Under the pieces are notes generated by a model. It searched no databases and was not told the DNA's origin. It worked only from the letters and a program-made list of their open reading frames with translations. Shown piece by piece: positions 1 to 64,000 of a DNA stretch of 64,000 bases (positions are counted from its first letter, which is position 1; every line of letters starts with the position of its first letter). Source of the stretch: Halichondria panicea (lineage: Eukaryota; Porifera; Demospongiae; Suberitida; Halichondriidae); the NCBI RefSeq assembly GCF_963675165.1, contig NC_087381.1:3720001-3784000 (forward strand), in the 5' to 3' direction. The position numbers were made by a program, and so were the translations under genes.

Positions 1-1592
1 GTGTATGTGATAAATGCAGTCCGGTGCAGTAGCCCATGCGATAATTGTTGTTATAGTTCACATAATTATTGCACACTTTTTAGTATAATTATCAGTTGAA
101 TGACTATTGCATATAGTCATGCATGTGAGTGACCTTCTTGTTGACTACAGAAATTAATGGTATGATTCCTTATATGCAACATTTTACACAAACTAGACTA
201 TAATTATTTAAACACTATAATTATAACAAGTATTTTAAACAATGCTATGTAAACACAAAGACAACATAGAACGGACACGGTAAGAACGACACAATTACAC
301 ACATTAGCTATAACTATAATTAACTATAATTATTGTCTTAGCTTTATTGTGTTACCTACAATTTTGACTATGCAAAATGATTTATGAACAGTTAATCACT
401 AAGTTAATAGGTGTTCAAGACTGTTTGTTGTTTTCCAAAATTAATAATTAATGCACAAACTATTGGTATCACATTATATATACCACGGTTGCATCAGAGA
501 GCTAAATGCCTACATCATAATTATGTTTTAGAATCAAGGCTAGTCATGAGAAAAAATCTTATCACCTTCATGATAATTATGGCGGCCTGCTTGTAAGCCT
601 GCCAGGTTACAAGAAATAGGGTTCCAGATCCCCATCAACGTATACTGAGATGACACAGTATAATGATATTCAGTGTGCCTGTGTGTATGTGTTATAAGTG
701 AAACGTATTGTATAATTATTATCTACACGCAATAAATATATACTGTATAGCGCGAAATTTTGGAGGCACTTATTTTTCGTGGATTGGCCTCTAAAAGCAT
801 TTCGTTGCACAATGTTCGCGGAATGACTGCTTAACCGGAAGCCACGCCTTTAAATCTTTGCACGTTATAGCATAATTAAAGAACAATTTTCGTGGACTCA
901 AGTTAATTTTCGTGTAAGATTGCTAACCACGAAATCCGCGAAAATTAAGCCCCTAGAAAATTTCGCGCTATACGGTAGTACATTGAATGTGTTTTGTCAA
1001 ACATAATTATTAAAACTACCTTGCATTGTACATTGTGTTTTATGATTAATTAAACATAGATCTAAATAGTTATTCGAATTTGATAGGGGTGTCATGCCTA
1101 ATACCTCATACATCCACTCCAACTCCCACACATACATAATTATGTGAAAAAATAACGCAGTCCCCATGCATGTATGAAAAATTGCCTCAGCACAGACTCT
1201 GCTCATTTTCAAAAACCACCTGCACCGATTTTATACTTGCACTCCGTAGCTAGCCAAACCAATAATGCTATAATTATGTACTGCATTGTTTGTTTCTCAG
1301 GTAGACAACGTTTTGATTAACATAGCGATTATTGTGCATATAAAAAAAAAAAGAAGGAGCGAACGGTTAAATGTCTATGTTAGATCTATATGCAATGCAG
1401 CATTCACACAAATTGTTATTTACAGTAACTACTTATAAAATCAGCTGCATCGTTTTGTTTGGTGCCATTTTATGAACCTAATAACAGGTGTAATGTTTGT
1501 TGCCAGTTTATCAAACATAAATTTCAACAAGTTCTATAGGTGCATCTTCGTTACCAATTCCTTCGTTTCCACAAAGCCTTAACTCAATATCG
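1..1592. other. Intergenic AT-rich region, no gene seen
   Basis: No ORF here looks like a conserved protein and I found no splice-linked exons. The only structured part is a MITE at 741-976, listed separately. The rest is AT-rich sequence with many TAATTATA-type words, which recur through the whole window. Confidence 0.5.
741..976. mobile_element. MITE, family 1 (copy A)
   Basis: The element is bounded by inverted ends reading TATAGCGCGAAATTTT on the left and AAAATTTCGCGCTATAC on the right. It has an internal GC-richer core containing CCGGAAGCCACGCC. It has no coding capacity. The same ends and core recur in opposite orientation at 59853-60080, so this is a dispersed non-autonomous DNA transposon family. 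Confidence 0.75.
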
Positions 1593-2646
1593 TCAGTGGT
1601 TGGTTAAGAAAGTTGTACAAAACCATGGCGGATTGTTGAATTCACAGCAAGTACTGGTACTCCCACACCCCTGACCATCCCAAAGTAGATCATCAGGATA
1701 GAAAATAAATTGTCGCAATTGACGACTTGCTGTAGCACAGAAAGAGTCTTGGCCAATAAATGGAGGTATGAATCCAGTGTAGGCCATGTCAGGCCGAGTA
1801 CAGGGGCACACTTGTGTGTTACTTCTGGTCTCATCAAGAGCTCCTGCAAAAGTCCAGATATGCTGTCGTGGGGACTGTACATGTGTAAACACCGTCCACA
1901 TATGGGGAGTCAATTGTGAGCAAACGGGGTAATACTCAAAGAAACCATCTGTTGACCCACTCTGATAACCAATAATTCGACCACACACATGTGAGTACTC
2001 TACCCCTAAGTCAGGTACATAGTGGACAACATCCTGCTGGTCCTGGTCTACCACATAAGCGTAGAGGTGGTTGTGTCCTATCTACCAACTTGAATTCATT
2101 TGGACAGGTTTGGTTGGGATCAGTCATGTCGAGGTTGGCCACCCTCATCCATCTTTTTGCAGCATTGCAGCTACAGCTAGTTCGATCCATATCACAGTAG
2201 ACGTGCACTTCGGTTTCAAATGAGCTTTTAATAGCGTAAAATCCTGATGGACTGTCACGAAGTTGAGCATCTTGACATGACTTAGGAGCAGCTAGAAAGC
2301 TTTGAATATTGTTGACCTGAAGTCGAAGTTGTTGTAATTCCATATTCGAGGCATTTAGTTGCCTTTGAAGTGAGTCGTTGGTCTCCTTATCGGCATCATT
2401 TGAAACAGTTTTGAGCTCAATCTGTGTAAAGGTTATAGCTATGGCAGCCCCAATCAAAGCTAATACAGCAAAGCAAAATGAGAGAAATGCTATTATAAGG
2501 GATCCGGAGTAGCAAAAGTTAGACGTTTTCACAGACTTAGCAGCTTTCAAGGTGTTTTTTTGTTCAGGGTTTTGACCTCTTGGTCCTGGTGTCTCGTAAG
2601 TGTCCATGGCATAAGCAGAATTGTTCGTGCAGCTGTAATCTTCCAT
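1593..2646 (-). pseudogene. Type II membrane protein with fibrinogen-like ectodomain, one-base frame break
   Basis: An intronless minus-strand gene starts at ATG 2646. The first 211 codons encode a cytoplasmic tail of about 45 residues, one hydrophobic segment (about 47-72, including LIIAFLSFCFAVLALIGAA), a coiled-coil stretch (about 80-115) and a Cys-rich domain with VYCDMDRTSC and WMRVANLDMT, which resembles the start of fibrinogen-related domains. The frame stops just after CGRPGPAGC. The next frame, open from 2054 to 1593, continues the domain without a gap (GVEYSHVCGRIIGYQSG onward, about 140 codons with paired Cys). A one-base indel near 2035-2045 therefore splits one protein of about 350 residues. 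It is either a young pseudogene or a sequencing error. The family appears to be common in sponges; its function is unknown to me. Confidence 0.7.
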
Positions 2647-4111
2647 TAGAAGCTATTATTTCGATAGACTAAGCAAATCTAATTATTTTCTTGTGTTGAG
2701 TCAAACTCACTTAATGATTAAGCCTTTTCCACAGCAATTCCAGAGTAAAACAGCTACCAAGAAAAGAGTAGTGCCTAAGTGATTATAGTCTCTATAATTA
2801 TACTCTAGCTGCATGGACTAGTTGTCAACATAGATGTATAAGGGTGCATGCATGCTAAACATAACAGGAAATCACAGCTATTATACACCCTATACATTTA
2901 GGGCAAGAATATCGAATAATTATTGGTAATATTGCTTGTCTATAGCACACAAGTCCTCGTCACTTTAATAATACAGTTTTCTTTGACAGCTAAAAAGTTT
3001 TTAAATTTTCCGCCTTGACAGCTTGTTTACAAACACAGTTTATAATTATACACTAGTCCGGAAAAAACATTTACAATGCGAAAGTTAAGCCTCTTTTCTT
3101 TTATAAGTAATTTTTATTAAGCCATTTTAATCTAGTGTATGTTCTCACTGAAGCTTTATAGTACTGTGTTATAACTTTAAGCATTTCCACAAGAATTCCG
3201 GGGGAAAACAGACATAATTTTTATAGTAACAATTAAGCTACAAAGTCATTATAGTACAATGTAGTCTAGCTAGTAAAGAATAATTATAAAGCGTGCTAAA
3301 CAATTATTTATTATCAAATCTAGACTTAGACTACTAGAAGTGTAACATTCATTGCTTGTAGCACACTAGCTAGTCGTCATCACTTTTCATACAGCATTAT
3401 ATTCATGCAAACATATACTATACTTGTTGGTTTCAAGTTGCCTACTGGGGTATGTCGATCTGTCATAAAATCGGCTAAATATACACACTGAATTCTGGAC
3501 ATAGGTGTAGGAACATAAAATTATCTGGGGGCAAGTTTAATGGGTGCATGCATGGTGTAGGCCATCCTTGCCCCCATATATTAAGCCACCCTGGGTTTTA
3601 GACAAGTGTGAGTAAAAGCTAATATTTTGGCAATTTGTTGCTTACAACAGTTGCAGGCAAAGGTCACCTGCCCACCATAATCATACATGTACACCAGGCA
3701 GCTTTCAGGCAACGAATACTATAACCTGTTGAAGCCTATAACAAATCAAACGATTCGCTAAAGATCTTACTATCCTAAATAGGAGTAAGTAGATAGTAGA
3801 TAATTTATAGTACTTATCATGCTAAACCACAAAACTGAACCATAGTATTAAATGGACTAAAGTCGATTAATTTTGTGTTCAATTTGATTTCATAAAGTTG
3901 CCATAACTTCAGAGTTTCATATGCCATTGGATTCCTTATTAAAAAGCTAGCTTCTATCTGTATGCTGTAGAGCTGGTAAACTCCAACCAGCTAAAAGTTA
4001 GCATTTTCCATGTAGAAGTCCCGGGCATAATTATAACTGCATAAATGAAGCCATAATTTACCACATAACTTCCGGGGTCGAACTCAACGCAAATAGACTT
4101 CAGAACTGTTA
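2647..4111. other. Intergenic region, nothing recognised
   Basis: This AT-rich non-coding stretch has no plausible ORF, splice-linked exon or RNA gene that I could support. It probably includes the upstream region of the membrane-protein gene that ends at 2646. Confidence 0.4.
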
Positions 4112-4974
4112 TAGAGTAAGTAACCTATCTTCGCCAGACACCTATAATCGGCGGCTATTGCACGAAGCACAAGACAATTTTGCACAAAACTAACTACATG
4201 GATCTACAGATGGGTAAGAAAGTAACAGCTCCCCAAAATTTGGAAAGAATAACTTGCTTGCGGAGGGAATGGTGGTCATGAGAAATGAGCTGCCGAATGC
4301 ATTGATAATCGTCAGTGAGACATTTATCTCCGTCTTTGCACGCTTACCAAGCACTGAAACTACCAACACTAAACAATACTTCTTGGCACAACTCTAACTA
4401 GTGAGCACTACTTGCAGGCAAAGCAGCGTTAGCTGCAGATCGAGCCCCACCCAGCTAGGCATGACGAAAATTTTGCAAAAAAATAATGCTGATTCAGCAA
4501 TAATTGTGCACATTCAGCAATAATTGTGGCAAATTAAACTGGGATTACCTCGATTTCAGGCCGCCCTGAAGATATGTGCACAATTATTGCTGAATCAGCA
4601 CTATTTTTTGCAAAATTTTCGTCATGCCTAGCTGGGTGGGGCTCGATCTGCAGCTAACGCTGCTTTGCCTGCAAGTAGTGCTCACTAGTTAGAGTTGTGC
4701 CAAGAAGCATTGTTTAGTGTTGGTAGTTTCAGTGCTTGGTAAGCGTGCAAAGACGGAGATAAATGTCTCACTGACGATTATCGATACATTCGGCAGCTCA
4801 TTTGTCATGACCACCATTCCCTCCGCAAGCAAGTTATTCTTTCCAAATTTTGGGGAGCTGTTACTTTCTTACCCATCTGTAGATCCATGTAGTTAGTTTT
4901 GTGCAAAATTGTCTTGTGCTTCGTGCAATAGCCGCCGATTATAGGTGTCTGGCGAAGATAGGTTACTTACTCTA
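4112..4974. repeat. Large foldback (near-perfect inverted repeat)
   Basis: The left arm, about 4112-4512, is repeated as its reverse complement at about 4575-4974, leaving a spacer of about 62 bp. The arms are almost identical over 400 bp, with scattered single-base differences such as GCATTGATAATCG against CGATTATCGATAC. Outer ends read TAGAGTAAGTAACC and GGTTACTTACTCTA. There is no transposase. Such near-identity suggests a recent foldback/MITE insertion or an inverted duplication that is still being homogenised. Confidence 0.9.
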
Positions 4975-6238
4975 CTATAATTATAGTTTTGATTTGAAGC
5001 AGGTGGACTCTGAGATGGACTAGATCTAGGGCTACTGATAACATTTACATGTACAGTGCAACAACCAAAGAGAGGAGTACATTTTTTTGGGGGGGGTACA
5101 CATTTTTCGGCATATCTTCTAAAGTAAAAGCGATACGATCTATTTGAGTGAAGGTACTGAAAGTTCAACTATTGGCGCTTCCATTGGACCACCACCTGTT
5201 ACACCATATTGCATCATTAATATAAAATGGCTGTAAAATGGCTGTCTGAAGATGTGTACCTCAGAAAATCTGGGCTAGTCTAGTTTATATTTAAGTTCTG
5301 ATTTTTGAGCAGCATCTACAATAGTGTACTTTTCATCTGTACTAACTTACAGGAGCTAGGCTGGTCTCTTCTTTTCTTTTCTAGAGCTGGAGCAGCCCAT
5401 CTAATTATGAGTAAAAGGGGAGGATCTGCAAACCATAGAGGTTAAAATATACAAGCAAATTAAAGCTCAACAATTTTGTGAGAATATATATAATCTATGC
5501 TGCAAGAGCCTCATGAGCCTTCCAAATTGGTCGTGGATATCCTCTCCCACCTACCTCTTTTATATGTGTAGACTCTACATGTACTGTAAGGTGAGCTACA
5601 GCACATGAGTGAGTCCTGAGGAGCAGCTGGCTAGTCGAGTGGTGAGGATCTTTGTCCCATCACGTACGTCATGCCATGCAATCAGGTTCAGCCAACACTA
5701 GATGAACTCATTCATGATTTCCAGGATTCCATACATGCACAGTGTATTCGTCTATTGTATTGACTATTGTATGCATGACCTGCTCACATGTGCTCCATGT
5801 ACTGCAGGACAGCTCATCATTCTGAGAATGGTATCTCAAAATATGGCACCTTGGCTCCCGGAATACCACGAGTACAAGTACAAAAGTAAGAGTGTGATTA
5901 TTGTGTACTGCACATAATAATATAAGGTTACCTTGAATTCCTTGAACCTTCGGGTGAATACCCAGGGACTGGTTTTGTAGTGTGTGATTTTATGAAGTAA
6001 TTCCTAATATTAGAAACTGAGCCTATTTTTAGACCTTCCTATAAAGCATAAACACAGCCGTAGTTGCTAGTAGTTAGTTCCCTGAACTAGAATTGTGCAG
6101 AGGTTCATTACAGATAAGATACCCTTCTACTACAGGTAATATCCCAAAATTGAAGTAATTGTACACCACTTATAAATTTACTCTTCACTGTGTGTATGTC
6201 TAACCACAAGTTTGTTTAGGGGACAATCTTTGTGTTGA
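4975..6238. other. Intergenic region upstream of the HELZ2-like gene
   Basis: I see no conserved ORF. The interval should hold the promoter and any 5' untranslated exon of the helicase gene that starts at 6239. A pyrimidine/AG stretch at 6211-6219 (TTTGTTTAG) could be the acceptor of a non-coding first exon, because the coding frame is closed by TGA directly before the ATG. Confidence 0.35.
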
Positions 6239-9200
6239 ATGGATCTCTTGTTGCCCTGGGAGCACAAAGTTTGTGAGGATTGCCTAAAACGGAACCCTCA
6301 CGCCATTTGGCTGGTCAAGTATGGCTGTTTCGGTAACCACCATTGGAAAAAAAGCATCCATGTGGTCATTGACGACGAGAACATGGAGTTAGTGAGGGTG
6401 AGACCTCCTCCAAGTACAATCCAGGGCCAGTTTCACATGTGCAAAAGGGCTGGACATTGCTCTAGAAGCAGTTGTACGTTTGCACACTCTGCTCTTGAGC
6501 TGGACAAATGGAATGCCATAAAAAGTATGCTAGGTGAGTAAGTAAGTGGTTGTGATTGCGTTGTCTTCATGTATCATTTCCTGTGTTACAGCTTGTGGTG
6601 GGAAAGGTTGCCAAGTGTCTGCTCGATCCCCTTCACAAATTTGCTCAGCTTGTTTCAATGCAACCCCCCAAGCTGTCTGGATGGCTTGGATGCCTTGCAA
6701 GAAACATTGTAACAAACCCAAGGTTACCGCTGTTATTAGCTCCGATGGAAAGTGTCTGGTGAAAATTCGTAAACCATCCTCCATGGCAATGACGATTCCC
6801 GCACAGCTGAGGTCACATCCCGACTGCAAGCACGTGTCATGTCTAGACCCCCACAGCCCAGAGGAGCTGGCCTATTGGAAGTGGAGAGTGGACACTGAGA
6901 GAATGTGTAGTGCCCTACAACACAAAATGGTACTGCGTTCATTAATCAGCTCATCATGTAATCGTGAATCTATGTTTGTAGTTAGGTCATGTGAGCTTTA
7001 GGGATATGTGCAGCAAATATTTGTACCCGGATCAGCAGACAGTACTAAGGGGGGTCACTGACCCACTTTCATGGGATAACTACAGAGGGAAGTTCCACAA
7101 ACTAGTCTATCTGGATAATCTAGAGCATGCTCGGAAAATGGTTACTGAGTAAGTCATTCCTAGTAATCTGACAGTGGTAATTATATTCATAACACGTTGC
7201 AGTTGTGATGATGAGCTGATGGTCAGTCGTGAATACGCAGATCAAGTGCTGATCAAAGGGATGGAGAACTCAGCGATGGATTATGTGGCTCAAAACACGC
7301 CCCCTTGTACGGTGCAGATCAGAACAGGAGTGACGCTATTAAACGGAACGTATGACAGGAGACGAGATGGTGGTCTCTTAGTACGACTCCATCAGTGCAC
7401 TTCACCAAAGGATTCTTTCAAAGCTTACGTACACTTTGAGTACAATCACTGGTACTTTTGGAGACTCCATCTTGCCATCTCTTATGCTCATCCTGGACTA
7501 ATTGATAACTTGGTAAATGCAAAATTGCCACGCTATCGTCCCCTACAATGGGAAGCTGTGAACAAGAGGATAGCACTCAAGATTGACAATGAGTACCAAG
7601 AAATGGCTCTTAAAAAGATGCTTCTTTGCAGGCCAGGCTCTCCATTTCTATTAATGGGCCCCTTTGGCACCGGCAAGACACACCTCTTGGTTACGGCCAT
7701 CACAAAGCTTCTGAAAACATCGCAAACAAATCGAATACTCATTTGTACCCACCAAAACAAAGGCGCTGATCACATCTGCAGTCTTCTGAACTCTCAGAAA
7801 TTCATTGGACCTGCGTTAATTGCTCGCTTATACCCTGACGATAAAACTAGAAGTCTACCTCAACAACTTTGCTTCTCCATTCGCGACACTAATGTATCGC
7901 AGTTAGTATCGAAGGGTGTCATAATAACCACCTTTATGACAGCTCTAAGACTCAAGGAAAAAGACAGAGGTGATCAACTGCACTTCTCCCATATTATCAT
8001 TGACGAGGGTGCACAGTCCCGGGAGCCGGAGGCACTGGGAGCTTTGCTCATGGCACAACCAGACACTCATATCATCATTGCTGGTGACAACAAACAGGTC
8101 AGATACAACACATTGCAAATACTCTACTCGGTTCTTGGGTGTGTGCTTCGTATCACATTTCCAAAGTCATCAGTTTGACAAAAGCAAAAGCTTGTATAAC
8201 TGTAGGCCTTTAGTTAATATTGGTCAATCTCACAGCTTGGCTGCTGTGTAATTACATGTAGCTATATCCAACTACTTATTTCCTCCTCCAGGTTGGTCCA
8301 GCTGTTTCAGTGTACTGTGACCTTGCCAGAGAGAATGGCCTCGGGGTATCGATGTTGGAGCGGTTGCTGGATCTCTATCAAAATGAATACAAAGACATGA
8401 AGCAACTTAATTTCCATCGCCATTCTCTCCTCACCAACTACCGCTGTCATCCTTCCATACTTTTGCTAGCCTCCAGTTTATTCTACGAGTGTACACTGCT
8501 GAGCCGCAGCACCAGCAAGACACACCCCTTAGCCCCCTACCCTATAGTCTTCCACTGCTCTTCTGTTCAGCAAGATAGATTGAAAGTGTCTGAGACGTCC
8601 AACAGAAAAGAAGCAGAGCTGCTTGTTGACAAGGTGGCTGAGTTTATTGAGGCGTGGCCACTAACAGAGTCAGAACACCACCCTCACATTGCTATATTGG
8701 CTGGCACTGCTCGCCAGGTAAGTATTGGCTAGCTCTGAATACGAACAAATTGTTTATTAATTTATTACATTGGTAGGCGGAAGAATTACGTCGGAAATTG
8801 AGATCGAGGGACCTACCATTTCATGTGGAGGTCACTTACACCTACACGATTCAAGGTGATTATCACAACATCACTCCACAGTACACTACAAAACATGTAG
8901 ATTGTTCTCTTCGAAAGCAGATACATGTAGTAAACACTGCTTAATAATAATGTATTTCTTGTTTTACAGGTAGTGAGTTCGATGCTGTGTTCTTGAGTAC
9001 CCACGAACCCATTGACAACGAAGGCAAACCAGTCAATGTTGTGCGGAGCATTTGCAACGAATATGTCTTCAATACAGTCATAACGAGATCTCGGTCACTG
9101 ATAGTTGCCGTGGGTAACCCGTTCCTCCTCATCAAGATGGGCACATACTTTCCCATTAACTGTTGGTCTGAGCTGATTCAACGATGCATTACCTGTCAAT

Positions 9201-12200
9201 CCTTCTATCTGCCCCAGGGCATAAACACGCCTAGAGCAGAACTCCCAAAGATGATCAGTACACTTACAGAGAGGGTTCTTCCTACTGAATTGTTTCAAGA
9301 CCTCTACGAGCAAAAGAATGAAGAAGGAGCTGACGTCCTCCTTACGAACTACATCAAGCTACTGAACAAGCGTGGGGAATATTTCTCTGGTTTAAAGTTG
9401 GTTCAGGACCCTCGGAGGGGAGAAAAGGTGTGGCAAATGGAAGAAGAACCGGAGTCTGACCACATTGTATTGGGCGAGCTCAAGTTAAACACCCACCACA
9501 AGGGGGTGGTCAAACCTCACGGTGGCCCAGAGATTAAAGTGACCTCAATGCGAGAGAGACGATGCTTTTTTGATGGTGATAAGGTGCCAGTGGACACGAG
9601 AACAAATGAGATTGTTATGAACGAGGAATTTGAGCAGAAATTTAATGAGGCCCACTTTGGAAAACCAATTGTTTGTCGTGTCAATCCACTGAATATGATT
9701 GAGTTTATGCCTTTAGACAAGCGATGTCCTATTCTTATCAACCTACCTTCACTGACCAAATTTGAGCGAGATGGTGTGATATGCTTTGAGCCGAGCAGTC
9801 TTAACGATCGGGTGAAAGTCAGTAACTTCATTCCCAAAGACCAAGCTCGAAAGATGGTGTTTGTGGTCAAGGTTCTTCAATGGAGACAGCAATTTTCCCA
9901 TCCTCTTGGCATCACTGTTGGTGCCCTTCCCTGCGGAACCTCTATCTACTCAGGGGACCTACTTCTTAAAGTGACAAACCATATCCCGATGCAAAATAGC
10001 TGCACTGATTTTAATAATCCACCAGATTGCAGCCAACCTGACATTCGGCCCTTCAAGGATGTGATAACCATCGACCCTGAGGGCTCTACAGACCATGACG
10101 ATGCTCTCTCCTGTGTGCTGCTATCTGGTTTAGACGGATGTCACGAGTACGAGTTTGGTGTGCACATAACAGACGTGCAAAAGTTTGTCCCCAAAGACTC
10201 CAAGTGTGATTGTATTGCAAGAGAGAGAGGATGCTCCGTGTACAGCTCCTCTGATAATTGTGTAAGTCACATGCTGCCAGAACAAATCGTCACTGCTGCT
10301 AGCATCCTTCATGAACAGACAAGAGACTCATTCTCAGTTATTGCTCGTGTCTCCATCAAACAGAAGAAAGTTGTCGGAATTATCCGTTCAATTAAGATTT
10401 TAAAAAGCAAGATCACTTCGTCCCAAGAGTTAACTTATGAACAGGCTCAGAAATTTATTTTTGCCAAAAAGGGGTGTCGACCATTCAAAGCACTCTGGGC
10501 TATTGCTTGCCATCTCCGAGAGCAAAGACTTGGCCAAAGAGCAGCTGCACACATTCAAGCTCGTAGAGAAGATGAGATAGCGCATCCTGAGGCACACACC
10601 CTTGTCGAAGAGCTTATGATCTGGGCCAACCAAGAAGTAGCTGTCAGGCTGTCCGATTTTCATCCTATGGTTCTTCGATGCCAGCAACCACCTAGTCAAG
10701 ATGAACTAGATGAGTTGGTAGCAGCTCATGGTCAACATATGGCTGTGTCGCTGGACCTCCAACAACATACGCCACAAACACAAACCTATCAGAATGTGCA
10801 AGTGTTACACGAAACAATCAGAGAAATGGGAGTTGCGCTGAGAGAAGGATGTGTGAGGACTGCATTGCATCGAGTTCAACTTGAACACCTCCAACCACAA
10901 GTGGCTGTAGCCCATGCACTTTACCGGCAAATTTGCACTCCTTCCATTTATTGCATAACAGATGACACAGACGATACAGATTATTCCCACAATAGTCTCC
11001 AATGCGATCTTTATACTCGTTTTACCTCCCCAATCAGACGCTATGCTGACCTGGTGGTTCAGCGAATGCTGTTGGCCAATCTGCAAGACAAGGAGAATCC
11101 TTACGTTGGAAAAGAAGAGGAAATCAAGGGTCTTTGTGGAGCTCAGAGAGAGAGGGAGAGAGAAATGAACAAATACGAGGATGGTAGGCGCAACCTGGTC
11201 TTGGCGTCTAGCCTCCAGCAGTCCAGTAGGGAGTATGTGTGCTTTGTGAAGAAAATTGAAAATGGTAAACTGTTCACAGTGTTTTGCGATCCTTCCTTGA
11301 AGATGGTCGGTGATGTCTACTTAAAGCACCTCAATGCCAAGACGATTTCTCAGAAAGAATCGAGCCCCGAACCTGAAGAAGAGGAGTCAGCAAAAAAAAG
11401 CTCTTGCACCTGGCAAGTCAAAATGGCGTCTGCAAATGGAAAACCGAAAAGCTTCCTCAAGAACCCTTACCTTGAACACAGTGAAATTGGAGCAGACATT
11501 GAAATTGTCTTTTTCACACCTGAGCATGATCGATCTGAACCAGACCAAAACTCTGATTTGGAGGAGAAGAGAGTGAAAGCTTCCATCAGACCATTTACAC
11601 AGAGTGTGCCAGCTGATAATTGGAGACAGCTGCAAGGTTACGCCCTCTCCCCACCCTCTAACGCTGATGCTGTGAAGAAACTTCTCCCCAAACCACCTGA
11701 ATTGTCTCAGGGCAAGTTCCCGGACATCACCCACTCCCCCTTGTGGGTGTACGAGCTGCACCGTCCCCTGCAGAGCTGTGAGGTGCTAAGAGTGCAATGG
11801 ACTGGCTGCTTCAACAGCAACACCCAGATACTCTCTCCGATAGTCCAGCTGCTTGAGGTGGGGCCAAACCTACGAGTCTGTATCCAGCACAACAGCAACC
11901 CAGCCGAATGCTTTACAGATATATCTCTAACCAAACCTCCCAAACAAGGCCATACTTCTATTGATCAATACTTTCATTACTGGGAGAGAGTTATTCTTGC
12001 GGAGGCCGCCACAGCTAGCCTTACTGATACAGAGCTACTCATTATCACGAATGTAAAGCTGATCTGGCCCACATTAAATGAGGTCATTGACTCGCAAGGT
12101 CAAGTGTTCTACCAACTGCCAACGGGTGGACGCAATGACGAGCCACAGGATTATTGTGTTTGTATGAAGCTGAACAAGAGCTTCGCCACATCTTCCTACG

Positions 12201-14856
12201 ATTTTTTCAACATAGTAGGCGGTGACTTATTGTGTGTTCGTTGTTATGAGAGTGTGGGTGGTGATGGTGTGCGGGGAGTGCTCCACATGGTGGTCCATTC
12301 GACGACTCATGACGAAGAGGCAGGACCAATCACAGTGTACCTCAAATTTGTTGGGGACCGGCCGAACTACATCAGTAAAACGATGAAAGAAGCTCTAAGC
12401 AAACTTACCTTTGAGGTTCAACTGATTCCTCTGTCTCTGCCTTTCAGGTGAGTACCAAAATTCCAGTTAGTACTAATGTCAATTACATACGTACATTACA
12501 GGCGTATCTACAATTCACTCAAGAACCTCCGATGGTCATGTAGCAAGTCTCTACCTCGTATGACTGCCTTGGGCATAACTAAGTGTGGAGAGAATGGTAA
12601 GTGCATTTCTTGCATGTCCTGTCCTGTGCATAACATATTTCCCCACAGCTCCACACATCAGCAAGCTCTTGCCTAAAAACGTAGCAAGGGTGGCCACTGC
12701 TCTTTGGAAAAGAAACCCACAAGCCAGTAAAGGGCAGAGTCAAAATCTGAACAGCTATCAGCGTCATGCCATTGAGCTGGCATGCAGTCACCCGTTCGTC
12801 ATGATTCAAGGACCTCCTGGTGAGTTATGTTCTCTTTTCCACTCCTCTATTGACATGTAACCCCACAGGCACTGGGAAGAGTGTGACTGGAGCACACATA
12901 GCATATGCTTTGGCTATGAAACTGGTAAAGGAGGTCGGAAAGGTTAGAAGGAAGGATGGCGAACGTACCTGTGTGATGTACTGCGGCCCCTCCCAGCAAT
13001 CAGTCAATGTTGTACTCGGTAAACTAAAATAATATCTACACCTGCATGCACCTTACTATACTAATGCTCCCCTGCACAAATACAAATTAATACACTTTTA
13101 CAGCGTCCCCCCAATTTAATTCTAGTCATTAATTTATTTGGGTATGCAATGTGTCTGCAGACATTCTCATCTCGTCTAAAGAAGTGCAAGACTCAGATCT
13201 AAAGATTGTGCGAGTGTACAGCAATGCCATTGAAAGGAATGATTTCCAGGGTCCAAATTACAATCAACTAATATTCCGTCCACTGAAAGATGACGGAAAG
13301 TGCGAGGAAAAATTCAAGAAATTTTCTTTACATGTCTTGATAAGGCAACAAAATCCACTCATTTTGGAGTATGATAAGGAGTTTAAGCAACTGAAAGAAG
13401 GTAACAAAATACCAAGCTCCCGAAAGAGATCCGAATACCGAAAAATGGTTATGGAAGCCTCCATTGCTGTACTGCAAGACGATGTTGATATCGTGCTGTG
13501 CACCTGCAACGAAGCTGGTAGTGGGCGAATCAACCGCAGCATAAATCCACAGTATTGCATCATAGACGAGTGTGCCATGGCAACAGAGCCGGAGTGCATG
13601 GTGGCTATTAAAAGAGCAGAGAGTGTTGTGCTGATTGGTGACGACAAACAGTTACAGCCCGTGCTCCTGAACAAGGACGCCAAAAGAATGGGGATGGGAA
13701 CCTCATTATTTGAGAGGTATTGCAAGGCTGGTGCACAACCTCACATGCTCAAGACACAGTACAGAATGGTAATTTTATTCTACATAATTTGTATGTAACT
13801 TTATTGTTGTACATACATGCACAGCACGAGGTCCTTTGCAAATTTCCGTCAAGGGAGTTCTACAATAGTGAGCTTCAAACAGATCCGTCTGTGGCAGTGA
13901 AGTATTCTCCCATCCTGGGACGTCTGGCCAATTTCTGGCCTAGTGGCAAGAACACTCCAATGATGCTGTGCAATGTGGTAGGGACAGAGGGAGAGAATCA
14001 CACCGGACATAGGGGGTCCGCCAAGGTCGGCCTTGAGTCCAAGAGGAACAGTGAGGAAGCCAAGACAATTGTGAGTAATAGTCGGATATGCCGTCATTTT
14101 TCATATGAACGTCATTCTCTGGTTCTGTTCTTACACGTGTAGCTATAATTATGTAAACGTGTTCAACGTTATGGTACTCATTGCAATCAGCTTAAACAAT
14201 GCATGACTATAATGTACTAAGGTGCTGTTTTTCACATGGGATTGGCCTTTTACGGTCCCATTTTAGGCTGAAACAGCTCAAAAGCTCATCTCTGAGTTTG
14301 GTGTGAAGGCACAGGAGATAGCAGCTATCACTCCTTACTCTGCTCAGAAGGAAGAGATAAAGAAGTACCTCGAAAGAGAGAACGTTAAGGGTGTGACCGT
14401 CAAGACCATCACAGACAGTCAAGGTAACATAAATACAACGGTACAAGTCGTAACGGTAATCTAAATAATACACACACTGGTTTTGATAATTATTATTTTT
14501 AATAACTATGCAGGTAGTGAGTTTGGGATAGTGCTACTGTCGACAGTTCGTTCACAAGAGTTGTGTAACTTGCGCACAGCCAGTGGGGAACGTAGGAAGA
14601 CTGACTTTGGATGGAGGAGGGAGAAACTCGGCTTCATCACGGACAGACACCAGATTTGCGTGGGCATTACTCGTTGTCAGTATGGTCTGGTCATTGTAGG
14701 TAAGTAAAGGGTGACACCATTGTCTGGTATATGATTGAGTGTTGTATTTTTGTAGGGAACAAAGAACTACTGAGCCATGACCCCACTTGGGAGAAGCTAA
14801 TAAATCATTTTGAGATCGAAGGCTGTGTGGTAGAGGAGAGGGAAATGGAATTATAG
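6239..14856 (+). CDS. HELZ2: HELZ2-like protein: zinc fingers, helicase, RNB exoribonuclease, helicase
   Basis: Fifteen phase-compatible exons: 6239-6533, 6592-6929, 6982-7148, 7203-8097, 8292-8717, 8777-8855, 8970-12447, 12502-12596, 12649-12819, 12869-13018, 13161-13768, 13825-14070, 14267-14423, 14514-14699, 14756-14856. They give 2463 aa, close to human HELZ2 (about 2650). The order is: two related Cys/His finger modules (exons 1-2); helicase 1 with Walker A GPFGTGKTH (about residue 420), DEGAQ, GDNKQ and GSEFDAVFLS; an RNB domain with IDPEGSTDHDDALS (about residue 1100), which keeps all four metal-binding aspartates; then helicase 2 with GPPGTGKS split by an intron, DECA, GDDKQLQP and GITRCQYG. 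Vertebrate HELZ2 is an interferon-induced 3'-5' exoribonuclease and nuclear-receptor cofactor; the role here is inferred. TGA precedes the ATG in frame, so this is the first possible ATG in that exon. Confidence 0.93.
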
Positions 14857-15009
14857 TGTTTTATATCACTTTTCGTTATCTATTTTATACATGTATTACA
14901 GTGTAAAAAATATCTGCATTTATGATTTTATCTACCTAAAAGTTAGTTTGAAGTTTTATTATTATCTTTATGTCTGCAAAGCCATGCAAGTCAATAATAA
15001 TGTTTAAGG

Positions 15010-17639
15010 TTACTTCTCATAGCGCATGCATGCAGTCAGCCATTGATGCAGCACTTCTGTGAGTGTCACTGCATGGGATGTGTGCATAATTAGGGTGTCA
15101 CGGCGGTGGATGTGACTGTAGTACCTGAACGCCACCACCATCCATCCCCAAGGACATAAAGACCTCCTGTATAGCGACATGGTATAAATATTATACATGT
15201 AGCTAGGTGTGCATCAGAAATCTCATTAATTCAAGTTCCACAACATCAGGTAAGATGAGTACCTGGAAATTAATTCCCCTGGGGCTTCTCCACCATAATA
15301 ATTATAATAGGTAAGCGGGTAATTTTCATTTTTTTTCGCAGAATTCACCAAGCCGCGCCAAAAATTTCAGTCAGCTAAAAAAAATACTACTAGCCTCAAT
15401 AATTATTACACGCAAAACATAGCTAGCCGATCGCTCACTATAATTATATATTATGGTAGCACATGAACTCTCCTGAACTTATTTACGCAGAACATACATT
15501 ACTATATAAGACAGATAAAAAAATTCTACGGGTTAGGTTAAAATCAGTACGCACTAAATAGTTACCAGTTATTGGCTTACTGCATGCATCTGTTGCATCA
15601 ACCATCGGAAGCCTGCAGTGCATGTACATAATTAATATAGGAGTACATAAAGTTGAATGGGTTTCAACATAATTATGTAAACAAGTTTTGAATACTGTAT
15701 AGTGGGTAATTTTAGCCGTCTGAGTAAAATTTGTTGTTTTGTTGGTCAAGCGACCTCGCCGAAAATTTCCCTCACGAAAACCTAGGTGTGGTTTACTGGA
15801 ACGCATGCAATACAGTTCACGTAATGCAGCAAATGAATAGTTTACTCACGATAATCATGTAGTCAAGTTTTTTAGGTTAAGGTAACACATTTTGAAATTA
15901 CCCGCTATATACAATTACTTTTATGAATGCAATCACCTTCTCCATATCCTATCCTTTTAACTGCTGAGCACATAAAAACTTTAACCCGTCCAACTTCTTT
16001 TGCAGTCTCTATATCCAATTTCTGTACGTAGATTAATCACTATTAAGCAAGCATAATTATGCTATAAGTTTAACCTGGTCAAGAGGTATTCCGAGGGCAG
16101 TATTAAGTTCTTCTTCAGACACTGCTCTAGGTAGATCAATTTTGTTACCCAACACTAAGACAGGGAAGTTTGTGTCTGCAAGTATATTCTGTATAGATTA
16201 TACAGATAAATCGATATGAGTGTACAGAAATATAGTGCAATATGTCAGTATGCCATCAGCTAATAAACATTCTGAGCAAACCGATACCATGCATTTTCAA
16301 TTCATGGCAATAAGCGTGCGTAGAGGGATACAGACTCCTGAAAAAAGCAACGTTGACTTGTGATGTGATCTACTGACATCAACTTACATGCAACTCTTTC
16401 TTAGCTTCCTCCAGCCTCTCCTTGTCTGCAGCATCCACCATAAATACCGCTGCATCCACAACAGCACAGTAATCTTGCAAAAAAAGTCTCGGTCTTCTAT
16501 TGCAGCCTCCTTGACACAGCAATCTTATGCGCACTCCATCTATTTTTATTTCTTCCATTGCTGTAATAATTAATGCAGGCCAACAATAAAATAATTAACT
16601 GTAAGTATTATTATGACTCTCTCACGAGCTGGATCATGGCTCATCATGGCATCCGGACAAGTTAGAATATGAAACGAAACTCTCTTTCCAGAGTTGTCCA
16701 ATCCAAGAAGAATAACCGTTTTCGGCTTGCTCCATAATCCTGGAGTCAAAACAGAGTGTAATAATTACATGACTATATGTAAATGCACATGCATGCACAG
16801 TCATGACGTTTCAGGTGCTGCTGTCTCATACACATCCAATCTCACGTACTTTAGAATCTAACGTTTTCATTCCAGCTATAAATATTCATGTGTGTGTTGT
16901 CAGTGCATGCAAGGGGAGTAGTCTGGTATAGGAAGTTGCCTCATCAAACCCTTTTCTTGCGTTGGGATAAATGAGGTTCATTTGTAACGTAGCTATTATG
17001 TTCGTTATAAGGCCACTCCATGTGATTCTGGTTTCTGGTCATGCAGGAAGTGTCACTAATTGCATGTGGGCGGGAGGCTTTTGTCATTATTGTATTGTTT
17101 CACCCTATGAATTTGCCAATTAACTCATTAACACACTATATTTTGTGCCATACGTACTATTGTGCGCATGCATAATTATAGTAGAAATAATGAGAGAATT
17201 CAAGAAAAGTAAATAATTATGATGCACGCGGTATAAATTATAGCCCAGAAACCAGAGTGTCACTTGGAATGGCCTATAATTACAGCACTCAAAAATTTAT
17301 CTATAATTATGGGCAAAATATTAAGTGTGCGGTCATCAAGGCAGTAATTGCACGTCGTTAATGACGACGTGCAATTACTGATATGCGATTATAATCACTG
17401 TACGAATCACAGTGAATAATAGGACAACATGCGATTATAGAAAGCCAGCCGGTATAGTACCGTAAATTAACTTGTAACCATCATTTCCACCAACGCTAGC
17501 CTTACTAGATAACTCTTGCTAGGTTTGTACCTCCCGCAATCAGCTGTTATAGTATTAGCAGGCGAAACCGCGAAAGTGGAATAGACAACACACCTAGATA
17601 TTCCATCATGTAGGTGATCCAATCAACAATGAATGACAT
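15010..17639 (-). CDS. Divergent SAR1-type GTPase with degenerate catalytic motifs
   Basis: Six exons on the minus strand: 17594-17639, 16626-16739, 16388-16560, 16075-16188, 15937-16021, 15010-15056, encoding 192 aa without a stop. The protein aligns end to end with the canonical SAR1 next door, and all five splice positions and phases match. It begins MSFIVDWITYMMEYLG. The P-loop is GLDNSGKR where Ser/Thr is required after Lys, and the switch II motif VDLGGH is replaced by LCQGGC. The base-recognition motifs LGNKID and CSA are kept. It is therefore probably a pseudo-GTPase that may bind SAR1 partners without cycling. An intact frame, good splice sites and preserved surface motifs argue against a dead gene. 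The last exon (ending QWLTACMRYEK) is short and the least certain. Confidence 0.75.
15690..15912. mobile_element. MITE, family 2 (copy A), in intron 5 of the divergent SAR1 gene
   Basis: The ends read TGTATAGTGGGTAATTTTAG and AAATTACCCGCTATATAC, which are inverted copies of each other. The middle contains CACGAAAACCTAGGTGTGG. Related copies lie at about 46680-46863 and 47785-47955. There is no coding capacity. Confidence 0.65.
17007..17279. mobile_element. Short inverted-repeat element in intron 1 of the divergent SAR1 gene
   Basis: The left end (ATAAGGCCACTCCATGTG followed by TCTGGTTTCTGG) is the imperfect reverse complement of the right end (CCAGAAACCAGAGTG followed by ACTTGGAATGGCCTATA). 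This fits a non-autonomous DNA element of about 270 bp with ends of about 35 bp. Confidence 0.6.
17326..17440. repeat. Palindromic repeat, copy A
   Basis: A hairpin core, CAGTAATTGCACGTCGT paired with ACGACGTGCAATTACTG (17342-17380), is followed by a second small hairpin, TCACTGTACGAATCACAGTGA. The whole 115 bp recurs as its reverse complement at 31573-31687 with only a few differences, so it is a dispersed repeat family, probably a MITE. Confidence 0.75.
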
Positions 17640-18344
17640 CTCGAGATCACTCAGCACTACAACAGTGAGGTCTTGGAATTAGTGACTGTCCCTCAATCAG
17701 TTCACTCTAAATGTACACACATGTATCATCCTATACCACATGACATACTAGCATCACTTGTAATTACCTGCATGGCTTATTAATTTTTGCTGGCACAGCA
17801 CAATGATGATGTGTCAAATATGACAAGCTGTTGCAAACCAAACCTGGCCATGATCGACATTGTTGAGCGATTCCAGCTACCAACTATGTATGAACCAAAA
17901 TCAAGTTGCAAATCATTTTTCGTTTACGATGACATTGTGCACTATCAAGCTTATAACCCATACTATGGTACTGTAGTTGTGTAAGTACAGTGCTGCCATA
18001 ATTTAAGCGCTATCGGCTGTGATCAATATTTCCTAGAACTTATATACAAAAAAGGTGTTTGCGATACCAAAGGCAGTTTACATTATTATTACACACATGC
18101 TGGTAGCGGAATGAATGGGGGGAAGCCACTCACATGCAAAAGTTACACTAAAAAGGAGCTTGAGTTAGTTGCAACCCTACTTAGATCTTTACCAAATTAA
18201 TGTACAGTGAACAACACAACGGAATAAATAACAATTATGCTCACACGAAACACATCAGTTCCAAAAAATATTGAGCAATACAACTGCAATTTGTATGTAG
18301 CCATGCCTAAATTATGGTGGGACAATACAATAAAAACATTAGTC

Positions 18345-20091
18345 CTACAAGTATTGAGCCAGCCAGCGGAAACCTGTACAGGGCAAGAGAAAGTGTGTGA
18401 GCTAGCGCTATTAAAAAATAGCTGTACATTAGAAAGAAAAAACACATGTGCATTTCCTGAAATATAAACGATAGCTTAATGTGGAAGAAAAATTCAACTA
18501 TACTAATTAATGCTGACAATTATAATCATGATGCAATGTAATGCATCATGTATTTGTCTCCATAGTTACTGACCTTCTCCATAGCCCTGTCTTTTGAGTA
18601 CTGAACACATAAACACCTCCACAGGTCTTCTCTGAAGGTCTTGCCGTGACACTGTTCCCTACAACAAGGAAAGGTATTGCAGACTGGTAAAATTAAGAAT
18701 TTAAGACTGTCTACATACAGCATAAATCATTATTAATAGCAGCTATAACAAAATTCACGTAATCTCTCGAGTCACACATTATTGGGGTTCACACAAGCAT
18801 ACCTGTACATGTATGTATGCATTACTGCATGTACTTCAATGGTACATACCTTTCCAGTTGTCTGTCCAACCAATCCAAAGACTTGTTTTAGATCATCTTC
18901 AGAGATAGCTCCTGGTCTATCAATCTTGTTGCCTAGTACCAGCACAGGCGACTCAGCAACTTGATCATCTGACAGTATGCTCTACAAGGAGGTAATAATT
19001 ACCTAACTCTAACCCTAACCCTAACCTAACTAAACTATTGTTGTTACATATCGTACAAGTATACAGCATGCATGCTTATCTAGGTTTGGCGATGGTGGCT
19101 GGTGTACATGCATGTGCATATGATCTGAGTTCTTATGATAGGAAACTCGAGCAAACCATATACTAGTACAAAGGGTAGCTATAGGTACTGCCTAGAGAGT
19201 TACACGTAGACAATGAATTTATTACAATACACTCATAAACTTACATCTAATTCTTCTTTGGACTCTAAAAATCTGTCTCTATCAAAAGCATCAATGATGT
19301 ACACAATTGCATCGACAGCTGGAAAGTAGTCTTTCCATACTCGTCTGGCAGTCATGTGACCACCTAGGTCAACGGTGGTGAAACTAATGCCTCCTATAGA
19401 TAGTTCCTCTTTTGCTGTAGGGACACAAAATGCTCAATAACTGTAAGCAGATAGGAAGGAAAACATTCCAATAGTGATATAAAGACTTGGAAGTGCACAG
19501 TATAAACCAGATATGCCCACACAGTAATTTCCACTCCTGACTTACATGTTAGGAATGTTGTACAATGACAATAAAGAGTGCACTTCTAAGGAAACATGTT
19601 GGTCCCTTACTTGCATACAGTGTAGGGTTGTGTTGGCCCATTCTATCATCTCTGAGCATGTGGAGTAGTGTTGTCTTGCCAGCATTGTCCAGACCAAGAA
19701 ACACAAGCTTACCACTCTTTTTCCACAATCCTACAATGTACACATGATGTATAATAAATAATTATCACACAAAATAACTATAATTATTTGCATTAATCAA
19801 TATTGCATGGTGCTAATTATAATTATGTGCGTAAACATTAACATTATGTGTACATGACAATAATACGTATAATTATAGACATGAATTTAATGGGGTGGAG
19901 CTTATCATTTCGGAATCTAGGTGGGGCTAGGGAAGCACTACAAGACATTAAATAGAGCTACTGTCACATCATCATTGCCTCTGCAACATCTACACACTAG
20001 ACATCTACACACATTATACATACTGACACACTCCTCTGTCCTCACCAAGGTATTGGAGTGCACCAGAGAACCAGTCCCACAGAAACGACAT
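18345..20091 (-). CDS. SAR1: Small COPII GTPase SAR1
   Basis: Six coding exons: 20046-20091, 19611-19730, 19245-19414, 18850-18981, 18574-18658, 18345-18373, encoding 193 aa (human SAR1A is 198). The protein starts [16 protein letters not shown], the amphipathic helix that inserts into the ER membrane. It has P-loop GLDNAGKTT, switch II VDLGGH, NKID and [12 protein letters not shown], and ends [11 protein letters not shown]1-GTP recruits SEC23/SEC24 to ER exit sites. A spliced 5' untranslated exon is likely, because a GTGAGT donor lies at 20280 on this strand, facing SEC24. The last exon is only 29 bp; it was found by phase and by the conserved FRWL-QY ending. Confidence 0.93.
19002..19033. 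repeat. Short interstitial telomere-type repeat
   Basis: About four to five units of the CCCTAA type (CTAACTCTAACCCTAACC and on) lie in an intron of SAR1. This is the animal telomere motif in short, imperfect form. Confidence 0.7.
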
Positions 20092-20280
20092 TGTGAAAAC
20101 AGGAAATCTGCACAGGGATGTACAGCTTAATAATAACCTAACTATGGGTTGGAGTAAAGTGGTGAGACAATAACAATAACAATTATTGGCTGAGCTACAT
20201 GTAGACTCTATCTCAACAAAGTTAGTTGTTATCTCTAGCCTAGAGATAGCAATCTAGTAAAATAGACCCTATTCACTCAC

Positions 20281-20580
20281 CTTTTATTTTATAATTGTAA
20301 CAGCTCGTTCAACTTGCAACTCTTTCTTCACACAGAAGCGTTGTTTTGAACACACAATATTGACAACCATGTGGGTTGTGACGTCACTTGGCAGACGTTG
20401 TGAATTCATGTGACTATCATGAGAATTATAAAACTGCCATTGTTGATTTTTCTCTGCTCACATGACTATCACATGGACCCAGCCGGCCCCACATGTTCTG
20501 TGGTGGAACAGAGGTCCTGTGCATGTAGTAAATGCAACCCTTTATGGCATTCTAGAACTGAGCTAGCATCATCATTGCAA
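20281..20580. promoter_or_regulatory. Putative bidirectional SAR1/SEC24 promoter with a CRE palindrome
   Basis: The interval between the SAR1 5' exon donor (20280, minus) and the SEC24 5' exon donor (GTAAGA at 20581, plus) holds the 5' ends of both genes, so their start sites are at most about 300 bp apart. A perfect TGACGTCA lies at 20379-20386, followed by GCAGACGTTG. This site is bound by CREB/ATF-type bZIP factors, several of which control secretory-pathway genes in animals. The sharing of the interval is seen in the sequence; regulation by bZIP factors is inference. Confidence 0.6.
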
Positions 20581-20631
20581 GGTAAGAACATGTAAATTTA
20601 TTTTGTTACGTGTGATGTTTGATTTATGCAG

Positions 20632-23600
20632 ATGTCGAAGAGAACATATCCATCTCAGCCAAACTATGCTCAACCCTCATTGGCCCCTGGTCAAGGCTCT
20701 CAAATGACACCAGGATATGGCCATCAGCCCCATACAGATAGTCGACCAGTGAATACTGGTTCAGTTGGTGGAGTCATGACTGGAATGCAGCAAATGACAG
20801 TTCGGCCACCAGGTATAATAAATATATACCGCTATAAATATACGACATTTGGACATTTAAATTACTTCGCAACGTTTGTTGAAAACTTGTTCAGCTAAAT
20901 TTCGTCTGTTGATACAGTGTGAATTTAGAGATGTGTAATAATCAATGTCACCTTGTTCTTCGATATTAATTTTGTTAGTGTTTCCTTAAAGGAAGATCGA
21001 TTGACCAACGATACTATTACGTGAGGGAACGCTCTTAGTGTATTTGCTTTTTAAGTGTGGTTGGCCTGCTCGTCCCAGAGCTATATACATTTAAACGTAA
21101 TGCAGGAAACCTTCAGTAAAAGAAGTGAGGTCCTGTGTTAGCAATGCTTGGTGAAAACTCAGTCTCGTTCGTACAGTACAGTGTGAAAATGGTTCTTTAT
21201 TGAGAGTTTAGTAGATGTGTATTTATCAATGAAATTTGGTTGTGGCCTCAATAGCTCAATGCCACCTGGTTGTTTTCATTGAGTGCTTTGACCTCCCCAG
21301 GAACTGCCCCAGTGTCACAAGTACAGTATCCTTTACCTCATGCTCCCTCAGGCAATTTTTCTACACCCGGACAGCCTGTTGGCAACTATCCGATAAACAG
21401 TAGGCCCCCTGCCCCTGGACAACCTGTAGTTACTGCACCCACATACCAAGGGCCTACACCTCAGATGAATGCAACCAATCCAGCTATATCTCAACCCCCT
21501 CCTAAACCTGGTCAACCATACCATCCAACAACTAATACGAGACAACCACTTGTGCAAGGACCACCACCGACGGGAATGCAACCACTTACTGGAACTGGAA
21601 TACCTCCTACTGGACCGAGACAACCATCGAATATGATGAGAGGACCATCACCTGGTGCAGGAATATCATCATCTGGAAGAATGAGTACACCTTCAACTGG
21701 AATGGGACAACCTATTTCTCAACCTATCTCAGTAGGGACTGCATCTCACATGGGATCTCGGACTTCATCGACTGTGACTGGAATTCCTACTGGAATGGGA
21801 TTACCTACAGGCAACAATACAGGAGCACCTTCGTTTGTTAGCATGGCAACGCCACTTTCTGCAATGACTGCAATGAGACCTCCACCACCCACTGGAATCG
21901 CATCACTTTCCGAAATGAGGCCACCACCGGGACCACCCCCTACTGGAATGAGACAACCTATGGGACTGCCTATGGGACATCCACCTACTGGAATGGGACA
22001 ACCTATGGGACCACCGCCTACTAGAATGGGACAACCTATGGGACCACCCCCTACTGGAATGGGACCGCCTATGGGACCACCCCCTACTGGAATGGGACAA
22101 CCTATGGGACCACCACCCACTGGAATGGGACCGCCTATGGGACCACCCCCTACTGGAATGGGACAACCTATGGGACCACCACCCACTGGAATGGGACCGC
22201 CTATGGGACCACCACCCACTGGAATGGGACCGCCTATGGGACCACCCCCTACTGGAATGGGACAACCTATGGGACCACCACCCACTGGAATGGGACCGCC
22301 TATGGGACCACCCCCTACTGGAATGGGACAACCTATGGGACCACCCCCTACTGGAATGGGACAACCTATGGGACCACCCCCTACTGGAATGAGACAACCT
22401 ATGGGACCACCACCCACTGGAATGGGACCGCCTGTAGGTACTGGGCCCCCAATGGCTGGTCAACTAGCTGGTCCTCCGGGCTACCCTCCCCCTCCTGAAC
22501 AAGCTGACATGATGTCTGGGGCACACCTGGGTCTGAGATCTGGAATTCGACCACAGCCGGGAATGGCCGCCAGCCCTGGTGCACCTGGACCTACAACTGC
22601 TGCCCTGGTGAGTGAGCACAATAGCCATACAAAATATGCCTACACGTACATGTCGAGATTACATCACCCACACTTGGATTGGTCAGTGTGCAAATTCCAA
22701 GCCCATGACAGATACAGGAAGTCACGTTACTTTCCGCATATCTCTGATGTACAGTATGCCTATGTTTGATACTCTCTCTCTATTATATACTCTTGATAAA
22801 AGTAATCTGTATGCACGCTGCTGCAGAGGAAGCAGAAACAAGATGGGCACAAAGTCTCTTCTTAGATTAGTTCCTAACCACACCCAGATACAAACAATGC
22901 CAGGCCTACTTTTCAGTTTAGAAAAATTAGCCTGGGAAGAAGGCTTAAACCTACATTTATTTTCTCTCCTCGGCACAACTGTAGCTTCAAACTAAAACAC
23001 ATTTCTTGTGTAAGACTCGACCTTCAACTTGATCTTCCACTTTCATGTTTGTAAGCTAGTATAACTGGCTGTATGAATTTTGCAAATGCCGTATTACAAA
23101 CGATGTTTTGCTCTATACAGAATGACCCAAACCTTCAGCCTGTGAACATCATTGAGACTAGAGACATCCTTCCTGCCACTCCAATCACAGCACCCCCTAC
23201 GGTGCTGCCAGGCAACCTGTCTCGGTATATCCCCAAGGAGAATGTGTTCTGCTCCACAATGAGTGCAGTGCCTGCTACCAGTAGTATGCTCAACAAGCTC
23301 AAACTGCCTCTGGCCATTCACATCCACCCGTTCAAAGACATGCCCAACAACGTGAGTACAGTTTGCACTTATTTTTATTCATTTTAACTTACAGTTAAAA
23401 TGTCTGCCTTTGCTTGTTGTTTCTCTAACACAAATTTAGTGTCAAATTTCCCACTAGCACTTATTAAATTGGCAGACTTCCTCTTTTCCCCTGAAATATA
23501 TTTTGTCCAGAATTACATTGTACATGTACAGTGTGCTTGTAGTACATTGTAGTTAGTCAGCATGCACATACATGTAGTCTTAGTATACAGTAATGATCTG

Positions 23601-26600
23601 TAATAAATGCACATTCATACAGCACTACATGTGTGCACAGTACATTATACGTTGTGTCTGTCCATTTCATGTTCCAGGAGTGCCCAGTATTGCACCCCAA
23701 CGTCATAGTGCGTTGTCGAATGTGTCGGACCTACATTAACCCTTTTGCCACCTTCGTGGACTCCCGACACTGGCGTTGCAATCTCTGCTTCAGGCCCAAC
23801 ACATGTGAGTACAAATGTACTTCACGCTAGTGTACAGGTACATATTGTAGCTTATTATTCTGTTTGTGCATGGTATCACAAATTCACCATCAAATCTGTA
23901 CATGTACAGTACACATACATGTACAGTACACACCCCGGCGCTGCCATTAATTGGCATGGAAACATCCATATACTTCCTTCATTTCCTGTTTATTTGGGAG
24001 CTACATGTAGTGCATGTGATTGATTGTTGTTGTTTACGCTCACCCTCCACTGCACACAACCTTCACCAGTGCCTGAAGACTTTGACTACAACCCTCACAC
24101 GGGAAAACATGGCGACCGGACGCACCGCCTCGAGCTAAAAAGGTCATCAGTCGAGTACATCGCACCATCAGAGTATATGGTAAGCTAATTAACCAACTGG
24201 TGTTGAATATAGAGGTGATATTAATTTCAACTAACTAGCTTACGTACATGAAGTGTACTTGCTTTTGTAGACAACTGTTGTAGTGTCTCGATCAGCATGT
24301 ACACATGTACAGTTAAATGCATGTGTGTGTACTAATCCTCATGTCAATGTCTTTGTACTTGCACATTTAGGTTCGGCCTCCTCAACCATCTGTTTACTTC
24401 TTTGTGATTGATGTCACCTACAACACCATTGAGAAAGGTACTCAATCATTATATACAGACATAATTAATGTACCCGTACACTATATGTACATACATTGAT
24501 CATGTACAGTACGTCTTTCTGGTTTCTGGTAAATTCATTTCCTATCTGTACACAGGTGTGCTTGGTGTTGTGTGTCGCACTCTTCTGGACAACCTGGATC
24601 GCCTGCCGGGGGATGCCAGGACCCAAGTAGGAATCATGACATTTGACAATACTCTGCACTTTTACAACCTCAAGGTGTGTACACCAATCGTTCGTCGTTG
24701 TGGTGCCCAAAGTTTTAGCTCGTCACTTTTTTGGCAAAGCTAGCTACACAATTTTGGCGTCAGTTTTCCACCTTCTTAGCTGATGATTACTGTATGTCCT
24801 ATTTAAGCTACTGTGTAGGGCTATACAATTTACATGCATCCAGTGTTAACATATTAACTGTATTGAGTTTACTGCATCTATGTGCTGATCTTACGTGTTC
24901 TTATGTTTTTACACGTTATGTTATGTCTTTGCAGTCATCTCTCTCTCAACCTCAAATGCTCGTTGTGTCAGATGTTGATGGTAAGACTGTCCTCCAGTTT
25001 AGTCCCCTTCTTATACATGTACCATAGTGCTAGAAATGCGTGATAATTAATGCTATGCGAGCGGCAAATCATGTCACATATTTTTGTATCGCACAATGTT
25101 TAGCTTTAGTCAAGGCCTATACAACAATCTCATTGAAATCGCGGTATTTCTCATAATGTTTTTGGAGCCTTAAAATTAGCCAAACGCAATGCTTGCATAT
25201 GCATGTGCTTGTTGCATGGTACATTCTCTTACACAGTACACGTACATTGTATAGTACAAGTGTCTGATTGTCTATTTGAACACTAGATATATTCCTGCCC
25301 TCTCCCGACTCTTTGCTGGTCAGTTTGAAGGAGTCTAAAGAGGTAGGTTCAATAGAATGGAAGTTTATGGCATAGTTTGGCTAGAATAACATGTTTTGCT
25401 TACATGCAAGTCACTTCCAGCAACCACAACTACAGGTACACTGTACGTGTGCTACAATGCTAGAATGATATGCATAAGATGTGTTGTCAACCACATGCAC
25501 CCCAATTTAAATACTCATTGTGTATAATATAATTATAATCTATACACAGCTTATTCGGACTCTCTTGGAGGACCTTCCTCGGATGTTTGCCGGCAACAAG
25601 AATGCCCAGTGTGCACTGGGCCCAGCATTGCAGGCTGCCACTAAGCTACTGGTCAGTCTCAACGGTGTCACTGTATGTGCTTGCATGCATGTTTAATAAC
25701 AGACTCATTTGCTTAAATTGTAAAATTATGTCTGTTACCTTGGGACGAATAGTAGCAGGCATGTATAATTGTAATTAATGTGTTAATTGCAGTTAGGCCC
25801 GCATGTACATGTAACCTCGCAAATACACAGCATGACGCACATCTACTTGTGTACCTGTAACGTAATATCAGCTGTTTGTTGTTTAGCATCCCATTGGTGG
25901 TCGAGTGACGGTGATAGTATCCAATCTTCCCAATATTGGACCTGGCTCTCTTAAGTATCGAGACGTGGCACCTAGCTCTATGAAAATGGTGAGTTCAAGC
26001 AGTACAACAGCACAACATGTTCTTGTTTGCAGTGAACAATAAGATAGCCTTAGTGCAGCTTTTATACTGGTCCCACAAAAGAGACTTACTTGATTGCAAT
26101 TAGTCAGTAGTGTATATGCATGTGTTAGTCTATGCTCGTTATGATGTCTGTGAGAAGTATGTGCAATACATTTACACCTGCACAGAATACATTGAACATG
26201 TCTCCTGGATCAGACTTCTACAAGAAGCTGGCTCTAGAGTGCTCCTCTCAGCAGATTGCGGTGGACCTCTTTAGTTTCTCAAGCCTGTTCACTGACCTAC
26301 CCACCATATGTGAGTACACAACTTATAGCACAAGATGCTTCGTCTTGTCCTGTAGCTTCGAGATTGGTTTCACACGTACATGTACTTAAATAGGAGCCAA
26401 GTTTGGTACAATTTTATACATGTACACTGTTACATATAAAATTAACATGTAATTGCATGGTGTACAGTAACTGGTTCTCAGGCATCACACATGTACACTC
26501 TCCTAGCCCTGTCTTGATTGCCAGTCTGTGCATTGTTTGCTGTTGTTGTCTTTGTGCAGCCTGTATCTCCAAGTTCTCCTCCGGTCAGGTCTTCTACTAC

Positions 26601-29600
26601 CCTGATTTTCACCACTCTAAACCAGTAGTACGGCAGAGGTTTGAAAAAGACTTCAGGTAAGCTGCATCTAGCCTCCTTTGCAGCCTCTCCTTTTTCTGTT
26701 CTTTGTCACACGGTCAATAAGATAAAATACGGTAAGAATTGGAGGAACAAAGAAAGAAAGAACGAACCGTCTAAGAAAAAGGAAAGCCTGCCTCGCTAAG
26801 TCGCGTGACGGTGGCACAGTGGTGGCACAGTGAAAATGAGCGTGGGCTTTCAGTAGATGGGCGGAGCCTGACAGGCAACAAAGCCACAGGATGCCTACGC
26901 ATTGTAGACTTACTTCATATGCAAGTCTGGAGATAATTATTATCATAGACGATGGCTTTAATACCTAGCATAGTGAAGTCTGAAGACTAAAGGTCTATCT
27001 TTGAGCCTATTCTCAAGCCTCAAATTGAGGCTTGAGTTATTATTGAGCAGTAGTCTAGTCTAGAAACAGTGTAAAATGACATGACAATGTTGCAAGGTTG
27101 TGATCTCATGAGTACTGACAGAGTGACTAAACTATACTAATTTGTGTGCATGAGACAGTTTTCACAGGGGCACGAGCACCAATGTCGAATTTTCCCTTAG
27201 TTCAATACATGTAATAGATTGAAGATCGATAGGGTCCTGTCAATTCCATAGTCGTGTAATCCTATTGTAGTAGTATTAGAGGTTCTGCTCCTTTTGGAAA
27301 CTTTCTGGCAGTAGAACCAGCTCTATAGTGGATACGGAAATAATACCTGCAGATAAGCACTCAGGTCTACATTGTCTGCTGTAATTTAAAACACTCGACT
27401 GGGTCGAACGTAAGGTCTTGAGAGTGGGAGCACATTGAGTTTGATAAGGCGAGTCTTGTAGTCTGTAGTTCTGCTGTAGTTCTACTGTAATTATCCGAGG
27501 ATAAAATTGGTCGCCCTTGCCCTTCTAGTTTGGATAGTGTGATTGTTCCAGGGCAATCTTATTATTATTATTATTATGACTTGGACTAAAACATTCCTTC
27601 TGATGACATGAAGGGATCTGTCAATTTTGGCATGTCAGAAGTATTGCTGTGAGTTGTCCAGGATCTGGGATAGGTTCCTTCTTTGCCCAGGTCCTTTTGA
27701 CAAGTGCTATTATCAGATACAGTAGTACTCTAGCCTTTCATGCTTCATCTTGTAGAGCTAACTTCTACATACTGTGTTCTGTAGCTTCACACACTCTTTG
27801 CCTCTAGTTCCTGGTAAATACGCTCTAAGTACTGTGTCACAGTGTGTGGGAGGACAGATATTGCGGTTTACTCTTGCCCACGCTCAATTAAATTTGGCTA
27901 CGTCAGTAGCAGATCACAAGACTTAGCGGGGCAGGCCTTCCTTTTTCTTAGTGGCTTCCTTTTTTCTTTCTTTGCTCCCTCCAATTATTCCCGTATGGTG
28001 TGAACATTGTGACAAACAACAGAAACAAAATTATAACTGAAAAAAAGGAAGGCCTGCGAAGGAGGCTAAGCTGCATCATGTATGTTTATAAGCGGGTGCT
28101 GTATTGTGAGCATTAGTTTTAGGATATTGTTCTTAATTGCTATGCTGCACATTTCCTGTTCCCATGCATTAATTCATACAACAATGTACTTGTAGATTTT
28201 ACATGTACAATTATGTATGTTTTGTACAAGGGTTATTTCATGAGGAAGATAATGTTTGAGTGTGTGATCTACTTTAGAGGTGTCAATGATGAAAGAGTCA
28301 TTGTTAGCTCTATCTCCACAGACGTTACCTGACTAGAAAGATTGGATACGAAGCAGTGATGCGAATACGATGCACAGACGGTAAGTTAGTCACTGTAGTG
28401 TTACATGTACGTGTGCATGCATGTATTCTATTTAACATGTCAGCTCTGTACTCTACATGCATGTACATTACCTAGTATGTGTTTAAATTGTGGGACAACA
28501 CTTTTATGAATCTCAGGTTTAAGCCTTCACACGTTCCATGGCAACTTCTTTGTTCGGTCGACTGACTTGCTCTCTCTGCCCAATGTAAATCCTGACCATG
28601 GCTACACTATCAACATAGCCATTGACGAGAGCCTCAAGGACATGAGCACCGTCTGTTTCCAGGCAGCACTGCTCTACACGTCCAGCAGGGGTGAGGGGAC
28701 GGTACAGTGTAGTTAGTACTTGCTGCTAATCGGTTTTTGTTCTTTCTGTGTGAAATTTCAACCGGTAGACTGTTTTGGTTATTCAGCTGTAACTAGTACG
28801 CTCTCTGTAACGCAGTAGTCTTTAGCTTCACTATTGTTTTAATTCGGTTGTCAGATCGTGCACAGTAGTGTTAACTGCATAGATAGCCCCCCCCCCCCCC
28901 CCCCGAGTGTTTCATAGTTTTGCTAACATGTGCAGGTGAGAGAAGAATCCGAGTGCACACTCTCTGCCTGCCAGTGGCTACTCAACTGCCTCAAGTGTAT
29001 GCTGGACTAAACGTTAAAGCCATCACTGGAACTCTGGCTAACATGGGTAGGTAACGTATTTTGCTCTTTAATAAACATGGCACAGACCTTATGGTCGACT
29101 GCATGTTTAATACCATTATCATTATCCATGATTATGCAAGGGTATATATATCACTTCCTCCAGCTGTTGATCGATCCTCTAGTGCTACACTCGGAGATGC
29201 CAGAGACGTAAGTAGAAATGCAATAGCTTAATTAAAATGGATCTACACGGTCATGTACAATGTATACTCAATGCATGTACCTAAACCCTAGTCTAGCATT
29301 TGTGTCTATATGCTTTATTAAATAATGTAAAGGCAACACTAAAAGTCCTTTAACCCGTGCAAAATTGTTTCGAGTATGTCTAGTATGGAGTTGTTCTCTC
29401 ATTCTTCAGGCTATAATGAATGTGGCTGTTGATGCCACCAAAGTGTATCGCTCCAACTGTTGCAGCTCAATGCAGTCTTCTCAGTTTGTTTTGCCTGCGT
29501 CCATTAGATTGCTGCCTTTGTTCACTCTAGCGCTCATCAAAAATGTAAGTGCATGAACAGGAAACCAGTATTAATTTTGGATAAGTGGATAGTGGCTTTG

Positions 29601-30895
29601 AATATGCTATGAATATGAGCAGCCAAGTGTTCTGTATCGAATACTGTCAGTAGTGTATTATGACTGATTGTTTCCCGTGTTTGCGCCAGTTTTAATTGTT
29701 TTTCTACTGTGGTGATTTTCAGACTGCCTTTACATTGAGTCAGAAAAGCTCATACGATTCCAGAACTCAAGCAATGAATCTCATCAAAACTCTACCACTC
29801 GACTACCTCTCGTGCACTATATATCCCAGACTGTATGCCCTTCATACTCTGTCTGAGCAGGTAAGTATTACATAATGATATGTACACGCTGTTGTTATAT
29901 AATTGTGTGGTGTACGTATGTATTAATTGTCCTTGACATACATTTTACATTAACATAAGTGTTATCCAAAATTAAAAAATGCAGTACGTCATGTTGCCCT
30001 TTGTGACATTTTGAACTACATGTACATCCCATTCCAGGACGTCAAATCTAGCGAGGATGGCAAGCAGCTTATAGCTCCTCCAATTTTAAAGCTGTCTGCA
30101 GAGAAAGTGACCAGATACGGGATGTTCCTTATGGACTATGGCATGGTAATTGTACTTGCAACGATCCATACTGTATAGCTAAACCAATTTTCACAGGGTA
30201 TCTACATTTGGGTGTGCAAAGAATGTCCTGTCGAAGTCATTCAAGCGGTTTTGGGAGTACCACACTATGGAGCCATTCCAGAATCCATCGTTAGTTAAAT
30301 AATCGTGTGGTTAATCATTAAAGTACGGAAGTATTGTGACAATGTGTACACGTGATGCACTAATTATTGTACGTTGTACTTAGGTTACATACGTACAATG
30401 TACGTGTATTATTGTTAACAAAGCATTGTTGTCTTTAGATTGAGCTACCCACTGAAGAGAATGAATTTTCTGAACTAGTGAGGAAGTTTGTTCGTCAGAT
30501 CCGTGTCTCAAGACAGCATTTCATGCCTCTACAAATCATCAGGTGTGTACAAATTCCTTCACTCCAGTGTCAGAATGTACAATTGTAAGGGTTATAATTA
30601 TGTGGTGTAGCTACGAAATGGTGGATGATATGAGATAAGGTTGGTGTAGTGGGGTGGGATGATGGGTCTGTGTATTATGGCAACAACATCTAGAACACCC
30701 TTAAATGGTGTACACTCTAAATGGACCCATGGTTTATTGTGTCACCGGTTGTGGCTATAATTTATGATTTATTGTCATAGGGAGGATGGACCTCATCGCC
30801 TGGCGTTCATAGGCAAGCTGATAGAAGACCGCACAGAGTTTGGTACAGCGTACTTTGAACTGTTGCAACATTTAAAGAGCCAGCTTGGCAAGTAG
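20632..30895 (+). CDS. SEC24: COPII cargo adaptor SEC24
   Basis: Coding exons: 20632-20812, 21301-22607, 23121-23351, 23678-23804, 24070-24179, 24371-24437, 24556-24674, 24935-24980, 25287-25342, 25550-25651, 25887-25988, 26186-26309, 26560-26656, 28322-28380, 28517-28690, 28936-29046, 29164-29207, 29410-29544, 29723-29860, 30038-30145, 30197-30289, 30439-30542, 30781-30895. With all phases matching they give 1283 aa. A Pro/Gly/Met-rich disordered N-terminus (about 1-500) is followed by the zinc finger (CRMCRTYINPF, CNLC), the trunk (VYFFVIDVTYN, QVGIMTFDN), beta-sandwich and helical domains (QSSQFVLPASIRLLPL) and the gelsolin-like domain (RYGMFLMDYG, PHYGAIP). SEC24 selects cargo in the inner COPII coat. 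An untranslated exon ends at 20580. The 3' end is convergent with the cupin gene. Confidence 0.94.
21940..22437 (+). repeat. 33-bp coding minisatellite in SEC24
   Basis: Fourteen to fifteen tandem 33-bp units encode PPTGMGQPMGP or PPTGMGPPMGP. Q and P versions largely alternate, which gives a 66-bp higher-order period. The units are nearly identical at DNA level, so recent expansion or homogenisation is likely. The array is in frame and lies in the disordered region before the SEC24 zinc finger. Confidence 0.95.
26669..28068. mobile_element. 1.4-kb non-autonomous DNA transposon, Mutator-like, in SEC24 intron
   Basis: The terminal inverted repeats extend over about 150 bp. The left end begins TAGCCTCCTTTGCAG and the right end closes with CTGCGAAGGAGGCTA. 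Inside, AACAAAGAAAGAAAGAACG, AAGGAAAGCCTGCC and CGCTAAGTC pair with reversed counterparts at 27920-28000. The element is flanked by the direct repeat AGCTGCATC (26660-26668 and 28069-28077), a 9-bp target duplication. Long ends plus a 9-bp duplication fit Mutator-like elements. No transposase ORF was seen. Confidence 0.85.
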
Positions 30896-31082
30896 GGACC
30901 CTGTTCTAGTCATTAAATTGTGTGTACCTATTATTTATAGAAAACAGTACCAGCATTTTATTTTGTGATTATTGTATAATTATTAAACAATTGATACAAG
31001 TGTGCCCGTTCATGCATGAGAACAAACATACTAAAAAAGGTAGATCTTGCATGTGCATGTGTAATTCTGGGGTGCAAACATT

Positions 31083-32540
31083 TCAGTCAATATCTTCCGC
31101 CTTAAAATCATCACTCACAGGGATAAACAAGGAGTGTCTTGCCTGTTGTGCAACTGATTTTGAATAATGTCCTTTACCTGAATTGAATAAGATTATCTTT
31201 TGTTACAATCGTATTATATAGATCATTATTGTAATGATGGCCGACACAATACTATAATGTCAGTTGAGTGCTGGTTTATGTCTACGTCTTAATAATTATT
31301 ATGTCACATTTTTGGGGAATAATCGTGCATTTCTTTATGAATAATATATAATTATAGGCAATCATTAATAGGTGGAAAAAAAGCATTATCAGGGCCTAGT
31401 ATAGTACCTGCAAAAGTATGTATATCGATCTAGACAGCACATGCACCGGATTTCTGTTATTTTGCTGACTTAATTATTAATCACCTTCAGCCATTTTAAA
31501 ATCGTTATGCAAAACTTAATGTAATCCTATTATTACACCTATCAAGGCCTATATATATACTATAGTTACATGCATAATCGCATGTTGTCCTATTATTCAC
31601 TGTGATTCGTACAGTGATTAATCGCGTATCAGTAATTGCACGTCGTCATTAACGACGTGCAATTACTGCCTTAACGACCGCACAATCGAATAACGGCCGC
31701 GGCTAATTTTTTTTACTGAAACTGCAGCTTAAAAGTGTCCTTAAAACTGCATCACAAACGATTAACAATGTATAGTATGGCTATACTCGTGCTTAGCCAT
31801 ACTATTAATTATACTAATTAGCCTCCTTAATTCACACGCAGGCCATCTCAAAGGAATTAATTAAGTGAGCGTGGGATCGAGTCTATGAGTATCTAGTCTC
31901 GAATCCACGCCGATTAAAATCGGTGTGGATTCGAGGCTAAAATTATGAGTATCATTCCCAATAACCATGCAGCTAGGTGACCAATTTTGTATATTCACCT
32001 GTGACATCTTCTACAAAGAACACCTCTCCTTGTTTAATGACCCTCTTCTCTCCAGAACTGACCTCCACTTCCACATCAGCGTCTAGATTCACTATAAACT
32101 GACGCCGAGGAGCGTGATGCCATGAGTAGTGATAGTCGGAAGGTGTCAGTCGAAACATGACACCAGTAGCATTCACCAACTTTGAGAGATAGCCTATATC
32201 ACCTGCATTATGTCAAGCGTGGTCAGTGAGAGATTCACTAACATGAGCAGGTTTGTACACTGCGATATCCATAATTAATACATTGTAGTTTATAATTATT
32301 TGCATGTTATAGACGTATAATATATATATACGTAAGTGTATAATGCATACATATACTTTTTCATACAATGTATTATAATTATAGCCTTTATTTACCTGAT
32401 CCTTTCATAGATACAGTGAATGTTCCAAACTTTGTACTTCCGTCTTCATTGGCATAAATTCGGGTTATTTTGAATGGTTTAATTTCACTTCTCCCACATA
32501 CTGATGAATGGAAGCACTGAAAGGATCTACAAAGTAACAT
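31083..32540 (-). CDS. Small cupin-domain protein
   Basis: Three exons: 32396-32540, 31999-32202, 31083-31177, encoding 147 aa. The start at 32540 gives MLLCRSFQCFHSS, a short basic/hydrophobic lead that could be a targeting peptide. The body has PFKITRIYANEDG, GVMFRLTPSDYHYSWHHAPRR and VFFVEDVTGKGHYSKSV, ending RHSLFIPVSDDF. The WHxAPRRQFIV...GEVFFVEDxTGKGH pattern matches a single-domain cupin family widespread in bacteria. The His residues may bind a metal. The substrate is unknown. The last exon was found only by splice phase and family fit, and no single ORF spans the gene. Confidence 0.8.
31573..31687. repeat. Palindromic repeat, copy B
   Basis: This is the reverse complement of the repeat at 17326-17440, including the CACGTCGT/ACGACGTG hairpin and the TCACTGTGATTCGTACAGTGA hairpin. 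It lies in intron 2 of the cupin gene. Confidence 0.75.
31890..31937. repeat. Perfect short hairpin in cupin intron
   Basis: TCGAATCCACGCCGATT pairs with AATCGGTGTGGATTCGA around a 2-base centre. The short direct repeat ATGAGTAT flanks both sides (31885 and 31945 area), which suggests a tiny inserted foldback. Confidence 0.55.
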
Positions 32541-32857
32541 GTATAAGAGAGCACAGAACACATTAAATATACGCCCATACTGCAGCGGCCCTGAGTATAT
32601 TTAACTCGTGTAGTTCAAAGGTGATACTTGATAAATCTACTTCGTACTTGCTAGTTTGTAGTTGGTATATAGTTACCCAGGGTAAGGTCAAATTTTAATT
32701 TTAATTGGAGGCCGTTTGAAGTAATTGTTGGAATCAAGTGCATACTTATAGATCTAGACCTACAACGTTGCTATAACCGTTTATAATTATTCCTCTAATT
32801 AATTCATGCACTCCTGATTGAACGATTGTGACAAAAACAGAAAAGGAGAGCCTGGGA

Positions 32858-33115
32858 CCGAGGTAGCTGGGCGTGGCCGGGTGACACGCTATGTAGGATT
32901 TGTACTGCTGTGTTATGCAATACTGCTCTGTAAGAATAAAATTATAAACCGCATGTCCGGTTATAAATATCAATATTTGAGTCATGAATATCGTTATCTC
33001 AGAAATACTGCAATCTGATTGGTGACTTCTCAGTGTAGCAGTACAAATCCTATATAAGCGTGTCCCCCGACCTCCCGTCAGATACGGTCGGGCCACGCCC
33101 AACTAGAACCGAGGC
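32858..33115. mobile_element. Foldback element with about 80-bp inverted ends
   Basis: The left arm (ACCGAGGTAGCTGGGCGTGG, then ACACGCTATGTAGGATTTG) is mirrored on the right (CAAATCCTATATAAGCGTGT, then GGCCACGCCCAACTAGAACC). Two short insertions interrupt the right arm. There is no coding capacity. Confidence 0.75.
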
Positions 33116-34355
33116 TATAGCTTTGCGTAGTAAAGACTTCACAGCTTGAAGAAACACAATATTGAAACACAATATGGTCTTGATGACGTGACCATGCGTG
33201 TAGTACGTGGGCTTTTCGCGGGCGTTGACTGGGGGGGGTCCCTCGATCTCTAACCATGGGAAATATGACCCAATGGGGAATGTGGTCAAATCTTCCATAT
33301 GTTAGCCCGACCCTTCCAGCCAATACAAATTGGGGAGGGCGTGGCCAGACTGCTCCCGGGGGGGGGGGGGGGGGGGGGCACAACACGTTGATAGGTGCAT
33401 AACACATGAGTGAGCACCTAATAAAGTTTTTAGACCAGCGAAACATTTCTTTATTGTCTCCAATCAGTGTCCAATGGACTCTCGTGGTGATTATTTCGGT
33501 TGCTGCTTGCATAGCAGGTTAAAGGTGCCGTACCTCCTTTGGGTAAAGGTAGTCACGGTCGATCGATTCATACTCATTTGTGGGTATTTACCAAAATTAA
33601 CATAGGTGTACCTATTATTTTCAGGGGACCAATTTTTGTGACAGGATGGTCTGGACCCCAATGCAGTCAAGTCACCATGCAGGGCAGTGACAGAAGAAAA
33701 AAATCATTAGCTCCAGGTGAGTTTATAGTAAGTCTAAGAAAGCATGCACGGACCGTGAGATGTGATATCTCTTCACTCTTGCATCCAGATATTAAATTTG
33801 TTTGTTTCTCAACTTTCAAGAGGGTTTAATAGATCCTGGCCATCTCAGTGTTGTGGAAGTTAACAGTCAAAACAATGTGAGTCCTACTCACTGCTATTCT
33901 ACTGTATTCGACTGATCTTTTGATTTGACACTGTATTTCTTATAGTCTACATGTACTTATATATTATAGGGTCTGGAAAACTATATCTAAGTTGTGCACT
34001 GCCCTAAATTACAGAGCCAGGAAAAATAATTCCACTTTTGCAGAAGTGGAATTGTTTTTGAGTGGCGCATCCTTTAGACCACAAAAAATTGTGTTATTTA
34101 TGGTGGCGCTTATATTCTACGTAATCCTTAGCAACAGTCAACCAGTCAACCAGTCAACCTAGCAACTGCATCATTTCTTTTGAAAATTAATATCTGAAAA
34201 GTTGGCATCTCTGTGGCTCTACTAAATCTGCGTCTATTCAAGTCACAGTTTAAATGGAGAAAATTATAGTCCTAGCTCCACCCATAAAACGGAAACGTCC
34301 AGCTCCTCCCCGCTTTTGCAGCAAACAAGCCTAGCATGCTTTTGGTATGCCATAG

Positions 34356-34830
34356 ACTCGTACTACTCTCGAACAAAGCGAAAGGAAGAAACTCAAGCAG
34401 CAAACAAGCCCAGCAAATGAGCATCTCCTATACTACTCTCGAACAAAGCGAAAGGAAGAAGCCAAAGTTAGAATCCCAGCACTTCCCTACATCCAGCTCC
34501 TCCCCCATGCAGCCTTGCTGTAAATACACTGCCCAAGAAAGGAGCGGCTCCTACTACTCTCGAACAAAGCAAAAGGAAGAAACTCAAGCTAGCTTGACAT
34601 CACAAGCTGCTAACCACAAATCGATGACACTCTAATTAACCACGTAAGTGGGCGTACAATAATAGAATTTGCAGCAAACGAGCGGCTCCTATATTACTCT
34701 CGAACAAAGCGAAAGGAAGAAGCCAAAGCTAGAATCCTCCTCCGTGCAGCCTTGCAGTAACAAGCACAGCACACTGCCCAAGAAACAAGCGGCTCCTACT
34801 ATTCTCGAACAAAGCCAAAAGAAAAAAAAC
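34356..34830 (+). repeat. Imperfect dispersed-tandem minisatellite
   Basis: The unit TACTCTCGAACAAAGCGAAA plus GGAAGAA occurs five times (about 34365, 34433, 34556, 34695, 34800), separated by related variable spacers rich in CAGCAAACAAGC and CAGCTCCTCCCC. In one frame it would encode TLEQSERKKPKLES-type peptides, but that frame is not kept between copies, so I do not call a gene. Confidence 0.6.
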
Positions 34831-36295
34831 TATAGAGCTCCCCTCTTCCATTCTATAAACTGTATATAATTATTATGTTATTGTGCGTCTAGCTACAGTC
34901 ATGTTATTACATATGCATCTCCTTGTAAATGACAATACAATGTACATAGCCTGAAGCATTTAATAGAGCACGTTGCCAAGTGCTCTATTAGAAATAGAGC
35001 ACATAGCAACAATAAGCAAAAACACTTAAGTGGGATCTAAAGCTATAGTATAGACATGAGCGTGGTCTAGCTCAGCTAGCTGTACCGTTGAGAGCTATCT
35101 TGTGAGAACAATTCATTGACTGTAGCTATGGGTCAGACAACTCAGTGAAATGTTGAGAGGGGGTTCCAAAAGTTACATTTTCTATAAAAAACCTTGGGGA
35201 CCATGTGGTTAGATCTGGTTAATTGGTTATTGCATTCTCAGCAAAAATAATAATATATTATTTTCCTTTCTATAGCTGGCCATGGCTACTTACTTACTTA
35301 CTTATCAGTTTATAGCTAGCTAAACTTTATAGCTGCACAGTGCTTGAACAGAGAGAATCTACTACACACATTGCAATAGAAGTCACAAGTTTAGCTAAAA
35401 TAGTACAGTAATTAGTAAGTTGATCTCTATCAGTCCTTGTATGAAAAGGGGGGGGGGGGTTCGATGGGTTCTGTCCGGATCCGCCACTGCAACTGTTGTC
35501 AAACAAGCCTTTTTATAAGAGCCAGAAATGTTATTAAAATTAATAATTACAGCAATGGTAGGCACTTCTTTTAGGGCCTCAAAAATTATGCTGATGCTGA
35601 CGTGGCAATTGCATCAATGTATAAGTCACGTATAAGTATAGCCTTTCTTGTCGTGTGTGCATGCAGTTCAGATTCAGTCAAATTAGTAATATTTTCATAT
35701 CTAATAATATTGTTGATTCAATTTTAGTCAAATTGTGGCTGTAGTGTTAATCTGTTTCCAAAGACCATGGCTGCTGTATACAGCATAGACACTCGGTAAT
35801 CCGGCCACCCTAGGCCTTGGGACAATTCAGCTTTGTTCAGATGTTAGAGCTAACATGCAGTTCCGAACAATAAACCAGATAATTAATTTTTAAACAGGCT
35901 AGACAAAGAAAACAGAGCAAACCAGAGCATACCTGATTGAGTCTCTTTCAAATAGTGGTTGCATGTGGTCAGTAGGTCACTACCAACAAGAAAAGATTAA
36001 TGCAAATAATTATACAAGCAGGGATAAGGAACAATAGATCAGCAACTTCTAAACTAGAGAAATTTTGTAAATTAATTACTTGTAATTTGCGTACATGTAA
36101 TTATAAGTCATGATCAAGATAATTTTATTTATAGACCTTGCCATGTGTCTTAAACATGCATTAATTGCAAAACCATTTTTGATATGGTTTTGTATGTTTT
36201 GAGCGCATGAGTCCTATAGGTATATTAATATTTATCTATCATTGCAGTTAACATAGAATTACACTACACTGTACATGATGTGTTAATGACTAGCT

Positions 36296-36440
36296 AACAC
36301 GCGACCTTTATTCGAGGTAAGTATACATACTCATAATTATTTACAGCTGAAGTGATCCTTTACCAAGAATCTTGGCAAGATCAGTGTATAATTAGGATTG
36401 TGGTTTATAACTCTGGTTTCATGTCAACAGCGAGGGTTAG
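36296..36440. repeat. Dispersed repeat shared with 58910-59220
   Basis: Both places contain ACGCG(A/G)CCTTTATTCGAGGTA, then TTTACAGCTGAAGTGATCC, and later GCGAGGGTTAGC/CCGAGGGTTAGC. The spacing differs. In this copy the downstream part provides a GTGAGC splice donor at 36450 that may belong to a 5' untranslated exon of the NHL gene. Confidence 0.6.
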
Positions 36441-36618
36441 CTTCTAAAGGTGAGCATATTAAACAATAACTATTCCATCAATCATTTGTTTATTTAGGCC
36501 TGCATAGTATAGTTTTCATTCCGCTGATCATATCTATATTTAAAGTATTAAACGATTGACACATCCATTTTTAAATCCTTTTTTTTTATCCTTTTCTTCC
36601 CCCTTCAGTTTTGCGTCA

Positions 36619-37464
36619 ATGGATGTGGCAGTCAAGATTGAAATTGATAAACTAGGAACTGTTATCAAGACTATCAATGATCTCAAGATACCTTGGGGAG
36701 TTGCTCTCAACCAAGCTGGGGAGATAATTGTTGCTGAACAGGGTGCTGGTATTGTCTCGATATTCAGCCACGCAGGAGACAAGCTGCAAACATTAGACAC
36801 TCGAGGTACAGCTGTTGGGGAGATGAAGGGACCTCGTGGTGTGGCAGTGGACGGTAATGACAACATTCTGGTGGTGGATCGTGGTAATCATCGACTGTTG
36901 AAATTCTCACATGGAGGAGACCTGATAGCAGCAGTAGGTAGTAATGGCGATGGTCCTGGGCAGTTTAGCATTCCGACTGGTATTTGTATCAACAGTGTCA
37001 ATGCAAAGGTGTATGTGGCTGATCATGGTGCTAACCGTGTTCACATCTTTAACTCTGACCTCACCTTCTCCAGCAAGCTCGGCAGCTATGGCAGTGGTAA
37101 TGGACAGTTCAGCTCTCCTTATGACGTTGCATCCGATCGTAGTGGTTGTGTGTATGTGGCTGAATATGGTAATGCTCGAGTGCAGGTCTTCACACCCGAT
37201 GGTGGCTATCTGAGGCAGTTTGGGAAGAGAGGCAGTGGAAATGGAGAACTTGACAGGCCTGGCAGCATCTGTGTGGGCAGTGATGATCTGGTGTATGTGG
37301 GGGAGAGTGGAAACGATCGTGTGTCGGTGTTCACGTGTGAGGGAGTGTTTCTCAAGTCATTTGGACCATGGCAGTTCAATGGGCCTTATGGCATAGCAGT
37401 AGACCAGTGTGGTGTAGTGTATGTGTCTGGTTATGGCAATAATAAAGTGCAAATATTTTCCTAG
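36619..37464 (+). CDS. NHL-repeat protein (TRIM2/3/TRIM32-type propeller only)
   Basis: A single coding exon of 281 codons starts at MDVAVKIEIDK. An in-frame upstream ATG at 36556 lies in a pyrimidine tract ending CCTTCAG (36608), which looks like a splice acceptor, so I prefer the later start. Five to six NHL repeats form a beta-propeller: PWGVALNQAGEIIV, PRGVAVDGNDNILVVD, PTGICI, PYDVASDRSGCVYVAEYG, PGSICV, PYGIAVDQCGVVYVSGYG. NHL propellers bind RNA or protein. TRIM-NHL proteins normally carry RING, B-box, coiled-coil and filamin domains upstream; none is visible here, so this is a propeller-only paralogue or a truncated copy. A 5' untranslated exon ending at 36449 is possible. Confidence 0.8.
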   Translation: MDVAVKIEIDKLGTVIKTINDLKIPWGVALNQAGEIIVAEQGAGIVSIFSHAGDKLQTLDTRGTAVGEMKGPRGVAVDGNDNILVVDRGNHRLLKFSHGGDLIAAVGSNGDGPGQFSIPTGICINSVNAKVYVADHGANRVHIFNSDLTFSSKLGSYGSGNGQFSSPYDVASDRSGCVYVAEYGNARVQVFTPDGGYLRQFGKRGSGNGELDRPGSICVGSDDLVYVGESGNDRVSVFTCEGVFLKSFGPWQFNGPYGIAVDQCGVVYVSGYGNNKVQIFS

Positions 37465-37754
37465 TTTATTTGTTGTCATTAATGATAATTATTGTTTTGG
37501 AGTTATTGTAACGTACATGTTGATTATAAATTGAAACCAGTGAAATCGAGTACCTCGATTGCTAAAATTGATCTGCAATAATGACTTTACTGTTGAATTT
37601 TGCACGTGACCAAATCTAATCCAGGTATTCGTGTCGTACCTCCTCTGGCCCATGTTGTCCCTATGCATGTACATGTGTACTGAGTCTCTCCTGTTACAGT
37701 CGTGCCTTTAATTAATTAGTATCGTACCTCACCCCACCCCCTCCTCCTCTCCAG

Positions 37755-38750
37755 GGTTCCATGGTGCTGGTGGCGGGCGTCAATACTGGTACGGCCAAGG
37801 TCAAGGTCCGTGTGAGGGAAAGGGCGTGATAGGGGGTGGAGCCTGATATCATCAAGCTGCTAAGTCATTGAGAACATGATGCTACAACCCAGGCTACAAC
37901 CATCCCATGGATGTGTACATTCTGCCACTGTTGGTCGAGTATCGGATGGACAGACGGAAGCATGGGAGGTCATCACCATGCCATCAGGCCAGTATTCATT
38001 GGAGCTGACCAATACGGTGAGGGGGTGTGGTGTTGCTAGGGGGTAAGTACTGGCATAAGGGTAGGGTGTGGCATAGTGTCAGGAGCACATGAAGAGATGT
38101 CTTACTATGCATACAGTCTAGCTGAAATGATTATCTGAATTGCAATTTGAGTTTTTGTTTCAAGCCATGACATTTTACAACTTACATGTACTAGTATACT
38201 TCTTTTTAATGAGATTGTAGACGTATTTAAAGAGTTAAAGAAGAAAATCATACATTTTGTTATGACATAATTAATTTGGGGGGATCCCAGGGCGCCCCCC
38301 CCTCTCTCTGAAATCCTGCCACACACACAGACATTACGTTGTGATGTATTTGTAGCCTCAATTGAGCGAGTTGAGATCGGAGTTGCTGTTGGGGGAGGAG
38401 CCCGAGCATTTCAGTGTGACAAGGAAAGTACGTATGTTTCAAAGGGGTTAATGTGTATAGTCATCCATCACTAGGTTGGCGAAGTTGGCTGGTAATCCAG
38501 TAATTTTGTACCTAACTTGTTTTGGCTCTTACACTGAATACGTGTATAAAAAACAATTATTTTCATTTCTGTGCCTCTCTCCCTTTAGGCAATATATTCA
38601 GCACCCTGGGGGGTCACATCTTTGAGTGGACACTCCTCTCTGATAAGGAAGACACCCACCAACAAGCATCCCCTGAGGCCATACACAACTTCATACCCTT
38701 TGAAGAGTCCTCCTGTTCCACTGACCTCGATTGTCACCGGCAGTCTTAGA
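37755..38750 (+). pseudogene. NUP210: NUP210 (gp210) exon relics, frame-broken and out of order
   Basis: Segment 37755-38019 encodes MVLVAGVNTGTAKVKVRV, then KLL, VIENMML, YNHPMDVYILPL, EYRMDRRKHG and EVITMPSGQYSLELTNT. Each piece is in a different frame from the next, with stops between, yet together they follow the order of the NUP210 luminal region. Segment 38589-38750 has a good acceptor and reads GNIFSTLGGHIFEWTLLSD, a NUP210 stretch that in the protein precedes the VLVAGV part although it lies downstream here. Several frameshifts plus inverted order mean a rearranged, unprocessed pseudogene. NUP210 is a nuclear-pore membrane glycoprotein. Assignment is from motif memory. Confidence 0.6.
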
Positions 38751-39473
38751 ACAAAAGGTTTGTGTGTGTGTGTGTGTGTGCGGGTAGTCTGGTTTGTGTT
38801 TGACTGTGTGAGGGGGTGGTCTGGTTTGTGTGTAGGTTAGGCCTAAGGTCCAGCACAGAAGTTTAAGAAGAGAAGACAGGCTAATCAGATATCTTCTAGA
38901 ATATCTGAAATTATTATAGAGTAATATTATTCCTTGAGAATTTGTGAATCATGCAGTATTAAATGGCAGCTATTTTAATAGCATGATATCTAGCCAGTGC
39001 GTATAACATACCTGTCAGAGAAAGGGAGCTGGAGCTGAACAGTGTGAAGAAAAGCAACACCTCGGGCTCTGGAAAAGCACTGCACTGACAGTTTGTGGCA
39101 CACAGGCGCACGGTTTCTTAGCCACGCCTATCTATTATTTGGCCACAACGCAATTGCTGAGTCATTAAAGATGGCGGAATTTTCTAGGTAAGAGAAGTAG
39201 AGACTGAGAGGTCATCTGCCTCGTGGAAGCAATCGTAAATATCTGTCTAGCCAGTTCCTTGATGTGGCCTTTCCTTGAACATGAGTCAAAATAATTATGT
39301 GAAAACACGGGCAAACCCACTGCCAATCCTATGTAAAACCTACTAATGCTGAGTGCTCCTAAATTACTTTTTTGCATACCTAACTGAGTATTGTGTGTCC
39401 CAAAATTCACTAATAATTATAATCTCGTTAGTCTGGAGTGTACGTACTATGACCCTTGACCCCTGACCCCCAG

Positions 39474-39569
39474 CTTGAATTGGACGAGGGGAGCTTGTTC
39501 AGTGCACTAGCCACACTCACTCCATTCTCTGACTTCAACCAGAGCCCCAGGAACATGTACCAATGTCAG
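39474..39569 (+). pseudogene. POLR1B: RNA polymerase I subunit 2 exon relic (part 1)
   Basis: A 96-bp exon with intact CCCCCAG acceptor and GTGAGG donor encodes 32 residues including LTPFSDFNQSPRNMYQCQ. NQSPRNMYQCQ is the invariant second-largest-subunit motif, and the SDFNQSPRNMYQCQ variant is typical of Pol I. No neighbouring exon of a full gene is present. With the frameshifted second piece at 41104-41190 it looks like a fragment copied with its introns. Confidence 0.65.
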
Positions 39570-39787
39570 GTGAGGGGGCGTATGTATACGTGGTACATGC
39601 ATCCATCTATAACAATTAAGATGACAGGAAAAGTTTGCAAAATCAGTGTTGTACTACAAAATTTCACAAATCTCTATATGTAGCAGCAAGCGTGTGTGTA
39701 TGTACGAACCAAACATACATGGTGAACATAATTGTTATGTAGCAACAATTATAAGCTGTGTGTTAGTAGTGTACTTTGTGGTACATG

Positions 39788-40930
39788 TCAGTCTTCTTCA
39801 GATGGTGCCTGATAGTTATAGTTCACATGATAATGCTCTTTGATCCATTTCTGCGCTTCTTCAGATGGCTCCTGGCCCCACCCACTCTTTAAAATCTGGC
39901 CATAATAACTTACATCAGCACTGCTCTCACCTTCATTCTCTTCCTGTGTTCTGTCATGGAATTTCCTGATTGTTTCCTCATCATCCACTAGCAGGAGGTA
40001 GCGCCATGATGGTCGACCTTTGTCTCTTACGGTCATGATTCTCTTTGCAGCACTCCACTGTTGCCAGGTTGACCCAGGGGCCATTGTGCAAGGCTGGTCG
40101 ATTTTTCTCTTGCATCGAACTACAGTGAAGTTAAGTTTACTGGTGTATTGTCCATCGTGAATCTTTGTATCGGGAGAGTAGGATACAGTTCCAATGTTCT
40201 TTTCATTCTGTACACAACGAGCAGAGAATGCTAGCTCAGCAGGAATCTCATTAGCCAGGCATGATGCGTACACTTTAACAAGGATCCCCTTTTCCTTGGC
40301 AGCGTGTGCACAAGGTCCCACTCCGTGCTCATCCATGAACCTCATAGCCTCCTTCACCCAACACCCAGAGTAGCTGCAATCAGTGGTGATGGAGAGAACG
40401 CGTCCTTTGAAGTATGCATTCTGTAGGTAGAGGTGCATTATATCCCTGAAGCTGATGAAGCCATCACTGAAGCACCAATCTCCCGTTCCCTTCTTGCCAG
40501 GGCCAACATAGTAGAGTATAACTACAAAACAACAAGTCAATGCATATAGTTATTAATATTGTATGATGACCTCACCTCCACATGTGTCAGTGTTGTTCTG
40601 TAGCTGTGTTATCTTCTTAGTGACCTGCTCACATGTTAAAGATCCATCATCTCTCAATATCTCAGCAATGCTTATCTCTGTTTTGTCTAGGCTAAATCTT
40701 GCTTTCATAATGCTCAGGTCGTCATGGTGACAGTCTCTCGGTATACCTTGATTCTCCAGTTTTCGTGTCTCATCATCTTTCAGCTCTCCCCCTGGCCTTC
40801 TTGGTATCACGTCATCATCTTGGGTAGCGAAGTTGGACGTGATTAGTAACACTTCCCTCTTTCCTGATGCCCCGTATCTATATTTGCCATTGTATGTGCT
40901 CCAAGTTGGAGAAGCTCCTCCTGTTGCCAT
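39788..40930 (-). CDS. Caspase-like fold protein of unknown function
   Basis: Two exons (40576-40930 and 39788-40521) encode 362 aa, starting MATGGASPTW. The region about 30-180 has the pattern of a caspase/metacaspase p20-like fold: a hydrophobic strand VLLITSN, then VILYYVGPGKKGTGDW, then VLSITTDCSYSGCWV. The Cys (about residue 167) sits where the catalytic Cys lies, in DCSYSG. The position normally occupied by the catalytic His (GHG) reads GPG (Pro126), so peptidase activity is doubtful. The C-terminal part (WRYLLLVDDEETIRKFHDR) is unlike caspases. Relatives occur in sponges and cnidarians as I recall; role unknown. The gene lies antisense between two Pol I relic exons. Confidence 0.75.
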
Positions 40931-41103
40931 CACTAGCCACGACAATTAATGAGTGTATACAAAATAGTCCACAAGAAATGAAAGCTTGTACTGTACGGGC
41001 TTTGTATATTTAACACACCCTATTTTTGTATTATCATTGGTGGACATAGTTATTCAATTACTAATGAATGTTTCTCTCCCACACACATGACACATTCTCA
41101 CAG

Positions 41104-41190
41104 ATCGATGGCCATGCAAGCAAACGGTGGGTACACCACTTCGATCAGTCATTCCCCTACAGAAAGGATGGCAAACTGTACAGACTGCAG
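41104..41190 (+). pseudogene. POLR1B: RNA polymerase I subunit 2 exon relic (part 2), frameshifted
   Basis: The stretch follows a CTCACAG acceptor and ends at a GTACGT donor. One frame reads KQTVGTPL, the other QSFPYRKDGKLYRLQ; together they continue the NQSPRNMYQCQ-MGKQT-...-DNKLYRLQ order of the Pol I second subunit. The change of frame inside the exon shows decay. It follows the exon at 39474-39569, with the caspase-like gene in between on the other strand. Confidence 0.6.
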
Positions 41191-41738
41191 GTACGTAGGG
41201 GGGTAAGGGGTTTAACCTGTCCCTCATACCCTATACGTACAAAACATGTATTCCATCTCCTTTTTAAACCATTGTTTGCTGGCATTTTAGGGTAAAAACT
41301 CAAAATGACGTGCTATACAATGTGTAGGATTTTACCTATAAAGTTAGTGGAAGTAGTGCTATATGGAACGTAACATTATATGTATGAAGTCAAGGCCTAA
41401 GATTGAGGGATCTTCGCAATAATTATAATACTATAGTGCCAGTATTAATTATAGCAGACCTATTTAATAAGCATGCAGTCAGTGACACCGCCCCTCCATT
41501 GCTAACTAGAATCTAGGCTCTATAACCTAGATCTATAGATAGATCTAGTCCATTTTTAATTTATCAACGCAGCACTGAATTAATTTTATGTTTTCCATTT
41601 GTAGGTTATTATTGAGAGTGAAAAAATATTGTCTGTTATAACAATCACTCATCTTGAAAACGACATCGGATAACTCAACTGCCATATAAAGCAACCCTTT
41701 TAGCTAGATCCAACAATCAAGTTTCAAGTGACAATTAA

Positions 41739-44700
41739 GTGATGTCAAAATTGAAATCAGTAACTGTTGTGTTGTTTAAGGTCGTTCTCACCTTACTAAT
41801 ACAAAAATGCAACGCTGAAATATACTATGTAACTCCAAGTTTGTCCTCCTCATACCCTGTTTGCCCTCCTAGTAAGCCTTGTCATACTTTGGACGAATAT
41901 GCAAGCAATGAATTTCTTCATTTCGGCTTCAATGATCGAGTCCATTTACTGTTTCTTGACGGCTCTCATGAAATGTCACCTGGGAAAAGTCTTGAACTTA
42001 GTGGAATTGAACTGCTCACGCTGTCGAAATTAAATGACTCATTGGGATCACATGTTGTACTAAAAACGTTTACAGCATCATTCATCACTCTACAGAAGCT
42101 TGAAATTGTGAAAGTAGAGCTTCAAAGGGGTTCCATAAGTACGTTTGACGTGTGTTTGACAATTTTAAACAAAGTTTCTTTTAGAAATCATAAGTTTTCT
42201 TCAGATGGAAGTAGGCATATTCGAATAGTTGAAGTTCTTCTCATAAACAGCCGTTTCACATTTTCCACTGAGCGCCATCGTAACATCGATGACAGCTGTT
42301 ATGTCAGTAGATTCACATCAAAAGACAGCCAAACATTTGAAATGTATGAAGTACAAATAACAGGTAACTCAACTTTCTTGCAATTGAATTTAGCGGCTGA
42401 GGGAACTGCTACAATTCAAAACACTAGGCTCTCAGGTAAAAACGTTGTCAATGTGTATTTGGTTCCAAGAGTTTTAAGTATTACAGACAACGCATTTCTT
42501 GAAATCATCAACTGCTCCTTCAATGGTATGGAAAATATGTATCTGAGTGACCTTAGTATTAATAAAGAGCGAAGTTTTGCGGTATCAATCATAAATTGCT
42601 CGTTCTTCCATAGCAAACTAAATGTAATTGCTCAAAAACTCTTTCTTCAAAATGCTTCAATTGTTGGCTCGCATGTAATTGACTATGTGATGTTCTTAAA
42701 AGGCCCAATGAATGTTAGTATCAGTAGCAGCACTTTTGATAGTAACCAAGCATTGATATCAACACTGAGAGCAGAAAACATTAATATGTTTTTCTCGGGG
42801 ATTACAACATTTTCAAATAACATCGGAAGCAATGGAGGAGCTATTCAAATGAGCAGATCGACAATATGGCTAGAAAAAAATACACAAGTTAGTTTCATCA
42901 ACAACACTGCTACGCAAATAGGAGGTGCAATTTCAATATCTGAGCAGATAATAAACTCTGCACAATTAAGAAAGCAGTGCTTTTATCAGTTAAACTTCGA
43001 TACCAGAAAAGCACGAATAAATACATCAATTACTTTCAGTGATAACCTAGCACAAATCGGAGGTGACAATATATATGGAGCTGCATTACAAGACGATTGC
43101 ATTGTAAACAGCAAGGAAAAAAACTATGAAGTTCAAGAATCTATTTTTCAATTTCAGACTAAATTAAAATCGTTTTCATCAGTTTCTTCTGACCCAAAGC
43201 GAATCTGCCTATGCAATGCTGAAGCTAAGCCACAATGCAACAACATTAACTACATTTATTTCACCATGTATATAACGCCAGGGGAGAAGTTTAACCTCAG
43301 TCTGGTAATAGTTGGAGAAGATTTTGGAACAGTTACTGGTGGAGTGTATGCCTCACAAGCTAGGCTGAGTAAGCCCTTTAAGCTTTCAGAAGGAGAAGAC
43401 TCTCAGCAAATAAACAGCAATAAAAAATGTACTAATTTGGAATACTCACTGCATTCAGCAAACAAGGATGTCAATAAAGTGTCATTTATTTTGTCTAGAG
43501 ACAGCATTGCTGCCTCATCACAAAGAGCATTTCTTGATGGAATATATAGCAGAAACAGTCTGAAGTTGACTAGTTTTACTGCTAAATCACGAATTCGCCC
43601 TAAGCATTTAAATGCACCAGTAGTGGTTACAGCATTCCTTCTTCCTTGCCCATTGGGGCTCGAATTACATGCAATTGACTACCAAGACAATGTTTGTCTT
43701 TGTGCAGAAAACATGAGAGACTACGTACACAATTGTGTTGTTAAAAATGGTGTGGGGATTTTGTATCGAAACGGGAGTACTTGGATTGGCTCTCGAGACA
43801 GCAATCTCTCGGTGTTTATTACTGCACACAGCTTTTGTCCCTTTGGTTATTGTACGTCAGATGTAGTTGGTGTTGATCTTAACAATTCTGACAGCCAGTG
43901 TGCTCTCAATCGTAGTGGGGTTCTCTGTGGAGGCTGTCCACCTGGTCTCAGCCTGGCTATTGGCAGCTCTAGATGTATCTATTGTCCTGAAAATTCTCAC
44001 GTTACTCTTTTGCTTGTTTTTATGGTTGCTGGTGTAGCTCTTGTATCTTTCATAAGGATGCTTGACTTAACTGTTGCCCACGGAACAATTAATGGACTTA
44101 TCTTCTATGCAAATTCTGTTTGGATACATGAAGGAATTTTTTTTGCTGGTGAGACTAGCCAAATTGATTCAAGAATTGTATTGTTTATGAAAACCTTCAT
44201 TGCTTGGTTGAATCTTGACTTTGGAATTGAAACCTGTTTTTTCAATGGTTTAAATTCATATTCTAAAACTTGGCTCCAATTTGTCTTTCCCTTTTACATT
44301 TGGACTTTAGCTGGGCTAATTGTACTGGCATGCCACTACTCGACTCGAGCAACAAAGTTATTTGGGAACAATACGCTGCCAGTTTTAACCACAATGTTTT
44401 TACTCTCGTACACCAAACTTTTGAGGACTATTGTGCTTGTTTTAGGTCCTGCAATACTTCAACAATACAATCCTGAAGGCAAGAATTGGGTATGGTTGTT
44501 AGACGGTAATGTTCCATACTTAGGAGTCAAACATGCATTTCTCTTCCTCATGGCCTTGTTTGTACTCATCTTTTTATGGCTACCCTATACTATGGCACTT
44601 CTATTTGCTCGTCATCTCTATAAACTACCATTCAATTCCATTCATCGAAAATTGATAACTTTCAAACCTTTGCTAGATACTTACACTGGTCCATTGCAAG

Positions 44701-45179
44701 TCCAGCGGCAGTTTTGGGTTGGTCTAACGTTGCTCATTCGTGTTCTGTTTGCTGTTTCAACAGTTGTATTTCAGGCAATTAATCCAGTTGTTAATATCGA
44801 TATCCTGCTGCTGATTTCTGTTCTACTCTGCATGATTGTTTGTGGTGTTTACAAAAAATTGTATATTAGTATTCTTGAGCTTTCTTATCTCCTGAACTTG
44901 ATCTTTTTATGCATCATTTTCCTCTCAACTTCAGATTCTCAAATCAGACTGGTGAGTACTTGTCTCTCTGTGGGAGTCTGTCTCTTTACATTTATTTGGA
45001 TTGTTTGTTTTCATTCGATGTACATACTATTGTGTTTATTTCGCAAGAAAAAGCTTTGTCTTGGGCGTAGGAAGACTCAAGACAATAACGAGACTGAGAT
45101 TTCGGAAACACACTCGGTGTCTGTGGTTACTACAACAATCGTTGATTTGCATGAACTGTTATTGGAAAATTCACAATGA
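41739..45179 (+). CDS. Large surface protein: beta-helix ectodomain plus multi-TM region
   Basis: An intronless ORF of 1146 codons. A signal peptide (about 1-26, VTVVLFKVVLTLLIQKCNA) is followed by EIYYVTPS...CPPSKPCHTLDEY. Residues about 100-480 have repeated short beta-rich, Asn-rich turns typical of right-handed beta-helices (INCSFNGMENMYLS, GNIGSNGGAIQMS-like). A Cys-rich segment at about 680-760 includes CLCAENM and GVLCGGCPPGLSL. About nine to ten membrane segments follow from residue 755, the first being VTLLLVFMVAGVALVSFI. A cytoplasmic tail of about 40 residues ends the protein. The layout suggests a cell-surface adhesion or sensing receptor of a family expanded in sponges; ligand and signalling are unknown. 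Absence of introns beside intron-rich neighbours hints at retroposition or a family habit. Confidence 0.85.
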   Translation: MMSKLKSVTVVLFKVVLTLLIQKCNAEIYYVTPSLSSSYPVCPPSKPCHTLDEYASNEFLHFGFNDRVHLLFLDGSHEMSPGKSLELSGIELLTLSKLNDSLGSHVVLKTFTASFITLQKLEIVKVELQRGSISTFDVCLTILNKVSFRNHKFSSDGSRHIRIVEVLLINSRFTFSTERHRNIDDSCYVSRFTSKDSQTFEMYEVQITGNSTFLQLNLAAEGTATIQNTRLSGKNVVNVYLVPRVLSITDNAFLEIINCSFNGMENMYLSDLSINKERSFAVSIINCSFFHSKLNVIAQKLFLQNASIVGSHVIDYVMFLKGPMNVSISSSTFDSNQALISTLRAENINMFFSGITTFSNNIGSNGGAIQMSRSTIWLEKNTQVSFINNTATQIGGAISISEQIINSAQLRKQCFYQLNFDTRKARINTSITFSDNLAQIGGDNIYGAALQDDCIVNSKEKNYEVQESIFQFQTKLKSFSSVSSDPKRICLCNAEAKPQCNNINYIYFTMYITPGEKFNLSLVIVGEDFGTVTGGVYASQARLSKPFKLSEGEDSQQINSNKKCTNLEYSLHSANKDVNKVSFILSRDSIAASSQRAFLDGIYSRNSLKLTSFTAKSRIRPKHLNAPVVVTAFLLPCPLGLELHAIDYQDNVCLCAENMRDYVHNCVVKNGVGILYRNGSTWIGSRDSNLSVFITAHSFCPFGYCTSDVVGVDLNNSDSQCALNRSGVLCGGCPPGLSLAIGSSRCIYCPENSHVTLLLVFMVAGVALVSFIRMLDLTVAHGTINGLIFYANSVWIHEGIFFAGETSQIDSRIVLFMKTFIAWLNLDFGIETCFFNGLNSYSKTWLQFVFPFYIWTLAGLIVLACHYSTRATKLFGNNTLPVLTTMFLLSYTKLLRTIVLVLGPAILQQYNPEGKNWVWLLDGNVPYLGVKHAFLFLMALFVLIFLWLPYTMALLFARHLYKLPFNSIHRKLITFKPLLDTYTGPLQVQRQFWVGLTLLIRVLFAVSTVVFQAINPVVNIDILLLISVLLCMIVCGVYKKLYISILELSYLLNLIFLCIIFLSTSDSQIRLVSTCLSVGVCLFTFIWIVCFHSMYILLCLFRKKKLCLGRRKTQDNNETEISETHSVSVVTTTIVDLHELLLENSQ

Positions 45180-45676
45180 TCGATGATCTCTATAGCAGCT
45201 AGCACTAGATACTATTGCTAATTACAATAATTGTGTTTTCAGATGACAGTATATAGTGTACGGTTTAGACAATGATTGAACTAAATTATAAGACTGAACG
45301 TATAAGGCTGCATGTTTTCATGTTACCAGCGTGAGCCGGTCTAAATCATAATTTACTTCTATAATAGACAGGTTCGTGAAACCGTGATACATGAGATCCA
45401 TCATACTGACACAGGATATATGATTGTGGCTTCTGAATAGATGGGATGTTGGTATAATTATGAGTTCATAATTACGCCCATGCATGGGGGTTACAGTCAG
45501 GTGGATTCAATGCTACCAGTAAATTTTTCGAATCCCCTCCTCGAGTAAAACGATTTAGCAATAATTGTTTAGATTGATGTAGATTTAAACTGTACAGACC
45601 AGGCCGGCTATCACAGTAATTAGAGTTATTTGGTGTGTTGTTTTTCCTATTCTTTGTGTCATCCACATGCAAAAGA

Positions 45677-45909
45677 CACAGTTGTGAGTTCTTGTCGTTT
45701 GCAGAGTATCGTTTGTTGTTTTACTACAATGTTGATAGTTTCAATGTAATAGTTAAATGTTAATCAACTTGAACAAAATAATTATGCGTACACAGTTGTG
45801 AGTTCTTTTCGTTTGCAGAGTATCGTTTGTTGTTTTTACTACAATGTTGATAGTTTCAATCTAATGCTTATAAATGTTAATCAACTTGAACAAATAATTA
45901 TGCGTACAA
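45677..45909. repeat. Tandem duplication, about 112-bp unit, two copies
   Basis: CACAGTTGTGAGTTCTTG and the following hundred bases to ATTATGCGTA are repeated directly with small indels and one or two substitutions (45677-45788 and 45789-45909). It is non-coding. Confidence 0.85.
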
Positions 45910-46679
45910 TCATGCATTTTAATAAACACAATTATGAATGCATGAGGGTAAGTGTCACTGAGTGAGGCTCCTTGAAAACCGTGACACGCATTGTCTGCAT
46001 GCTTGACCCAATTTATTGCAACACAATCAAATTCCCAAATACTCATGTTAAAGGTATGTGTTTGAAGTAGACTACTTTTACTGTGGCTGACTTAACCAGA
46101 TACATTTTAACATACATGCAGTCAGTATGGATCAGATTGAGTCTCAGAGACTGGTGTTGTGTTTGTCCTGAACGTACATGTATTACTAGAATGTTTTCTG
46201 CTCATTTGGCTCATTTGCAAAGGTTTTTCACCAGCAATTAGTAATATGGTAGATGAGAGACAGCAACACCGGTATACACAATGTCATATTAAAAGAGCAG
46301 CGGAGAGGAATGGGGACAACTATAATTATAAAATTAACTGGATCGTATGGAGTGCTAAAATCATCGCTTGCAGACTTTTGGCTCAGCTGAATAGCTACTG
46401 TTCTCTGCAAGTTCCCGTATATCTCTCCATGCATGCACACACATTTCCTCCATAAAACATTATAACGCGTGCCTCACCGCGCGCGCGGTTAAACCATAGA
46501 TTAAATACCACGTGGCCTTATGTTTCATGTAAAACAAAGTTTACCCTCGCGCCCCTGGGCTTATATACAACTAGCTTCATCCTCTTCATAATCACAACAG
46601 AAATCAGTTGAGGTATCGCGCCCCAGACGAACCAGCTTGAGTAGTCTCGCAAGCCAGCTGTTACGATGTCTGATTTTCA

Positions 46680-46863
46680 TGGGGTGAAAAATTCGTTATT
46701 TTCGTGGTTAGCTGACCTCCACGAAATTTTAACGTAGGCGTGGCTTACCATAACGTATGAATGCAGTGCAGGCAACGAGACTAAACGAAAAGATATACTC
46801 ACGAAAATCACCATTTTCCAGATAAATGAATTTTTTACCCCACAAAAATTACCCGCTATACGC
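46680..46863. mobile_element. MITE, family 2 (copy B)
   Basis: The ends GGGGTGAAAAATTCGTTATT and TTTTTTACCCCACAAAAATTA are mirrored. The middle contains GGCGTGGCTTACC, related to the family-2 copies near 15690 and 47785. Outer sequence CCCGCTATACG matches the other members. Confidence 0.6.
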
Positions 46864-47784
46864 TTGAGAGAAGAGATCCAGGAGGATTTAATTGCAACTT
46901 TTGACCTTTTATTGCAGTCTTCAAAACAGCAAGATATGGAAAATTAGCCTTCTGGTGTAAATTTTGATGTACTTTGATGTACTGGCTGGATAGATCTAGC
47001 TTTCCAAGCAGGTAAAAAAAAAGGAGCGCTAGCTGCTATATGCTATATGTGTTTCCCCCACCCAACGCGGTAAAACAACGGCTGTTTACAGTAAATCAGA
47101 CCTTTTCAAGCCCTCCCAAAACATCGATTAACCGCGCGCGCTGTGTGTCTCTTCTACCGCGAGCGCTTAACAAAACTTCCGCGCTGCACGGTTCATTGTG
47201 GTGGAAGGCGGAGGCAGGTGACCCTTCTCGGCCACGTATGTACGTAAGACCCAAGGGTATAATTATGGCAAAAATTCCTGGCTATTACGCTCCTCTCTAT
47301 CCACGATTTGAATTTTAATGGTCGATGTTGCATGCCCTCGTTTAATTTATACACCTTTGCCATTATTTTACCCTGCAGAGTTGGTCCTACTAATTTTGCT
47401 CAAGTCCTCACTCGTTCAGGAAGAAACAAAACGTACCTCCTGTACACTGTCAGACTATCACCAGATGAAGGTGCACTACTGAACAGAAGTTCTTGACTTC
47501 AGCTCTGACATCTTGACGATGTCGACAATAGGTATGACGATTATTAATTTAGATGTTTATTTATGGAGCTGGAATCTACAGTCATTCTTTTTGTTGTATG
47601 GTTTACGGATGTGCTTTTTTAGCTGCTTTAAAGCGTATTTTATTACATGCATGCCTCTCGTCATGGCTACGTGTATTGGGTGATTTGTAAGTGATATAAT
47701 TATATAGAGCACATTTGAATGGCTCTCAACTTCTGAACACGTTATTCCTAATTTGGTTATGTGGGTAGAAAATCAAAACAATTA

Positions 47785-47955
47785 CCGTAAAACGGGTAAT
47801 TTTCGTGGGTAAGCTGAAAATTTTTACCCACAAAAACCTAGGCGTGGTTCACCGGAACTCAAGCAATGCAGCACGTAACGAAGCTTACTTACGAAACTTA
47901 CTGCTGTTCCAGTTCAATCAATTTTTCACCCCACGAAAACGACCCACTAGACTAT
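47785..47955. mobile_element. MITE, family 2 (copy C)
   Basis: Left end ACCGTAAAACGGGTAATTTT and right end CCCCACGAAAACGACCCACT are imperfect mirror images around CACAAAAACCTAGGCGTGG, the same core as in the copy near 15790. Confidence 0.6.
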
Positions 47956-48683
47956 ACAAAACTAAATTATATCGCTTGATTAGAGGACATGGCATTACAT
48001 GTACAATGTATAGACTGAAAGGTGCACTGAACAGAGTCAATTTAAAGAAGTATATACGCGAGAATGTTTTGCGAGCATCAAACATATGCGAACTTTGCGA
48101 GGGTAATTGATCAATATGCAACAATAAAATCGGATATAAAACCTAAATTAGTACTGGTAATACACAATCCTTGCCAGAGCGCAATATAGTTAGATTGCAA
48201 AGGATCGATTTTTCTGCTGATTTGGCTCATTTGCAAAGGTTTTTCATCAACAAAATACTCTAGATGGTAGATCGAAGTGATGGATCCTGAGACACTATTG
48301 TCCTCTACGCTGATCCAAATCTGCAATATGAGGAATCGCTGTGTATCCTTCCACAAGGAGTGCACATAGTGCATATAATTTAATTTATTATCAAGAGTAT
48401 CTGGATGCTGACTGTGAGGTTTCCCCTCCTGTGCTGATGATAATAGATAGATGATTTAATTGCCAAGCACAGACCAAAACATGCAGTGTGACTAATTATA
48501 TCTAGGTGACTTGCTAATACACAAGTCATCACAATCATGAAGTAGTAGACTGACATAAGAGGCTATAGCGTCAAGAGCAAATGCATGACGTGAGCTAGTG
48601 TACACATAGTTATACATGTCACCTGCAAATCTACATGCAGTTGTAATTGTTGGGACAGAGCCGCTTCACCAATGGAAGGTGAT

Positions 48684-48778
48684 TACCGTATGGCTGGTTA
48701 ATTTTGAGGCACTACATTTTTGCACGCAGTTTTCGAGGATTGATCTCAACCTCGAAAATTGGTTTACTTACGGTATTG
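48684..48778. mobile_element. Short MITE related to families 1 and 2
   Basis: TTACCGTATGGCTGGTTAATTTT at the left and AATTGGTTTACTTACGGTA at the right are partly mirrored, with CGAGG/CCTCG pairing inside. Only about 95 bp remain, so it is a deletion derivative or a distinct small family. Confidence 0.45.
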
Positions 48779-49148
48779 TAAACTAGCTCTCTACTGTTGG
48801 GTTGAACATTCTACGGTTTAAGCAACCTGCTATAATAATTATAATATCATGCAATTATTATAGTGCATCTCAATAATTTATTGTAAAGATTGCTTGCAAT
48901 GTCTGACAGTATTAACAAGATAATAGTGACACAAGTTATATAGCTAGCGTTTATATCTTTATGTGCTACAAAAAAGCAATTTTATAAGAATTATTAAAGT
49001 GGTCGATCATTGTGGTTGATCATCCGAAAATTAAAATTGCAAACTTATTTATTGCAATAGATTTAACGCTACAAATACTTACAATACAAAAATTTGCACC
49101 AACGACAAATACCCGCTATACGGTACAGATGTATTAGGTTTATGAACA

Positions 49149-52100
49149 TTAAACAGTAGTTTGATGAACAGATTGAAGATACTCATACACTTCCTTGTGA
49201 TCATTTTCTCTAGCACAGTCAATGGCAGTTCTTGATAGCTGCATACCAAAGCATTATACATCAGATTGTGCTTAAATGGAGTACGATTAATAATGCTGTC
49301 TCATAGTTACTATAAGAATCCTACTAACAAAAAGGTGGTGGTCAGTGGAGTAAAGCAATAAATGGGCAAGGATGCTTAAGGAGATTCGGTACCTTATGTA
49401 ATTACGGGGGAGATTCAATGCGTGGCTGCATGTGTTCTATATCAATACAGTATAGTACAGTAGACTCTCGTTAATCCGGTCACCCTTGGGACTGCACCTT
49501 GGCCGGAATAGCGAGGTGGATGTATTTCAGGAAATAGCCGCAGCTTAAAAATGACCTTACCTCGAATCTAATGACTAATTTTGCAGTTCTTGTCTCGAGG
49601 ATAATGAAGGATAATGAATCACTCTGCACTCTATTTAAGTCCGGCTGTATAAAACTTAGTTTGGGGAAGCCAGCACTGGCCAGTATACGGAAGAGCGAGT
49701 GGCTGTACTTCAGGGTGAGTTTTGTGCAGTAAACATCTAGCTAGCAATCCGTGCCCAACCAAATGGCTGGTATATCAAGGTGGCCGTACTTCAGAGAACC
49801 GGAATAGCGAGATTCTACTGTATATGGTTTGCAAGAATCCATGCATGTGTGTATACGTAAGTACACACATGCACCACCTTGCCTACAGGTGAAATTTGTA
49901 TTTTATGACACAAGTACGTCGAATACCCAGAATGAAACTAGAGATTTCTGGGCTTTCCAAACAAAAATTTGTAAATATAATTGATATCCTACATGCTAAT
50001 TGTGACACATTTTAATTCAATTAATGTCGCCAAGCTCACACTGTCTTTCATATTGACATCTGCTCCGCTCTTGATGAGAGTGTGCACGATCGCTAAGCAG
50101 CCATAAGAAGAGGCAATTAACAGTGGCGACTGTAATTGCTGCAAATAATAGAGACATGATGCCAGTATGTAATGGCATAACTATACACTTACGTTGTTTT
50201 GAGCATTAACTTCGCCTCCTTTACTGATCAAAACAGTCAAACTTAACGCAGGTCTGTCAGTCTCTTTCTGGACTGTAGCATGCGATGCAATGTGAAGAGC
50301 ATTGTTCCCTTGCTAATTAATTAAGAGAGGAGTTCATTCAATTATAAGTAGATCATCTAGAGGGATAGAGTGTTTGCACTTACATAAATTTCAGCATTTA
50401 CTTTTGCTCCATTGTCAATTAGTGTTTCCACAGTAGTAGAATGATTGTGTTCAACAGCAAACAAAAGAGGCGTTCTTGAGGCCTTCAGAAAATAATTATA
50501 AGTCAGTCACTCATGGTATTGATTAGACTTACTGTATCTTTGACACTGAGGTTAGCTCCATTTTTTATCAAAATCAATGCAGCTGAAGTATGGCCGTTAC
50601 TAGCAGCAAGCATCAAGGGTGTTGAACCACTCTGAGAACACAATCATGCATGTACATAATTAACACTAACTAACACTATAAATTATTTTTTCAAGCACTG
50701 GCTGCTATGGTAATACCTCTGGCACATTTTGTTTTGCACGATCACCAGTGTTAGGGAGCGAATAGGTGCATGATTACATAGTTTAAAGTATATAATTATA
50801 ATGTATAAATACACTGAGAAAAGGTGGATCTGCAGAGCAGTCAAAGTTCACAATCGCTGCTACTTTCTTAACAGCCTTTTTCCCAGGCTGAATTGGTCAT
50901 GGAACGATGTTACTACTTTCTGGCAGTGAATATTTTGTAGCTCTAATTTTTATACTCGATCTCTTAGGTGCCAGAAAGCTAGCACTTAAACCTAGAATAA
51001 TTGTTTACTTGCACTTGTATTTGGATATGGAACAGACAATGAAAGTAACGTAACATACATGGTTCTTTGAATCCACATCTGTTTCATTCTGAAGAAGAAC
51101 GGTGATCACAGAATCATTTCCTTGGCGCGCTGCATCATGAAGGGGACTGTCTCCATCCTTTAAGACAAAAACAGGTGATATCTCACATGAGTATTAATTG
51201 TGGATGTCAGGCGTATAGTGCGTACCTGTACACATAATTATATATGAGGCAGTTATCGTGATTCGATTATAGCCATGAACTACGAAGTAACGGAAGTCTT
51301 TGATTCAAAGCCTTACAGTCAAAACTTTACCTTGTCTTGATCATCGATAATCGCTTTATGTTTTATCAGCGTCTTTACAGTTGATATGTTCCCTTGCCAG
51401 GATGCAAACATAAGAGCTGATCTTGAACGCTACAGTTCAGTAAGATTGCATTACACTTGGCATGAGCGATACCATGGCCATTAGTCAATATACATGCACG
51501 TACCTTATCCTTAAGATTTACATCTCCACCTTTACTAACAAGAAGACTAACAGCATCAGCGTGTCCATGCCAAGCAGCCATCAGTAATGCTGTACGCATG
51601 CTCTGTACAAAATATTACGAACGTACAAGCAGATTTGCAATCATACTACTACCTTATTTTGAGAGTTGACATTGGCACCACAGTGAAGAAGATAATTTAT
51701 GGTATCAAGGTGGCCGTTACGAGATGCTTCAATGAGTGCTGCGTCCTAACGAGAGTGAATAGTGAACAGTATAATCATAGCCTTGTAATAAATGTACTGA
51801 ACTCACATGATTCAATTGTCCTCCTCGACTTGTGAGTAATTTGATAAAGGGTAGTTCCCCATGACAAGCAGCTCCTTCAAGTGGACTGAGGTTACTATTA
51901 CTGACAGATACATTCATGGGCTCAGAGAGTGGCATGTCATTCACAAACACAGTCAGTTCACATTCACCATGCGCACTTGGCATATATAAACCACTGTACA
52001 CACTTGGTAGATGAGGTGTTATGTGCATTGGTAACACTAAGCAATCAGTGCCGTTATGAGAGTGTGATAATAGCCTGCAATGGGCTGTGACTTTTTGTAT

Positions 52101-55100
52101 TGTGTTGATTGGAGAGTCTTTTTCATCAGCTAGAAAAACTTCGAAAGAGGCCACTTTATTCTTAACGGCTTTTTTTGCACCCGAGCCTCTCATGGAGCAA
52201 CAAGGAAGGTGAGGTATGTTCATCACGAACAGTTTATGAGACAACTGGTTCAGTAGATGATCATTCACAAAAACGTCTAGAGTGAATTCGTTCGGAATAC
52301 GAGGTGTGTATGTAAACTCATAATGTCCATGACATTTACTGGGTGTTGCAAAAATATGCTCACTATTCTGTTTACAAGCACTTGTTACTCGAGCCGATAG
52401 AATGTGATCTCCTCCACACAATTCTCCAGCTTCATCTCGAAGAATAACCTTAAAGTCAACTTGGCAATTTACCTCGATCTTGTGCACAGGAAATGACACA
52501 CCTTTAAGTTCACTCTTGGCAAAACATGGCTATAGAGGGGTAGAGTAACGTTTGCTACATCAAAAATTACAATCACACTTACCAGCAGGTTTCGTTTCGT
52601 CTTTAAACTGCGTATATGGCGCTCGATTTCATTCCTGAGTGATATTCTCTTTAGTTTTAGAAGTGCATACTCTGATCTCATATCAGCCAGTTGAATGTTA
52701 CTTTTTGTCAACTCAATTTGTAGTTCAAAGGAATCTAGATTGGGGACTTCATCGCCATCTGAATCTACCGAACGACATCGTTCATAAGAAAAGCTCCTAA
52801 AATTCTTGAGCTTTTCCGATGCATCAATCATTTTTGCTTTCTTCTCAGATAATATGTTGTCAATTCTCTTCACTTTTTCTTTTCGTTTGATCAAAATCTC
52901 CTCTTCCGTAGCAATTTGGGACTGCAGAAAACAAAACCAATACAGGTCATGAAAAAATATTAAAGCATCGAGAGTAGTGACTACGGTCGACAAAGTCTAC
53001 TTGTATATCTAAACTCCCAACATTACAGGTAGATTATATTATGCTGGCATAATTTTGAGCATGTATGACTTACAAGTAGTAGGCACATTTGTGGGTGAGA
53101 AAAAATTAGGCTGGCATAATAGGGCACCTTTAAAACGATTAGGGGCAAACTTTGGAATACAGGTCAGTACTGACTGTAGTAGACTGCTATAAATGAAGTG
53201 AACGTGAGAGCTTCTATAGGATTCTTCCTTGGATTTCAATTTGTGGATTTGCAAAATAATGCTTCGTTCTCGAGTTGCAGTCTCTTCAAAATTGTGTGTA
53301 GCAACATCTGTTGATACATAACTTACTTCGGAGTAGCTCTACACTAGAATGCTAGCTATTGGTGGTAGCTGCAAAACAACCAATCATGCATGGAATTATG
53401 TATCGAGAGCAGTACACTAACGTCATTAGCAGTTGCATTTACACCTATGTAATATAGGCACATTTTTGGGCAAGAATTATGCTGGCATAATGGGTACCTT
53501 TATGTCAATTATGAGAATAATAGGCAAACATGGGAAATGCAGGTCAGTACGAAGTCAGTACTAAGAACATCAATCTGTAGGCCTTATTTATACATTGGGG
53601 GGGGGGGGGGGGTAATTTGCTACATGTGCTTGTGTAGCCTAGCACAGACTGTTAAGCACAGACTGTTATTGAATAATGCATACCTTTACTTCTTTCACAT
53701 ATTTTTTCTGTGAGTAGGATCTTGCTTTCTCTCTTTGCTCTTTCTCAGTTTTGCACGTAAGAGTAGCTTGATATTCATCATCGGCTTTCTGTAATGCTTC
53801 CTCTGTCTCTCGTAGTAGGCTGGACCTCTTTTCCAGCTCAGAAGACTTTTGTGACAAATCGTTCATCAACATACGTATTTGGTTTTTGGTTCTTTTGTAT
53901 TCTTCTTCAGACAAATCCAACCTGTCTTGGAGTTCTTTAACTGAATCACTGTGAAACGAACCATTTAATTCTTCTTCTTTAATGAATTCCGTTCGTATCT
54001 CTATCAGCACGTCATTGGCTTTTCTTTCAAGATGTAATTTCCTTCCCATAAAATCTAAACGCTTTTTTAAGGCATTTCTCTCTTTCTTAACCTCTAGATA
54101 CCGTGTCTTGAGACTTGGAAAATCGTCTTCGATAATTTCTTGGATATCACTACGAACCTCTTTAGAGGCCACCATTGCAGTGTCCCTCAACAATAATTTT
54201 GCATGCTCCACAGCTCCATCAACCTAGTGCAAAGTAAATATCACACAGCATTGAAGCTAATTGGAAATTAACGTAAAATTATTTGACTGCTAACCTCCAA
54301 CACTTTTGGACTACCACAAGCTTTCTCTTCAGGATAAGGGACACCTACACAACAAACGAGACATTCCTTATAAAATATATACCATTAGTATAATTATATA
54401 TACTTATTTACTGGCTAAGCATTGACTGATGTACAACACTTGCTTATACAACAATAAACTAGTTTTCACATTGAATTGCATGCAGAAAAATGCAACAACA
54501 TAAGCCCTTTTTTACACCACTAAAGTACGTCATGACATATACGTTAATATCATTTAAATTGTGAGTATATGTGTCAACATGCAGCTAACTCCAACTTGAA
54601 TTAAAAAGGTGTGCAACATAGGTTAAACTTGAAGCAGAAATACATCATGCAGTGCCTCTCTTTCTGAGGGTACTTCAAATTGTGGTGTAATCCCCTACCC
54701 TACCCCGTGAAGTTAAAACTCACAATATTTTAGGCAGATTGTTCTTGCAAGCTCCCGCTTGTTAACAATACATAGAGCTCGCACAACTCTGTTCCATGAG
54801 ACTTTGGTGTTTCCTTCCAACCACGTAAGGAGTTTTGTGAGAGATTGAATTGCAGAACTAGTTTCCTTTTGGATTCTTTGAATAATGTACGGTGGCACCT
54901 CTAGGTGTATACCAAGATTGTCCCATTCATCTGCTGCTTTTCCAAGTTCTCTAACAAGGTCTGAAAACTTTACATTTCCGCCTGTTACACCAAAATGATA
55001 AGAGTGTATATAATTATATGCAATAATTATTTTCGTATTATTTTCGTATTTGGAAATAATTTATGTGCACTTAACTATGCATAATTCTTATCAGTATTAT

Positions 55101-56620
55101 TATATGTACGTAACTGGTAACTGGTATAATCATAGATTGAAGAGTTAGAGGGATAGGAAACGGTTTGTATCTCGAGTAACATCCGTGCTACGCTGCGGTT
55201 TAATCGAGGCCATCACAACAATATCTATTTCTACACTCAGTGCATAATAAACTACAAGTAACTGTGCTTAGTCCGTGCAACTTCAAGGTCTATACCTATT
55301 GTAGTAGTCATAACCAGCACGCTTACACGTTATATGTTCCAATAGCTCTAAAACAGCCTTGGGAACATATAACTTTATTGGAAAGTCTCTTTTTACTGGG
55401 TGTGGTCAGACGTTAGCAAGTACTACACGTGGCTCATGGACTAGGCGTGTTATAAATTGCTGAAAGAGATGATGTCTCGAGGAAACACAGCTTTGGGAGT
55501 TACCCGGCAAAAATGTGCTTAATAGCCTCGTAACGCGGATATTTTTCGAGGGTCCACTGCAGATTCAATGTAAAATCATCACGTGCACCACTCCGTTTCC
55601 TATCCCTCTAACTGTTCAATTAAAGTATTTCCTAGCAAAATTTAATATCTGGCCACAGAAAGAGTATAGCGATGTTAGTGTGTGTGGGTGGGTGAGGGGG
55701 GGTAACGACTTACATAAACTAGAGCACTAGAGTGCAGGCAAACTTCTTAGCTTGCTTTTATTCGGCAAATTAATAGCAAAAAATTAATAGCAAAATCTGA
55801 AAATAAATAATAAAATTATATTGTTGTGTTGAGGCCATTCATGAGCAGACGCAGACTCAGACTATACACAGACAAACAAACAAAGTAACAGACTACTAAC
55901 CCATGGCCGCCTAGTACCTGTCTTGGAATCGTTGCATCTCGTGTACCATAAGAAAGTTAAACTATTACTATGACTAGTGAGTGATGCATGATCTCATTGT
56001 TACTTTGGGGAATATCTATGAAAACCACAACTGCCAAATAAATAATCACACCTACCAATATCCAGTCGTCCAGAACTTTTATGCTCCATTACACTTGGAA
56101 ATTCGAAGCACAAACTCCTTTTATACATATCAACATAGAACTGTGCGTTGCCTGAAGTAACAAGGTTGATTCTACTTTCGTTATCGGGAGAGCAAAGAAA
56201 CAGTTCCATATCAACTTCCAATGAAGAACTAAACGTATTACGAGTCTCAGCGTCAATTATTGATCTCAATGCTAGACAGATGAGTTGAGACAATCCTTCT
56301 TTTTTTGAAAGTAAAGACTTGACATTATCCAGGATTTTTTGTGGAGGTAAATAGACAGAAAGAATTGGAGCATTCTTATCATAGAAACACTGGACAATTC
56401 TTACATCGAAATCGTCTGAGCTGGTCAAAATGGATGCTATTTTGCTTGCAACAGTAGCCAGCGACACAGACATCTGAAACTCGACACTATGTAGCACTGC
56501 AAACCTGCCATGTCCTCTCACTTCAGTCGGTACTCTGTTTACTGATATCGGGAAACGCAGGGCAAAGAAATCACTATGATATGCTGGACTGGGATACCCT
56601 ATCCCCGATAAATCTCCCAT
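49149..56620 (-). CDS. Death / coiled-coil / filamin / ankyrin multidomain protein
   Basis: Fifteen exons in phase: 56056-56620, 54724-54981, 54295-54344, 53684-54223, 52583-52921, 51807-52529, 51653-51745, 51504-51602, 51331-51429, 51059-51157, 50533-50631, 50384-50482, 50193-50312, 50040-50138, 49149-49238, encoding 1123 aa. Residues 1-188 match no domain I know. Residues 189-274 look like a Death domain (DEWDNLGIHLEVPPYIIQRI, LTKLLTWLEG, SWNRVVRAL). About 292-584 is strong coiled coil. About 585-810 holds two filamin-type Ig units (HYEFTYTPRIPNEFTLDVFV, YSGLYMPSAHGECELTVFV). From 811 on there are nine ankyrin repeats, most encoded by one 99-bp exon each. There is no signal peptide or TM segment, so it is probably a cytosolic scaffold for apoptosis or innate-immune signalling. 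I do not know an animal protein with this order. Confidence 0.85.
49458..49820. mobile_element. MITE with pogo/Tigger-like ends and TA duplication
   Basis: CAGTAGACTCTCGTTAATCC at the left is mirrored by GGAATAGCGAGATTCTACTG at the right, with TA immediately outside both ends. Internal copies of CTGTACTTCAG and GGCCG(T/G)A words recur. The ends and TA target fit Tc1/mariner-pogo-type elements. There is no transposase. It sits in the last intron of the Death/ankyrin gene. A diverged single end lies near 35795 (AATCCGGCCACCC). Confidence 0.75.
53035..53565. repeat. Two diverged copies of an intronic repeat
   Basis: TTATGCTGGCATAAT, GGCACCTTTA/GGTACCTTTA, GGGGCAAAC/AGGCAAAC and ACAGGTCAGTAC/GCAGGTCAGTAC occur in the same order at about 53035-53180 and 53450-53560. 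Both lie in intron 4 of the Death/ankyrin gene and are non-coding. Confidence 0.55.
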
Positions 56621-57085
56621 TATAGTTTATAGATCTACTGAGATGAGTGACCAGTCCTGTTGATCTATACAAAAAATAACACAAAACTCCTTAATTTTTA
56701 TATCACTGTATCACTAGACCTAATTAATATTCTTTAATGTATAAAAAAATCTAAGTACAATGTACATGTATAGATCTCAAAGTCATATCATCAGTCACTA
56801 AACTTACCTGCAATTGTTCTGCTGGCTTCATAACAATTTAATAATAATACATACACTAGATCTAGTATGTGACAGAGGAACACCGCTGCACTATTAATTA
56901 AAATGCAGGAATTCCCCAACATTCCTAAGTGATGATAGCCACCCATTTTGAGGTCAGCACTGCACACAAACACATTATGTAATGCAAGTTAATAAATAAT
57001 AATTATCAAAAGCCTATAAATCTTCTACTCTTGTTTATCACAGCTAATCCTGTGCTGCTCTAGTTTGAAGTTTGAAGCTGGGCAG

Positions 57086-63071
<5,986 letters not shown>

Positions 63072-64000
63072 TGCTCTTAGTAGAAATAGTGAATGCTCTC
63101 TGAAAACTGGAGATGTAGTTCTTAGGGCTGAAAGCAAACCTGCACCAGGAGTCTATAGTCAGGAAGTGACCTTTCCATAGGCCATGTGTACAACCACATA
63201 ATTATAATGATATTCATTAGACTACACCACACGTGAGGCATACATGGGATTTCCCCAACTAGCCTTTTCATCCAGGGCACAATTATGAAAAATGAAAGTG
63301 GTTGGTTTATATGTACGTGCCAGTGGTGCTTTCAGTACTGCTGTACAAGTTGTATGCAGATCAATGTACCCATTACATACAATCATGTAAGAATATTATA
63401 AATTACAACAGCTTGTTGCTATAGCCTCTTCGGTTCTTTTTACAAAAGTACACCTTGATTTATATTTCCACTTATTCAATTGAAGCACTATAAATTAATA
63501 TTATATATAATTATATGCTTGATCAGAAGCTGCGGCTACTAAATGTTTCATTTTGCTGGCAGAGGAGGCTACAATTCCATGAATTCAGAGGCCATTGCCG
63601 GAGTTTGAACAGTCCGTGCAAAAGTGACGGCTCACTAGTACGAGTATGTCTAACTGTTATTATAATGCACAGAGGGAAATTCTTTTTATATCTTGGGCCA
63701 ATTTTTATACCTTGATGAATGGCTAATAATTACCGTATAGTAGGTATAATTATTTCGAGGGTATAAATTTTCGCGGATATAATTTTTGTGGAATAGCGCC
63801 TTTTTGCAGCATGCATGCATGCAATATTCACGGTTAGACACTAATTGATAAGATCTACATGGGAAGTACATGGGAAAAATGCCTCAGAGCAGGTATGCTA
63901 TGGGACTTAGTATACATGCAAATTTACTTAGTATACCTAGTATTCCGTTGTCAAGTAATTGTATTGTAGTCAAGCGGTTTGCGCATGCGCACTAGTATCT
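63072..64000. other. Upstream region of IDH, no further gene seen
   Basis: The part next to 63071 contains an open, presequence-like frame back to a TAG near 63160 and a possible acceptor (GGTGCAG). A MITE-like stretch (ACCGTATAGTAGGTATAATT, TTTTCGCGGATATAATTTTTG) lies at about 63732-63800. A first IDH exon may lie here or beyond the window; I could not identify it. Confidence 0.4.

Follow-up and report, generated by a model that had tools for sequence, protein, structure and literature searches.

A sponge gene with a Death-domain head and an ankyrin tail, and its GTPase-tailed relatives

In a 64,000-nucleotide stretch of Halichondria panicea DNA (the window), we describe a gene whose relatives, judged by sequence comparison, include members with a GTPase in place of its tail. 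Its predicted protein carries an N-domain, a Death domain, a coiled coil, two filamin repeats and about ten ankyrin repeats, in this order. The first four of these parts share their best non-self match, a group of loci on contig C14. A constant, Death-containing head is combined with an exchangeable tail, ankyrins in the window gene and a GTPase on C14.

Gene model and domain order

The gene model rebuilt from the sequence consists of 15 exons on the minus strand, running from 56620 to 49149 and coding for 1,123 amino acids (Table 1). All introns have GT-AG ends, all 15 exons are open, and the stop codon ends at 49149. The rebuild reproduced both the length and the end of the model proposed in the first-pass annotation, and together with the Pfam scan it bore out the parts and the order given there. 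The least certain part of the model is exon 15, located 801 bases past exon 14.

Table 1. Exons of the window gene (positions in the window)
Exon	Position	Strand	Encoded feature	Residues	Phase	Basis or remark
1	56056..56620	-	start codon and N-domain	1-188	0 to 1	no Pfam family
2	54724..54981	-	Death domain	189-274	1 to 1	position of second Death exon of C14 copy a1
3	54295..54344	-	short linker		1 to 0	position and phase counterpart of 35-base linker exon of C14 a1
4	53684..54223	-	coiled coil, part 1	292-471	0 to 0	heptad score
5	52583..52921	-	coiled coil, part 2	472-584	0 to 0	N-terminal SQI, as in C14 copy a1
6	51807..52529	-	two filamin-type Ig repeats and first, degenerate ankyrin repeat	585-825		Pfam
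7	51653..51745	-	ankyrin repeat			Pfam
8	51504..51602	-	ankyrin repeat			Pfam
9	51331..51429	-	ankyrin repeat			Pfam
10	51059..51157	-	ankyrin repeat			Pfam
11	50533..50631	-	ankyrin repeat			Pfam
12	50384..50482	-	ankyrin repeat			Pfam
13	50193..50312	-	ankyrin repeat, 40 residues (usually 33)			Pfam
14	50040..50138	-	ankyrin repeat			Pfam
15	49149..49238	-	capping ankyrin repeat and stop codon			Ank_4 match extends in from exon 14

The ankyrin repeats match Pfam with an E-value of 2e-71. The end of exon 6 gave no match when scanned alone, whereas exons 6 and 7 read jointly gave an Ank_2 match of 34.4 bits (cut-off 27.3) starting within exon 6, and therefore the array consists of nine exon-encoded repeats plus one. 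The nine repeats counted in the first pass were recovered, with the degenerate repeat of exon 6 as an addition.

Introns 1, 4 and 14 are long (1,074, 762 and 801 bases), a feature compatible with a false join of two adjacent genes, one encoding the head and the coiled coil and the other the filamin and ankyrin parts. Such a join is highly improbable, because the ankyrin match begins within the filamin exon and the head-to-filamin order recurs on C14, where order and strand are repeated in three copies and the intron phases of copy a1 are equal to those of the window gene. The ankyrin match, which lies behind the filamin repeats, the C14 order and the a1 phases also make a split after exon 4 or exon 6 unlikely.

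The N-domain and the Death domain

Residues 1-188, which had been described as matching nothing recognisable, indeed gave no Pfam match at E ≤ 10. Genome search located the N-domain at six loci, the window gene and five on C14, and the best non-self match of the window copy was the C14 locus group (E 2.5e-17). The alignment of the six N-domain plus Death (N+Death) sequences contains 64 invariant columns, and the window copy is 29-32% identical to the others. For the exon encoding the N-domain and the first Death domain of the five C14 copies, dN/dS lay between 0.35 and 0.58 in every one of the 10 pairs (0.31-0.65 when only the N part was compared), which indicates that this exon is under constraint. 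Searches for N+Death relatives yielded 49 pattern stretches in viral contigs and 39 in prokaryote genomes, none of which was confirmed. When the N+Death alignment was compared with solved structures, five weak matches were obtained, including two to PIDD (E 0.3 and 0.54); two zinc-transporter pieces aligned on the N part (E 1.6 and 1.9). The sole non-Death Pfam match was that of C14 copy b1 to UPF0172 (E 0.015, below the cut-off). By these comparisons the N-domain appears to be without a convincing sequence relative beyond its own small family.

It is possible, if on the doubtful side, that the N-domain is a genuine TRADD-N that has diverged, and the head a TRADD-type module on a TRIM-like rod. 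The structure prediction recommended for residues 1-188 was run with two single-sequence models and yielded the strand/helix order b-a-b-b-a-(a)-b, at low confidence (pLDDT 41 and 46). This predicted order is of the RRM-like kind given for TRADD-N in the accessible text of PMC8195603, and together with the position directly ahead of the Death domain, as in TRADD, it recalls TRADD-N. In a Foldseek search with the first model, the TRADD-N structure 1f3v_A ranked 8th of 349 matches (E 0.33), and its query TM-score of 0.36 was the highest among the best 50 of these. Sub-threshold TRADD-like_N domains are also present in the sponge's own genome, where PF20694 gave eight matches, none above cut-off, six of the eight being on C5. 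These likenesses are offset by the low pLDDT, by the modest E-value of 1f3v_A and by the trimmed model, for which the best 50 of 1,199 Foldseek matches were ferredoxin-like or unrelated folds and did not include TRADD-N. PF09034, PF13820 and PF20694 gave no match at E ≤ 10 with the window N-domain and two C14 copies, and hhalign comparison with alignments of TRADD, NCOA6 and the own-genome TRADD-like domains returned probabilities of at most 1.5%. The small-residue-plus-Ser (or Cys) motif of the TRADD-N b2-b3 turn was absent from all six N-domain sequences, which have K-N-A (window) or D-N-Y (five C14 copies) at this turn as placed by the low-confidence model. PF13820 had no match in the own genome; this search is uninformative because 14 control genomes likewise gave none. 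Membership in TRADD-N was rejected on Pfam, hhalign and the turn motif: with the profile comparison empty and the turn serine missing, the N-domain was not assigned to that family.

The Death domain of exon 2 stays below the Pfam cut-off (E 0.03, 14.9 bits; cut-off 22.6), and phmmer against solved structures found no Death protein, the one match being a designed protein (E 0.76). In contrast, on C14 the second Death domains of two copies, a1 and b3, score above threshold (6.1e-6 and 1.1e-5), and the window domain matches the C14 second Deaths with E-values of 6.6e-8 to 4.4e-6. Because of this kinship to second Deaths that in a1 and b3 exceed the cut-off, exon 2 can be placed in the Death superfamily, through its relatives and not by its own score; the HMM check suggested earlier failed for the window domain alone and succeeded for the second Deaths of a1 and b3. 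The best C14 match (6.6e-8) was closely followed by other contigs, from 1.3e-6, and of 150 scored genome candidates 130 had a Death match at E ≤ 1, often a weak one. In Pfam, a1 and b3 have first Deaths that stay under the cut-off (7.7e-4 and 0.0096).

Exon position and phase favour the C14 second Death as the counterpart of the window Death. Similarity is not decisive: the best second Death scored 39.4 bits against 34.2 bits for the best first Death, and the N+Death alignment pairs the window domain with the first Deaths. No further Death-like frame was found among the minus-strand open frames of at least 60 aa in introns 1-3.

The rod and the two kinds of tail

Residues 292-584 show heptad periodicity (z 5.4 against shuffles, by a simple in-house heptad score and not COILS), with 42% charged residues and two prolines, in agreement with the nearly 300-residue coiled coil noted in the first pass. 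The coiled-coil exons matched no specific Pfam family. Their best non-self match was C14 (E 2.8e-4; 3.9e-4 in the reverse search from C14), and no place in the genome besides C14 and the window locus was found at E ≤ 0.001. The two filamin-type units were confirmed as two stretches, the filamin match scoring 50.3 bits (E 4.4e-13) against a Pfam cut-off of 26.9. The C14 locus group was the best non-self match of the pair (E 5.5e-21), and among solved structures TRIM45 is closest to the pair in sequence (E 0.0031).

C14 copies a1, a2 and b3 have the same order and strand as the window gene up to the filamin part, and all three have a second Death domain, interrupted by a stop in one of them. In the shared part the intron phases of the window gene (1, 1, 0, 0, 0) are those of a1 in five of five cases; the comparison is with a1 alone, the sole C14 copy modelled in full, because an automatic search for splice sites recovered the second Death exon in no other copy. 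Pfam recognises one filamin stretch in each of these C14 copies, the second resting on alignment to the window gene. In a1, a2 and b3 the filamin exon runs on into a P-loop GTPase and there are no ankyrins, whereas the Pfam scan detected no P-loop GTPase in the window gene. MMR_HSR1 is above cut-off in all three GTPase tails, and so is Septin on the whole exon frame (scanned apart, the a1 tail piece gave 25.5 bits for Septin, under the cut-off of 26.2). AIG1 is above cut-off only in b3. Some of the GTPases in the C14 cluster are adjoined by CARD-like first exons.

Part of the family is decaying, because only three of the five C14 copies keep filamin and GTPase (b1 and b2 lack both) and two, a2 and b2, have an in-frame stop in the second Death exon. 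That the window gene is itself a degenerate or unexpressed member would fit this decay, but it is quite unlikely given its 15 open exons with GT-AG ends and the 64 invariant N+Death columns kept despite its low identity to the other copies.

Scaffold proteins are typically built with filamin and ankyrin modules, and the protein might be a cytoskeletal or membrane scaffold in which these modules tie membrane proteins to actin and the Death domain merely oligomerises. We consider this unlikely. The Pfam scan of five parts of the protein detected no actin-binding domain, and the filamin pair finds its best solved match in a TRIM protein, TRIM45. The replacement of the tail by an AIG/septin-like GTPase, in a cluster of tandem copies with CARD-like first exons beside some of the GTPases, points to immune-type families.

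Probable role and relation to described proteins

The protein is probably a signalling scaffold, rod-shaped and intracellular, of the kind used in innate immunity or cell death. The most likely form of this reading is an innate-immune scaffold in which a variable sensor tail would be joined by a TRIM-like rod to a Death output. The shared head and rod comprise the N-domain, one or two Death domains, the coiled coil of about 290 residues and the two filamin Ig repeats. The tail would recognise a ligand or be switched by it, the ankyrins binding protein and the GTPase being switched by nucleotide, and the coiled coil and filamin repeats may, as in TRIM proteins, form dimers and set the distance between the tails. 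Clustering could then gather the Death domains, which would nucleate homotypic assemblies with further Death proteins encoded in the genome. The N-domain may act as an RRM/ferredoxin-like adaptor with a regulatory or partner-recruiting part, comparable to that of TRADD-N, which precedes Death in TRADD.

A single Death-domain head and rod occurs in one genome with two very different tails, as would be expected had animals assembled their intracellular sensors by exchanging the parts used for recognition. TRADD offers a tentative likeness, an N-terminal alpha/beta domain followed by Death; TRADD ends after Death. No sequence relation of the N-domain to TRADD was demonstrable by Pfam or hhalign. 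A predicted alpha/beta domain without a Pfam family sits where TRADD has its adaptor domain, and its structure bears on whether the TRADD layout exists outside vertebrates. More speculatively, and in our view improbably, these genes represent an unnamed animal immune family with a TRIM-like rod of coiled coil and filamin pair, a TRADD-type head of diverged TRADD-N followed by Death in place of the E3 head, and ankyrin or AIG/septin-like GTPase tails; if so, the TRADD domain order exists outside vertebrates.

The first-pass annotation regarded the architecture as possibly undescribed. Within the literature searched, mainly openly accessible papers, this holds for the combination itself: the N-domain/Death/coiled-coil/filamin/ankyrin form was not found there. 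Sponge, filamin, ankyrin repeat and death domain occur together in a single paper of that literature, a cardiovascular review (PMC9569471). The theme of a Death head with a variable tail, on the other hand, is published. The accessible text of Kaur et al. 2021 (PMC8195603) describes metazoan Death/TRADD-N proteins with variable C-termini, expanded in a lineage-specific manner (the sponge Amphimedon included), with ankyrin tails or, in an oyster, AIG GTPase tails. The window gene resembles them in its Death-family head, adjoining unusual alpha/beta domain and variable tail. It differs in lacking their TRADD-N signature and in its order, N-domain then Death, whereas most Amphimedon architectures described there have Death then TRADD-N; the main text contains 'filamin' nowhere and 'coiled-coil' once. 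In a snail, proteins with CARD, AIG1 and coiled coil are described (accessible text of PMC7053062, with 0 occurrences of 'filamin'). Such AIG/GIMAP proteins, headed by a CARD or Death domain, share a Death-fold head, coiled coils and an AIG-type GTPase with the C14 copies, and have a GTPase tail where the window gene has ankyrins.

TRIM-NHL and TRIM45-type proteins present the same succession of coiled coil, filamin Ig and recognition tail. They differ in having a RING/B-box head instead of the Death head, and in TRIM-NHL proteins one filamin repeat is followed by NHL, as opposed to two filamin repeats followed by ankyrins or a GTPase. Pfam detected neither RING nor B-box in the five scanned window parts or the scanned C14 parts. 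By comparison, two TRIM-NHL genes that were scanned from this genome score above cut-off for RING, B-box, Filamin and NHL alike.

Domain content and exon structure of the window gene

The first-pass annotation had proposed a protein with a Death-like fold, a coiled coil, a filamin Ig pair and an ankyrin array behind 188 unrecognised residues. Pfam recovered the filamin pair (two repeats, E 4.4e-13) and the long ankyrin array (E 2e-71), and the coiled coil was evident from a heptad z of 5.4. For the Death-like fold, Pfam gave a sub-threshold Death match (E 0.03). Residues 1-188, the N-domain, gave no Pfam match, in line with the annotation. The two filamin repeats lie together in exon 6, which ends in a degenerate ankyrin repeat, the first of the array. 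Scanned by itself in Pfam the degenerate piece did not score; an Ank_2 match spans the end of exon 6 into exon 7 (34.4 bits, cut-off 27.3). Nine more ankyrin repeats follow, one per exon and every one in phase 0.

It had been considered that the model might join two separate transcripts. A comparison of phases between the window gene and a1, one of five N-domain copies on contig C14 of the same genome, argues for one protein, as exon order and phases are shared (see table). SQI opens the second coiled-coil exon in both genes. At E<=0.001 the window gene's first coiled-coil exon matches one other place in the genome, its counterpart in a1 (E 2.8e-4), and in the reverse search from the C14 coiled coil the window was the sole match of six outside C14. 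Judged from this exon comparison, the model very probably represents a single gene. The first Death domain of a1 is located within exon 1, and the window gene has no second Death domain comparable to it; the window Death exon sits at the position of the second Death of a1, and similarity by itself does not choose which of the two it matches.

Features of the window and of related contigs of the same genome
Feature	Location	Strand	Details
Window gene model	window 49149-56620	-	15 exons, GT-AG introns, 1,123-aa product
Window gene exons 1-6			565, 258, 50, 540, 339, 723 bases; start phases 0, 1, 1, 0, 0, 0
a1 exons			865, 252, 35, 558, 312, 2,067 bases; start phases 0, 1, 1, 0, 0, 0
Copies a1, a2	C14 2.09-2.11 Mb		
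Copies b1, b2, b3	C14 2.856-2.886 Mb		
Septin/AIG-like GTPase cluster	C14 2.09-2.19 Mb and 2.88 Mb		loci L059-L069
TRADD-like_N domains L071, L072	C5 2.95-3.07 Mb		20.3 and 18.4 bits, cut-off 23.7
AAA_11-type helicase frames adjoining RNB nuclease domain	window 7153-12448 and 13133-13795	+	RNB match E 2.2e-52
NHL beta-propeller repeats	window 36544-37461	+	306-aa open frame, E 5.8e-34
DCSYSGCW frame	window 39791-40549	-	253 aa
Long open frame	window 41739-45176	+	1,146 aa
Isocitrate/isopropylmalate dehydrogenase exon	window 58293-58556	-	E 1.1e-7
Clustered ankyrin-repeat frames	C12 1.0-2.05 Mb		numerous open frames of great length, the longest listed 4,555 aa

The N-domain family and its predicted fold

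When the 131-Mb assembly was searched with the N-domain, six loci were found, the window gene and the five C14 copies, the latter with 32-34% identity to the window N-domain (E 2.5e-17 to 7.4e-15). With a C14 query the same six were obtained, followed by three weak matches (E at least 0.03). Copies a1, a2 and b3 share the order N-domain, two Death domains, two coiled coils, two filamin repeats, P-loop GTPase and charged tail. Pfam reports one filamin stretch in each, and the second is taken from alignment to the window gene. By eye, a Cys/His-rich stretch lies within the charged tail of a1 and a2, not of b3. Copy b1 consists of the N-domain and Deaths only, b2 of these and a broken coiled-coil piece. 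In a2 and b2 the second Death exon is interrupted by an in-frame stop. The exon with the N-domain and first Death is under constraint in the C14 copies (dN/dS 0.35-0.58 in 10 of 10 pairs).

The N-domain was modelled in two AlphaFold runs with no alignment supplied. Both models were of low confidence (pLDDT 41 and 46) and had the same main elements, strand-helix-strand-strand-helix-helix-strand. With the first model, Foldseek ranked the N-terminal domain of TRADD (1f3v_A) eighth among 349 matches (E 0.33), its query TM of 0.36 being the highest among the best 50 rows; with the second model, the best 50 of 1,199 rows held several ferredoxin-like folds and no TRADD-N. At E<=0.001 neither list offered a match. 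Since profile comparison of the N-domain gave no match to TRADD, to NCOA6 or to two TRADD-like domains from this genome, and all six N-domain sequences lack the turn motif reported by Kaur et al. (PMC8195603) to be strongly conserved in TRADD-N, a TRADD-N-like N-domain is put forward only as a hypothesis, for which predicted fold and position are the grounds.

Exchange of the tail behind a shared head and rod

The window gene and the C14 family share the head (N-domain and Death) and the rod (coiled coil and filamin pair), and vary in the tail, ankyrins or GTPase. The whole-exon GTPase frames of a1, a2 and b3 exceeded both the MMR_HSR1 and the Septin cut-offs, and that of b3 alone also the AIG1 cut-off; scanned apart, the a1 GTPase piece fell just below the Septin cut-off. 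The point of exchange is located within an exon, right after the second filamin repeat; the tail swap at that point is therefore, as far as gene structure tells, not simple exon shuffling. The best solved relative of the filamin pair by sequence is the TRIM45 filamin. TRIM proteins are alike in the rod, whereas their head is an E3 ligase instead of Death. The protein is probably an intracellular sensor or scaffold, in which a trigger would act on the tail, the rod would drive multimerisation and the Death domains would seed an assembly.

Variable tails behind Death and TRADD-N heads were described by Kaur et al. (2021), in whose account the commonest Amphimedon tails are ankyrins or SH3-LRR and AIG GTPase tails are found in an oyster (PMC8195603); "filamin" is absent from the main text of that paper. 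Biomphalaria AIG GTPases with CARD and Death heads are reported in PMC7053062. The literature searched, with sparse coverage of subscription papers, yielded neither the head-rod-filamin form nor its tail exchange.

Genomic surroundings and other frames

The C14 GTPase had 11 matches on C14, ten at 2.09-2.19 Mb and one in b3, plus a weak one on contig C6. Eight cluster copies are without N-domain, and seven of these were read: four had no recognisable head within about 1.4 kb upstream, and three an upstream frame of a common type, two of them just below the CARD cut-off of 23.9 bits (23.8 and 23.1) and the remaining one without such a score. The heads of the C14 GTPases thus range from none seen through CARD-like to N-domain, Death, coiled coil and filamin. 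A Cys/His-rich stretch was seen by eye 3' of the GTPase in 7 of 10 copies read.

At E<=0.01, filamin of the window type had 79 genomic matches; four belong to the window/C14 family and the others lie mostly on C11 and C5, the latter being the contig holding the window. Among five non-family loci read, three were TRIM-NHL-like and two like filamin proper; in the two TRIM-NHL loci scanned, RING, B-box, Filamin and NHL all passed. The Death domain had 130 matches at E<=1, many weak, among 150 scored genome candidates. Eight sub-threshold TRADD-like_N matches were found in the genome, six of them on C5 at 2.95-3.07 Mb, which may be of the kind expanded in Amphimedon according to Kaur et al.; by eye, one of L071 and L072 seems to share its stretch with the start of an ankyrin repeat.

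The C12 ankyrin frames were among the best 150 candidates. Within the window, the dehydrogenase exon lies past the 5' end of the window gene, and the only match of the 1,146-aa frame was a Chlam_PMP repeat (21.8 bits, cut-off 20.6). The DCSYSGCW frame had no Pfam match at E<=0.01 and may be metacaspase-like. The AAA_11-type helicase frames beside the RNB nuclease domain are reminiscent of HELZ2-type helicase-RNB proteins, and behind them comes a second AAA_11 helicase frame.
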